A stretch of DNA of 46,830 nucleotides from Bacillota bacterium (GTDB lineage Bacteria; Bacillota; DSM-12270; Thermacetogeniales; Thermacetogeniaceae): positions 54,735 to 101,564 of the forward strand of contig JARYLU010000007.1 in assembly GCA_029907475.1 (NCBI GenBank). The letters are read 5' to 3'. How positions within the stretch are numbered: the stretch's first letter is position 1; every line of letters starts with the position of its first letter. Below are positions 1-46,830 of the stretch, piece by piece. A program made the translations under genes and the position numbers. A model generated the notes under the pieces. The model was given only the letters and a program-made list of their open reading frames with translations. It had not been told where the DNA came from and did no database searches.

Positions 1-2
1 AG

Positions 3-179
3 AAGCAACTGGAGCTGCGTTTAGACAAAGTGGAGCTGCGCCTGGATAAGATGGAGCTGCGCCTGGATAGAATAGAGCAGGACGTCAGCAGCATAAAAAA
101 AGAGTTGCGTTATGTCTGGGAAGACATTAAGCGGTTGGACAACCGTCTGACAGCCCAGGAGGAAAGGGCCGTCCGTTAG
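3..179 (+). CDS. C-terminal end of a coiled-coil protein (5' end outside window)
   Basis: The frame is open from the window edge to TAG at 177-179, giving 58 residues. It opens with near-identical heptads of the form (V/M)ELRLDK, encoded by 21-bp DNA repeats, then continues charged and helical to the end. This is a classic coiled coil and no catalytic motif is visible. It resembles in style, not in detail, the two coiled-coil proteins encoded at 26786 and 27745. Function is unknown and the start lies outside the window. Confidence 0.6.
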   Translation, partial: KQLELRLDKVELRLDKMELRLDRIEQDVSSIKKELRYVWEDIKRLDNRLTAQEERAVR

Positions 180-188
180 GCTTTACAA

Positions 189-467
189 AAGAAGGGTTTC
201 AGGTGGCCAATACACGCCCACAACTACCGGCAGCTGCCGGAGGACCTCTACTCCCAGACGATAGCTGTCAGGGGCGCGGTCACGGTCGGGGAAAGGCTTC
301 TGGCGAGGATCCGGGGGGGAATCAGCCCGGCAGGAACCCCGGGCGACTTCATGTACCGCTCCGGCCTCATCCGCTGGGATATCGAACTCGGCATGTGGGG
401 CATCCTCCGGGTAAAAGACAAAAACACCTCAACCCTTCTCAGGCTCCCGGGCGCGAAAAACCTGTAA
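189..467 (+). pseudogene. 5'-truncated multicopper-oxidase-like remnant
   Basis: A frame running to TAA at 465-467 reads GFRWPIHAHNYRQLPEDLY near its beginning and PGDFMYRSG, WDIELGMWGI near its end. This recalls the C-terminal cupredoxin domain of multicopper oxidases, where His-rich copper ligands precede a GMWG-type ending. No start codon or SD exists in this frame before an internal ATG at residue about 54, and the upstream domains are missing. It therefore looks like the tail of a deleted gene. It is in the same frame as the preceding coiled-coil ORF but separated by TAG. The family assignment is from memory of the motif and is moderate; the truncation is clear. Confidence 0.5.
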
Positions 468-525
468 AGATGCTTGCTCGCGGGGGGAAGAGGCTACGGG
501 GACGCGAAACCTCTGAAGAAGGCAC

Positions 526-550
526 AAGGCGGCGGGAATTCCGCCGCCTT
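526..550. repeat. Perfect 10-bp inverted repeat (hairpin)
   Basis: AAGGCGGCGG and its exact complement flank a 5-nt GAATT loop. No U-run follows on either strand, so it is a stable hairpin rather than a convincing intrinsic terminator. It follows the oxidase remnant. The rest of 468-737 shows no supported gene. Confidence 0.5.
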
Positions 551-737
551 GCATTATCACCTCTTCAATCGTTTTACAGTTTCCGTGACACTGAGGGAGA
601 TTTCCTGGGAACCGGAAGCGTGTTCTGCGGAGGGTGGCCGCGGACTCCATGGTCTTGTTGACCTGTTCAATGGACCCATCATCATGTTGGGTACCGGCGG
701 CAGTTAGGCAAGTAATAAGAGCACCGAGAGCAAGCTA

Positions 738-763
738 AATTCCCCTCCTGGCGGAGGGGAATT
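738..763 (-). terminator. Hairpin downstream of clpC, probable terminator
   Basis: An 11-bp perfect stem (AATTCCCCTCC / GGAGGGGAATT) with a 4-nt loop lies about 60 bp past the clpC stop on the minus strand. The A/T at the stem base gives only a short U-stretch, so termination is inferred mainly from position. Confidence 0.45.
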
Positions 764-822
764 GAAGCAAAGCCGGGCCGGTGACCCGGAAACAACGAAC
801 GAAGGCGGCAAACGAAACCGGT

Positions 823-3285
823 TTAGAAAGCGGCCGGGGCATCCACCTTTTTCGGGGTAAAGGTCAGCTCGTCGTCCCTGGCGTCGACGACGATCTCATC
901 TCCGGCCTTGAACTTCCCTTCCAGCATCTCTTCGGAGAGCCGGTCTTCCACCATGCGCTGGATCACCCGGCGCAGCGGGCGCGCTCCGTACATGGGGTCA
1001 TACCCTTTCTTGACCAGCAGCTCCTTTGCAGCCCCGGTAAACTCGAGGAATAGGTTGTATTCCGCGATTCGCTTGCCGAGGTCGCGCAGCATCAATTCCA
1101 CGATCTCTTTCATGTGATCCTCGTTCAAGGAATGGAAAACGATGATTTCATCGATCCGGTTCAAGAACTCGGGCCTGAAGGTACGCCGCAGTTCCTCGGT
1201 GACCCTCTCCTTCATGGCCTCGTAGCTGTCGTCCGCCTCCCTGGCCGCAGCCTTGAAGCCGAGCCGGCCCTCCCGCTTAATAAGCTGGGCGCCGACGTTC
1301 GAGGTCATGATGATCACTGTGTTCCGGAAGTCTACGGTTCGCCCCTTGGCGTCCGTCAGGCGGCCGTCTTCGATCACCTGCAGCAGCACGTGGAAGACAT
1401 CGGGGTGAGCCTTCTCGATTTCGTCAAAAAGCACCACCGAATAGGGACGCCTCCTGACGGCTTCGGTCAACTGCCCGGCCTCTTCGTACCCCACATATCC
1501 CGGCGGGGCGCCGAGCAGGCGTGAAACCGTGTGCTTTTCCATGTACTCGGACATATCAAACCGGATCATCGCCTCTTCATCGCCGAACAGCGCCTCGGCA
1601 AGAGCGCGCGCCAGTTCCGTCTTTCCGACACCGGTAGGTCCGAGGAAGATGAAGGAACCGATAGGGCGCTTGGGGTCCTTGAGCCCGGCACGCGCCCGGC
1701 GGATCGCCCGGGAAACTGCCTTGACGGCTTCCTCCTGACCAATCACGCGCCGGTGCAGGATTTCCTCCATGCGGAGCAGCCGCTCCGTTTCCTCTTCCCG
1801 CAGCTTGCTGACGGGAATGCCGGTCCAGCTGGAGACAATTGCGGCGATGTCTTCCTCGGTCACAATCGACTGGTCAAGCTCCTTGCGCTGTGCCCAATTG
1901 TTTTTGTTCTTTTCCAGTTCCTCTCGGACCTGCTGCTCCTGATCCCTCAAGGCCGCAGCCTTCTCAAACTCCTGGCTGACAACAGCCGCCTCTTTTTCTT
2001 TTTGGATTTTCTCAAGCTTTTCCTCCAGTTCTTTCACGGCAGGCGGCGCCGTGTAGGCCCGCAGGCGCACCCTGGATGCGGCCTCATCCATCAGGTCAAT
2101 GGCCTTATCCGGCAGGAAACGGTCGGTGATATACCGGTCGGAGAGCCGGGCCGCCGCCTTCAGGGCGCTGTCGGTGATCTTCACCCGGTGGTGCGCCTCA
2201 TAGCGGTCGCGCAGGCCGCGTAAAATATCGATCGTTTCTTCAACTGTGGGCTCCCCGATGGTAACCGGCTGGAACCGCCGTTCAAGAGCGGCGTCCTTTT
2301 CGATGTGCTTCCGGTACTCATCCAGGGTCGTGGCGCCGATACACTGGAGCTCTCCCCGCGCCAGGGCAGGTTTAAGAATGTTTGCGGCATCAATTGCCCC
2401 TTCTGCCGCCCCCGCCCCCACCAGCGTATGAACCTCATCGATAAATAAAATGATGTTTCCGGCGTTCCGGATCTCATCAATCACCCTTTTAAGTCTTTCT
2501 TCGAACTCGCCCCGGTACTTGGTCCCTGCTACAACGGCAGACATATCCAGGGTAACCACCCTTTTATCCGCCAGGATCTCGGGTACTTTCCCTTCCACGA
2601 TCCGCTGGGCAAGCCCCTCGGCCACTGCCGTCTTGCCGACACCGGGCTCCCCGATCAGGCAGGGGTTGTTTTTGGTGCGGCGGCTCAAGACCTGGATCAC
2701 CCGCTCGATTTCCCGGTCCCGCCCGATTACGGGATCAAGCTTCCCTTCGCGGGCGAGTTGGGTCAGATCCCGCCCCAGGTCGTCCAGGGTCGGGGTCTGG
2801 CTGCGCGCCTTGGCCATTCCGGCGTGGGGATGCCCCGGCGGAACGGGGCCAATGCCGCCCAGGAGCATTAAAACCTGGCGCCTGACTTTATCAAGACTCA
2901 ACCCCTGGCCGATTAAAACCCGGGCCGCCACTCCTTCCCCTTCCCGGATCAACCCCAGCAAGATATGTTCGGTTCCGACATAGCTAACTCCCTGCCGGCG
3001 TCCTTCTTCATGTGCGAGTTCGAGAACCTTTTTGGCACGGGGAGTAAGACCAACCTCTTCCCCTGCCCGGGTTTCCCCCGGTGTTACTACTTTCTCGACT
3101 TCCTGCCGTACCTTCTGGAGGTCAACCCCAAGGGTCTGGAGGGCCTTCGCCGCAATTCCTTCCCCTTCCCTTAGTAAACCCAGCAACAGGTGTTCCGTTC
3201 CTACTGCCGGATGCTTCAATCTCCGCGCCTCTTCTTGCGCCAGCAAGAATACCTTCTGTGCTCTTTCCGTAAACCTTCCAAACAT
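823..3285 (-). CDS. clpC: ATP-dependent Clp protease ATPase subunit ClpC
   Basis: This is an 820-aa Hsp100 unfoldase that feeds substrates, including McsB-phosphoarginine-tagged proteins, to ClpP in the cytoplasm. Two Clp-N repeats lie at about residues 1-145. The first AAA module has Walker A GEPGVGKT at 212-219 and Walker B FIDEVH. A UVR-type middle region contains [13 protein letters not shown], which is diagnostic of ClpC. The second AAA module has GPTGVGKT and ends in a D2-small domain. The length matches the family. The ATG is preceded by AGGAGGTGG at 3295-3304. It is the last gene of the ctsR-mcsA-mcsB-clpC operon, 61 bp after mcsB, and should be under CtsR control from the promoter at 5466-5491. 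Confidence 0.97.
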
Positions 3286-3346
3286 CAGGGTAATCCACCT
3301 CCTAACATTAAAATATACATAAACCCAGCAACTAACTCCGCGTGGC

Positions 3347-4411
3347 TCATGATCCTGCCAAAGCCTCCCGGATGATCGCCGCCCGCATGAAATCGCGGTT
3401 GAAGGCGTCCGTCTCTCTTCCCGCCAGCTTCTGAAGAAAAGCGGGCCTTGTCCGCACCAGCAGCTCGTTCAGGGTTCTGTTATCGAGATTCCGCAAAAGT
3501 CCCAGGTCCAGACCGAGACGCAAATTAGAAAGGAGGTCCATTGCCTCTTCTGAACTGATAATGTAGGCATTGGTGAGGATTCCGTAAGACCGGAAGACCC
3601 TGTCTTTGAGCCGGGCCCCCTTTTCTTTTTGCAGGCTTTCCCGCGCAAGCTCCTCCTGCTCGATAACCTGCTTGCTGACAGCCGTCAGATTACCGTTTAT
3701 TTCTTCTTCACGGGGCCCCAGGGTAATCTGGTTGGAAATCTGGAACAGATTTCCTTTTGCCTCGGTCCCTTCCCCGTAAAGCCCCCGCACCACAAGCCCC
3801 AGTTTTGCCAGGGCCGTAAAAACCCGGCTTGCCTGATTCGTCATGACGAGGGCGGGAAGGTGCATCATGACCGAAGCCCGCAGGCCCGTCCCTACATTTG
3901 TAGGGCAACAGGTCAGGTAACCGTACTGTTCGTCGTAGGCAAATTCAAGCTTGCTCTCAAGGGCGTCGTCCACCTGGTTGGCCAGTTCCCAGGCGGCATC
4001 CAGTTGGAGGGCGGGAAAGAGCACCTGAATCCGGAGGTGATCCTCCTCATTCACCATCACGCTAACGGCTTCGTCATCCCGGAGAATAATTCCCCGCCCC
4101 TCCCCCTCATCCCCGGCATGCTGGGGGCTGATCAGGTGCTTCTCCACCAGGATCTGCCTGTCTAAAGGGGATAACCCCTTTAGCGCTGCGGAAGTGAATG
4201 CCCCTATTTTCTGACGGACCCCGGGGGTAGACAGCGCTCTGCGGGCGAGACCGATAACCTCGCGCGCCTTCTCCGGGGACTGCAGATACGGAAAGACATA
4301 ATCGCTCAGGTTCCGCGCCAGCCGGATACGGCTGCTTATCACGATGTGGGCGTAAGGCCCCGTGCCCTCCATCCACTTTGTGTACGCAGTATTGAGATGG
4401 TCCTGCATCAT
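3347..4411 (-). CDS. mcsB: Protein arginine kinase McsB
   Basis: This is a 354-aa phosphagen-kinase-fold enzyme that phosphorylates arginines on CtsR and damaged proteins, marking them for ClpCP. The [10 protein letters not shown] motif near residue 26 and the [14 protein letters not shown] motif near 172 are the kinase signatures, the Cys lying in the conserved catalytic loop. The length is typical. The start overlaps the end of mcsA: a G-rich SD-like run lies within the last mcsA codons, two nucleotides separate the ORFs, and translation is probably coupled. Two ATGs (4411 and 4408) are equally possible starts. Confidence 0.96.
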
Positions 4412-4413
4412 GG

Positions 4414-4932
4414 TTACTCTTTCCCCCCACCCTGCTCGATTTTTTGCTCTAGGGTGCGGATGCGATCCCTCAGTTGGGCCGCCCGCTCGTAGGCCTCTGC
4501 CCGGATGGCGTTCTGGAGTTCTTCCCGCAAGCGTTCAATTTCCTGTTTGAATTTCAGCTTTCCCCCGGTTCGCCGGGGTAGCTTACCTCCGTGACGGCTG
4601 TTTCCCTGGACCCTGCGGAACAGGGGGCCAAGCCACTTGCTGAAGGTTTGATAACAATCGCTGCATCCGAAACGCCCGACCTGACTGAACTGTCCATAAG
4701 TAAGCTTGCATTTCGGGCACTGGGGACTGGCAACAGGTGTGACCCCGAGCGGAGCGCCGTCCAATAAGCCCGCGAGGAACTTGTGGATCGAAAAATTGGG
4801 CTCAAGGTTAAAAGGGAACTCGTGATTGTGCCGAGCGCATTCTTCGCAGAGGTGGAGCTCCGTCTTTTTATTGTTTTGAATTTTCGTGAGGTGGACCGTG
4901 GCCGGTCTTTCCCCGCATTCTTCGCAATACAC
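4414..4932 (-). CDS. mcsA: McsA, activator of protein arginine kinase
   Basis: This 172-aa zinc protein activates McsB and modulates CtsR. Four CxxC pairs are visible (CEEC at the N-terminus, CEEC, CPKC, CSDC), followed by a C-terminal UVR motif (AYERAAQLRDRIRTLE). The frame is open to an ATG at 4977, but family members begin directly at the first CEEC. A GTG at 4932 sits 9 nt after GGAAGGGA, so I choose GTG 4932. It lies between ctsR and mcsB in the usual gene order. Confidence 0.93.
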   Translation of the reverse strand: MYCEECGERPATVHLTKIQNNKKTELHLCEECARHNHEFPFNLEPNFSIHKFLAGLLDGAPLGVTPVASPQCPKCKLTYGQFSQVGRFGCSDCYQTFSKWLGPLFRRVQGNSRHGGKLPRRTGGKLKFKQEIERLREELQNAIRAEAYERAAQLRDRIRTLEQKIEQGGGKE

Positions 4933-4985
4933 TCCCTTCACTCCCTTCCGGCCCCCTGTTGAGCCGGCAAATACCATTTAGAGCG

Positions 4986-5441
4986 TTACCTGAAACCTCC
5001 CGCTGCCATGATCTCCCTGAGAATTTGGAGCTTAAGATAACTCCAGTCATCAACCGAAACACTCGTTTCCAGGGCGCGGAAAACAACGCTCAGGAGGGCA
5101 AGCTCCCGCTCCGTCAAGAGCCCCTTTTCGGCCAGGACCCGCAACGCACCCTGGAAATCCCCGCTCAGGACTTCGCTCCGCGAAACTTTCCTCCCAATTC
5201 TGCCCGGGTATCCGGATGCGGGTTCCAGCCTGCAAATCCTGATACAACCACCCCCGCCCCGGCGGCTTTCCACAAGATACCCGTGCCGGATGTCGAAACG
5301 GGTATTCAGGACATACGTAACCTGGGAGGGAACACAGGCGAACTTTTCTGCGATCTCTTTCCGCCTGACTTCAACCCATCCCTGGGGGCTCCGTCTTAAT
5401 AGTTCCTTGAGATAAGCTTCAATCGCGGCAACAAGACTCAT
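4986..5441 (-). CDS. ctsR: Transcriptional repressor of class III stress genes CtsR
   Basis: This 151-aa repressor binds tandem heptad operators and is inactivated by heat or by the McsB pathway. The N-terminal winged helix carries CVPSQVTYVLNTRF, followed by the glycine-rich wing RGGGGCIRI, both CtsR signatures. It is the first gene of the operon and its own promoter carries a CtsR box, giving autoregulation. Confidence 0.96.
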   Translation of the reverse strand: MSLVAAIEAYLKELLRRSPQGWVEVRRKEIAEKFACVPSQVTYVLNTRFDIRHGYLVESRRGGGGCIRICRLEPASGYPGRIGRKVSRSEVLSGDFQGALRVLAEKGLLTERELALLSVVFRALETSVSVDDWSYLKLQILREIMAAGGFR

Positions 5442-5465
5442 TACGCCTTCACCTGGTCCCCCAAT

Positions 5466-5491
5466 TTTGACTTTCTTTGACTTTTATTATA
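5466..5491 (-). promoter_or_regulatory. CtsR operator with -10 box upstream of ctsR
   Basis: On the minus strand two AGTCAAA heptads (5476-5482 and 5466-5472) are separated by GAA. This matches the known CtsR consensus of two (A/G)GTCAAA heptads around NAN exactly. TATAAT lies just upstream at 5486-5491, so bound CtsR would block the start region. No good -35 is seen. The rest of the 185-bp intergenic region is AT-rich without further features. Confidence 0.9.
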
Positions 5492-5626
5492 AACCAAACC
5501 GGCTTTTAGCGCGAATTGCAATCGGGTATATTTTCTCCTGAAATTGCCCGTTATAGTCCCCCATTTCGCATTTGCTTTTCAATTCAAATGATTTCTTGGA
5601 AATGGTTATTAATTGTGGGCTTCCCA

Positions 5627-6265
5627 TTAGAAATCGACCATTTCCATCCCTTCGTAAAAGGGCTTAATGTGGCAGGTATCGTTCAGGCGGCAGATCACAA
5701 AGCCGTACCGGTCTGAATACTCCAGGACATTGATGGCGCAGGGATCCTGCCTGATGTGCCAGAAATGGGAGTTATCCAGGCCCAAAAGGGTGCACAGGAC
5801 CACCTTTACGACAACGCGGTGGCTGACCACCACGACATTCTGACCATTGTGGCGGGCCGCGATCCGGTCCAGCGCCCCGAGGGCGCGCCCGCGCACGTCA
5901 TCCAGGCTTTCTCCCTGTTCGAAGCGCACCTTGTGAGGAGCGGTGTTCCATAAATGGTAGAGATCCACGTACTGTTCCTTAACTTCCTCGTGTGTGAGCC
6001 CCTGCCACTTGCCGTAATCCAGATCGGTCAAACCGTCTTCGGCGAGCACGGGAAGGCCGTGCGGCGCGGCGATGTACCGCGCCGTTTCGAGGGCGCGGCT
6101 CAACGGGCTGGAATAAACAGCGGCCAGGCTCAAAGCACTCAACACCTCCGCCGTCCGCCGCGCCTGCTCCACACCGTGATCGTTCAATCTCACGTCAATC
6201 CGGCCACGGAAAATTTCGTTGAGGTTCCAACTGGTTTCCCCGTGCCTGACCAAAAAAAGCCTCAT
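5627..6265 (-). CDS. Histidine phosphatase family protein (phosphoglycerate-mutase-like)
   Basis: This 212-aa protein begins with the phosphohistidine motif LVRHGETSWN (catalytic His8) and has a second conserved His region at VVVSHRVVVK. The fold is that of GpmB, CobC and broad-specificity phosphatases, and the substrate cannot be told from sequence. The length is normal for the family. It stands alone between ctsR and the HD-GYP locus with a weak SD (AAAGAG). A cobC role is possible but no cobalamin genes are adjacent. Confidence 0.9.
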   Translation of the reverse strand: MRLFLVRHGETSWNLNEIFRGRIDVRLNDHGVEQARRTAEVLSALSLAAVYSSPLSRALETARYIAAPHGLPVLAEDGLTDLDYGKWQGLTHEEVKEQYVDLYHLWNTAPHKVRFEQGESLDDVRGRALGALDRIAARHNGQNVVVVSHRVVVKVVLCTLLGLDNSHFWHIRQDPCAINVLEYSDRYGFVICRLNDTCHIKPFYEGMEMVDF

Positions 6266-6322
6266 CTCTTTAAACCCCCAGCTTCTTTATAATGAATTTG
6301 TATTCAAATCCGGCCCGGCAGG

Positions 6323-7623
6323 TTAACGAAAAGAGGAAACACCTGCCCGGGCGCGGGATGCGGCTGCCTCCAGGAGGACACCCCCGATCGCGTAGACAAC
6401 CTGGGTCAATTCGCAGTCAATGCGCCTCGCGGCCGCTTCCTTACGGAGAATTGCAACAGCAGACTCGTGGTCGAGCCCGCTCCGGTAGGGGCGGGGTTCC
6501 CTGAGTGCCACATAAATATCGGAAAGACTCATGATCCGGACGGGAACCGAAAGCTCGCTTCCCGTCAGGTGGAAAGGGTATCCGCTCCCGTCCAACTTTT
6601 CGTGGTGAAAGGCGGCCCACTCGGATATTTCCTGATAACCCGCATCCCTGAGGATATGGTAGGTGAAATAAGGGTGTTGTTTAATCACGGCAAACTCCCG
6701 GGGCGAAAGAGGGCCGGGCTTTTCAAGAATCTCTTCATCTACGGCCAGTTTCCCCAGGTCGTGGAGGAGCCCGGCAATGTGCAACTTCAGGGAATCCCCG
6801 GCAGAAAAACAAGTTTCGCAGCGAGGGCCGCGGCCAGTTCCGCAACAAACCTGGAGTGGCGGTAGGTAAAACTGCTCTTTTCGTCAATCACCCGCGCAAA
6901 AAACAGGGCAAGCTGGTCCAGATCAGAGAGAGAAAGGGAAGGGAAATCACCCCTGGCAGCGGGCTGGGAGGAGAGAAAAGGAAGCGGCCCGGTCGGAGAA
7001 AGGAAAGCCGCCAGGTCAAGCCAGAAAACCTCCCGGTCCGCAAGGTACGAATAAGCCTCAACCAGTTCGGGATCGAAGTGCTTCCCGGCCCCCTCCTGAA
7101 TTCTTCTGGTGATTTCGCCGGTCTGGTGTAAAATAAAAGTACCTCGCATGCGGAGCACATCAATCCGGTCGGCCAGGTGAATAATCCGGCTGGCGAGGGG
7201 GATCTCCTTTTTCTTGAGGAGCGAGGGATTTCCCCCCTCCCAGCGGTCATGGTGGTGGAAAACGATCTTTCCTAATCGCCTGAGAAGCGGGCTCGCCCGC
7301 AGGATTTCCCTACCGCGCCGGCAGTGGTCCCAGGGATTCTGAACGTCGAACTGTTCCAGTTCCAACCTTTCGCGGGTCGTCCTCACGCCTCCATCGTGAA
7401 TCAATGCGGCACAGTAAAGATCAAAAAGCTCGGTCTCCTGAAGACCGAGCACTTTTCCGATTTCCCAGGCCGTAAAAGCAACGGCGCGGTGATGCAGAAG
7501 CAGCCCTTGCCTTGAAAAATCCAGACAAACCGAAAGCGCCTGGAGAGTCCGGGCTAGATCCGCCTTTTTCCTGAGATTCGGATCCTGCAGATTTCTTTTC
7601 TCGCTCCCTAAAATCCCATCCAA
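6323..7623 (-). pseudogene. Tandem HD / HD-GYP phosphohydrolase, interrupted by a frameshift
   Basis: The first part (7623-6787) contains a degenerate HD domain (LIHDGGV, then HHHDRWEGGNP) and runs into a stop after AKLVFLPGIP. A -1 frame continuation (6784-6323) carries an intact HD-GYP domain: LLHDLGKLAVDEEIL and HHEKLDGSGYP. Adding one base next to the T5 run near 6811 would join the two frames as AKL-x-FSAGDSLKLHIAG, typical for the family. HD-GYP domains hydrolyse cyclic di-GMP; here only the second domain has the full motif. The start is chosen at TTG 7623, 7 nt after the SD GGAGGA at 7631-7636; the longer upstream frame has no SD. It may be a true pseudogene or a sequencing indel. Confidence 0.8.
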
Positions 7624-7850
7624 AAAAACTCCTCCTGCTCCCAGAGAAGAATGGCATTTCTTGGCTTGGTCCCTACATATTATATATTTTTCTCCTTTTT
7701 TCCCAAAAATCCTTGTTGCACAGACTTGTATACAAAAATTTCCCCGCCGTTCCACGACGGAACAACTCCCCCCGCCCTCAGGGGAGCCGCAAATTTCCCT
7801 TGCTCCCCCCGGGGACTCAATGTTTCGGAACGCAGGGCTGCGCCGCTCCT

Positions 7851-7890
7851 AAAAAAGAGCACCGAAATTTCCAGTTTTTCCGGTGCTCTT
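7851..7890 (-). terminator. Intrinsic terminator after the 64-aa gene
   Basis: A 10-bp stem, AAGAGCACCG with CGGTGCTCTT, is followed on the minus strand by six U. It lies 26 bp past the stop at 7916. The remaining stretch 7624-7850 contains several short GC-rich palindromes and no supported gene. Confidence 0.8.
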
Positions 7891-7915
7891 TCATCTGATT
7901 TCATAAAGATGGAGA

Positions 7916-8110
7916 TCAGCCGGCCCTGCTGCGCAGGTCTGCCACCATTGCAGCGATCATGTCATCCGCCACGAGCGGCAGCACGCGGGGAAGAAGCTTC
8001 GGCATCATGTCCGCCATCACCCGGGGGAGGAGCTGCGGCAGGAGCTTCCGCATGGAGGGCGGCATCCCCGGCACTTTCTCCTCTATATAGTTCAGGATGT
8101 CTGGAAGCAC
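7916..8110 (-). CDS. Small helical protein with repeated LLP(R)VM/LLPRVL motifs
   Basis: This 64-aa product has regularly spaced Met-Pro and Leu-Leu-Pro units (VPGMPPSM, LLPQLLPRVM, LLPRVLPLV) that predict short amphipathic helices broken by prolines. I recognise the style from uncharacterised clostridial proteins but not a function. The start is chosen at GTG 8110, about 9 nt after GGGG. The longer TTG start at 8125 would fall on the predicted transcription start. A strong promoter (8131-8159) and a terminator (7851-7890) bracket it, which argues for a real monocistronic gene. Confidence 0.6.
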   Translation of the reverse strand: MLPDILNYIEEKVPGMPPSMRKLLPQLLPRVMADMMPKLLPRVLPLVADDMIAAMVADLRSRAG

Positions 8111-8130
8111 CCACAAAGTCCCCAATTAAA

Positions 8131-8159
8131 TTAATAGTAGCAAATATACCCTATGTCAA
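8131..8159 (-). promoter_or_regulatory. Sigma-A-type promoter for the 64-aa gene
   Basis: On the minus strand, TTGACA (8154-8159) is followed after exactly 17 nt by TATTAA (8131-8136). Transcription would begin near 8124. Confidence 0.75.
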
Positions 8160-8282
8160 TTATATCCAGTGGTTTATTTCCTGTCAAGAGAAAAAAGTCC
8201 CGTCTCCCTTGCCACCGGGAAGGGTTTGCTATTTAATAATAATTAGGATTCCATCGCGCAGGACCGTTAGGAGGGGAGAGGG

Positions 8283-9104
8283 ATGGGTTTCAGCGAAACG
8301 GGTCTAACCAGAGAGCAGCAAGACCGCTACCAGAGGCAGATGAACATGGAAGAAATCGGTGAAAAGGGACAGCTCAAGCTTGCCGCAGGAAGGGTCCTGA
8401 TCATCGGAGCGGGTGGTCTGGGTTCCGCTGCAGCCTTTTACCTGGCAGCGGCAGGGGTCGGAACCATCGGGATCGTGGACGACGGGAGGGTCGAGCTTTC
8501 AAACCTGCAGCGCCAGATCCTGCACACCACGGACCGGATCGGGACGCCAAAAGTGGATTCGGCAAGAGAAACCTTAACCGCGCTCAACCCGGAAATCGGG
8601 ATCCTTACTTACAATCTCAGGCTGAACGAGGCCAATGCCGCCGGACTGATCCGTTCATACAACGTTATTATCGGCGCCCTCGACAACTTCGAGACCCGTT
8701 ATTTGGTGAACGAGACCTGCGTCCGGCTGCGGAAACCGCTGGTAGAAGGAGGCGTCAAGGGGTTTAACGGTTTGGTGATGACGATTCTGCCGGGGGAGGG
8801 CCCCTGCTACTGCTGCGTCTTCCCCCCGGCCGCGCCCGCCGGCAGCAAAGCCCCGGCTTCCGAGAAGCCCATTCCCGTCTTTGCCACCAGCCCCGGGGTG
8901 ATCGGGATTCTCCAGGCCCACGAGGCCCTCAGGCTCCTGCTAAAGGTGGGAATTCCCCTCGCAGGCAGAATTCTTTTTTACGACGGCCTGACAGGCTCCT
9001 TTTACGAGCAGGAGGTGAAGCGGGCGCCCAAGTGCCCCTGCTGCGGCGATCTGAACCCGGCACAGCCGGGAGTGTACGGAAGGTTTTCTGGGAAAATTTA
9101 TTAA
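8283..9104 (+). CDS. E1-like ThiF/MoeB/HesA family adenylyltransferase
   Basis: This 273-aa protein would adenylate the C-terminal Gly-Gly of a ubiquitin-like sulfur carrier. The nucleotide-binding loop VLIIGAGGLGSAAAFYLAAAG is at about residue 39, and the ATP/carrier-binding region reads DDGRVELSNLQRQ. Zinc-ligand cysteines appear as CYCC and CPCC. The SD AGGAGGGG precedes ATG 8283. The MoaD-like protein at 11760 in the same direction is the likely partner, so it probably serves molybdopterin/tungstopterin synthesis for the AOR. ThiF and MoeB cannot be separated by eye; context favours MoeB. Confidence 0.9.
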   Translation: MGFSETGLTREQQDRYQRQMNMEEIGEKGQLKLAAGRVLIIGAGGLGSAAAFYLAAAGVGTIGIVDDGRVELSNLQRQILHTTDRIGTPKVDSARETLTALNPEIGILTYNLRLNEANAAGLIRSYNVIIGALDNFETRYLVNETCVRLRKPLVEGGVKGFNGLVMTILPGEGPCYCCVFPPAAPAGSKAPASEKPIPVFATSPGVIGILQAHEALRLLLKVGIPLAGRILFYDGLTGSFYEQEVKRAPKCPCCGDLNPAQPGVYGRFSGKIY

Positions 9105-9395
9105 AAACCGGGGAAGGAAAGAGGGCCTAAATGTCGAATAGATATGTCGAAGGCAGCTTTCATCCACCCCTTCACCGAAATTCTCTTCGACTTGATCCAA
9201 CCTCTAATCATTCCGGTTTGATTCAAGAGATGCAAAAAGGTCTTTTAAAAAAAAGAATAAGCCAGGAGAAGAGGTTAAAGGTGCGGACTGGCCTGGAACC
9301 TGAAACAAAGCACCAGGATTTGTGATTTTTGGCACAATGTTCTTAAGGGGACAGGCCGGTCCTGAAGGGGCATGAAGGAGCCCAATAAAATCAAA
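9105..9395 (+). other. Leader region upstream of the ferredoxin/AOR genes, no supported gene
   Basis: The stretch holds short complementary segments (GGAC/GTCC near 9348-9362, GGGC/GCCC near 9367-9383) and could be a structured 5' leader. I compared it by memory with the Moco/Tuco riboswitch pattern and did not find the conserved core. A 64-codon ORF at 9131 has no family resemblance and is not called. Confidence 0.3.
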
Positions 9396-9436
9396 GGAGG
9401 TGAGCATCCGGCCTGGAGTTTTGCTTCAGGGCCGGA
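9396..9436 (+). promoter_or_regulatory. SD separated from its start codon by a hairpin
   Basis: A perfect SD (AAAGGAGGTGA, core 9396-9400) lies 42 nt from ATG 9443. Between them a hairpin pairs 9407-9413 with 9430-9436 and 9414-9418 with 9424-9428. If folded, only about 12 unpaired nucleotides separate SD and AUG. Confidence 0.6.
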
Positions 9437-9442
9437 CGGGGA

Positions 9443-9925
9443 ATGGCAAAAGTTCTGATGCTGGATCCCGAAAAGTGTACAGCGTGTCGTATGTGCGAGC
9501 TGGCTTGCTCCTTCTTTCACGAAAAGGAATTTCGACCCAGCGTTTCCCGCATCAACGTCCTGACATGGGAATCTGACGGGATCTCGGTACCGATGATGTG
9601 CCTGCAGTGCGATGCTGCAGCCTGTTTGAAGGTTTGCCCGTCGGGCGCTTTAAGCTGCAGCAAAGAAACGGGAGCATTGATCGTAGACAACGAAAAGTGC
9701 ATCCGCTGTAAAATGTGCCTGAGCGCCTGTCCTTTCGGGAACACAACCTACGACGCGGCCACAAACAAAATCCTCAAGTGCGACCTCTGCGGCGGCGACC
9801 CCCAGTGTGTCAAGTTTTGTCCTTCCGGTGCCGTAACCTACGTGGAGGCGATGAAGGGGACGCTTCTCAAAAAGAAAACCTATGCGGAGAAATTTAAAGA
9901 ACTCCTGCGGGAGGTGAAGCAGTGA
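9443..9925 (+). CDS. Four-cluster [4Fe-4S] ferredoxin, AOR electron-transfer subunit
   Basis: This 160-aa HycB/CooF-like polyferredoxin has four cysteine motifs: [35 protein letters not shown] and [14 protein letters not shown]. It would carry electrons between the AOR active site and a partner. It overlaps the AOR gene by TGATG and so is cotranslated with it. Its SD is displaced by a hairpin (9396-9436). A CO-dehydrogenase-type CooF is structurally similar, but the neighbour decides for AOR. Confidence 0.9.
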
Positions 9926-11733
9926 TGTACGGCTGGGTAGGAAAAATCCTGCGGATCAACTTAAATGACGGAACAACCGGCAAAGAACCCCTCGACCCGA
10001 AAGAGGCCAAAAACTTTCTGGGGGCGCGGGGTCTGGGGACGCGTTTGTGGATGAAAGAGGTCGATCCCGAAGTTGACCCGTTGAGTGAAAAAAATAACCT
10101 GATCTTTATGACCGGACCCTTGACAGGAACCCTGGCAACAAGCTCCGGCCGCTACAATGTTGTCTGCAAGTCCCCCCTGACCGGGGCCATCGCGGCCTCG
10201 AACTCCGGAGGGTACTGGGGCCCGGAACTGAAATTCGCCGGCTACGACGGGATCATCTTTGAAGGAAAAGCAGACAGACCGGTATATGTATATATTAACG
10301 ATGACCAGGTCGAGATCCGGGATGCCTCCCACCTGTGGGGCAAGAGCGTCAACGAAACTACAGACGCCATCCGGGAAGAGACGGACGACGCCGTTCACGT
10401 TGCCTGCATCGGGCCCGCCGGTGAAAAGCAGGTCAGGTTCGCCTGTATCATAAACGATTACACCAGGGCGGCCGGCCGCTCTGGCGTCGGCGCCGTGATG
10501 GGCGCCAAGAACCTGAAGGCCGTTGCCGTAAAAGGAAGCGGCGGCGTCCGGGTCGCGGATCCGGAAGGCTTCATGGAAGCCTTTACAAGCGCCCACGCCA
10601 AGGTGAAGGCGCACCCGGTTACCGGCCAGGGCCTGGGTCTCTATGGGACCGCGGTTCTGGTGAACATTCTCGACCAGGCCGGCGCCTATCCGGTCCACAA
10701 CTTCCGCGATTCCGGCACCTTCCCCGCCGCCGAAGTGACAAGCGGTGAGTCCCTGAGAGAGAAGTTCCTGCTCAGGAACAAGGGGTGCATGAGCTGCAGT
10801 ATCGGCTGCGGCCGGATTGTGAACGTACCCGGGGGGCCCTTCGCCGGGTTTGGGGAAGGCCCCGAATACGAGGCCATCTGGGCTTACAGCGCCGACTGCG
10901 GCGTAGGGGACCTGGCGGCCGTGGTCAAGGCCAACAACCTTTGCAACGAACTCGGTCTCGACCCCATCACGATGGGGAGCACCATCGCCTGTGCCATGGA
11001 ACTCTACGAAAACGGCGCAATCACAAAAGACGAGGTCGGGAGGGCGCTCGCTTTCGGGGATGCCGAAGCGATCGTGGAACTGACCAAGCTGACCGGCTAC
11101 CGCGAGGGCTTCGGAAACGAGCTGGCTGAAGGCTCCTTCCGCCTGGCCAGCAAGTACGGCCATCCCGAACTCTCGATGAGCGCCAAGAAGCAGGAGCTCC
11201 CCGCCTATGACCCGCGCGGCGTCCAGGGCCTCGGTCTGAACTTCGCCACCAGCAACCGGGGCGGCTGCCACGTCCGGGGTTACATGACCTCACCGGAGAT
11301 CCTGGGCATCCCCGAGAAGCTGGACAACCTCAGCACCAAGGACAAAGCCGGGTGGACGAAGGCCTTCCAGGACCTCACCGCCGCCGTCGATTCGTCCGGC
11401 CTCTGCCTCTTCCTCACCTTCGCCATCGGGGCACCGGAAATCGCCGGGCAGTTGACCGCAGCCACCGGTGTTGCATACACGGCGGATGACGTGGTCAAGG
11501 CGGGAGAGCGCGTCTGGAACCTGGAGCGCCTCTTCAACCTGGCCAACGGCTTTACGAGAGCAGACGACACGCTGCCGCCGCGGCTGCTGAAGGAGCCGAT
11601 GAGACACGGCCCGCTCAAGGGTTCAGTCCACAAGCTCGAGGAAATGCTGGACGAATACTACCAGGTCCGCGGCTGGGACGCCGAAGGGAAGCCGACGGAA
11701 GCGAAGCTCCGGGAGCTTGGGCTCGAAACCTAG
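9925..11733 (+). CDS. Aldehyde:ferredoxin oxidoreductase, tungsten/molybdenum pterin enzyme
   Basis: This 602-aa AOR-family enzyme oxidises aldehydes to acids, or reduces acids in reverse, using a bis-pterin W/Mo site and one [4Fe-4S] cluster. The N-terminal domain has [20 protein letters not shown] and [18 protein letters not shown]. The cluster ligands CMSCSIGC are near residue 292, and the pterin-binding region contains [11 protein letters not shown]. The length fits the family. A GTG at 9922 is an alternative start; ATG 9925 overlaps the ferredoxin stop and sits 8 nt after GGAGGTG. The adjacent ferredoxin, MoaD and NuoEFG-like genes suggest an NAD(P)-linked AOR complex. Confidence 0.94.
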
Positions 11734-11759
11734 CGCCAACTGAAACCGGGGGTGATCCC

Positions 11760-12047
11760 GTGAAGGTGAAGCTTTTCGCCCTCCTGCGGGAGATTACGGG
11801 ATTGAAAGAAACAGACGCCTTTCAGGGAGCCACAGTCCGGGAACTGCTGGAGAGCCTCTGCGCAAAATACGGAAGAAAGCTCGAGGAGTGGGTCTTTGCG
11901 CCCCACGAAGCGCACGACCCGCGCTCTTTAAGCGGGAACGTGATCATTCTCGTCAACGGGAGGGCCATCGAACACCTGGCCGGGCTGGAGACGCCCCTTA
12001 AACCAACAGACGAAGTGGCAATTTTTCCTAAACTTGCCGGCGGTTGA
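11760..12047 (+). CDS. MoaD/ThiS-like sulfur carrier
   Basis: This 95-aa ubiquitin-like protein has a beta-grasp pattern (VKLFALLREITG at the start, VIILVNGR in the middle) and ends in the obligatory Gly-Gly. It would carry thiocarboxylate sulfur for molybdopterin/tungstopterin synthesis after activation by the E1-like protein at 8283. It starts at GTG 11760 with GGGGGTGA as SD. MoaD homologues commonly accompany AOR genes. Confidence 0.88.
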   Translation: MKVKLFALLREITGLKETDAFQGATVRELLESLCAKYGRKLEEWVFAPHEAHDPRSLSGNVIILVNGRAIEHLAGLETPLKPTDEVAIFPKLAGG

Positions 12048-12061
12048 AAAAGTCGAAAAGG

Positions 12062-12097
12062 GGGCGGAAATCAGCCGTTTCCGCCCTTCTACTTTTC
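12062..12097 (+). terminator. Intrinsic terminator or attenuator after moaD-like gene
   Basis: A 9-bp stem (GGGCGGAAA / TTTCCGCCC) with a 7-nt loop is followed by a U-rich tract. It lies 15 bp past the MoaD stop and 74 bp before the nuoE-like gene, so it may partly separate the AOR genes from the NuoEFG-like genes. Confidence 0.65.
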
Positions 12098-12159
12098 CGG
12101 TTTTTGCTGGTCCAGCAGAAGGTTGTTTCGACTTGCAGATGAAGCAGGAGGAGATGAGA

Positions 12160-12651
12160 ATGGAAACTGACAAAATACAGGAAATTGAAAGCATAATCAG
12201 GCGTTATCCTGCGGAAAAAAGATACATCCTGGCGATCATGCAGGATCTCCAGCAGGCGTTCAATTATCTCCCTAAAGGGGCCCTGGAAAAAACGGCGGCC
12301 CATGTCCGGGCTCCCCTCAGCACGGTGTACAGCATGGCCACTTTTTACAAGGCCTTCAGCCTGAAGCCTAAAGGGAAGATTAACTTTAGGGTTTGCGACG
12401 GCACCGCCTGCCACATCAAGGGCTCGCAGGTGATTCTCAACGAGATCTGCCAGTGCCTGGATCTCAAGCCGGGAGAGACCACTCCCGACGGGATGTTCTC
12501 GCTGGAAACAGTAAACTGCCTGGGCGCATGCGCCATCTCCCCCGTTCTGGTAGCAAACCAGAAAGTATACGCTAAAGTTACCCCGGCTGCCCTAAGAAAG
12601 ATTATCAAAGAGTACGGAGGGAAGCTCGATGGAACAACAGCCGGAGAATAA
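12160..12651 (+). CDS. NuoE-like [2Fe-2S] thioredoxin-fold subunit
   Basis: This 163-aa NuoE/HndA/HydC-type subunit has a C-terminal thioredoxin-like domain with four cluster cysteines in CDGTAC-x-KGS and CLGACAIS. The frame is open from 12034, but AGGAGGAG at 12146-12153 selects ATG 12160, 8 nt downstream (ATG 12154 is too close). It overlaps the next gene by 23 bp, indicating translational coupling. It is part of the diaphorase module that links NAD(P) to the AOR ferredoxin. Confidence 0.9.
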
Positions 12652-14455
12652 GGACGTCACCAGGAGGCTGGTTCTGGTCTGCTGCGGAACGGGCTGCCAG
12701 GCCAACGGCAGCATGGATGTTTACCACGCCCTGCGCCAGGCACTGGCTCCCGGCGCCAATGCCGAAGTCTGCACTTACGTGAAATCCACCGGCTGCAATG
12801 GCCTGTGCGAAAAGGGACCACTTGTCAAGATCCTGCCCGATGACATTACCTATTCCAGGGTGCGGGCGGCTGATGTCTCCGAGATCGCGGAAAAGACACT
12901 GCGCGGGGGCGCCTTGGTCAAGCGGCTCCTGCTCCGGGACCCCGTGACGAAAGAACACTTCAGGTCGCATCATAAAACAAATTTCTACAAAAAACAGCAT
13001 AAAGTCGCACTGCGCAACATCGGGGAGATCGATCCCTCCAACATCCAGGACTACCTTGACAGGGACGGCTACCAGGCCCTGCGCAAAGCGCTGACTACGC
13101 TGACCCCGGAAGAGGTCATCGAGGAGGTGCTCGCCTCCGGCCTGCGCGGGCGGGGGGGCGGGGGCTTTCCAACCGGCCTCAAGTGGAGAGCGTGCGCCTC
13201 GGTGGACAGGCTCCCACGCTATATTATTTGCAACGGGGACGAAGGGGACCCCGGGGCGTTTATGGACCGGAGCATTATGGAGGGGGACCCCCACTCGATC
13301 CTTGAGGGGATGCTCATCTGCGCCTACGCGATGGGAGCCGCGCGCGGCTTCATCTACGTGCGCGACGAATACGGCCTGGCAGTCGCCAACCTCACAAGGG
13401 CCATCGAAGACGCCCGGGAGCGCGGTTTCCTCGGGAAAAATATTTTGGGAAGCAGCCTCTCTTTTGACATCGAAATCGTCCGGGGCGGCGGGGCGTTTGT
13501 CTGCGGCGAGGAAACGGCGCTCATCGCCTCGATTGAAGGGAACCCAGGGGAGCCCCGCGACAAGTACACCTACCCTGCGGAAAGGGGGCTCTGGGGCCAG
13601 CCGACGGTGATCAACAACGTGGAGACCTGGGCGAACATCCCGGTAATCGTTTCCAACGGCGCTAGGGCGTTCGCCGCGCTCGGCACCGGAAACAGCAAAG
13701 GCACGAAGGTATTCTCCCTCGTAGGGAAAGTGACAAACACCGGCCTGGTGGAGGTCCCAATGGGGACGACCCTGCGGGAGATCATTGAAGAGATCGGCGG
13801 AGGCGTTCCCAAAGGCCGGAGGTTTAAGGCAGTGCAAACCGGCGGCCCCTCGGGGGGCTGCATTCCGGAAAGCCTGCTAGACCTGGAAGTGGACTTCGAC
13901 ACCCTCACCGCGGCCGGATCCATGATGGGGTCGGGCGGCCTCATTGTGATGGATGACCGCACCTGCATGGTGGAAGTGGCCCGGTACTACCTCAATTTTC
14001 TGGCAGGCGAGTCGTGCGGCAAGTGCGTCCCCTGCCGGGAAGGCATCGGCCTGATGCTGGAAACCCTGACCCGGATCTGTGAGGGGAAAGGAAGACTGGA
14101 GGACCTCGACCTCCTGGAGAGCATTGGTAAAACCCTGCAGCAGGCCGCCCTGTGCGGTCTTGGCAGGACCGCGCCAAACCCCGTGCTTTCCACGCTGAAG
14201 TACTTCCGGGACGAGTACCTGGCCCACATCACCGGGTGCTGGTGTCCGGCAGGAGTCTGCAAGGCTCTGACCGGGTTCTATATTGACGCCGGTCTCTGCC
14301 GGGGATGCGGCCGCTGCCTGAGGAACTGCCCGGTTCAGGCCATCACCGGGAAGAAGCAAGAGCCTCACGAAATCGACCCTTCCAGGTGCATCAAATGTGG
14401 CGCCTGCATCGACGATTGCAGGTACCAGGCCGTTAAAGTAAAGCAGGGGGTATGA
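12629..14455 (+). CDS. NuoF-like NAD(P)-binding flavoprotein with extra Fe-S domains
   Basis: This 608-aa protein resembles HydB/HndC. The N-terminal thioredoxin-like [2Fe-2S] domain has CCGTGC and STGCNGLC. The FMN/NADH domain has [13 protein letters not shown] and [24 protein letters not shown] with a later Cys binds the N3-type [4Fe-4S] cluster. The C-terminal 2[4Fe-4S] ferredoxin domain has [11 protein letters not shown] and [11 protein letters not shown]. This domain set is known from electron-bifurcating hydrogenases and formate dehydrogenases. No [FeFe]-hydrogenase H-cluster subunit is present, so AOR is the likely catalytic partner. Confidence 0.93.
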
Positions 14456-14458
14456 GGA

Positions 14459-15229
14459 ATGAAGCATAAAATCGAGATTAGAATTGACGGCATCGCAGCC
14501 GCCGCAAGCCCGGGCGAAACCATCCTGGAGGTTGCAAAAAGACTGGGGATCGAGATCCCCGCCCTGTGCTACCATAAAGCGTTTGGCGGCCAGGGGATCT
14601 GCCGGATGTGTACGGTGGAAGTTAAAACAGGGGACAGGGCGCGCCTCGTCGCCTCCTGCACCTATCCCATCACAGAAGAGATCGAGGTGAAAACCTCAAC
14701 ACCGGAGGTTGAGGAGATCAGGCGGAACATCGTCATGCTTCTGTACAGGCGAGCTCCCAACAGCGAATTCATGAAAAAGCTCTACGCTGAGTACGGCCGT
14801 CCCGGTGACATCACGCCGGCCAGTGCGGAAGAGCGTTGCATCATGTGCCGGCTCTGCGTCAGGGCCTGCGAGCAGGTGGGGGCAAGTGCGATCTCCGCAG
14901 TCTTCCGCGGCACCGAAAAGAGGGTCTCCACTCCGTACGACGAGGCATCCCCGGACTGCATCGGGTGCGGGGCCTGCGCCCAGGTCTGCCCTACAGGAGC
15001 GATCGAGGTGACGCAACGTGAAGGGGAGCACGTCATCTGGAACAAGACCCTCGCGCCGGCGAGGTGTGAAGTGTGCGGCCGCGCCTATACGGCGGAAACC
15101 CTCGTCAACCACGTCAAAGAACGGCTTGGGTCCGATTTCTCTCAAAAACAGCCCGAAGAAAGGCTGTGCCCCGCCTGCCGGAAGAGAAGGGCGGGGCGCG
15201 CCCTCGTAGACCACCTGATCAAGAAATAA
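14459..15229 (+). CDS. NuoG-like Fe-S subunit without catalytic domain
   Basis: This 256-aa protein begins with a [2Fe-2S] ferredoxin domain (CYHKAFGGQGICRMC) followed by the His-Cys3 region and a 2[4Fe-4S] domain (CIMCRLCVRAC and CIGCGACAQVC). It then ends with an unusual CEVC...CPAC zinc-ribbon-like tail. It matches the N-terminal part of NuoG/HydA but lacks the H-cluster or molybdopterin domain. It starts 3 nt after the nuoF-like stop. It should relay electrons between the NuoEF-like diaphorase and the AOR-ferredoxin. Its last 11 bp overlap the convergent gene at 15219. Confidence 0.9.
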   Translation: MKHKIEIRIDGIAAAASPGETILEVAKRLGIEIPALCYHKAFGGQGICRMCTVEVKTGDRARLVASCTYPITEEIEVKTSTPEVEEIRRNIVMLLYRRAPNSEFMKKLYAEYGRPGDITPASAEERCIMCRLCVRACEQVGASAISAVFRGTEKRVSTPYDEASPDCIGCGACAQVCPTGAIEVTQREGEHVIWNKTLAPARCEVCGRAYTAETLVNHVKERLGSDFSQKQPEERLCPACRKRRAGRALVDHLIKK

Positions 15230-16988
15230 CCTGCGAAGACCCCGAACCAGGCGCCGGAGGGATTTCCCCGGCGTCCAGCCTGATGTTACCTGCACCCGGT
15301 ACCCGCACCTCCGGTGTTTCGGGCACCGGTGCACCCGCCGGCGCGGCCGCCGCCTGGTAAGTCCTGTACCCGCCGCTCAGATTGAGGACATCATGGAACC
15401 CGGCCGCTTTAAGGATGCGGCAGGCAATGTACGACCGCAGCCCGACCGCGCAGTTCACCACGATCCTCCGGTCGCGGGGGAGTTCTTTCAGGCGCTCCCG
15501 CAGTTCGTCCACCGAAATGTTGACGGCACCGGGGAGCGCGCCTCCCGCGAACTCCTTGGGAGTGCGGACATCCAGGAAAAAGGCGCCCTCCTGCCGGTGG
15601 ACAGGGACCCGGTCCCAGGTCGTTACTGCCACATCGCCGCGCAGGACGTTGGCGGCGGCAAAACCTGCGATGTTTACCGGGTCCTTCGCCGAGGAGTAGG
15701 GAGGGGCATAGGCAAGTTCCAGGTGCTCCAGGTCAAAGACCGTCATCCCGGCCCGCAGCGCCGTTGCCAACGCATCGATCCTTTTATCGGCTCCCTCCTC
15801 CCCTACCGCCTGGACGCCGAGAATCCGCCCGTCATCCGGGCCGAAAAGAAGCTTCAGGCTCAACTGCTTGCCGCCTGGATAGTAACCGGCGTGAGAAAGG
15901 GGATGGACGATCACGCTCTGGAAGGGGATCTGGTGCCGCGCCAGCACGCGGGCGTTTAAACCGGTGGCCGCAACGGTGAGTTCGAAGACCTTGCAAATAG
16001 AGGTCCCCTGGGTCCCGCGGTAGGGGATCTCCCGCCCGCAGATGTTGTCGGCCGCAAGCCGGCCCTGGCGGTTGGCGGGGCCCGCGAGGGGCACGATCAC
16101 GGGTGTCCCGCTCACAAAGTGCCTGACTTCGATGGCGTCACCCACCGCGTAGATCTTGGGGTCCGAGGTTCGGAGGTACGCGTCGACCCTGACCCCTCCG
16201 GTGGGCCCCAGTTCCAGCCCCGCCCCGGCCGCCAGCTTTGTTTCCGGGCGAAGCCCCACCGCCACCAGGACCAGATCTGCCGGGACCTCCCGGCTCCCGG
16301 TACGCACCACGAGCTTTCCTGCGCGCTCCTTGATTTCCTGAACCTGCTCGCCCAGATAGAGCCGGACCCCCTTTTCCCGCAGGTGCGCCTGGACGAGGGC
16401 CGCCATTTCGTAATCCAGCGGCGCCATCACCTGGTCCATCATCTCCATGATGGAAACATCCAGCCCGCGCTCCCGGAAGTTCTCTGCCATTTCCAGCCCG
16501 ATAAAGCCTCCTCCCAAGACCACCGCTTCCCGCGCCTGTTTCCCACTCAGCCAACGGAGGATACCGTCCATATCTGGAATCGTCCTGAGAGTAAAAACAC
16601 CGGGCAGGTCGATCCCCGGCAGGGACGGCTTGAGGGGCGCGGCACCGGGTGAAAGCACCAGAAAGTCGTATCTTTCCCGGTAAGTTTTCCCGGTTCTCAG
16701 ATCTCTCACCTCCACCTCCTGCCGCGCCCGGTCAATGGCCGTGACTTCGTTTTCGGTGCGGACATCGCACCGGAAGCGCTCTTGCAGCAGCTTCGGAGTG
16801 GCCACCAGCAAACTCTCCCGCTTTGGGATCGCCCTGCTGACATGGTAAGGAAGGCCGCAGTTGGCAAAAGAGATGTAGGGGCCGCGCTCGAACAGGATAA
16901 TCTCCGCCTCCTCATCCAGCCGCCGCAGCCGCGTGGCGCAGCTTGCGCCACCTGCAACACCACCTACGATACAAACCTTTTTTCCCAT
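15219..16988 (-). CDS. CoA-disulfide reductase-like flavoprotein fused to rhodanese
   Basis: This 589-aa FAD/NAD(P)-dependent disulfide reductase starts with the Rossmann motif VCIVGGVAGGASCATRLR. Its redox cysteine lies in SFANCGLPYH as in CoA-disulfide reductase, and the second NAD(P) site is VVLGGGFIGLEMAE. The C-terminal rhodanese domain (about 490-570) carries the active cysteine in NCAVGLRSY. CoADR-RHD proteins act in polysulfide or CoA-persulfide reduction and thiol redox. The frame opens at 17036, but ATG 16988 begins the Rossmann fold and follows GGGGG, so it is chosen. It is preceded by marR in the same direction. Confidence 0.92.
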   Translation of the reverse strand: MGKKVCIVGGVAGGASCATRLRRLDEEAEIILFERGPYISFANCGLPYHVSRAIPKRESLLVATPKLLQERFRCDVRTENEVTAIDRARQEVEVRDLRTGKTYRERYDFLVLSPGAAPLKPSLPGIDLPGVFTLRTIPDMDGILRWLSGKQAREAVVLGGGFIGLEMAENFRERGLDVSIMEMMDQVMAPLDYEMAALVQAHLREKGVRLYLGEQVQEIKERAGKLVVRTGSREVPADLVLVAVGLRPETKLAAGAGLELGPTGGVRVDAYLRTSDPKIYAVGDAIEVRHFVSGTPVIVPLAGPANRQGRLAADNICGREIPYRGTQGTSICKVFELTVAATGLNARVLARHQIPFQSVIVHPLSHAGYYPGGKQLSLKLLFGPDDGRILGVQAVGEEGADKRIDALATALRAGMTVFDLEHLELAYAPPYSSAKDPVNIAGFAAANVLRGDVAVTTWDRVPVHRQEGAFFLDVRTPKEFAGGALPGAVNISVDELRERLKELPRDRRIVVNCAVGLRSYIACRILKAAGFHDVLNLSGGYRTYQAAAAPAGAPVPETPEVRVPGAGNIRLDAGEIPPAPGSGSSQVIS

Positions 16989-17072
16989 AAACAAACCCCC
17001 GGATCGCGAATTTTTTCGACAAATAACTTGACCCAAAACCTAACTTTTATAATCTAAACCTGCTAGCAAGAT

Positions 17073-17555
17073 CTATGCCTGGGATTCACGGCTCGGGGGC
17101 CCGCTCAGACACGCCTCGAGCCCCCGGCGGAAAGCAGTCGCAAAGCTTTTTAAAGCCTGGAGAACCCGTGTGCGGTCTTCCTCCTTCAGGTTTACCTTCA
17201 CCTGCTGCTGAAAGAGGCGGAGCACCTCCTCCCCCCGCGCCAGCGCCTCCCTGCCCCGGGGCGTGATCGCCACCGGACAGAGGCGCCGGTCTTCGGAGCA
17301 CCGCTCCCGGAGGAGAAGATTCTTCCGCGCCAGCCCGTCCGCCAGACGGGTGATCCTGCTGGGGGAAAGCTCGAGCAGCCCCGCCAGTTCCCGCATCGGG
17401 CGGGGTTTTTCGGCGAGCGCCTGGAGCGCCTTCAGTTCCACAGAGGTAATTCTCGCCTCCTGCTGAAGGAGCTGTTCCTTCTTCTGGCAGCACTGGAGCA
17501 GAACGTTTATTAACTCCATCATTTCCTGGCAGAATTCGTATTCCGCCTGTACCAT
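17073..17555 (-). CDS. MarR family transcriptional regulator
   Basis: This 160-aa winged-helix regulator has the recognition region LLELSPSRITRLADGLARKNLL and wing RERCSEDRRLCPVAITPRGRE. Such proteins usually repress neighbouring genes and respond to ligands or oxidants. The cysteines at CC, CSEDRRLC and CLSG could make it thiol-responsive, which is inference. ATG 17555 follows GGGAGGG with 8-nt spacing. It lies 84 bp upstream of the CoADR-rhodanese gene, its probable target. Confidence 0.92.
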   Translation of the reverse strand: MVQAEYEFCQEMMELINVLLQCCQKKEQLLQQEARITSVELKALQALAEKPRPMRELAGLLELSPSRITRLADGLARKNLLLRERCSEDRRLCPVAITPRGREALARGEEVLRLFQQQVKVNLKEEDRTRVLQALKSFATAFRRGLEACLSGPPSRESQA

Positions 17556-17611
17556 TGGACAACCCTCCCGAACCCGGCCGGCCCCATTTTCCGCCGGTGC
17601 CCGCCGGGAGC

Positions 17612-17678
17612 TAATTTTGCTAAAAATAATAACTCCAAGATAATTTTGCTAGAGTCAATTATATACTCGAGCAATAAT
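17612..17678 (-). promoter_or_regulatory. Candidate MarR operators
   Basis: TAATTTTGCTA occurs at 17612-17622 and again at 17641-17651. The second copy pairs with 17665-17678 as an 11-of-14 inverted repeat (ATTTTGCTAGAGT against ACTCGAGCAATAA). A TTGCTAG half-site is also present on the minus strand at 17063-17069, before the CoADR gene. Autoregulation and control of the CoADR gene are inferred. Confidence 0.5.
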
Positions 17679-17887
17679 CCCGTCAACAAACCGTCGGGTT
17701 TTTGAACAGAATTTAAAAACCGGACAACGCGCATGAAGCGCCAGTTCGAAACCGGCTGATAATCGAGCAAGAAAAAGGGTAGAGGGTAAGAACAAGGGAA
17801 AAACGAAAAAAAGAGGTTGAAAATGGGAAAGAATATGGGCTAAAAGGGAAGTAACACGTGGGAAAGAAGGGATGAAAAAGGGGATGC

Positions 17888-19468
17888 TTAAGGCAGGACG
17901 ACCGTTTCGCCGTGTTCCGGGACGACGAGCCGGACGAGCCCCCGGAACTGCTCAAAAAAACGCCGGTCCTCGCTGTGCACCGGGATCAGCACCTGGGGTC
18001 CGACGGCTTCCACAAGCTCCACCAGGCCCGGGCCGTGGATGTGACCGCTCGCATGAAAGCCGGGCTCCCTCCCCCTCCCCTCCCGGTCGCCGGGGTCCCC
18101 CACAAAACTAAGGTTGAAGTAGCGGAGCCAGGCGCGGAGCCGGTCCAAATCGATGTGCATCTCCTCGTTAAAGGCCTCGCTGGAGGAGTAGATGTATACC
18201 CCGCTTCCAGGCATGATGTCAAGGAGTTTATGGAAGTCGTAATAGGAAAAACAGAGGACGTAGGCTCCCTGGTCGCGGCTCACGGCCCCGGCATCCACCA
18301 CCCGCTCGGGGCAGCGGCTCCTGTAACGCTCCAGGAGTTCCCGCTCCCAAAGCGGCCTTACAGCCTTGAGGTCGACGTAGAGTGCAAAGGCATCGTCTGC
18401 AAGGGGGTCGGGCACCTCTCCCCCGGCGGTGGCAAGGGCCTCCAAAAGGTAAGCGTCCTTCGTGGTGATGCCAAGGCGGCGCCCGGCATCCTTCGCTGCC
18501 CCCCGGAAAGAAAGAAGCCTTTCGATGTTCCGCGGTCCGAAGTCTGCTAAGACCAGGCCTTCGGCCCGCCTGATGACCTCCCGGGCGCGGTCCGCCACCT
18601 CCTCTTCGTAAACAGGCCGCTCCGTGCCGGGATGGGTGCCTTCGCAGATGAGGGCAAGGGGAGCCAGCTCCGCCGCCTCCTCCATAAAGCGGCGCGTCTT
18701 CCCCGCACCTGTGCCGTGCAGCCGGAGGTCTCCCGTGTAGAGAACCCACCCCTCCGAGGTCTCAATCCCGAAGGCACCTGCCCCGGGGATGGAGTGATCG
18801 ACAGGCCAGTAGCGTATTCTCAAGTTCCCGATTTCGACCTCCTTCCCCGCCGCCTCGAGAGGAAAGCAGTTCAGGGGACGGGAGGAAGCCGGCCGGGACC
18901 AGAACGCACCGGCAGCAGGGGGAAGTGAAGGAGTTTCCAGGCAGACGTAGCGGCGTTGCTCGCAGGCAACTCTCCTGTAGTCTGTCGCCTGGAGCAGCCC
19001 GTCCCGGACCTCGCGGGGAGTAATGTAGCAGGTTTCCCGGTCGAATCCGCCCGGGACCGTGTCCTGCATCGCCTTCGCGATGAGGGCGGTCACCAGCCCG
19101 GTGTAGACGGGAATCCGGTGATCGAGAAAGGAGATGTAACCACTGTGGTCAATGTGGGCGTGGGACAGGAGCACCCCACTGACCTCCAGGCAGCGGTAGC
19201 AGGGGTGGCCGGTCAAATGCGCCCACCGGGCACGGCCGGGAAGTTCAAAATCCTGCCGGTAAATGCCCCTAAGGGGCGGAAGGAGGCCGAGATCCAGGAG
19301 ATCGCTCAATCCCACAATGGCGCGCGGCCGGAGGAACTCGTCAAAAAAGGTGCCCTCCGCTCCGAAATTGGTGCCGAAGTCCAGCAAGAGCGCGGTCCCG
19401 TCGGCCTCACAAAGAATTTTGTTTCCGCCGATGCAGGCCGCCCCGTCGTAAAAAGTCAGGCGCACCAC
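17888..19468 (-). CDS. Metallo-beta-lactamase/beta-CASP nuclease, RNase J-like
   Basis: This 526-aa hydrolase has the metal-binding motif SHAHIDHSGY, the second metal motif YTGDLRLHG, and the late HASGHIHG and IPVHSED motifs typical of beta-CASP RNA nucleases. It is shorter and more divergent than RNase J1/J2, so a specialised RNA-processing role is likely but unassigned. It starts with GTG GTG at 19468 after GGGGGCGGG. There is no clear terminator downstream, and the 332-bp gap to marR holds the MarR operators and nothing else recognisable. Confidence 0.85.
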   Translation of the reverse strand: MVRLTFYDGAACIGGNKILCEADGTALLLDFGTNFGAEGTFFDEFLRPRAIVGLSDLLDLGLLPPLRGIYRQDFELPGRARWAHLTGHPCYRCLEVSGVLLSHAHIDHSGYISFLDHRIPVYTGLVTALIAKAMQDTVPGGFDRETCYITPREVRDGLLQATDYRRVACEQRRYVCLETPSLPPAAGAFWSRPASSRPLNCFPLEAAGKEVEIGNLRIRYWPVDHSIPGAGAFGIETSEGWVLYTGDLRLHGTGAGKTRRFMEEAAELAPLALICEGTHPGTERPVYEEEVADRAREVIRRAEGLVLADFGPRNIERLLSFRGAAKDAGRRLGITTKDAYLLEALATAGGEVPDPLADDAFALYVDLKAVRPLWERELLERYRSRCPERVVDAGAVSRDQGAYVLCFSYYDFHKLLDIMPGSGVYIYSSSEAFNEEMHIDLDRLRAWLRYFNLSFVGDPGDREGRGREPGFHASGHIHGPGLVELVEAVGPQVLIPVHSEDRRFFEQFRGLVRLVVPEHGETVVLP

Positions 19469-19651
19469 GTTCCCGCCCCCTCTTTCCCGGCTGCCGTTGA
19501 TTATGCGATCAGGCCGCTTACCTTGCCGGCCTGCCTATTTAAATTTCTCCCTCTCCCTTCCAAAATCCTCCTTTACCCCTCTCCTGAACCAAAATTCCAC
19601 CAGGCCGAATAAACTGGAAGAAAAGATAACAAAAGGAAAGGAGAGATGGAA

Positions 19652-20011
19652 ATGGACAGCTCGCTTGTCCCCCTGCTGCTGATCACTTTTTTTGCGGAGC
19701 GCCTGGTGGAAATCGCGAAACGCCTGATCGCACCCCTTCTCGGGAGTTGGCCAGAGGCCTCCCGCCACGCCCTCTGGCAGGCCCTGGGACTTGCCGCGGG
19801 GGTCATCCTGGCTTTTGGAATGCACATTAATTTCCTGAACCTGATCGGAGTAACGGGAGCGCCCTGGCTTGGGAAACTGCTGGCGGGGCTCTTTGCAGGG
19901 ATGGGTTCCCAGTGGGTCCACGAAATCATCAGCAACCTCCCCCACGATGCCGCCCGCAACTTCCGGGCGCAGGCCAAGTTTCGCGACAGGGCTCAACGGA
20001 AAAACAAATAA
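19652..20011 (+). CDS. Small two-helix membrane protein, unknown function
   Basis: This 119-aa protein has hydrophobic segments at about residues 5-15 and 45-85 (LGLAAGVILAFGMHI, WLGKLLAGLFAGMGSQWV) and a basic C-terminal tail. It resembles in layout the holin-like and phage-derived small membrane proteins of Firmicutes, but no family is certain. AGGAG at 19639-19643 favours ATG 19652 (8 nt) over ATG 19646 (2 nt). Confidence 0.7.
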   Translation: MDSSLVPLLLITFFAERLVEIAKRLIAPLLGSWPEASRHALWQALGLAAGVILAFGMHINFLNLIGVTGAPWLGKLLAGLFAGMGSQWVHEIISNLPHDAARNFRAQAKFRDRAQRKNK

Positions 20012-20115
20012 GCACCCTTCTCCCCCCTCCTACATAACCTGATCTTAGCTTTTGGTTTTCTGCAAATTTCTTTCCTGCTGATAAATCTCTTGCTCGAATG
20101 AAAGGAGTGCTCCAG

Positions 20116-20367
20116 TTGCAGACAGAACGGGCTTTTCTTTTCCTGAGCGAATTACCGGTAGGAGGGAGTGGAGATGTGGTTGCGCTTGAAGCACCCGGCC
20201 CCGCCCGGCAGCGCCTCCTCGACCTTGGGCTCGTCCCCGGCACGCGGGTGGAAGTCCTGCGAAGAAGCCCCGGCGGGGACCCGGTCGCCTTCAGGATCCG
20301 GGGCGCCGTGATTGCCCTCCGCCGCGAAGCAAGCCGCGCCGTCTTAATCAGGCTCGCGGAAGCGTAG
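20116..20367 (+). CDS. feoA: Ferrous iron transport accessory protein FeoA
   Basis: This 83-aa SH3-like protein contains RLLDLGLVPGTRVEVL and AFRIRGAVIALRRE, the FeoA signature. It assists the FeoB ferrous-iron channel at the membrane. AAAGGAG at 20099-20105 places the start at TTG 20116; the earlier ATG 20098 has no SD. feoB follows after 17 bp. Confidence 0.9.
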   Translation: MQTERAFLFLSELPVGGSGDVVALEAPGPARQRLLDLGLVPGTRVEVLRRSPGGDPVAFRIRGAVIALRREASRAVLIRLAEA

Positions 20368-20384
20368 CAAGGGGGGAATCCGCG

Positions 20385-21092
20385 GTGGAATCTCAAGCGC
20401 TGGAAGGAGTACAGGAAGGCAATCCTGCCGCCGAATTGACCAGAATTGCAGCCCGGGCGCGCCAGATGCGCGAACAAATCGGCGGGAAGCTGGATGAGCA
20501 AATTGCGTCCGCCATCTACCGCCAGGCCGAAATGCTGGCGGTACAGGCGGTGGCAGGAGCGTCTCCGCAAAAACAGAATTGGGAAAGGCGCCTCGACGAC
20601 ATCCTGACCTCGCGCCTGTTAGGGTACCCGGTGATGTTCGCTCTGCTCGGTATCGTCTTCTGGATTACGCTGGTCGGAGCCAACATTCCCTCGGCTTTCC
20701 TGGCCCGGGTCCTTTCCGGCTTCGAGACTCAGCTCACCGCTTTTTGTATGTGGGCGGGAGTGCCTGCCTGGGTGCACGGGCCCCTCGTCCTGGGAACCTA
20801 CCGCACCGCGGCCTGGGTGATTTCGGTAATGCTCCCTCCGATGGCGATCTTCTTCCCGCTGTTTACTTTCTTTGAGGACCTGGGCTACCTCCCGCGGGTC
20901 GCCTTCAACCTCGACCGTTTCTTCCGGAGCGCCGGGGGGCAGGGGAAGCAGGCCCTCACCATGTGCATGGGGTTCGGGTGTAATGCAGTGGGGGTCGTCT
21001 CCTGCCGGATCATCGAATCGCCGCGGGAGAGACTAATCGCTCTTTTAACGAACGTCTTCACTCCAATATCACAACGCCCCTCGAAAGAGTAA
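20385..21092 (+). pseudogene. feoB: FeoB transport domain truncated by element insertion
   Basis: The ORF gives 235 aa with GTG start 20385 after AAGGGGGG. It matches the FeoB membrane region: FFPLFTFFEDLGYLPRVAF, MCMGFGCNAVGVVSCRIIESPRERLIALLTN. Host similarity stops after TNVFTP, exactly where family members continue CNGRFP; the ORF then ends in an unrelated ISQRPSKE. The G domain is absent and was probably encoded separately even before insertion, since the start is clean. The missing C-terminal half should lie beyond the right end of the element, outside the window. Ferrous transport by this copy is presumably lost. Confidence 0.9.
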
Positions 21093-22612
21093 GAGGCGTT
21101 GACCCTGGCCTCAATCACCAACTCATCCTTCGTCATGACCGCCCGGCGCACCAGCATCCGGATCAGCTTCTCCCGCTCATCCCAACTTAAATCGTCAAGT
21201 CGCCCGGCCACCTGATGGGCAAGCTCCCGCAGGGTCCCTACTCCCTGTTCGGCCAGCGCGGCGGCCCGGCGCGCTTCTTCGAGTTCTTTTAGCCGCGCCT
21301 CCAGGACGGCTTTTTCCCGCCCTACGTCTTGCACCGCCCGCTCGAACATTTCCATGTCCACCAGCCCCCGGCGGTAGGCCTCGAAGACCCTCTCCCGTTC
21401 CCTCTCAAGCTGGGCAAGGCGCTTTTGCACGCGGGCGGCCTCCCTTTCCACGATTTCCGTTGCGCCATCCTGCTTGGCGTCCCGCGCCAGGGCCTCAGGG
21501 TCCTCAAGCCATTCCCTCACCCTGGCCCATACCGCTTCCTCCAGGGCGTCGGCCCGGTGCCTGTTGCCGGGACAGGGTTCTCCGGGGTAGCCCCTCTCGG
21601 CGTGGACGGACGGCCAGCCACGGGTACACATATAATACCTGTACACTTTTCTCGCTGATTTCGTTGACGATACTCCGTAGCCCCCCACCAGGCCGCCGCC
21701 GCAGATCCCGCACCGGAGCAGGCCGCTTAAATAATACCGGTAGGTCTTGCCACCCTGCTTGCCCCGCTTCCTGGCGGTGAGAGCCTGCTGGAGGAGCTCC
21801 CACCTTTCGGGGTCAATCAGGGGCGGCACCGGAACTCCAACCCACTCCTCCCGGGGCCGGTACTTTAATCTCGCCTTTTCCCCGCGCTGGCGGGCGGTGG
21901 CGTGGCCTTCGGTGTTGTACCTGTTGACGTAAAGAACGCCCATGTAGACGGGATTTTTGAGAATCCCGCGCACGGTCTGGCGCCGCCACGGGCCTCCCCC
22001 TGGGCCGGGGACGCCCTCTTCGTTCAACTGTTTGGCGATCTCGCCCGAGGACATCCCCCCGATGCACATCTCCGCCATCCGGCGGTAGACCGCCGCCTGG
22101 GCCTCGTTAACCTCATACCTGCCGCCCTCAACGTAACGGTAGCCGTAGGTCCGGGGGTTGAAGGGGAGCAGCCCCCGCCGGGCCTTCGCCAGCCTCCCCA
22201 TCCGGCTCCGGGTCTTGAACTTTTCTTTCTCGTACTCGGCGATGGCGCCCCGGAGGGAGTAGAATAGCCTTCCCTCAGGGGTGTCCTGCCAGTCCATCGT
22301 TACGAATTCAAGCCGGCAGCCGGCCTTTTCGATCATGTCGGCCAGCAGGAGCTGGTGCGAGAGCTTCCGGGAGAGCCTATCCGGATCGTAGACGACAAAA
22401 AAGGCCGCGCCCCCCTTCGCGGCGGCAAGGGCCGCCTGAAGGCCGGGGCGCTCCAAAATCTCCCCGGTAACCCCCTCGTCGCGGTAGACCTCTACGCGGT
22501 CCGCCCCGAGTTCCCGCGCCTTCTCCTGGCAGAGCTCCTCCTGGGCCTCCAGGGAGTAGCCGTGCCGCGCCTGCTCCTCCCTGGAAACCCGGGCGTAGAC
22601 TACAGCTAACAC
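20885..22612 (-). CDS. Large serine recombinase (integrase) crossing attL
   Basis: This 575-aa integrase has the resolvase domain with catalytic Ser10 in YARVSREEQ and DPDRLSRKL. A recombinase domain (about 160-265) is followed by a zinc ribbon (CGICGG, then CTRG and CPGNRHRAD) and a coiled coil (about 390-450). GTG 22612 overlaps the stop of the preceding gene in GTGTTAG. The frame runs past the element boundary at about 21061, so the last 58 or so residues come from antisense feoB. The native C-terminus must end differently in the excised circle. The enzyme should catalyse insertion into feoB. Confidence 0.93.
   Translation of the reverse strand: MLAVVYARVSREEQARHGYSLEAQEELCQEKARELGADRVEVYRDEGVTGEILERPGLQAALAAAKGGAAFFVVYDPDRLSRKLSHQLLLADMIEKAGCRLEFVTMDWQDTPEGRLFYSLRGAIAEYEKEKFKTRSRMGRLAKARRGLLPFNPRTYGYRYVEGGRYEVNEAQAAVYRRMAEMCIGGMSSGEIAKQLNEEGVPGPGGGPWRRQTVRGILKNPVYMGVLYVNRYNTEGHATARQRGEKARLKYRPREEWVGVPVPPLIDPERWELLQQALTARKRGKQGGKTYRYYLSGLLRCGICGGGLVGGYGVSSTKSARKVYRYYMCTRGWPSVHAERGYPGEPCPGNRHRADALEEAVWARVREWLEDPEALARDAKQDGATEIVEREAARVQKRLAQLERERERVFEAYRRGLVDMEMFERAVQDVGREKAVLEARLKELEEARRAAALAEQGVGTLRELAHQVAGRLDDLSWDEREKLIRMLVRRAVMTKDELVIEARVNASYSFEGRCDIGVKTFVKRAISLSRGDSMIRQETTPTALHPNPMHMVRACFPCPPALRKKRSRLKATRGR
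21056..21066. other. Element left junction (attL) inside feoB
   Basis: FeoB-coding similarity ends near 21060-21064 (GTCTTCACTCC) and element sequence begins with the AATATCACAACGCCCC side. Serine integrases recombine at short core identities, so the core is probably within this span. attR is not in the window. Confidence 0.7.
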
Positions 22613-22776
22613 AAAGGCTCACCCTTTTCCCGCCGGATTTTTTCGAGGACCCGGGCGAAGGCGTACCTGCGCGCCTCGGCCAGGACCCTACGGCTCTCTT
22701 CTTCAGTACCGGTAAAAACCACCCGGACGGTGTACTGCACCGGCGTTTTTGTTTTCGCTTTTTTCGCCACTTTCAC
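22606..22776 (-). CDS. Small basic protein cotranslated with the integrase
   Basis: This 56-aa lysine/arginine-rich product (KKAKTKTP, RRYAFARVLEKIRREKG) overlaps the integrase start by 7 bp, indicating coupling. The frame is open to 22872, but GTG 22776 preceded by AAAGGGGGG (about 10 nt) is the best start. Its position suggests a recombination directionality factor or regulatory partner, which is inference from location only. Confidence 0.6.
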   Translation of the reverse strand: MKVAKKAKTKTPVQYTVRVVFTGTEEESRRVLAEARRYAFARVLEKIRREKGEPLC

Positions 22777-22899
22777 GCGAATATAACACCCCCCTTTAAT
22801 TCTACGTAGGAAGCGGATTGTCCTATTGCCGGAAAAAAATCCCGTCAAAAAATCGAAAAAACGCGGATTCATCCGCGCCCTTCGAAAAGCCGATCAATA

Positions 22900-22936
22900 A
22901 AGGACTGCCTTGAGCGAGGACAGTCCTTCTTATTAC
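22900..22936 (-). terminator. Terminator of the 24781-22933 minus-strand operon
   Basis: A perfect 8-bp stem (AAGGACTG / CAGTCCTT) with 13-nt loop follows the 92-aa ORF; its first arm lies just past the stop at 22933. The U-tract is short (TTTATT). Confidence 0.6.
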
Positions 22937-23211
22937 CAATTGTTTTTATGCCCCTCGAGGGCCTTATATTTTTGTGCTTTACTACTGAAATCAGGAAACG
23001 GGATAACCGGCCTATATGTCCTCAAACCGTCCTGGCGGAACTTGGGGACGTACCTGGGCAGCTTTTCGTATTTCCCGGTCCACTGGTTCCACTTGCCAGG
23101 CTGAAACTCGTATGCGTCGGGGCAGGCTTGAACGAGAGCGTAATCGCTGATCGTGAGCTTGTGCATGGTTCTCTTCTTTGGAGAAGAGGTCCGTGAAGCC
23201 TCTTCGGACAC
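22933..23211 (-). CDS. KLTISDY-domain protein, C-terminal half of a split paralogue
   Basis: This 92-aa ORF starts with GTG 23211 and a weak SD. Its body, KLTISDYALVQACPDAYEF then WNQWTGKYEKLPRYVPKFR, is clearly homologous to the C-terminal third of the 272-aa protein at 23753. It is in the same frame as the upstream ORF 23233-23592, separated only by TGA at 23233-23235 and seven sense codons. It is therefore either a gene broken by one nonsense mutation or a naturally separate domain. The family is not recognised. Confidence 0.55.
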   Translation of the reverse strand: MSEEASRTSSPKKRTMHKLTISDYALVQACPDAYEFQPGKWNQWTGKYEKLPRYVPKFRQDGLRTYRPVIPFPDFSSKAQKYKALEGHKNNW

Positions 23212-23232
23212 TATCCCTGCACCCGCAACCGT

Positions 23233-23592
23233 TCACCCTTTCGATAGTTCCTTTACATCTTTTTCGTGTTGTTTCGATAGAATCGCTTTTTCTTTAAGGA
23301 TTTGATACTCTTTTTCGGTGAAAGTGAGCGTTCCTCTTTTTCGTCCTGCCCCTGGTCGTGCTCCACCGTGAGGTGTACATGGTTCAATGTTTTGTCGAGA
23401 CCGGGCAAGAGCTATAGCACGTTCTGTATATTCTCTCTTTGTTATATCTTTGATAATTTTAACCATTTCACGATCAGTGTAAATGCAACGAAGTCTGCCT
23501 GTGTCGTTTTTATTTTCATCTAGTATATGAGCTGAGAAACCACGTATTATATCTTTTAATTTTCTTTTTGTTCTGTTGATTTTCTTACTCAC
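23233..23592 (-). CDS. HTH-type element protein, N-terminal half of a split paralogue
   Basis: This 119-aa ORF starts with GTG 23592 after AGGAGGG (8 nt). It contains YTDREMVKIIKDITKREYT, then SRQNIEPCTPHGGARPGAGRKRG, paralleling one repeat (EIAEIISNLTGINIS..., GGARPDQNGRPKK) of the protein at 23753. The pattern suggests a helix-turn-helix followed by an AT-hook-like GRKRG. An in-frame TGA then separates it from the KLTISDY domain. DNA binding is inferred. Confidence 0.6.
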   Translation of the reverse strand: MSKKINRTKRKLKDIIRGFSAHILDENKNDTGRLRCIYTDREMVKIIKDITKREYTERAIALARSRQNIEPCTPHGGARPGAGRKRGTLTFTEKEYQILKEKAILSKQHEKDVKELSKG

Positions 23593-23613
23593 AGCGATAC
23601 CCTCCTGTCCGAC

Positions 23614-23742
23614 TTAACCATTCGGCTTTTGTGTTATAATTTCCTTTCCAGCAAAAACTTGTATCGCGTTTTCTAAAAGTATTTGTCTGGCCTGTGCCTC
23701 TTTTTCTTGAGTTAGTTTCAGTGGTCTACCCTTCTTAACCAT
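23614..23742 (-). CDS. 42-aa basic peptide beginning KKGRPLKLT
   Basis: ATG 23742 lies 10 nt after the stop of the 272-aa gene, and the ORF runs to TAA at 23614. The N-terminal KKGRPLKLTQEKE resembles the RGRRPKIEDE segment at the start of the 272-aa protein, and the rest is one helix. An SD-like AAGGGG overlaps the preceding stop at rather long spacing. It may be a real small cotranscribed protein or a relic of the same family. Confidence 0.4.
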   Translation of the reverse strand: MVKKGRPLKLTQEKEAQARQILLENAIQVFAGKEIITQKPNG

Positions 23743-23752
23743 TTTGCAATAT

Positions 23753-24571
23753 TCACTGCCCCTTAATCGCATTGAATTTTTGCGTTTTCTTCACCTGGCA
23801 ATCTTCCCAAGAGCCACTGGACCGTTCAGGAAAAGGGAGAACCGGGGTGTATGTTTTCAGCCCAACCTCGCGAAACTCGCGACACTTTGGAACGTATCGT
23901 GCCAACCGGTCATACTTCCCGGTTTTCTCGTTCCAATAACCGGGACGGAATTCGTAAGCCGAGGAGCAGACCTGTACTAGTTCATAATCCGATATGGTCA
24001 ATTTATGGCCCGTCTTTTTCTTTCTGCTAGAGGGTCCAGAGGATGAGGAACTAGTACCGGGGCATCTTCCTGCGCTTCTTTCAAAGGAAAAGCAACTGTC
24101 GATAAGGTGTTCTTTTCTGTAAAGGCGTATTTTTTCTGAAGTTATCTGTATGCCAGTTTCCTCATATATGATTTCGGCTATTCTAATATCACTTAGGCGC
24201 GCTACCTTGCGTTTTGTTTCAGAATCACCGATGTAGGCCATGAATGTGAACCTTTCCATATATTTAGCCATAATATCATCAGTAATTTTCTTCGGCCTGC
24301 CGTTTTGATCCGGGCGGGCACCTCCCCGTCCATGACAACTGGCAATACCGTGCCGCTTGCGGAACAGGTAGATTGTATCTGATGAAATATTTATCCCGGT
24401 GAGATTAGAAATTATTTCTGCGATTTCCGTATCTCCTTTCAGTGCAGATTGTCGGGTCTCGTCCAGAAATACTTCTATCAAGGATGACAGTACCTCATCT
24501 TCAATCTTTGGTCGCCTTCCCCGACCCTCATTATTTTTTCGGTTTGCTTTTTTGGTTTGTCCAGGCAACAC
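23753..24571 (-). CDS. Two-repeat HTH protein with C-terminal KLTISDY domain, unknown family
   Basis: This 272-aa protein contains two internal repeats: DTEIAEIISNLTGINIS...FRKRHGIASC and DIRIAEIIYEETGIQIT...YRKEHLIDSC, each predicting a helix-turn-helix. A serine-rich linker (GTSSSSSGPSSRKKK) joins them to the KLTISDYELVQ, WNEKTGKYDRLARYVPK domain shared with 22933. The frame is open to TTG 24601, but GGGAGGGG directly before GTG 24571 sets the start. DNA binding is likely from the HTH repeats; the C-terminal domain is unrecognised. The base composition is more AT-rich than the neighbouring integrase. Confidence 0.7.
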   Translation of the reverse strand: MLPGQTKKANRKNNEGRGRRPKIEDEVLSSLIEVFLDETRQSALKGDTEIAEIISNLTGINISSDTIYLFRKRHGIASCHGRGGARPDQNGRPKKITDDIMAKYMERFTFMAYIGDSETKRKVARLSDIRIAEIIYEETGIQITSEKIRLYRKEHLIDSCFSFERSAGRCPGTSSSSSGPSSRKKKTGHKLTISDYELVQVCSSAYEFRPGYWNEKTGKYDRLARYVPKCREFREVGLKTYTPVLPFPERSSGSWEDCQVKKTQKFNAIKGQ

Positions 24572-24621
24572 GATACCCCTCCCAGGCCCATATATTTCCA
24601 ACCCGAGCTAGAAAGATAAAA

Positions 24622-24665
24622 AAACCGGCAGGCCGAAATTATATTACTTTCTTTCGGCGCCGGTT
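24622..24665 (-). terminator. Nested intrinsic terminator
   Basis: AACCGGC pairs with GCCGGTT and inside it GCCGAAA pairs with TTTCGGC. On the minus strand six U follow. It directly ends the 45-aa ORF whose stop lies in its loop. Confidence 0.75.
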
Positions 24666-24781
24666 ATATCATCACAAGGACATTTGCCAAAGGGGGATAC
24701 GCGGAGAGCAGTGTTGCCGCTCGTATATCTGTTATCGCTATTATTTTGATTTTTGAAGCTTTTGAAGCTATTATTACGCAT
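24644..24781 (-). CDS. 45-aa Asn/Ser-rich peptide with strong SD
   Basis: ATG 24781 is preceded by GGGGGAGGAG at good spacing. The product starts RNNSFKSFKNQNN, is polar, and has a CPC motif near the C-terminus (FGKCPCDDITG). The stop lies inside a terminator hairpin, so this looks like a compact monocistronic unit. No family is recognised. Confidence 0.5.
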   Translation of the reverse strand: MRNNSFKSFKNQNNSDNRYTSGNTALRVSPFGKCPCDDITGAERK

Positions 24782-24920
24782 TGTTCTCCTCCCCCTGAGT
24801 ATACGTTAAGAATTTCGCATTAAAACTTACTGGTTTTCTCCCGGTTTCTCCAGTTTCGACAGGTTTCAGTTGCAAGAAATGGTAAGATTATAAATGTCTT
24901 AAATTTACGAAACCTTTTTT

Positions 24921-24978
24921 TGCTTTCCTCGCCCTGCAGATCGGCCACCAATACGCCGAGGGCGAAAGCAAGTTTTTT
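24921..24978 (+). terminator. Plus-strand hairpin with U-run in a gene-free stretch
   Basis: TGCTTTC pairs with GAAAGCA and GCCCT with AGGGC, followed by AG and six T. No plus-strand gene precedes it. The GC-rich loop reads like a gene fragment (LALQIGHQYAEGESK), so it may be a leftover of an excised gene. 24790-25064 otherwise shows nothing recognisable. Confidence 0.4.
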
Positions 24979-25064
24979 CCAACACTAGTAATATAACAGA
25001 CTTTGTTACAGGAAATGGAATTAATTTGGCGAAGTTAAAACAAAACGGTGATAAACGAATTAAC

Positions 25065-25274
25065 TTACGATGCCCTGGTTGTATTTGTCTCTTCCCCTAT
25101 CAATTCCGAAACCGTCACGCCAAGAGCTGCAGCCAGCTTTCTTAAAACTTTAAGAGTCGGACTTTTATATCCGGTTTCAATGTAGTGAATAGTCGACTGA
25201 CCCAGCCCGGCCCTTTTGGCTAATTCTTGTTGAGACAGGTTTTGTTCCATGCGCAGGTTTTTGAGGCGTTGCAC
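25065..25274 (-). CDS. XRE family regulator, pair 1 minus
   Basis: This 69-aa Cro/CI-type HTH protein contains LSQQELAKRAGLGQSTIHYIETG as recognition unit and LAAALGVTVSELIG. The frame opens at 25325, but GAGGTG six nt before GTG 25274 marks the start. It is divergent to the XRE gene at 25400; the two probably form a genetic switch using the operators between them. Confidence 0.88.
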   Translation of the reverse strand: MQRLKNLRMEQNLSQQELAKRAGLGQSTIHYIETGYKSPTLKVLRKLAAALGVTVSELIGEETNTTRAS

Positions 25275-25325
25275 TTCTATCACCTCTGTTAACAATAATC
25301 TATCACTTATGGGGTTACATGTCAA

Positions 25326-25399
25326 TCCCTAATGGGATAATTTTTAAATAATTTTTGTGATATAATCACTTTAGCGATTATTAATAGGGAGTAAAAAAT
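25326..25399. promoter_or_regulatory. Divergent promoter/operator of XRE pair 1
   Basis: A palindrome GTGATATAATCAC (25358-25370) contains a plus-strand TATAAT. A second palindrome, ATCCCTAATGGGAT, lies upstream, and a TTAGCGAT half-site identical to the pair-3 operator lies downstream. These are candidate binding sites for one or both XRE proteins. Confidence 0.6.
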
Positions 25400-25705
25400 A
25401 TGGATGTCGGGAAGCGAATTAAGGAATTGCGTGAATCATCAAGCTACAGCATTAATCAATTAGCCCGTTTGGCTGGCGTGGGGCAATCTACGCTTAGCTA
25501 CATCGAGATGGGCGCAAAAAACCCTACAGTTGATACTCTCCTACGGATTTGCAAGGCTTTAGGAATATCCCTTGCTGAGTTTTTTAGCGAAGGACAAATT
25601 GACATCCCCCCTGATCTCCGTCAACTTCTCCACGAAGCTGAGAGTTTAACACCTGAACAGCGGAAAAAATTGATCGACTTCATCAGGAGCATCAAAAAAA
25701 GTTGA
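25400..25705 (+). CDS. XRE family regulator, pair 1 plus
   Basis: This 101-aa protein has an N-terminal HTH (YSINQLARLAGVGQSTLSYIEMG) very similar to that of its divergent partner. A C-terminal tail (LTPEQRKKLIDFIRSIKK) is typical of SinR/ImmR-like repressors. GGGAG precedes the ATG. It is a likely master or accessory repressor of the element. Confidence 0.88.
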   Translation: MDVGKRIKELRESSSYSINQLARLAGVGQSTLSYIEMGAKNPTVDTLLRICKALGISLAEFFSEGQIDIPPDLRQLLHEAESLTPEQRKKLIDFIRSIKKS

Positions 25706-25712
25706 ATCTCTT

Positions 25713-25775
25713 TCTATGTGCCGGTTCTGCTTGATCAAATACACGTTGCTTCCAGCCTACCTACGAGGGATTAAA
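25713..25775. repeat. Degenerate copy of the 3' end of XRE gene 28123
   Basis: About 60 bp are roughly 80% identical to 28127-28187, the 3' coding end of the minus-strand XRE gene of pair 4. On the minus strand this copy still reads SLVGRLEAT before a stop. It marks a past duplication or deletion in the XRE array. Confidence 0.65.
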
Positions 25776-25883
25776 AACTGGATCGTACGGGCTAAGCTGC
25801 AGAGAGCGTAGGCGTGGGTATCGAGGGTCCGGGTAGAAGCTGTCGCCAACATGGTCGCTGTTGTCGGGGTTTGGCCTTCACGC

Positions 25884-25976
25884 TCAAATTCCCTCAAATT
25901 TTTCCAGGAAAAAATCCGCGTACCTCTCAAACACCCTGAATAAGATGCTCACGACTTTCTCTCGTACCTCGTTCAT
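25884..25976 (-). CDS. 30-aa amphipathic peptide with strong SD
   Basis: GGAGG lies 7 nt before ATG 25976 (a second ATG at 25979 is closer). The product NEVREKVVSILFRVFERYAD continues FFLEKFEGI, one amphipathic helix. Nothing else fills 25776-26030, a gap between pair 1 and the next gene. It could be a toxin-like or regulatory peptide; only the SD and helix pattern support it. Confidence 0.4.
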   Translation of the reverse strand: MNEVREKVVSILFRVFERYADFFLEKFEGI

Positions 25977-26030
25977 CATACCACCTCCAAAAAATTACTC
26001 TTAACCTTAGTGAAAGGGGGGTTTGCCTGA

Positions 26031-26222
26031 ATGACCGCCGATAAAAGATTCTGCCCGCTTGTAAACGGCGAATGCTCAGCCGACTGTGCCCTGCAGTTCT
26101 GTTTTCCAGATCGTCCTCCCGCCGTTTGCTTCTACCAGGCGCTTTTGATTCTCCTTTACGACATTAAAGAACACCTTGCCGAGTTAAAAACTGCATTAAA
26201 TAGGATGCAATGGAAAACCTAA
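26031..26222 (+). CDS. Small Cys-rich protein
   Basis: This 63-aa protein has CPLVNGECSADCALQFC at the N-terminus, a possible small metal site, and a helical C-terminus (DIKEHLAELKTALNRM). GGGGGG upstream serves as SD. Similar short CPL...C...DC proteins occur in Firmicute phages and plasmids. It is convergent with and abuts the XRE gene at 26223. Confidence 0.65.
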   Translation: MTADKRFCPLVNGECSADCALQFCFPDRPPAVCFYQALLILLYDIKEHLAELKTALNRMQWKT

Positions 26223-26456
26223 TCAGCGAGTGCAAGCAGAAGGTGGCTTGTTTTGGCTCTCTTCCTCCTCGGCCAGCAGTTCGCCGGCGGGGATTCCGAA
26301 GAACTTTTCCAGGCGCCGGGCTACTTCCCAGGAGGGGTTGCACTTGCAATTTTCAATGAATACTATAGCTGATTTGCTGATACCAACTTTTTGTGCAAGT
26401 TGTGCTGTTGAAAGTCCGGCTTCTTTTCTTGCCCGGATAAGTTTAAAACGTTTCAC
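26223..26456 (-). CDS. XRE family regulator, pair 2 minus
   Basis: This 77-aa HTH protein (LSTAQLAQKVGISKSAIVFIE) has a C-terminal PSWEVARRLEKFFGIPAGELL segment shared almost verbatim with the pair-3 minus gene. Its promoter (26499-26527) has a spacer exactly filled by a palindromic operator, so it is expected to be repressed by itself or its partner. Confidence 0.9.
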   Translation of the reverse strand: MKRFKLIRARKEAGLSTAQLAQKVGISKSAIVFIENCKCNPSWEVARRLEKFFGIPAGELLAEEEESQNKPPSACTR

Positions 26457-26469
26457 TTAGTTCGCCTCC

Positions 26470-26527
26470 GGTTAGCTGGGCTAACCGCTCCTGACTATAT
26501 TATATGGTTAGTGTTACTAACCGTCAA
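26470..26527. promoter_or_regulatory. Operators and minus promoter of XRE pair 2
   Basis: Two perfect palindromes share GGTTAG arms: GGTTAGC-3-GCTAACC (26470-26486) and GGTTAGT-3-ACTAACC (26506-26522). On the minus strand TTGACG (26522-26527) and TATAAT (26499-26504) are 17 nt apart, and the second palindrome covers the spacer. Confidence 0.85.
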
Positions 26528-26538
26528 GAGGGTTTTCT

Positions 26539-26769
26539 ATGCTAAACAGATCAATTTTTGCTGCAAGATTGGTATCACTACGAAAACAACGCCGTTTATC
26601 TACTCAAAAACTTGCTGATGCTTTAGGGCTGAAAAGCAAAGGCACCATTACCCAGTTTGAAAAAGGAATTACATCGCCATCTGTTGATACTCTTATCGCT
26701 CTCGCCGACTTCTTCGATGTCTCCCTCGACTACCTGGTGGGCCGCTCCGACGACCCCAGGCGGAGGTAG
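26539..26769 (+). CDS. XRE family regulator, pair 2 plus
   Basis: This 76-aa HTH protein (LSTQKLADALGLKSKGTITQFEKG) has C-terminal residues LIALADFFDVSLDYLVGRSD that are identical to those of the pair-3 plus gene. Their DNA is about 95% identical over 66 bp while the N-terminal halves differ. It precedes a coiled-coil gene by 16 bp. Confidence 0.9.
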   Translation: MLNRSIFAARLVSLRKQRRLSTQKLADALGLKSKGTITQFEKGITSPSVDTLIALADFFDVSLDYLVGRSDDPRRR

Positions 26770-26785
26770 AAAGGAGAATGATAGA

Positions 26786-27160
26786 ATGAACAATGATGAG
26801 AAAATTTTAAAAATGCTTGAATCGATCCAGAATCAATTACATGAACACACCAAGATATTGAACCAGCACTCTCACCTGTTAGATGAGCACACCCGACGGT
26901 TTGACAAGATCGAAATTCGGCAGTCCGAAGCGAATTCGAGGCTTGACGAACATACCCAAATACTTCGGGCACTGGAACACGCCAGTTCGGTCCACAAGGC
27001 CGACATCGACAACCTTACTCATGCTGTAGCCAGAATCGAAGGCGATGTAAAAGAGATCCGCAACTACCAGAACCGTCAGGGCAAAATTCTCGATCGCCTG
27101 GCCGTCCGCTCCATTGAGCAGGAAGCCGATATTCACGCCCTGAGGAGTATTGTAAAGTAA
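26786..27160 (+). CDS. Coiled-coil protein following XRE pair 2
   Basis: This 124-aa, entirely helical protein has heptads and repeated HEHTKILNQHSHLLDEHTRR / LDEHTQIL units. AAAGGAG before ATG 26786 fixes the start; the open frame upstream is an overlap with the XRE gene. It has the same length and position as the protein at 27745, so the pair XRE-coiled coil is a repeated module. Function is unknown. Confidence 0.8.
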   Translation: MNNDEKILKMLESIQNQLHEHTKILNQHSHLLDEHTRRFDKIEIRQSEANSRLDEHTQILRALEHASSVHKADIDNLTHAVARIEGDVKEIRNYQNRQGKILDRLAVRSIEQEADIHALRSIVK

Positions 27161-27167
27161 TCACATC

Positions 27168-27383
27168 CTACGCTGTTTTGCCGGGCTCCTCCCCGGATTC
27201 GGCCAGCAGTTCGCCGGCGGGGATGTTGAAGAGTTGTTCGAAACGTTGAGCTACAGCCCAAGAAGGGTCACTTTTACCGCGTTCTATGTCGCTATAATGC
27301 CGTTGACTTATGCCGATGAGTTTTGCTATCTCTGTTTGGCTATACTTTTTTTGCAAACGAAGGTTTCTAAGGTAGTTTCTCAT
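27168..27383 (-). CDS. XRE family regulator, pair 3 minus
   Basis: This 71-aa HTH protein (YSQTEIAKLIGISQRHYSDIERG) has C-terminal PSWAVAQRFEQLFNIPAGELL paralleling the pair-2 minus gene. It ends 7 bp from the coiled-coil gene at 27160, convergent. It is likely controlled by the TAGCGAT palindromes at 27398-27450. Confidence 0.9.
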   Translation of the reverse strand: MRNYLRNLRLQKKYSQTEIAKLIGISQRHYSDIERGKSDPSWAVAQRFEQLFNIPAGELLAESGEEPGKTA

Positions 27384-27397
27384 TTTACCGCCACCTT

Positions 27398-27450
27398 GTT
27401 AGCGATTACATCGCTAACATTAAGTAGATTATATAGCGATGAAATCGCTA
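27398..27450. promoter_or_regulatory. Two palindromic operators of XRE pair 3
   Basis: GTTAGCGAT-3-ATCGCTAAC (27398-27418) is a perfect 9-bp-arm palindrome. TAGCGAT-3-ATCGCTA (27434-27450) is a second. Both use a 3-nt spacer as in pair 2 but with a different arm sequence. Confidence 0.85.
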
Positions 27451-27489
27451 AGTCAATAGGTTTTTACAATTTTTTTCTGGAGTTGTTTT

Positions 27490-27708
27490 ATGGCCACTTT
27501 TCAGGAGCGTCTGCGTGAACTAAGAAAAACACGTAAACTTTCACAGACTAAGCTGGCTGCCGAAGTTGGTATAAGTCAAAGAGTGATTTCAGATTTTGAA
27601 AATGGTACCGGCTTGCCAAGCTTTAATGTACTCATCGCCCTCGCCGACTTCTTCGACGTTTCCCTCGACTACCTGGTGGGCCGCTCCGACGACCCCAGGC
27701 GGAAGTAA
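27490..27708 (+). CDS. XRE family regulator, pair 3 plus
   Basis: This 72-aa HTH protein (LSQTKLAAEVGISQRVISDFENG) shares its last third, protein and DNA, with the pair-2 plus gene. The AT-rich N-terminal coding half and the GC-rich C-terminal half differ in composition, suggesting a mosaic origin. Confidence 0.9.
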   Translation: MATFQERLRELRKTRKLSQTKLAAEVGISQRVISDFENGTGLPSFNVLIALADFFDVSLDYLVGRSDDPRRK

Positions 27709-27744
27709 GTCATATTGTCTTTCATGATAAGGAGAGAATGAATT

Positions 27745-28119
27745 ATGGAAAAGGTTTTAAATGAAATCCTGGGTAAACTCGATTCTCTTGAGCAAGGTCA
27801 TCGGCAACTAAGGCAAGAACTCAAAACAGACATAAAAACCATCAACGGCGAACTCGAATCCCTGAACAGGCGCATTGGCAATCTTGAAGAGAACCAGGTT
27901 AGACTCGAATCCAAAGTAGATAAACTGGAACTTCGCATCGAAAACGAAGTCATTGGCAAAATCCGTGCCCTCTTAAACGGTTATACCCTGCGTGGCGACC
28001 AGATCGAAAAGCTGCAAAAGCACCTTGACGAACGGCTGGACAGCATCGAAACAGATACTCGCTACCTCGTTGCCAGGGTCGCCATGCTGGAGAAGCTGGC
28101 GAATGAGAATTCACGTTGA
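27745..28119 (+). CDS. Coiled-coil protein following XRE pair 3
   Basis: This 124-aa helical protein has long heptad tracts (LESLNRRIGNLEENQVRLES). It has the same length as the protein at 26786 but little direct identity. AAGGAGAG precedes the ATG. It ends 3 bp from the convergent XRE gene at 28123. It may be a multimerising partner of the adjacent XRE repressor, which is inference from repeated linkage. Confidence 0.8.
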   Translation: MEKVLNEILGKLDSLEQGHRQLRQELKTDIKTINGELESLNRRIGNLEENQVRLESKVDKLELRIENEVIGKIRALLNGYTLRGDQIEKLQKHLDERLDSIETDTRYLVARVAMLEKLANENSR

Positions 28120-28122
28120 AAA

Positions 28123-28374
28123 TTATCTATATGTCGGTTCTGCTTGGTCAAGTAACGTTGTTTCCAGCCTACCTACGAGCGATTGAGACGCATAAAACTT
28201 GACCTTGATCCCAAGAACATTACAGGCTTTACTCATCGTTGTTTCATTCCAGCGTTTCTTTCCTGCCAATAAATCTGAAATGTATTGAGGGCTGTATCCC
28301 ATTTTCTTCGCTAAATTACTTGCATTGATATTTTGCAGGCCCATTAATTCTTTCACCGTTTGAGTAAAATTCAT
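28123..28374 (-). CDS. XRE family regulator, pair 4 minus
   Basis: This 83-aa HTH protein has INASNLAKKMGYSPQYISDLLAGKKRWNE. ATG 28374 follows AGGTGG; upstream GTG codons at 28386/28383 lie within the SD. Its 3' end is duplicated in degenerate form at 25713-25775. It is divergent to 28578. Confidence 0.87.
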   Translation of the reverse strand: MNFTQTVKELMGLQNINASNLAKKMGYSPQYISDLLAGKKRWNETTMSKACNVLGIKVKFYASQSLVGRLETTLLDQAEPTYR

Positions 28375-28401
28375 CTCTCCCACCACCTACTTTATTAAAT
28401 T

Positions 28402-28520
28402 TAGTCTATTTGATTAATTATGGCAAACCCTGTTTTCCCCTATTTGTTTAATTTATTTTCATTTTATAGGTAATTACTCCATTAGATTAACTTTTTCTTT
28501 AATTTTAATCTATTTGATGA
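28402..28520. promoter_or_regulatory. Repeated TCTATTTGAT boxes between XRE pair 4
   Basis: TAGTCTATTTGATTA (28402-28416) and TAATCTATTTGATGA (28506-28520) are direct repeats near the two divergent starts, with a further ATTAGATTAA between them. Each has AATC/GATT symmetry. They are candidate operators of pair 4. Confidence 0.5.
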
Positions 28521-28577
28521 TTGTGATAATAAAAGTGCCGTGTTAAACTAAAATCAGCTAATAGCGGAGTGATAACA

Positions 28578-28961
28578 ATGATTAAATCAACCAATAGGCT
28601 AAGAGAATTAAGAGAAGAAAGAGGAAAAAGCGGCACTGAGATAGCGGATCTACTGGAGATATCTCCTCAGTACTACTACGATCTGGAAAAAGGCGTTAAG
28701 CGTTTAAATGAACCCTTGATACGCAAATTAACCGAAATTTACGGAGTTTCATCCGATTACCTTCTTGGTTACGCGGATGATCCGCGGCCTTTACCACATG
28801 AAGGCGAAAAGTCGCAAATGGAATACAAATCCGATATAGAGGAACAATGGCCCGAGGTCGCCAACGTGCTGCGCAGGTCCGGCAAAAAACCGACCCCCAA
28901 GGAGCGACGCCGGATCGCGCGCATCATCGAGGCGGCAATAGAAGATACATCAGACGACTGA
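28578..28961 (+). CDS. XRE family regulator, pair 4 plus
   Basis: This 127-aa protein has HTH GKSGTEIADLLEISPQYYYDLEKG at the N-terminus. Its middle (SSDYLLGYADDPRPLP) resembles the LDYLVGRSDDPRR tails of pairs 2 and 3. A longer C-terminal domain (KPTPKERRRIARIIEAAIED) follows. GGAG 9 nt before ATG 28578 sets the start. Its size and the ImmA-like protease downstream make it the best candidate for the cleavable repressor of the element. Confidence 0.88.
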   Translation: MIKSTNRLRELREERGKSGTEIADLLEISPQYYYDLEKGVKRLNEPLIRKLTEIYGVSSDYLLGYADDPRPLPHEGEKSQMEYKSDIEEQWPEVANVLRRSGKKPTPKERRRIARIIEAAIEDTSDD

Positions 28962-28999
28962 TCTCTCGGACAGCCGGCTTTAAATAAGGAGGCAAGCAA

Positions 29000-29206
29000 A
29001 TGCGTCTACCTGTTACGCTTTTCCCAGGTGAAGACGGATACATTGTTGTCGAATGCCCGGTTATACCCGGCTGCGTCTCTCAGGGACGCACCGAGCAGGA
29101 GGCTCTCGAAAACATCAAGGAGGCAATTCTTCTTTGTCTGGAGGTCCGCAAAGAAGAGAGGCTTCCCTTGACTTTGCCTATGAGAGAAGTCGAGGTTGCA
29201 ATCTAA
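29000..29206 (+). CDS. hicB: HicB-like antitoxin
   Basis: This 68-aa protein has the partial RNase-H-like HicB fold: GEDGYIVVECPVIPGCVSQGRTEQEALENI. It is short and lacks a C-terminal DNA-binding domain, like many UPF0150-type antitoxins. AAGGAGG precedes ATG 29000. It abuts hicA (TAAATG). With hicA frameshifted, the antitoxin may be an orphan. Confidence 0.88.
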   Translation: MRLPVTLFPGEDGYIVVECPVIPGCVSQGRTEQEALENIKEAILLCLEVRKEERLPLTLPMREVEVAI

Positions 29207-29430
29207 ATGGCCCGCCTCCCCTTAATCTCCGGCCGGGACGCAGTGAAGGCTTTCAGTCGAGCCGGATGGGAAGTCAAAAGGCAGCGTGGCAGCCATATTG
29301 TAATGACCAAAAAAGGTTCCATTGCCACCCTTCGATCCCCGACCACGAAACGCTGGACCGTGGCACACTTCGAACCCTGATCCGTAGGGCCGAATTGTCT
29401 GTTGATGAATTCACGGCCCTGCTGGACTAA
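29207..29430 (+). pseudogene. hicA: HicA-like toxin disrupted by a frameshift
   Basis: The N-terminal part reads LISGRDAVKAFSRAGWEV and KRQRGSHIVM, with the catalytic His in GSHIV, as expected for a dsRBD-like mRNA interferase. After KKGSIATL the frame goes wrong and stops at 29378-29380. The other frame carries the missing SIPDHETLDRGTLRTLIRRA and ends ELSVDEFTALLD at 29430. Restoring one T in the ACCCTTCG stretch near 29331 rebuilds a normal HicA of about 74 aa. It is an inactivated toxin or a sequencing indel. Confidence 0.85.
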
Positions 29431-29463
29431 AACTTAAAATGGAGATGGAGTTGTGCAATGTAG

Positions 29464-30411
29464 ATGAACGTGGCTTGTCGTTCCCTCCGGGTGCGGGTTG
29501 GCGAGGCTCAAGCCGCAGCTTGGCTTTTTCTTTGCGAAATGGGCATCAAGGCTCCTCCCGTGCCGGTTAAAAAACTGATCAAGATGCTGGGCCGGCTGTT
29601 TTATTTCTACAGTTCCCAAGACCCGGAGTTTGCCGACGAAGAGGGTTTCTCATATCTGAAAGGGAGAACTTATTACATATACATCAACGCCGAACTCCCC
29701 GCCGGCCGGGACAACTTCACCTACGCCCACGAGATCGGCCACATCGTCTTGGGACATCACAAGGAATTCCACATCGACAACCTCACGGAGCACGAAAATT
29801 GGCTTTTAAACCGCGAAGCGAACGTTTTCGCCGCAAACCTCCTGATGCCGGAAGAATGGGTGCGGTCTCAAATCCAAAAGGATTATCTCGCCTTGCCCGA
29901 GATCGGTCAATTGAAAGAACTGTTTCGGGTCTCCTGGGAGGCGATGATCAACCGCCTGGACGAGCTCTGCATCCAGTCGAAAGTTCTCACCTACCAGATG
30001 TTCGCAAAGCGAAGGCCGGCGGAAGATTTGCATGTTGAGGAAAGTGAGAACGACGTGAACGGCAGGGATCCGAAAGTGAAAATCAGCGACATTTTCCGTT
30101 TCCTCGTCTGCCCGCGGTGCGGGAACAACAGCTTCTCGCGAGACGCTCTATTCTGCAGGAACTGCGGAATGTATCTGTACAATGACTGTACAAGCCTGGA
30201 CTGCGGGAGGCATAACGTTCCCGGTGCCAGGTACTGCGAATACTGCGGAGCCGAAACCGCCCTGCTGCGGTCGGGGTTTTTCGAAGCTTACGAGTCCGCC
30301 CGGAGGGAAATCGCCTCCGGCCGGAGAGAAGCTGCAGCGGGTTCAGATCTGCCGGAGCCGGACATGATAAAAAGCAAAGCCGCCAGAGAAGGCGGTTTTG
30401 ATGCTTATTAG
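29464..30411 (+). CDS. ImmA/IrrE-type metallopeptidase with C-terminal zinc ribbons
   Basis: This 315-aa protein has the zinc-protease helix YAHEIGHIVLGHH (HEIGH at 89-93) and the distal Glu in NREANVFAANLLMP. The C-terminal third adds CPRCGNNSF, CRNCGMYL, and CEYCGAE ribbons, not usual for ImmA. ImmA proteases cleave XRE repressors to derepress integrative elements, and several XRE genes lie just upstream. The SD is weak (GGAG 14 nt away). A short GCCGCC/GGCGG hairpin overlaps its stop. Confidence 0.87.
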   Translation: MNVACRSLRVRVGEAQAAAWLFLCEMGIKAPPVPVKKLIKMLGRLFYFYSSQDPEFADEEGFSYLKGRTYYIYINAELPAGRDNFTYAHEIGHIVLGHHKEFHIDNLTEHENWLLNREANVFAANLLMPEEWVRSQIQKDYLALPEIGQLKELFRVSWEAMINRLDELCIQSKVLTYQMFAKRRPAEDLHVEESENDVNGRDPKVKISDIFRFLVCPRCGNNSFSRDALFCRNCGMYLYNDCTSLDCGRHNVPGARYCEYCGAETALLRSGFFEAYESARREIASGRREAAAGSDLPEPDMIKSKAAREGGFDAY

Positions 30412-30514
30412 GGTTTTCGACAAAATACGACTTAATTTGTCATCGATCATATGGCGGAGTGGTGATTCTCAGGAGCGTTATGATCATTAACGGCTTTTTA
30501 AAATAAGCGAGCGG

Positions 30515-30546
30515 TCGACAATTCGCCTTTGAAATGATATCATTTC
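30515..30546 (+). promoter_or_regulatory. Promoter with overlapping 16-bp palindrome before the dcm cassette
   Basis: TCGACA (30515-30520), a 17-nt spacer and TATCAT (30538-30543) form a plausible promoter. A perfect palindrome GAAATGATATCATTTC (30531-30546) covers the -10, so a dimeric repressor bound there would block the cassette. AAAGGAG follows at 30558-30564. Confidence 0.65.
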
Positions 30547-30577
30547 TGTAGAAAATGAAAGGAGCGAATAATAGGCC

Positions 30578-31693
30578 GTGCCCAAAGTTATCGACTTATT
30601 CGCAGGCGCCGGGGGACTAAGCTTAGGCGCCATTCGAGCGGGATTCCGTGTTATCGGCGCCTTAGAACTCGATTCAATAGCTATAAGCACGCATAAGCTA
30701 AATTTTCCGAATACGAGACATCTGCAACTTGACATTTCGAAACTTTCAGGCAGAGATGTCCTCAATTACTTTAAAGTTAAGAAGGGCGAACTGTCAGGCA
30801 TTATAGGCGGACCCCCGTGCCAGGGCTTCAGTTCAATAGGGAGGCAAAAAGCTGATGACCCGAGAAATTTATTGTTTATTCACTTTTTTCGCTTAGTTAA
30901 AGAAATGAGTCCTAGCTTTTTTGTTGTCGAAAACGTTCCCGGAATCATGAACGCCAAGTTCACTGCAATAAGAGAAGAGGCATACAGTCTAATCGCAGGG
31001 AAATATAAAAAACTACCCCCTATGGTTATTAATACGCTCGACTATGGATTACCGACCTCAAGATCTAGAGTCATATTCATCGGGTATAAAAAAGGGAAAG
31101 TGGACCGATTAGAAGCGAAAGTATTCAAACCAAGCGGCGGCGTCAAGCCTCATTACGTTCAAGACGCCCTCGAGGGATTACCCGTGCAATTAGATTGCTT
31201 TGAACATCCGAAAAACGGTTCCAAGTACTGGTGTAAAATCGATAAACCTACACCCGGTAGTTATGCCGATATGATTTCCGTCAGTTGCCCCGAAGCCGGA
31301 AACGAAGAGGCTGTGTTTAGATATTTCGAACATTCCGAGGTAACAGGTATGATCGGGACAAAACATTCCCCGGAAGTTATCAGGCGCTATGAAAGTATAC
31401 CGCCGGGGGGAAAGGATTTTATCTCAAAATCCTACAGGTTACAGATGGACGGTTTCTGCCCGACGCTACGTGCGGGTACGGATAGAGAACACGGGTCATT
31501 TCAGGCTGTTCGACCTTTACACCCGATTGAAGCTCGTGTTATAACCCCCCGGGAGGCAGCGCGGCTACAGGGTTTCCCCGATTGGTTTCTTTTCCATAAT
31601 ACCAAATGGCATAGTTTTCGACAAATCGGTAACAGTGTCAGCCCTATATTAGCCGAGTATATTCTGCGATCAATCCGAGAGAAACTTAAATAG
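30578..31693 (+). CDS. C5-cytosine DNA methyltransferase (Dcm family)
   Basis: This 371-aa SAM-dependent enzyme has motif I VIDLFAGAGGLSLG, motif IV GGPPCQGFSS (catalytic Cys81), motif VI VVENVPG, motif VIII GLPTSRSRVIFIG and motif X GNSVSPILAEYI. The target specificity is not predictable. It starts at GTG 30578; an in-frame TAG just upstream rules out longer forms, and the SD is 13 nt away. It is the first gene of the AT-rich cassette 30578-34659, all plus strand with gaps of 29-47 bp. Confidence 0.95.
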   Translation: MPKVIDLFAGAGGLSLGAIRAGFRVIGALELDSIAISTHKLNFPNTRHLQLDISKLSGRDVLNYFKVKKGELSGIIGGPPCQGFSSIGRQKADDPRNLLFIHFFRLVKEMSPSFFVVENVPGIMNAKFTAIREEAYSLIAGKYKKLPPMVINTLDYGLPTSRSRVIFIGYKKGKVDRLEAKVFKPSGGVKPHYVQDALEGLPVQLDCFEHPKNGSKYWCKIDKPTPGSYADMISVSCPEAGNEEAVFRYFEHSEVTGMIGTKHSPEVIRRYESIPPGGKDFISKSYRLQMDGFCPTLRAGTDREHGSFQAVRPLHPIEARVITPREAARLQGFPDWFLFHNTKWHSFRQIGNSVSPILAEYILRSIREKLK

Positions 31694-31733
31694 AGACTAA
31701 TTAAAATTCTGTTTTGGAAGGGGTGTTCACTTT

Positions 31734-33134
31734 ATGGACGAAGGATCCAAAACAGTCAAAGCATATCCGACGAAGGCATTTTTCGTTAAGATGCTTACAA
31801 GAGATATTCCATTGGAAGACGCTATCTTGGACTTATTAGACAACTGCGTCGACGGAATCCTTAGAACCAAATGGAGTAATGGCATACCGCAAGGCATAGA
31901 GAATCCGTATGAGGGATATTACGCCGAAATTACCCTGGATAAATCAAAGTTCACCATAGTAGACAACTGCGGCGGAATCCCAAGAAATATCGCCGAAGAT
32001 TACGCGTTTCGAATGGGTAAAACCAATTTTCAGGATGAAAATTTGCCGACGGTTGGCGTTTATGGAATAGGGATGAAACGAGCCCTGTTTAAAATGGGGA
32101 GAAATAGCGAAATTCTATCGAAAACGGATACGGACTGTTTCAAAGTAAAAATAGATTCGGAGTGGTTGGAAAATGATGGTGAATGGGAACTGCCTCTAGA
32201 AGAGCTTGAATCGTGCGAACTTTCGGAAACCGGGACATCGATAAGCGTTACAAGCCTATATGAGCCGATCTCAGCTTGGTTTGACAATAAAGCTAATGTT
32301 GAAAAACTTAGAGAGATAATTCAGCATCATTATAGCATTATTATTTCCAAAGGATTTCGTGTTACAGTTAACGAAGTATCCATACATCCAGTTTCAACAA
32401 TGCTTCTTGCCGATGCGGATTTTGATAAAGAAGCACTAGCGCCATATGTATATACGGCCAATATTGACGGAGTGGATGTCCTTCTGGAAGTAGGGTTCTA
32501 TAGAGATAGGCCCGATATTGAAGAAGTAGAAGCAGAACAGAAATCGAGAAGATCCAAAGAAAACGCCGGATGGACAATCGTGTGTAATGATAGAGTCGTT
32601 GTTCACAAAGATAAGACGAGGCTTACCGGTTGGGGGGAGTATAACGTTCCCCACTACCATAGTCAATTTATCGCTATTGCCGGCTTTGTGATTTTCCAGA
32701 CTAACCACGCGGAAAAATTACCGGTAAATACCACGAAGAGAGGTTTAGACGCATCTTCGTTGCTTTATCTTCATGTTAAAGAACATATGAGACGAGGTCT
32801 TAAATTATTTACAGATTACACAAATACATGGAAAAAAGATCGTGTCAAGGAACGAGAGGTAACATCTAAAGCGATTCCTAAGGACTTATTTGAGATCAAA
32901 GAAGATATACCGAAGGACAAATGGAAGGAAGTCCCCGGTAGTAAGTATGCTGAAAAGGTTTTTAAACCAATATTGCCTAGGCCCCAGATAAAAAATCCGA
33001 GAAAACATATAGCCTTTTCAAGACCGGAAACAGAAATCCGAGCCGTATCAGAATTTCTATTTGGCGATCCCGGCATGCCGGCTGCAACGGTCGGCGAAGC
33101 ATGCTTCGAGAGAGTTCTAAACGAAATTAAGTAA
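31734..33134 (+). CDS. GHKL-family ATPase (HATPase, MORC/MutL-like) in the dcm cassette
   Basis: The 466-aa protein carries an N-terminal Bergerat ATP-binding fold: N-box LDLLDNCVDGI (Asp33/Asn37), DNCGG at 77-81 as the D-x-G-x-G equivalent, and VGVYGIGMKRAL (108-118) as the ATP lid glycines. A transducer-like middle part (ISVTSLYEP, then NDRVV and KLPVNTTKRG with a conserved Lys) and a variable C-terminus follow. It contains no nuclease motif. GHKL ATPases of MORC/MutL type have been predicted in prokaryotic restriction-modification loci, where they would couple ATP to DNA clamping or restriction. AAGGGGTG precedes the ATG. Confidence 0.88.
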   Translation: MDEGSKTVKAYPTKAFFVKMLTRDIPLEDAILDLLDNCVDGILRTKWSNGIPQGIENPYEGYYAEITLDKSKFTIVDNCGGIPRNIAEDYAFRMGKTNFQDENLPTVGVYGIGMKRALFKMGRNSEILSKTDTDCFKVKIDSEWLENDGEWELPLEELESCELSETGTSISVTSLYEPISAWFDNKANVEKLREIIQHHYSIIISKGFRVTVNEVSIHPVSTMLLADADFDKEALAPYVYTANIDGVDVLLEVGFYRDRPDIEEVEAEQKSRRSKENAGWTIVCNDRVVVHKDKTRLTGWGEYNVPHYHSQFIAIAGFVIFQTNHAEKLPVNTTKRGLDASSLLYLHVKEHMRRGLKLFTDYTNTWKKDRVKEREVTSKAIPKDLFEIKEDIPKDKWKEVPGSKYAEKVFKPILPRPQIKNPRKHIAFSRPETEIRAVSEFLFGDPGMPAATVGEACFERVLNEIK

Positions 33135-33163
33135 CGGAGGATGTTGTTTGGAGGATATTGATT

Positions 33164-34156
33164 ATGAGCGGAGGCTGGCTACCTTATCATCTACGTAGGA
33201 ATAAGGCTATAGATAGGGCGATCTTTATCGAATTCCTTTCTAGACTGAACGCCATAAGACCTATAAATAGCTACGGATACATCGGATTTGGAGCTGTTCG
33301 GATGGAGGATTTCAAACTTGTCCACTCTCTTTTCGATATTAAAAATATGATATGTATCGAAAAGGACGAGGCTGTTCATTCTCGTCAGAAATTCAATGCG
33401 CCATTTAACTGTATCAAACTGGAACTAATATCTTCAGGAGATTTTATTACGAACTTTGTTTCTGACATGAACTACATAATTTGGCTTGATTATTCAAGTC
33501 CGAAGGAAATCGGTCAGCAGATCAACGAAATACGGGAACTCCTACCTAAATTGAGGGAATATGACGTTCTAAAAGTGACTCTTAATGCTAACCCCTATAC
33601 CTTATGCAAAGAGTGGAAATATAAAGGGGATATTAAAGCATTGCATGAAAAAAGGTTAAACAAACTAATTGAAAGATTAAATATCGACTATTTTCCACAA
33701 GAAGTTGACCCGTTTATGATGAACGAAAAGGGTTACCCGCGCGTCCTACTGAATATACTCGAACTTACATGCCTTGACGGACTCGCGTATACGGAACATC
33801 GATTTCAACCTGTTTTATCATTCGTTTATAAGGACGCGGCGCACCAAATGCTAACCTTGACCGGGATTGTCGTAAGGAGGAAGATATCCCAGGAAGAGTG
33901 TTTATCGCAACTGAATCTTAATAACTGGAGCTTTGCTAATCTATCCTGGAACGAATATCGGATCATTGACATTCCCGATCTCACATTAAAAGAGCGGCTC
34001 CTGATTGACTCTTTATTGCCGTGTGAGGATTTGGATGAGGTTCTTAAGAACGTACCGGTACAGTTCAATGAAATCGAAGAGAAATCGCTTGAACAAATAC
34101 GTAACTACATCAAATACTATAGGCACTACCCTTTCTTTTCAAAAATATCAATATGA
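33164..34156 (+). CDS. Unknown protein of the dcm/GHKL/Vsr cassette, possibly Rossmann-like
   Basis: This 330-aa protein is not recognised. The segment YGYIGFGAVRMEDF followed by MICIEKDE and, later, YIIWLDYSSP resembles the glycine loop, acidic strand-2 end and strand 4 of a class I methyltransferase-like Rossmann fold. That is inference from pattern only. It is charged and has no transmembrane segment. GGAGG 10 nt before ATG 33164 sets the start. Its fixed place between GHKL ATPase and Vsr argues for a role in the same system. Confidence 0.75.
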   Translation: MSGGWLPYHLRRNKAIDRAIFIEFLSRLNAIRPINSYGYIGFGAVRMEDFKLVHSLFDIKNMICIEKDEAVHSRQKFNAPFNCIKLELISSGDFITNFVSDMNYIIWLDYSSPKEIGQQINEIRELLPKLREYDVLKVTLNANPYTLCKEWKYKGDIKALHEKRLNKLIERLNIDYFPQEVDPFMMNEKGYPRVLLNILELTCLDGLAYTEHRFQPVLSFVYKDAAHQMLTLTGIVVRRKISQEECLSQLNLNNWSFANLSWNEYRIIDIPDLTLKERLLIDSLLPCEDLDEVLKNVPVQFNEIEEKSLEQIRNYIKYYRHYPFFSKISI

Positions 34157-34203
34157 GAACGAATAAATCCCTCATTTCTTGATAAATTCGGAGGTATTTT
34201 GTT

Positions 34204-34659
34204 TTGACAGACGTATTTGATGCGGCAAAGAGATCGGAAATAATGTCAAAAATTCATTCGAAAAACACTAAACCGGAAATAGCCCTGCGTAAAGCACTTT
34301 ATCATGCAGGTTTAAGAGGGTACCGGATATATTATAAACTCCCGGGTAAACCCGATATGGCTTATATAAAAGCTAAAGTAGCTATATTCGTCGACGGATG
34401 TTTCTGGCACGGATGTCCCGTGTGCAATAGGTATAGGACTAATGAAAAAGACGAGTTTTGGCGAAATAAAATCGCCAGAAACAAGGAACGAGACAAACAG
34501 ATTGACGCAAAGCTTACTGAATTAGGGTGGACTGTTATTCGAATCTGGGAGCACGACATTAAAAAGCACCTTGAAGACTGTGTTAGAAGGATTAGGAAAG
34601 CAGTCGAGGATAAACTATATCGTCGAAACGAAAATCATAATGATACAAGTTTTAAATAG
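34204..34659 (+). CDS. vsr: Vsr-like mismatch/restriction endonuclease
   Basis: This 151-aa very-short-patch-repair fold nuclease has LPGKPDMAYI with Asp51 and DGCFWHGCPVC with His69, numbering as in E. coli Vsr. The positions of Thr63 and His64 are Val and Asp here. RNKIARNKERDKQIDAKLTE and WTVIRIWEHDI complete the fold. Vsr normally nicks T:G mismatches arising at Dcm sites. In this four-gene set it may instead be the restriction nuclease. It starts at TTG 34204, 9 nt after GGAGG. Confidence 0.92.
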   Translation: MTDVFDAAKRSEIMSKIHSKNTKPEIALRKALYHAGLRGYRIYYKLPGKPDMAYIKAKVAIFVDGCFWHGCPVCNRYRTNEKDEFWRNKIARNKERDKQIDAKLTELGWTVIRIWEHDIKKHLEDCVRRIRKAVEDKLYRRNENHNDTSFK

Positions 34660-34886
34660 GGGCTGCTTAACAGATTCCCGGATTTCACAACTGCTCTCAG
34701 ACAATTCATAAACAGGCCAATTTTGCGCCAAAAACGCCTCCCAGATGGCGCAGAGAAAAGGGCAATGAAGAAGCCGGAGCCGGTGTTCCATTGTGGAATC
34801 TGAGTAGATGCTTGGTTTCTCTTGTAAGTAACCAAAATGGAATATTCTTACGAAAAACAATACTTCATCTTCATAGGCAAAATTAA
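34660..34886. other. Gene-free stretch after vsr
   Basis: Overlapping short minus-strand ORFs exist (up to 81 codons) but none has an SD or a recognisable family. No convincing terminator for the cassette was found. It may be remnant DNA joining the cassette to the backbone. Confidence 0.4.
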
Positions 34887-34908
34887 AGGCCAGGGAAAAC
34901 CCCGGCCT
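34887..34908 (-). terminator. Terminator of the 35270-34920 gene
   Basis: AGGCC pairs with GGCCT around a GGGGTTTTCCC core, followed on the minus strand by TTAATTTT. It lies 11 bp past the stop and closes the backbone minus-strand operon. Confidence 0.65.
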
Positions 34909-34919
34909 CCTCCCTAAAA

Positions 34920-35270
34920 TTAAACCGAAACTACTACCCCGGCCCGCATCTCGAAACCGGCCTCGGAGAGCCTCTGCCGGAGCCTGGCTCCCTCCTCCTC
35001 CGTCCTGTGGGCGTAGTCTTCCGGGAGCTGGCGGGTGACGATGTCTTCGAGGACGGAGCCGAAGTCCCTCTCGAAGCGCAGCAGAACCTTTTCTGGCCCT
35101 CCGACGTGGACGCGCCTCATGCCCACGGCCGTGGCAAAGAACCAGGTGCGATGGGTGCGGAGGCCGCTGGTGCTTCTCGTCTCGGTCTCAAAGGCGGTCC
35201 AAACGCGCTCAACTCCGGCCTCGCGGGCCTCGGCAATAAAGCTCTCGACGTCGGGTAGCTGCAGAATCAT
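34920..35270 (-). CDS. Hypothetical element protein
   Basis: This 116-aa soluble protein has an alternating strand/helix pattern (VERVWTAFETETRS, WFFATAVGMRRVHVGG). GGAGGAGAG before ATG 35270 is a strong SD. It is the last gene of the minus-strand run that includes ArdC and a 72-aa protein. No family is recognised. Confidence 0.7.
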   Translation of the reverse strand: MILQLPDVESFIAEAREAGVERVWTAFETETRSTSGLRTHRTWFFATAVGMRRVHVGGPEKVLLRFERDFGSVLEDIVTRQLPEDYAHRTEEEGARLRQRLSEAGFEMRAGVVVSV

Positions 35271-35317
35271 ACTCTCTCCTCCTTTTCAGGAAATCTCGGA
35301 GCCGGGGTCTCTCCAGG

Positions 35318-35536
35318 CTATGTTTCTGTAGCTTGTAAGCACCACTCCGGGCAATCAAGCCACACTCGGACGGCACCCTTCCCGTACATTTTCTCCAGCT
35401 TCTTGATTTCGCCTTTGGTACGCCGATAGCGGTACCCCGCAAACTCGCCCAGGAAGTAGGCGGCCCAAACAGGCTGCCCCCAGACATCTTTCCCGGCGGG
35501 CGTGTACCGCCAAATGCCGTTGTTGTAGACTCTCAC
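35318..35536 (-). CDS. Hypothetical 72-aa protein overlapping ardC
   Basis: GTG 35536 overlaps the ardC stop as GTGA, and AAAGGGGTG upstream serves as SD. The product (YNNGIWRYTPAGKDVWGQP, AGYRYRRTKGEIKKLEKMYG) is basic and aromatic-rich. The frame is open to 35713 only because it overlaps ardC in another frame. It is translationally coupled to ardC; function unknown. Confidence 0.65.
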   Translation of the reverse strand: MRVYNNGIWRYTPAGKDVWGQPVWAAYFLGEFAGYRYRRTKGEIKKLEKMYGKGAVRVWLDCPEWCLQATET

Positions 35537-36372
35537 GCAGCCGCACCCCTTTCCTGCCGGTCCTGTGCCTCCCAGACTCGCCTCAAGCATTCTTCCACGT
35601 CCGAAAGGACCCGGAAGACCGCCCTCAGCGCCTGCTGGGGGTCCTGGCTTGAGTACGCCTTCACGTACTCCCAGGCGTGGTAGTGGTATCCCTGCACCCC
35701 AAAGAACTCGCACATGGTAGCCGCGAACACCTCAGCCACGATCTCCTGCTCGGGCACCTGGCTGCCCTGGAGCTCACGGAAGGAGTGGTGGACGGCGTGG
35801 CCGAGCTCGTGAAACCAGGTCTTCACGTCGTGGGTGTGGAGCTCAATCCTCTTTTTGCCCCGCCAGGTATAGAAGCCGTAGCTCCCGTCCCCGTTGGCGG
35901 GGGTGTAGCGAACCTCCTCCACCCCGAACGCCTTCGCCGCGTCCTGAAGCGGCGGCGGCTTGGGCGGACGGTAGTCCGGCTCCGGCAGGGGATCCCCTTC
36001 GGTATCCTCGTACCGGAATACCGGGACATCCCGGAAGCCGATAATCACGGTGCGCTCTTCCTCGCACTCCTCCCCCGTTTCTTCGTCAATAACCTTCACG
36101 ACCTTCTTCTTCGTAACCGGCGCAAAAATGTAGAACGCCTTTGCGCCTTTTTTGACGCGTCTCCCTACCTCTTGCCACTGTCGGAAGCCTCTAGCGTCTT
36201 CCGTCCCGGCGGCCCGCACCAGGAGCCGGTTGCCGAGGCTCCATTTGTCGCTCGGCCTCTCGACCTTCGCCGGGCGGATGAGCGTCCGGGCGACCGCGGC
36301 GGGGAGGTCTCCGGATTCGAACATTTTAAGAAGGCGGTTCAACGCCTCCTTCGCTCTCTCAATATTTTTCAT
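35533..36372 (-). CDS. ArdC-like antirestriction protein with zinc metallopeptidase domain
   Basis: This 279-aa protein has an N-terminal ArdC ssDNA-binding domain (WSLGNRLLV, ARGFRQWQEVGRRVKKGAKA) and a C-terminal metallopeptidase helix TWFHELGHAVHHSF with a downstream Glu in QEIVAEVFAA. ArdC proteins protect incoming conjugative DNA from host restriction. ATG 36372 is the first codon after a GC hairpin; its SD AAAGGAGG lies upstream of that hairpin. The open frame to 36471 runs through the leader and is not used. Confidence 0.88.
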   Translation of the reverse strand: MKNIERAKEALNRLLKMFESGDLPAAVARTLIRPAKVERPSDKWSLGNRLLVRAAGTEDARGFRQWQEVGRRVKKGAKAFYIFAPVTKKKVVKVIDEETGEECEEERTVIIGFRDVPVFRYEDTEGDPLPEPDYRPPKPPPLQDAAKAFGVEEVRYTPANGDGSYGFYTWRGKKRIELHTHDVKTWFHELGHAVHHSFRELQGSQVPEQEIVAEVFAATMCEFFGVQGYHYHAWEYVKAYSSQDPQQALRAVFRVLSDVEECLRRVWEAQDRQERGAAA

Positions 36373-36445
36373 ACTCACAGGGCGGGCCCTCCGGCCCGCC
36401 CCATTCCCTCCTTTCGAGAAATGGTTTTGCGGGCCGGTTTGGCCC
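36373..36445 (-). promoter_or_regulatory. Leader 1: hairpin, SD, hairpin, AUG (ardC)
   Basis: The SD GGAGG (36407-36411) is followed by a 9-bp hairpin pairing 36380-36388 with 36393-36401 before ATG 36372. Folding shortens the gap from 34 to 12 nt. A second hairpin (GGGCC/GGCCC, 36431-36445) precedes the SD. It closely resembles leader 2 at 36683-36749. Confidence 0.7.
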
Positions 36446-36448
36446 AAT

Positions 36449-36682
36449 TTAATTTTTGATTTGAATTTCACCGCTCTCGATCAGTTGCCGGTAGATATTA
36501 TGGGAACCATCAAAGGCAAAAATAATTTCTCCCAAACTATCGGTAAACGCTTTTGCCTGGCCCAAGTAAAGCAATCTCTCGCATGAAGCGGCTTTTTCCG
36601 CCTGTTTAAGTGTCGTGTTTATTTTCTTATTGATCTTCATGATTAAATTTTTCACTGTCTTTTCTAATTCTGCGTCCATCAT
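36449..36682 (-). CDS. Hypothetical 77-aa helical protein
   Basis: The N-terminal half is a charged helix (EKTVKNLIMKINKKINTTLK), followed by LYLGQAKAFTDSLGEIIFAF. Two ATGs (36682, 36679) follow a 10-bp GC hairpin, with SD GAGGAGGG beyond it. It is less GC-rich than its neighbours. It may be cotranscribed with ardC, and its function is unknown. Confidence 0.65.
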   Translation of the reverse strand: MMDAELEKTVKNLIMKINKKINTTLKQAEKAASCERLLYLGQAKAFTDSLGEIIFAFDGSHNIYRQLIESGEIQIKN

Positions 36683-36749
36683 TCAGGGGGCGGGCCCTCT
36701 CCGGCCCGCCCCATCCCTCCTCTCGGATAAATGGTTTGGGCCTTGGCCC
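36683..36749 (-). promoter_or_regulatory. Leader 2: hairpin, SD, hairpin, AUG
   Basis: SD GGAGG at 36716-36720, then a perfect 10-bp stem pairing 36687-36696 with 36703-36712, then ATG 36682. Folding reduces SD-AUG spacing from 33 to exactly 7 nt. GGGCCTTGGCCC at 36738-36749 forms the upstream hairpin. Confidence 0.75.
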
Positions 36750-36759
36750 GAAAATGCAG

Positions 36760-36788
36760 TTGACTGCTGTTCCCCTGCTTGGTATAAT
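36760..36788 (+). promoter_or_regulatory. Consensus promoter for an antisense RNA
   Basis: TTGACT (36760-36765), 17-nt spacer, TATAAT (36783-36788). No plus-strand ORF follows; the transcript would run into the 3' end of the 40-aa ORF on the other strand. Confidence 0.85.
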
Positions 36789-36794
36789 CTACTT

Positions 36795-36866
36795 AGTTAA
36801 AGGGGCGGGGAAGCCCCTTGGGAGTGTCCTTAATGGGAATTGCGGCGTCGCGAGCGCCGCTTTTCC
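36795..36866 (+). ncRNA. Candidate antisense antitoxin RNA (about 70 nt)
   Basis: Transcription from the promoter at 36760-36788 would start near 36795. The RNA has a 7-bp hairpin (AAGGGGC 36800-36806 with GCCCCTT 36813-36819) and an intrinsic terminator (GCGGCG 36842-36847 with CGCCGC 36855-36860, then UUUU). It is complementary to the last 37 nt of the toxin-like ORF (36830-36952) and to its 3' UTR, the layout of TxpA/RatA-type type I systems. Confidence 0.65.
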
Positions 36867-36952
36867 ATTTTTTCCAACATCCTGCTGAACGAAATCAACA
36901 GGAGATGAAAAGAAAGGATTAGCAACGCGCTGGCCACCAGCGTTTCCGCCAT
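36830..36952 (-). CDS. 40-aa single-span membrane peptide, candidate type I toxin
   Basis: ATG 36952 has a near-perfect SD (GGGAGGTGAT). The peptide has a hydrophobic helix (TLVASALLILSFHLLLISF) followed by a strongly basic tail (EKRRSRRRNSH), the form of holin-like/Fst/TxpA toxins. The 5' UTR has a GGGGT/ACCCC hairpin. A convergent antisense RNA overlaps its 3' end. Membrane insertion and toxicity are inferred. Confidence 0.65.
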   Translation of the reverse strand: MAETLVASALLILSFHLLLISFSRMLEKMEKRRSRRRNSH

Positions 36953-37001
36953 ATGGATCACCTCCCTGTTGGGGGTGAGAACCCCGCCAACCTTTAACCT
37001 T

Positions 37002-37126
37002 TTACTTCAAGCTCCCGGAATACTCCCGTAATAAGTGGCACTTTTCGCAGTACCGCCCGCTTCGCTCCCGTAGAGCTCATCGAGGGGCACGGTGCGGTCG
37101 CAGTCGCCGCAGTAGTCGTACTCATC
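37002..37126 (-). pseudogene. Frameshifted small zinc-ribbon remnant
   Basis: Directly after the TAG of the next gene, one frame reads YCGDCDRTVPLDELYGSEAG. The neighbouring frame continues RYCEKCHLLREYSGSLK to TAA at 37002. Together they form a CxxC...CxxC mini zinc ribbon broken by one indel, with no start codon in frame. It looks like a decayed gene. Confidence 0.5.
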
Positions 37127-37861
37127 CTACGTCACTGGGCGCAGCGAAACAGCGTAAAGGCCCTTATCGAGGTGGCGGTACTTGGCTTCCACGGTCCTCC
37201 CGACAGAGGCTGCCAGCGTCTTGCCCGCACCGTTCTTGGCATAAAGGGCAACCTTCCCCTCCGGACCTTCGACGTATGCCCGGATGGTTCCGTCGCTCTT
37301 GCCGGGGCGGGCCTCCAGGACCTTGAAAACGCCGGTTTCCAAGTCATCCCCGCCGGAAGGGGCAGGTGTCTCCGGAGCTGCCGGTTTAGCCGGTGCTTCG
37401 GCGTGGCTGTCATGTTCGACAGTTTTGCCGGTGCCCTCGGCGTAGGCAGTCAAAACGGCCTCTGCGTCCTCCTTCAACCCGGCTCCCAGCAGGCTCGCCA
37501 CCAGGTAAGCGACATTGCTGTCGCTCCGGTGGCGGCGCCCGACCTGCTCGATCTCGGCATCGAGCTCTTTAAGCTCGGCCCGGCGCAGGTCGGCCTCGGC
37601 CCGGGTAAAGGTATAACCCGGGTCGGCCGCCAGCCGGCGGGCGATCTCGGCCTGCCGCGCCTGCTCGTTCGGGAAGGCGGGCTTGCCGTCGCCGTTCTTT
37701 TCGGCGGCCACAGCACCGGCAACCTGAACCTCCCGGTCTTTCATGGAGTCCAGGCTTTTGTGCAGCGCGTCGGAGACTTCGGCGCGCCTTTTGACCAGCC
37801 CGCCACTCAAAGTTGGAATCTCTCCCAAACGCTTCGCAATGTCTACCAAAACCTCACGCAT
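37127..37861 (-). CDS. Hypothetical 244-aa element protein
   Basis: The N-terminal two thirds are helical and charged (AEADLRRAELKELDAEIEQV). A Pro/Ala linker (AEAPAKPAAPETPAPSG) leads to a small C-terminal beta domain (GVFKVLEARPGKSDGTIRAY). No family is recognised. ATG 37861 is chosen: it follows leader 3, and the upstream GTG/TTG codons at 37906-37909 lie too close to the SD AAGGAGG. Confidence 0.65.
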   Translation of the reverse strand: MREVLVDIAKRLGEIPTLSGGLVKRRAEVSDALHKSLDSMKDREVQVAGAVAAEKNGDGKPAFPNEQARQAEIARRLAADPGYTFTRAEADLRRAELKELDAEIEQVGRRHRSDSNVAYLVASLLGAGLKEDAEAVLTAYAEGTGKTVEHDSHAEAPAKPAAPETPAPSGGDDLETGVFKVLEARPGKSDGTIRAYVEGPEGKVALYAKNGAGKTLAASVGRTVEAKYRHLDKGLYAVSLRPVT

Positions 37862-37953
37862 CTTAAACGGTACTTGCGGGCCCCCGGCGGCCCGCTTTCC
37901 CAACACCTCCTTAGAGATTTTTGGGATTTTGCGGGCCTGATTCCGGGAGGCCC
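37862..37953 (-). promoter_or_regulatory. Leader 3: hairpin, SD, hairpin, AUG
   Basis: SD GGAGG (37906-37910) is followed by a hairpin GCGGGCC/GGCCCGC (37876-37882 with 37889-37895) before ATG 37861, and preceded by GGGCC/GGCCC (37933-37937 with 37949-37953). It has the same order as leaders 1 and 2, though spacing is looser. Confidence 0.6.
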
Positions 37954-38124
37954 AGAAATTACACTACTTCTTTCTCGAAACCCCAGTCCAAAAAGAGAGC
38001 GATACGCTCCTCCTCGTTCCACCACCGGCGCCCCGCGTGAGGTGGACAAGAAAGAGTTGAAATGTGGGATTACCACCAACCCGGTCATAAGCAAACCCAT
38101 AATAAGAGGTTGCTTAATAACATA

Positions 38125-38417
38125 AAAAACCCGTCGAAGAGATACCTCTTTTACGGGTTTTCTCGCATAAGTTTAGGTTAATTACACTCAGCCACCGTGT
38201 CCGGTGGGTTGGTCCGGTTTGTCGCTTGCGTTATACTTGCGTAATAAGCAAGCCGGAGGACAATTTCTCGCGCCCCGGTGGGGCGACCTGCCGCATCTGC
38301 CGGGCGGCAGGAATGGGATCGCGCCCATTACGTTAAGGTTCCTCAGCGTCTGTTGGGCTGAGGATGCGTCTGCAACTGTTGGGCAGACATAAAACATGTG
38401 TAGAGGAGAACAATGCA
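38125..38417 (-). ncRNA. Structured non-coding RNA of about 290 nt, unknown class
   Basis: A consensus promoter (38423-38451) and an intrinsic terminator (38126-38161) bound a region with six stable hairpins: GTCTGC/GCAGAC (38368-38388), CCTCAGC/GCTGAGG (38341-38363), CCTGCCGC/GCGGCAGG (38287-38311), CGCCCC/GGGGCG (38271-38285), GCTTGC/GCAAGC (38224-38253) and CCACC/GGTGG (38192-38207). The first two present the same octamer CCCAACAG, 26 nt apart. No SD-led ORF occupies this strand. It does not match 6S RNA, tmRNA, RNase P or SRP RNA as I know them. Confidence 0.7.
38126..38161 (-). terminator. Intrinsic terminator of the structured RNA
   Basis: AAACCCGT pairs with ACGGGTTT, with an inner AAGAG/CTCTT stem. 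Six U follow on the minus strand. On the plus strand only four T follow. 37954-38124 beyond it has no supported gene. Confidence 0.8.
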
Positions 38418-38422
38418 ATTAA

Positions 38423-38451
38423 AATATACCTCATTAACTATATTTTGTCAA
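38423..38451 (-). promoter_or_regulatory. Consensus promoter of the structured RNA
   Basis: On the minus strand TTGACA (38446-38451), exactly 17 nt, TATATT (38423-38428). It overlaps the end of the wHTH gene at 38434. Confidence 0.85.
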
Positions 38452-38928
38452 CGCCTCGCGCAAACTCTTTTTTCTTAGAGAGTCTGTGATGACTAATATG
38501 CTTCCGGCAGGCAGATCCCGGGGCTTTTTCATATCGCCCGGAAGGATGGCTATGAAAACCCCTTTTTCGCCCCCGGTTTTACCTCGCCAGGCGGTTCTGT
38601 AACGGGCGCCGTTGGGAAAAATAACATCCGGAAACGTTCCGACCTGCCACCTGCATCCCGCCTGCACCGCACGGGCATACAGCCATCCCAGCGCCACCCG
38701 CCGGCGAAAAGACTCCTCGGTCTTGGGCGCCGGCGTGCCGGCAGCCAGGATCAGCCTGGTTCCACCCGTCTCGGAAATTTTTACAAGCCCTCTTGACAGG
38801 AGTCTCCGTATCACCTTCCTCGCAGCCGGTCCGAAAAGCACGCCGAGCGCCGGCATAGTCATGCCGTCGCTTGCCCGGAGGTGGCCTAAAACCTCTCTTT
38901 GCCGTTCCGAAAGCACGATGTTCGACAT
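38434..38928 (-). CDS. Winged-helix protein, replication-relaxation-like
   Basis: This 164-aa protein has an N-terminal wHTH (LSERQREVLGHLRASDGMTM, VIRRLLSRGLVKISETGGTR) and a C-terminal alpha/beta region (GCRWQVGTFPDVIF). That combination resembles MobC/replication-relaxation proteins of mobile elements; the assignment is moderate. Its ATG overlaps the preceding stop (TAATG), so it is coupled to the S1-domain gene. Confidence 0.65.
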   Translation of the reverse strand: MSNIVLSERQREVLGHLRASDGMTMPALGVLFGPAARKVIRRLLSRGLVKISETGGTRLILAAGTPAPKTEESFRRRVALGWLYARAVQAGCRWQVGTFPDVIFPNGARYRTAWRGKTGGEKGVFIAILPGDMKKPRDLPAGSILVITDSLRKKSLREALTKYS

Positions 38929-39779
38929 TAATAGCGCCTCCCCACAAGCTCCAGTCTGAGCAGGTGTTCCGCCCTGTCAAACTTCTTGACAATGCAATTT
39001 ACATTGCTGCCCCGGCGGCAACCGTAGCGAGGGGGATAAGGAGCTATACCCAAAACGCCCGGCGGAACCTCCACAAAAACATGCTTTCTAAGCCTCCCTT
39101 TCGAGTCAGTGATGTCGCGCAACGCCCGCACCGTGCCGGCTACGAAATCGCCGCGGCGAAAATCCGCTTTCTCCCAGGGATCGGGAAGAGCGTCCCTGAC
39201 CGAAACATCTATAATCCCCTGCTGGGGAGCAGTCCGCACCACTTTAGCTTTGACAGGCTGCCCGGGCACAAATTGGACAGATAGAGGCAAGGTCGTCGAG
39301 TAAGTAGCGCGGTTAGCAGGTACCTCGACCAGGACCCCTCCCCCGACGTCGAGGAGCAATCGGGGCGGTCTATCATTGTTGCGAGGCAGAACCGCACGAA
39401 CAACGCAGTCGATAATCTCCCCTTCTTTGATGTGCTCAAATACCGCTGCCTGCGCCTCTGACACGGCCTCGCCCCGGGAGCAGGCAACCATGCCGTCCTC
39501 TTTTCTAATTCCTTTGACTTTCACCCTTATGATTTGGCCAGCAAACCTTTGCATGAGGCTTTTATCTGCCAGGCCGGATTCGGAAGCCGGTATAAGTCCA
39601 CGGATCCCGGCGCCATTCACGGCAGGAAATATAACTTCCCAAACGGGAGAAACTCCGTCCGGCCAAGTGACGCGCGTGACGTACGCCTCCATTGTCCGAC
39701 CCCGTTCATAAGCATCGTGAATTACCTCCCACGGATCGGCCGCCGCAACATATCCTTCGGGTTTAATCACAGAAGTCAT
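38928..39779 (-). CDS. S1-type OB-fold RNA-binding protein
   Basis: This 283-aa protein has several OB/S1-like segments: RTMEAYVTRVTW...IRGLIPASES, KEGEIIDCVVRAVL, and RGDFVAGTVRAL...KHVFVEVPPGVLGIAPYP. The arrangement resembles three S1 repeats as in ribosomal protein S1, but divergent. GAGGAGG precedes the ATG. Located between a membrane hydrolase, a coupling protein and a wHTH gene, it probably acts in nucleic-acid handling of the element. Confidence 0.75.
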   Translation of the reverse strand: MTSVIKPEGYVAAADPWEVIHDAYERGRTMEAYVTRVTWPDGVSPVWEVIFPAVNGAGIRGLIPASESGLADKSLMQRFAGQIIRVKVKGIRKEDGMVACSRGEAVSEAQAAVFEHIKEGEIIDCVVRAVLPRNNDRPPRLLLDVGGGVLVEVPANRATYSTTLPLSVQFVPGQPVKAKVVRTAPQQGIIDVSVRDALPDPWEKADFRRGDFVAGTVRALRDITDSKGRLRKHVFVEVPPGVLGIAPYPPRYGCRRGSNVNCIVKKFDRAEHLLRLELVGRRY

Positions 39780-39815
39780 CTTTAACGCCTCCTCAAGTTA
39801 AAATTGGCCGCTATA

Positions 39816-40310
39816 CTAGAGGACCCTGTAGAGCGCAAGCAATAGCGCCCCCGTTATAGGCAGCTCAAAAACACTGCCTGTACGCAGGGGGCCGCGAATA
39901 GAAATTGCTAAAACAGGCGAAAAGGGTTCGACGCCGGAGCGCGTCAAACCGTCAAGCAAAAGATGGGACATCGCCCCAAGGACCGCTGTGCAAAACCATA
40001 CCCAGGTTGGAGCGGAATAAATAATTTGCCCGAACGAACAATGAAACATCCTGCCCGCAAAACCCGCTAAAATACCGAGGCCGAGACAAAACCATACCGT
40101 ATGGGTTATCGTCCTATGCCCCGCGGCAACTTCAAGCAGCACCGACGCCGGTCTCAACCGCCGGCCGATAATACTGCCGGGATGGTCTATATCGGGAAGC
40201 AGCGCGGCCAGCGCCCCGAGAGCCGCGGCCCCGCCGGCCGGAACACCCGTGCAGTGTCCGACGAGCGCCCCCGCCAAGGCGCCCGCTGCGGCGTGCGTGT
40301 AACCCCTCAT
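39816..40310 (-). CDS. Membrane-bound metal-dependent hydrolase, YdjM/DUF457-like
   Basis: This 164-aa protein has the family motifs LLPDIDHPGSIIGRR, GHRTITHTVWF and MSHLLLDGLT, whose His/Asp residues bind metal, between membrane helices. Members are common on chromosomes and phages; the substrate is unknown. Its start overlaps the coupling-protein stop (ATGA), so it is cotranslated. Confidence 0.88.
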   Translation of the reverse strand: MRGYTHAAAGALAGALVGHCTGVPAGGAAALGALAALLPDIDHPGSIIGRRLRPASVLLEVAAGHRTITHTVWFCLGLGILAGFAGRMFHCSFGQIIYSAPTWVWFCTAVLGAMSHLLLDGLTRSGVEPFSPVLAISIRGPLRTGSVFELPITGALLLALYRVL

Positions 40311-42406
40311 CCTTCTCCCGCCCTTCGGAACAAATCTTCCACCATTTCCGCCGCGTCGAAATCGCCTGCAACAGTAGTCTCTTTTCCGCCCCGTTCAAAC
40401 GAGCGGTTCCTCTTCTTCTGCTCGATGGGCGCTCCTTCAGGCAGGGGCGGGATCTGTACCTCCGCCGCCCGCTGCGGCACGACCTCCGCGAGCGTCTCTA
40501 CCGCCGTTCCCCGGATTTCCCGCGCCTGGGGAAGGTCTTTCATCCAGTCGATCTTTCTGAGATAAAGCGGAAGCGTCCACCTGACCAGGGCCACCGCCGC
40601 GAGCGGGTCCATGCCGGAGAGCTCTTCAGGTTCCATAAGGGGCCTTCGGACAACGGTTTCGGTCCGCTTCGGCATCTCGACGCGGTTCCAGGGCAGCGTG
40701 ACGTTCTTCCTCTCGGTCTCGGCATACACCGCCGCCTCTCCCAGGCGAGACGAAAAGTACCGGGTGGTCGTGGCGTCGTCCCCGCCCAGAAAGAGCTGGA
40801 TGGGGCAGTTCGCCATGATGTTCTCGGCGTCGGCCGCCCCGTAGTTGTCCTGCAGCTGCTTCAGCCCCTGCAGCACGAACTGGATTTTTATTCCGAGGCT
40901 CCGGGCGGTGGAGATGACCTCCCTGAACCCCGGCACCTGCCCGATATTCGCGAACTCGTCGAGCAAAAAGCGCGTCGAATTCGGGAGCTTTCCCCCATTC
41001 TCCGCGGCAAGCCCGTAGAGGCGCCTGAAAAAGAAATAGTAAAACGCCGCCAGCACGGGCCGCAAATGCCCCGCACCGACGGGGATAACGCAGAAAAGGG
41101 CGGCCTTCCCCCGCCCTATTGCGGAGAGATCTATTTCGTGCCGGGAAAGGAGCTGCGCCACGGATGCCGTCCGCGCCACGTTCAGCTTGGCCGAAAGACC
41201 GCTTACGGCGTTGTCGTAGTTGCTCGAGACCGCGCCGCGCCATTCTTCGTAGCCTTCAAGCCGCAGGCTGCCCGTTTTATACGCTTTTTCGAACCGTTCA
41301 TTCAGCACCTCCGCCGGCCAGGAGAGGAGGCTGAGCGCAGAGCGGAGGTGGGTCTGCTCCTCCGGGAAATCGGCGCGGAGCAGGTAGACTAACGCTTTCA
41401 GAAGCTGGATTTCCTTCATCATGAAGTACCCGGACCTGTCGGCCACCGCGTTCTGCACGATTGCAGTTGCAAAAGCGGTGATTTCCTCGTCGTCCCGGCA
41501 TTCCAGAACCGGGTTCCAGCAGTTCCCCCACTCCGGCTGCATGAGGTTGAACACGAACACTTCGTAACCCCTTGACCTGAGCCAGGGGGACAGCAGGCAG
41601 GCGAGTTCCCCTTTCGGGTCGGTGAGCACCAAGCTCTCTCCCTCCACTGCCGCCGCGACCGCGTTCGGAACCACAAAGGAGTAGCTTTTTCCCCCGCCCG
41701 TGCCTGCGATCACGGCAGCGTGTTGAGGGAGCGGGGGAATACATTTATCCGGATAAAGGCGAACGATTCTCCCGTCCAGCTTTCCGATAACCGTGCCCCC
41801 GCCAAACCCTCCCTCTTCTCCTTCTTTTGGAGGGCCGAAATTCGCCACGTGAACCAGGTCCGCGTCTCCGGCCCAGCGCCGCGTTCCCTTTGCGGCGTTT
41901 TCCGCGACCGGCAGGCCGTGAACCCGCCTGGCGCTGTGCTCTCTGCCGCCTCTTCCTCCGGCGTAAAAGGACAGCAGGAGACCCACAGCGCCACCCAGCA
42001 CCAGGCCAAGCCTCCCGGCCCGGTTTGCGGGGTTGTGCAGTTTGCGGCCGGAAAGCCAGGACTGCCACACTACCGGGGGAGCCTGGCGTTCTATGAAGCG
42101 GTGCTCCTGAAGGTCGAGCTTCGGTAAAGACTGTAAGAAGTTTACGGTGTAGGCGAAAGTTACGGCAAAAAGAAAAGCGCAGACCGGCACCAGCAAGACA
42201 GCAGCGTGCTTTCCCCTGCTCCGGTCGAAAACGAGACCGGCTAAAAGTAAAAGCGTAAGAAAACCGGGAACAGGCCAGAGATAGGCGAGAGCAACAATGC
42301 ATACAGCTGCTGCGCCCAGTAAAATAACCGCCTTCTTCTCTTGAAGGCAATCGCGTATCCGCGAAAAATCCGATTTTCCAATGCCCTGAAATACTCTCAA
42401 AGTCAT
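40307..42406 (-). CDS. VirD4/TraG-type type IV coupling protein
   Basis: This 699-aa ATPase links the relaxosome to the conjugation channel. N-terminal hydrophobic segments (about 25-90 and 133-150) anchor it. Walker A GTGGGKS lies near 235-241, LVLTDPKGEL follows, and FLLDEFANIGQVPGF holds Walker B, with FVLQGLKQLQDNYG and NCPIQLFLGG downstream, all VirD4 signatures. GGGAGG precedes ATG 42406. This is the strongest evidence that the element is conjugative or mobilisable. Confidence 0.95.
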   Translation of the reverse strand: MTLRVFQGIGKSDFSRIRDCLQEKKAVILLGAAAVCIVALAYLWPVPGFLTLLLLAGLVFDRSRGKHAAVLLVPVCAFLFAVTFAYTVNFLQSLPKLDLQEHRFIERQAPPVVWQSWLSGRKLHNPANRAGRLGLVLGGAVGLLLSFYAGGRGGREHSARRVHGLPVAENAAKGTRRWAGDADLVHVANFGPPKEGEEGGFGGGTVIGKLDGRIVRLYPDKCIPPLPQHAAVIAGTGGGKSYSFVVPNAVAAAVEGESLVLTDPKGELACLLSPWLRSRGYEVFVFNLMQPEWGNCWNPVLECRDDEEITAFATAIVQNAVADRSGYFMMKEIQLLKALVYLLRADFPEEQTHLRSALSLLSWPAEVLNERFEKAYKTGSLRLEGYEEWRGAVSSNYDNAVSGLSAKLNVARTASVAQLLSRHEIDLSAIGRGKAALFCVIPVGAGHLRPVLAAFYYFFFRRLYGLAAENGGKLPNSTRFLLDEFANIGQVPGFREVISTARSLGIKIQFVLQGLKQLQDNYGAADAENIMANCPIQLFLGGDDATTTRYFSSRLGEAAVYAETERKNVTLPWNRVEMPKRTETVVRRPLMEPEELSGMDPLAAVALVRWTLPLYLRKIDWMKDLPQAREIRGTAVETLAEVVPQRAAEVQIPPLPEGAPIEQKKRNRSFERGGKETTVAGDFDAAEMVEDLFRRAGEG

Positions 42407-42526
42407 TTTGGCTTAACCTCCCTTTAAATCCCTCTCCAAGAGGGAAACTGCTTCCTTCTCCTCATCTTCTCGCCTCCCTGATACGGCTGTTAACGAAAGA
42501 CAAAAAAAGGGCCGGGTTCTCAAAAA

Positions 42527-42550
42527 AATAAAAAAACCGGCATCCGGTTT
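42527..42550 (-). terminator. Terminator after the 43437-42580 gene
   Basis: AAACCGG/CCGGTTT with a 3-nt loop, followed on the minus strand by seven U, 30 bp past the stop. Confidence 0.8.
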
Positions 42551-42579
42551 CTGTCTGTTGTTATTTTGATTGCCGCCTT

Positions 42580-43437
42580 TCAGCTTAAATAAAGATCAGC
42601 GTATTTATCTTCTCGATCAACCCCCGTCTTTTTTACTTTTTTTGCTTCATTGAGGTATAAATCGGCGTACTTTTCTTCCAGATCCTTTTGCTTCAGGGGT
42701 TTCACCCCGCCTGTGCCGTAACTCTTTCGCACTGCATTAATAAACAGGCCTTCAAGGCTGTCAACTTTTACGGGTTTCTTTAAGTACTTGATCGCCGATG
42801 TTACCGCCTTATTTATTTTAACGGGATCGCCGCCGCCCTCAAGGAGCAATAATTTCGCAAACCAGAAGGGAAATTCGTAACCATTTGATTCGGCGTGCTT
42901 AATTACCTGTTCAACTTCCTCATCCTTACAGACAACAGACAAATTTTCGGGCTCGTGACCGGGGGGATCGCCTGTACCTTGATCGCACTTAGTTTCTTGT
43001 TGTATGTATGTATGATTATTATTAGTTAGATCATTATTTAGTAGTGTCGGGTTTCCCGGATACGGGTTTCCCGTATCCGGATTTTCCGGAAATGGGTTTT
43101 CTTTGCCTGTATTTGCCGGGCGTTCATAAATTATATATTCATACCCGAGAATCTTCCCCTTGTCATCTCGAATCTTTTTACGTTCGAGGTAACCCTGTAC
43201 TTCTAATTCCTTAAGTCCCGCGTAAACTGCATCACGACCGTCTGTTGACTGGTTGATAAGATCTTTAACGTAGATTTTCCAATCATCCGGTTTGCTCAGG
43301 AGGTAGGATAATAAACCCTTTGCTTTCCAGCTCAGCTTTACGTTGCTCAAAAATGCCTTATCAATAACTGCATAGGGATTTTTTCTTTTCCTCGTTCTGA
43401 TGATCTGGCAGTCCTTCCCTTTTTCACATGAACTCAT
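42580..43437 (-). CDS. Replication-initiator-like helix-turn-helix protein
   Basis: This 285-aa protein begins with the conserved region NPYAVIDKAFLSNVKLSWKA and KGLLSYLLSKPDDWKIYVKDL found in replication/HTH proteins of Firmicute phages and plasmids (DnaD/RepA-N style). A repetitive Asn/Pro linker (NPFPENPDTGNPYPGNP) follows. The C-terminal part is DnaD-like in spirit, with the motif KYADLYL occurring twice. AAAGGGGAG precedes the ATG. It probably starts replication of the excised element. Confidence 0.75.
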   Translation of the reverse strand: MSSCEKGKDCQIIRTRKRKNPYAVIDKAFLSNVKLSWKAKGLLSYLLSKPDDWKIYVKDLINQSTDGRDAVYAGLKELEVQGYLERKKIRDDKGKILGYEYIIYERPANTGKENPFPENPDTGNPYPGNPTLLNNDLTNNNHTYIQQETKCDQGTGDPPGHEPENLSVVCKDEEVEQVIKHAESNGYEFPFWFAKLLLLEGGGDPVKINKAVTSAIKYLKKPVKVDSLEGLFINAVRKSYGTGGVKPLKQKDLEEKYADLYLNEAKKVKKTGVDREDKYADLYLS

Positions 43438-43518
43438 AGCAGACTCCCCTTTCTAAAGAATAGCCACTCTCGCTGAATCCAACCCTTCTTCTCGAAATAT
43501 TCCAGGTAAACAGCAATA

Positions 43519-44412
43519 CTATATGGAAAAACTGATCTGCCTTATTCTCTTTCTCGACGCAACCGCCAACCGGTTCAGCCAGAGGGATTCAATCCGGCGC
43601 GGCTTGCTTAACCCTTTTCGCTCACCGGTACTCCCCACCCCGGATATATGGCACGGGACCTCCCGGTCGTGCCTCTCCCAACCCGCGTACCACTCATCGT
43701 ACTCCGGGCACCGGTAGCCGGAGAGAGCCGCCATCCCGGAAAACCCATCCAGCAGCCCGGCCAGCTCCTCGTGTCTCTCCCGCGGGAGCTCCAGGTCGTA
43801 TATACCGGGGTCAACGCGGGAGCCCGGGAAATATGGAGGGTCCAGGTATACCAGGATGTCTTTCCCGTCGTACCGTTTCAGGATTTCAGCAAAGTCCAGG
43901 CATTCCACCTGCACCCGCCGGAACATCTCACCGAAACTATCCAGCCTCTCCTGGGAGTTAAGCCATCTTGATACGGCCTTCCCGCCGGTGTCACATCCCC
44001 ACCTCCCGGGAGTCGCCCTGCCGCCCGCAAACTTCTGCTGGGTCAGGGTGAAAAACCGCCACGCTCTTTTTACCGGGTCCCCCGCAACAGGCATCTCGAT
44101 GCAATCCCGGAATTCCTTCCGTGAGTACGGCGTCCACCGGAGCATCTCCCGCAGCTCATCCCTCATTTTGCTATCCCTGAGCACCCGGAAGAAGTTGACC
44201 AGTTCCTCGTCTTTGTCGTTGTAGACATAATGCGCCTTAACCCCGTCCGCGTCGTTCCGGCGCATAATCTCCAGCAGCATACTCGCCGCCCCTCCGAACA
44301 CGTCTATGAAGACACGGTAGCTTCCGGGGGGCGGGAGCAGATCTGCTATCCAGGATGCAAGACATGCCTTACCTCCCGGGTAATGCAATACGGCTATTGC
44401 CAGCGCTGTCAC
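43519..44412 (-). CDS. DNA adenine methyltransferase, Dam/D12 class
   Basis: This 297-aa N6-adenine methyltransferase has the SAM-binding motif VFIDVFGGAASMLLE and catalytic DILVYLDPPYFPGS. The start HYPGGK is typical of the family. GTG 44412 lies inside the SD AGGAGGTGA, so translation may really begin at TTG 44388, just before HYPGGK. No cognate nuclease is adjacent, so it is an orphan that probably protects the element from host restriction. Confidence 0.9.
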   Translation of the reverse strand: MTALAIAVLHYPGGKACLASWIADLLPPPGSYRVFIDVFGGAASMLLEIMRRNDADGVKAHYVYNDKDEELVNFFRVLRDSKMRDELREMLRWTPYSRKEFRDCIEMPVAGDPVKRAWRFFTLTQQKFAGGRATPGRWGCDTGGKAVSRWLNSQERLDSFGEMFRRVQVECLDFAEILKRYDGKDILVYLDPPYFPGSRVDPGIYDLELPRERHEELAGLLDGFSGMAALSGYRCPEYDEWYAGWERHDREVPCHISGVGSTGERKGLSKPRRIESLWLNRLAVASRKRIRQISFSI

Positions 44413-44614
44413 CTCCTAACCCCGGGAGCCCGGGCCCCGGCTCCCTTAACCCCGGCCCCGGGCCCGGCGAACCGTTTTCTCCGGCTATTTCGGCAGTCGC
44501 ATTAACCTCTTCCGTAACAACCTCTATCCAGTAGCAATCCTCGCACACCTCAATCCCGCTGCATTCGCTCACAACAACCTTTTCAATGTTTCTGAAGCAG
44601 TACCCGCACAGCAT
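44369..44614 (-). CDS. Small zinc-finger protein with Gly/Pro tail
   Basis: This 81-aa ORF has CGYCFRNIEKVV and CEDCYW, a four-Cys zinc site near the N-terminus, then a low-complexity GSPGPGPGLREPGPGLPG tail encoded by GC palindromes. It overlaps the Dam gene start by 44 bp. GGGGGTAGGCGG precedes the ATG. Coupling to Dam is likely; function unknown. Confidence 0.55.
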   Translation of the reverse strand: MLCGYCFRNIEKVVVSECSGIEVCEDCYWIEVVTEEVNATAEIAGENGSPGPGPGLREPGPGLPGLGGDSAGNSRIALPGR

Positions 44615-44627
44615 ACCGCCTACCCCC

Positions 44628-45050
44628 TCAGTCTACGTCTTCCCCTTCCCACCTGCCCCCTTCGGCCAGGTCCCTCAGAGCCGCAAGATCGCCCCTGTTC
44701 AGCCGGAACTCCCTGTTCCTGCCGGCCCCCTTTTTATCTGCCGCCAGCGTCTTGATAATCAGCCAGATCCCCGAGCCCCTGACTCCCCCGGCCCAGTCCA
44801 GGGCCAGGCCGTGCCTGGCCTCCAGGAACCCGGCCGCCGCCCGGCCCAGGGCCACCGGGTCCAGGTCCCGGGCCGGGCGAAGGACCAGGACTACCGCTTT
44901 CGTCCTTTTGGGGTGTTCGAAGTAGGTCCCCGGCTGCCAGAACTGCCTTCCCTTAAGGTTGCAGCGCTTGGAATCGAACAGGGGCGCAATTCGGTTTGTC
45001 AGTCTCGAGATCCGCTGGGGATTTTTCAGCAGATAAGCGCGTACATACAT
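44628..45050 (-). CDS. Hypothetical 140-aa basic protein
   Basis: The protein is Arg-rich, with strands VVLVLRPARDLD and GIWLIIKTLAAD flanking a helix. No family is recognised. GGAGGCGAGAAA precedes ATG 45050, and it starts within 3 bp of the RHH gene stop, so the two form an operon. It could serve mobilisation, by context only. Confidence 0.6.
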   Translation of the reverse strand: MYVRAYLLKNPQRISRLTNRIAPLFDSKRCNLKGRQFWQPGTYFEHPKRTKAVVLVLRPARDLDPVALGRAAAGFLEARHGLALDWAGGVRGSGIWLIIKTLAADKKGAGRNREFRLNRGDLAALRDLAEGGRWEGEDVD

Positions 45051-45052
45051 CT

Positions 45053-45397
45053 TTATTTCTCGCCTCCCTCTTCCAGCGGTTCGGAAATAGAATCCCTCCT
45101 GGCCATGAGCCTGGACGCCTTGGCCAGGTACTTACGCTGAACGTCCTCCGGTCTCTCTTTCCTGGCGACGGAAGCAACGTCGCACATGGCGTAGAAAGCC
45201 GCCCTTGAAAAGAGAGCGGCGTCCCGTGAGTTATCCGCTATTTTTTCAAGCAGCAGAGCCAGTTCGACATGTTCCCTGCAGGCCCTCGCAACAACTGCTG
45301 AAAAGGAAGTATGTTCTTCTTTGGCTTCCTTTCGCATTGTTCGTGCCACGCTGATCGGGAGATTTACTGTAGTTTTTTCGGTCGTCTTTTTGCGCAT
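45053..45397 (-). CDS. Ribbon-helix-helix protein, possible MobC/ParG-type accessory factor
   Basis: This 114-aa protein has an N-terminal beta strand KTTVNLPISVARTMRKEAKE followed by the helix pair of RHH (CopG/Arc) domains, and a helical C-terminal tail. GGAGGTGTC precedes the ATG. TTGGTTACACC repeats start 40 bp upstream and continue across the non-coding region, so it probably binds them, either as autorepressor, partition factor or oriT accessory protein. Confidence 0.7.
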   Translation of the reverse strand: MRKKTTEKTTVNLPISVARTMRKEAKEEHTSFSAVVARACREHVELALLLEKIADNSRDAALFSRAAFYAMCDVASVARKERPEDVQRKYLAKASRLMARRDSISEPLEEGGEK

Positions 45398-45577
45398 GAG
45401 ACACCTCCGTTAGTGATTTAAGAGATAGGTGAAACACTTTGGTTACACCGTCTCAGTGTTTAACCCCCTGAGCTAGGTACTGTAACTCCTCCGCCTTTTG
45501 CTTCGCTCATGCCTTCCCTCTTGGTTACACCCGGGTATTGCCGGCTCCTTGAGGTGTGTCCGAACGGACGCACCCGG

Positions 45578-45616
45578 CCGGTTTCCCGGCTGCAGGCAAT
45601 CTTGCCGGGAAACCGG
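45578..45616. repeat. Perfect 13-bp stem hairpin
   Basis: CCGGTTTCCCGGC (45578-45590) and its exact complement (45604-45616) flank a 13-nt loop. No U-tract follows on either side, so it is not an obvious terminator. Confidence 0.75.
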
Positions 45617-45650
45617 CAATTTACCTGGTCCCGGCGGCGGCCAGGTCAAG

Positions 45651-45704
45651 GTGTAACCAAATGGATACACCTTCCCGCTCTTTGGTGTATCCATTTGGTT
45701 ACAC
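45651..45704. repeat. 21-bp perfect inverted repeat with 12-bp spacer
   Basis: Arms 45651-45671 and 45684-45704 are exact reverse complements beginning GTGTAACCAAATGG. Each arm is itself partly palindromic (GTGTA ... TACAC). The TTGGTTACAC core also occurs singly at 45439-45448 and 45521-45530, giving iteron-like spacing. Confidence 0.85.
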
Positions 45705-45987
45705 TTTAGAGGCCCTGCGGGGCCTTGGGCCCGGCGGTGCCCGGGCGAAACCCGGTTACCCGGCGGAGGAACGTCCGGAGCAGGTAAGTACTGGGAAGGG
45801 TTTGGTCAAGGCACTCTATGGAATATAAGGGGAATACCTCTAACCCTTGCTGCCATGCGCCGTCCGGCGGCGGATTAGCGCGGTTTATTAAAATGTTTAG
45901 GCCAGGGGGTAGCCGGGACCCGGAGCGGGAGCGGAGGGGGATAGCCTGGATCACATCCCACCAAAAAACAAGAACCCGTGAAAAGAA

Positions 45988-46028
45988 AAACGGCCCGGCG
46001 CCCCGTTTATCCCGGACCCAGGCCGTTT
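45988..46028 (-). terminator. Terminator downstream of the HU gene
   Basis: AAACGGCC pairs with GGCCGTTT around an inner GC-rich stem. On the minus strand the second arm runs into UUUUUCUUUU. It lies 21 bp past the HU stop. Confidence 0.75.
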
Positions 46029-46048
46029 GACTATCTATTGCCGGTTGC

Positions 46049-46324
46049 TCAGCCGGCAACCGATTCTTTTAATTGCTTACCGGGCTTAAAACTGACTGTG
46101 GTCGTTGCAGGGATAATAATCTCTTCGCCGGTCTGGGGATTCCTGCCCTTGCGTTCTTTTCTTTCTCTCGGTTCGAATGATCCAAAGCCGATCACTTGAA
46201 CCTTTTCCCCGCTGGCGACGGTTCCGGCAATCACATCGAATACCGCATCCACGGCTTTTCCGGCCGCCTTCTTGGTTATTTCGGCTCTTTTAGCCACTTC
46301 TGTTACGAGATCCATTTTGTTCAT
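46049..46324 (-). CDS. HU family DNA-binding protein
   Basis: This 91-aa histone-like protein starts MNKMDLVTEVAKRAEI, has the conserved GFGSFEPRERKERKGRNPQT arm and ends in VSFKPGKQLKESV. It bends DNA and could assist integration or transfer. ATG 46324 overlaps the upstream frame stop (TTATGA). The only SD (GGGAGGTGA, 46382-46390) is separated from it by a large hairpin, so expression may depend on that structure or on coupling. Confidence 0.93.
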   Translation of the reverse strand: MNKMDLVTEVAKRAEITKKAAGKAVDAVFDVIAGTVASGEKVQVIGFGSFEPRERKERKGRNPQTGEEIIIPATTTVSFKPGKQLKESVAG

Positions 46325-46830
46325 AAAAATTCACGGCGCGGAAACCCACGACCTTGTGCCGTGGGAGGAAGCGCCGCTAGGTCACCTCCCATATTAAATA
46401 TCAAAGTGTCAGCATCTTGAAATTTCTTGATCTTGTTTACGCTTGCTCCGTTGTACAGCTCCCGGCCGGCAGGGTCTGCTATGCGTACGGCGCCACGGCT
46501 GAACAAAGTATTGACGTAGCCCGTAATAGTCTTACCGGCCTTGTTGCGGTATTCGATCAGATCGTATTTTTGAATCCTTAACCCGGCTTTGTTTACCAGA
46601 CAACGGTTTGCGTTGGCTGGCTGCCTCACTCCCCCTTTGCCGGGGTTTGCCCGGTGCAACTGCCGGTTCTTTTGCCGGACGTAGCGGCCGCGAAACACGC
46701 GGTTATCCCCGAGTTGAGGTTCAATGCCGTATGCCGCATGAACTGCGGCTAAGGCGTCGTTGGTGTGAGTTTTGACCAAGTTGAGTTTTTCCCGTGACGC
46801 GGCTACCTGTTCGGCCGTTACAAATGCGAT
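46321..46830 (-). CDS. IscB-like RuvC nuclease, C-terminal part (5' end outside window)
   Basis: 169 residues are visible and the frame is open at the window edge. LVKTHTNDALAAV has the H-x-x-D-A pattern of the RuvC-III motif (His22, Asp25 of the visible part). RYVRQKNRQLHRANPGKGGVR and the later DLIEYRNKAGKTITGYVN, SRGAVRIADPAGRELYNG segments match the C-terminal region of IscB proteins as I know them. IscB proteins are RNA-guided nucleases carried by IS200/IS605-like transposons. The HNH domain and the RuvC-I/II parts would lie to the right. The last 20 or so codons run through a palindrome and may be read-through. Confidence 0.7.
   Translation of the reverse strand: MAFVTAEQVAASREKLNLVKTHTNDALAAVHAAYGIEPQLGDNRVFRGRYVRQKNRQLHRANPGKGGVRQPANANRCLVNKAGLRIQKYDLIEYRNKAGKTITGYVNTLFSRGAVRIADPAGRELYNGASVNKIKKFQDADTLIFNMGGDLAALPPTAQGRGFPRREFL
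46334..46376. repeat. Nested palindrome at the end of the IscB-like gene
   Basis: CGGCGC (46334-46339) pairs with GCGCCG (46371-46376), and inside it CCCACG (46345-46350) with CGTGGG (46360-46365). Imperfect subterminal hairpins like this mark IS200/IS605-type element ends, which fits the IscB-like gene next to it. Confidence 0.5.

Follow-up and report, generated by a model that had tools for sequence, protein, structure and literature searches.

The window analysed here, a stretch of 46,830 nucleotides, carries host genes in its left part and an inserted element that apparently extends from ~20.9 kb to the window end, where the contig ends as well. The insertion combines a large serine integrase (20885-22612, minus strand), which is the last gene of a minus-strand array, with a T4SS coupling protein (40307-42406, minus strand) and a replication initiator (42580-43437, minus strand), and the occurrence of all three on one insertion identifies it as an integrative conjugative element. 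It also harbors a regulator cluster, a methylase and Vsr-like cluster, and a D12-class adenine methylase. The cluster at 30578-34659 on the plus strand comprises a type II cytosine methylase, a Methyltransf_35 protein, a Vsr-like nuclease and an ORF without a PADLOC match, and looks like cargo of the element for modification or defence. Within the integrase array, two neighbouring proteins (22933-24601, minus strand) share a domain with the pattern HKLTISDYxLVQxCxxAYEFxPGxWNxxTGKY.

The feature under study is part of the minus-strand series within the transfer region and directly follows a two-gene unit. The first gene of this unit (38928-39779, minus strand) encodes an S1-domain (ribosomal protein S1-like) protein, for which the best NCBIfam match (E 9.5e-14) falls below the family cut-offs and the Pfam S1 match is likewise below cut-off. 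The second (38434-38928, minus strand) encodes a 164-aa protein of unknown function, and its 3′ end contains the -35 hexamer of the RNA described below. Being encoded within a conjugative element, this S1-domain protein may act as an RNA chaperone.

The promoter TTGACA-17-TATATT and the intrinsic terminator with six U that the earlier note had placed on the minus strand are both present. The -35 hexamer TTGACA (38446-38451) and the -10 hexamer TATATT (38423-38428), separated by a 17-nt spacer, match 11 of the 12 consensus bases over 38451..38423. The promoter sequence alone is weak evidence, since one promoter-type site was observed in the region and 0.6 would be expected in shuffled sequence. 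The terminator (38124-38161, minus strand) consists of a stem, AAAACCCGU/ACGGGUUUU, that encloses an inner hairpin and is followed by six U at 38129-38124; it was absent from the list returned by a simple terminator scan, presumably because of the inner stem. Based on promoter, terminator, fold and a full-length homologue, the predicted non-coding RNA spans 38124-38421 (minus strand) and measures ~295-298 nt. No ORF led by a Shine-Dalgarno (SD) sequence was found across 38124-38451 on the minus strand, as had been reported. A small protein encoded at the locus was set aside: the 76-codon frame starting with TTG (38188-38418, minus strand) lacks an SD sequence, and the homologue shows many indels.

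The minus strand of 38125-38451 folds with a predicted free energy of -114.2 kcal/mol (z = -5.65), and none of 100 shuffled sequences was as stable. The stability claimed previously is therefore borne out, whereas the count of six hairpins is too low, as seven precede the terminator, all on the minus strand: H1a (GUCUGC-(CCAACAGUU)-GCAGAC, 38368-38388), H1b (CCUCAGC-(CCAACAGAC)-GCUGAGG, 38341-38363), H2 (AAUGGG-CGCGAU-CCCAUU, 38312-38329), H3 (CCUGCCGC/GCGGCAGG, 38287-38311), H4 (CGCCCC/GGGGCG, 38271-38285), H5 (GUCC..GCUUGC/GCAAGC..GGAC, 38212-38261) and H6 (CCACCG/CGGUGG, 38192-38207). In addition, a closing helix, with its start at the predicted 5′ end of the RNA, pairs UUAAUUGCAUU (38412-38422) with GAGUGUAAUUAA (38178-38189). 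The adjacent H1 hairpins carry two identical copies of the octamer CCCAACAG at 26-nt spacing, exactly as the earlier note had seen; the copies of GCCCAACAGNNGC within the RNA are also 26 bases apart. A dispersed hairpin of the REP type was rejected, as GCCCAACAGNNGC occurs only three times in the genome and two of these occurrences are inside the RNA. The GCCCAAC/GTTGGGC sequence bears a likeness to integron attC.

A sequence search of the source genome and 60 relatives revealed two related loci. A full-length homologue (L005:5400-5690; BLAST E 2.6e-8) is present in G009, a genome of another genus of the same family that corresponds to the public record CALGIY010000188.1 (uncultured Thermoanaerobacteraceae), where it lies between a transposase gene and the genes of an excisionase and a tyrosine integrase, near a tRNA-Lys. 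This homologue has a stable fold of its own (z = -3.6) and a single H1-type hairpin, in contrast to H1a and H1b of the window RNA. The H1 loop and H2 are invariant between the two sequences, so that H2 is unchanged across two genera. H3 shows two compensatory changes and one one-sided change, none of which breaks a pair (38 of 38 cells paired), and its pairing drops from 100% to 32-50% in a control in which the partners were slid against each other. One more compensatory change, from C-G to U-A, was found in H5. At the positions of H4, H6 and the terminator, the homologue has counterparts of different sequence: CUCC/GGAG in H4, CCCUGUU/AACAGGG in H6, and a changed terminator stem that still pairs, in a terminator of the same design. 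The covariation check suggested earlier thus yielded compensatory changes in H3 and H5, but the comparison comprises two sequences, a number at which the shuffle control is powerless, and these changes amount to support, short of proof, for a conserved fold.

The second relative (L004:855-985, minus strand) is truncated and resides in G002, a genome of the same genus, at a place unrelated to the setting of the window RNA. It retains the double CCCAACAG hairpin at 51 of 52 nt, with H1a identical and one difference in the loop of H1b, while the flanks have diverged. A -10-like region, GAAGTATATTTAAG, is found upstream, and the short RNA has its own terminator after the double hairpin. The loop of this terminator holds the sense sequence GAGGAGAACAATGC, the complement of the 5′ segment of the window RNA; the antisense sequence itself is absent. 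Hence, the H1 hairpins are kept in all three genomes and H2 in the source genome and G009, but not the 5′ segment.

Taken together, the promoter-like sequence, the terminator, the stable fold, the homologue that keeps this fold and the truncated double-hairpin relative indicate that the feature is very probably a structured non-coding RNA gene of ~295 nt on an integrated conjugative element. The earlier proposal of a self-standing structured RNA thus gains from the compensatory changes and same-place terminator of the homologue and from a third genome, in which the CCCAACAG hairpins are extremely well conserved. The RNA could not be assigned to a known class, in agreement with the earlier note: none of the Rfam 15 covariance models was matched at its gathering threshold, relaxing the limit to E 5 brought up nothing beyond chance-level matches, and a known RNA class or riboswitch was therefore rejected. 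Three overlapping sets of genomes (149, 398 and 398) were searched with a covariance model built on the core, and no credible further copy was detected; matches at E 0.006-0.4 lacked the conserved hairpins, resembled coding or unrelated sequence and were discarded. BLAST searches of phage and plasmid collections returned nothing above chance level, and pattern scans of viral contigs gave only chance matches, several within coding sequence. Scanning genome contigs for the pattern GTAATGGG-N6-CCCATT-NN-TG produced more than 100 loci, among which the known homologue in CALGIY010000188.1 alone was real. When homologues of the flanking genes were used to locate more copies, two weak ones were obtained, neither with the RNA nearby. 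The family is real yet rare, and it seems to be bound to mobile elements.

The earlier note had also suggested that the repeated octamer might titrate a protein or pair with a target. Protein titration through the CCCAACAG loops is possible. The idea of target pairing found a moderate lead, not at the octamer hairpins, however, but in the 5′ segment of the RNA. This segment, GCAUUGUUCUCCUC (38403-38416, minus strand), is the exact complement of window positions 24778-24791, where the minus strand reads GGGGGAGGAGAACAATGC, comprising the SD sequence GAGGAG (24786-24791) and the start codon of a 45-codon ORF (MRNNSFKSFKNQNNSDNRYTSG..., 24644-24781, minus strand). The ORF heads the minus-strand array whose last gene is the serine integrase. 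Flanked by one G-U pair on either side, the 14-nt exact match forms an uninterrupted duplex of 16 bp (-27.5 kcal/mol). Perfect copies of the 14-mer in the 3-Mb genome are limited to the RNA itself and the 24781 SD/start, and no copy with one mismatch was found in the whole genome. When dinucleotide-shuffled versions of the RNA were compared with 255 SD-led starts of the window, a match of at least 14 nt arose in 9 of 2000 trials, and random 303-nt pieces of the window gave an equally long match in 21 of 1000 (~2%), a figure that repeats in the window may inflate. A chance origin of the antisense match is thus only moderately excluded (0.5-2%), and the match is a lead, not proof.

In the predicted fold of the RNA, the CCUC end of the segment is largely unpaired and UUCUC has an exposure of about one half or higher that varies with the start site assumed, while GCAUU is held within the closing helix; in the predicted fold of the target mRNA, the GAACA core is open. 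Ranking of targets by hybridisation energy alone did not discriminate among them. Only one genome shows the antisense segment. It is missing from the G009 homologue, and a comparison of the G009 genome with the reverse complement of the homologue's 5′ region pointed to no clear translation start. No homologue of the 45-codon ORF was obtained at a significant E-value, and the promoter scan returned no clear promoter on its strand. A terminator-like hairpin (24618-24665, minus strand) overlaps the 3′ end of the ORF and is a possible attenuator. The arrangement at 24618-24781 (minus strand), a short ORF with a strong SD sequence whose stop lies inside a terminator-like hairpin, resembles a leader-peptide attenuator.

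The explanation that best accommodates these observations overall, put forward tentatively and with somewhat less than even confidence, is an element-encoded regulatory RNA composed of an antisense 5′ segment and a conserved hairpin body. Transcribed from its own promoter, as the sequence suggests, the RNA would fold into the multi-hairpin body, and the toehold CUCCUC within GCAUUGUUCUCCUC is predicted to pair with the SD sequence and start codon of the 45-codon ORF. The duplex would keep ribosomes from entering at the ORF that opens the integrase gene array, and the overlapping terminator might, speculatively, pass the effect on to the rest of the array, so that integration and excision would be tied to expression of the transfer region. 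Such an antisense mechanism at the start of the 24781 ORF is a slightly less secure proposal than the regulatory RNA as a whole. The conserved hairpins (the CCCAACAG loops, H2 and H5) may stabilise the RNA or offer a binding site for a protein; the neighbouring S1-domain protein, encoded upstream, is a candidate RNA-binding partner. That the double hairpin and H2 are so extremely conserved suggests a second, sequence-specific role, with protein binding as the simplest option.

The main rival to the antisense reading is that protein binding represents the whole function: the CCCAACAG hairpins, H2 and H5 would bind, titrate or organise a protein, possibly an element product such as the S1-domain protein or else a host protein, and the 5′ complementarity would be incidental. 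This is possible but rather doubtful. It accords with the pattern of conservation, which favours the H1 hairpins and H2 over the 5′ segment, with the placement of the duplicated octamer in loops, where it is ~80-100% unpaired apart from its first base, and with the S1-like protein gene located two genes upstream of the RNA. There is also a precedent in sgm-sRNA of SGI1, which is required for transfer and is seemingly not a classical regulator (PMC9299015). However, no S1-like gene was detected by tblastn of the window ORFs on the short contigs of the homologues, and the rest of the genome shows no enrichment of the CCCAACAG octamer. A broader proposal, in which the RNA represents a new family restricted to the mobile elements of one bacterial family, with an interchangeable 5′ antisense segment, a conserved protein-binding body (CCCAACAG hairpins, H2 and H5), a dedicated S1-domain partner encoded by the element and a link between the transfer region and the integrase gene array, is quite unlikely in its entirety.

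A role at the DNA level and a role as a leader or attenuator are both less likely than antisense or protein-binding action. In the former, the hairpins would function as single-stranded DNA, whether as oriT, as single-strand origin or as recombination site, with an incidental promoter and terminator. The locus does lie in the region of the T4SS coupling protein and replication initiator of a conjugative element, the shared 14-mer forms an inverted repeat with its copies 13.6 kb apart, and the G009 copy adjoins the excisionase and integrase genes. Nevertheless, the terminator of the homologue is in the same place with a stem that has changed yet still pairs, the 14-bp repeat coincides exactly with an SD sequence plus ATG, and the recombinase at 20885-22612 is of the large serine integrase type and not mainly an invertase, which makes this reading very unlikely. 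There is equally little reason to expect that the RNA is a long 5′ leader or attenuator of a gene starting near 37861 (minus strand), with the 38124-38161 hairpin as a conditional terminator: the next likely gene start on the same strand is ~264 nt past the terminator, but the RNA precedes the excisionase and integrase genes in G009 and lies in an unrelated place in G002, so no downstream gene is constant, and no known riboswitch was matched. In a further reading, just as improbable, the 14-mer is left over from an ancestral helix (GCATTGTTCTCCTC ... GAGGAGAACAATGC) that closed off the double hairpin; its 5′ strand would survive in the window and its 3′ strand in G002, and the match to the 24781 start would be due to chance. 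G002 indeed has GAGGAGAACAATGC 3′ of the double hairpin without a 5′ partner, but both strands occur together in none of the genomes seen, and the match to the 24781 start would need a separate coincidence.

If the antisense reading is right, the closest comparison is with FinP/FinO of F-like plasmids, where an element-encoded RNA also controls a conjugative element. FinP is short, is encoded opposite its target and acts by occlusion of the ribosome binding site. The window RNA is similarly complementary to an SD sequence and start codon on the same element, a complementarity seen in one genome only, but it is ~295 nt long and encoded 13.6 kb from its putative target instead of opposite it. 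FinP represses traJ together with the RNA-binding protein FinO (PMC9299015), and none of the adjacent proteins tested was a FinO homologue. Reports of regulatory RNAs from conjugative elements are rare, and FinP, Anti-Q, RteR and sgm-sRNA have been discussed together (PMC9299015). RteR is a small RNA of the Bacteroides integrative conjugative element CTnDOT and targets the tra operon (PMC9299015); it resembles the window RNA in being a small RNA of such an element and differs in its phylum and its target. The sgm-sRNA of Salmonella Genomic Island 1, likened here by description, is a processing product of the 3′ end of a longer mRNA (PMC9299015), whereas the window RNA is framed by a promoter and a terminator; the two share an origin in the transfer region of an integrated element and a possible protein-binding, non-classical function. 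The RNA would work in a FinP-like manner only if the antisense idea holds, and otherwise perhaps in a manner similar to sgm-sRNA.

Type III toxin-antitoxin RNAs of the ToxI type, in which several tandem repeats precede a terminator and a toxin gene of the ToxN/CptN/TenpN type, also combine a promoter, direct repeats and a terminator, but the window RNA has only two 26-nt repeats and no recognisable toxin adjacent to it, and this class was set aside; the products of 37127-37906 and 38434-38928 had no toxin match in Pfam, and none was found among the adjacent proteins with NCBIfam and PADLOC. Titration of the CsrB/RsmZ type, marked by multiple GGA motifs in hairpin loops, was set aside as well: instead of GGA, the sequence is CCAACAG in the duplicated loops and CGCGAU in H2. 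The RNA founds a new family within a kind already known, and no sequence or arrangement was found that makes it a member of the FinP, Anti-Q, RteR or sgm-sRNA groups. It offers a testable prediction in the 16-bp duplex over one SD sequence and start codon, and the conserved double hairpin can serve as a handle for a protein partner.

Elsewhere in the element, a duplicated control region surrounds the HTH regulator genes at 25700-28510, with duplicated blocks of 122 nt at 80%, 70 nt at 77% and 30 nt at 93%. Near-perfect inverted repeats (AAGGTGTAACCAAATGGATACACC and its partners) are located at 45427-45707, near the contig end.
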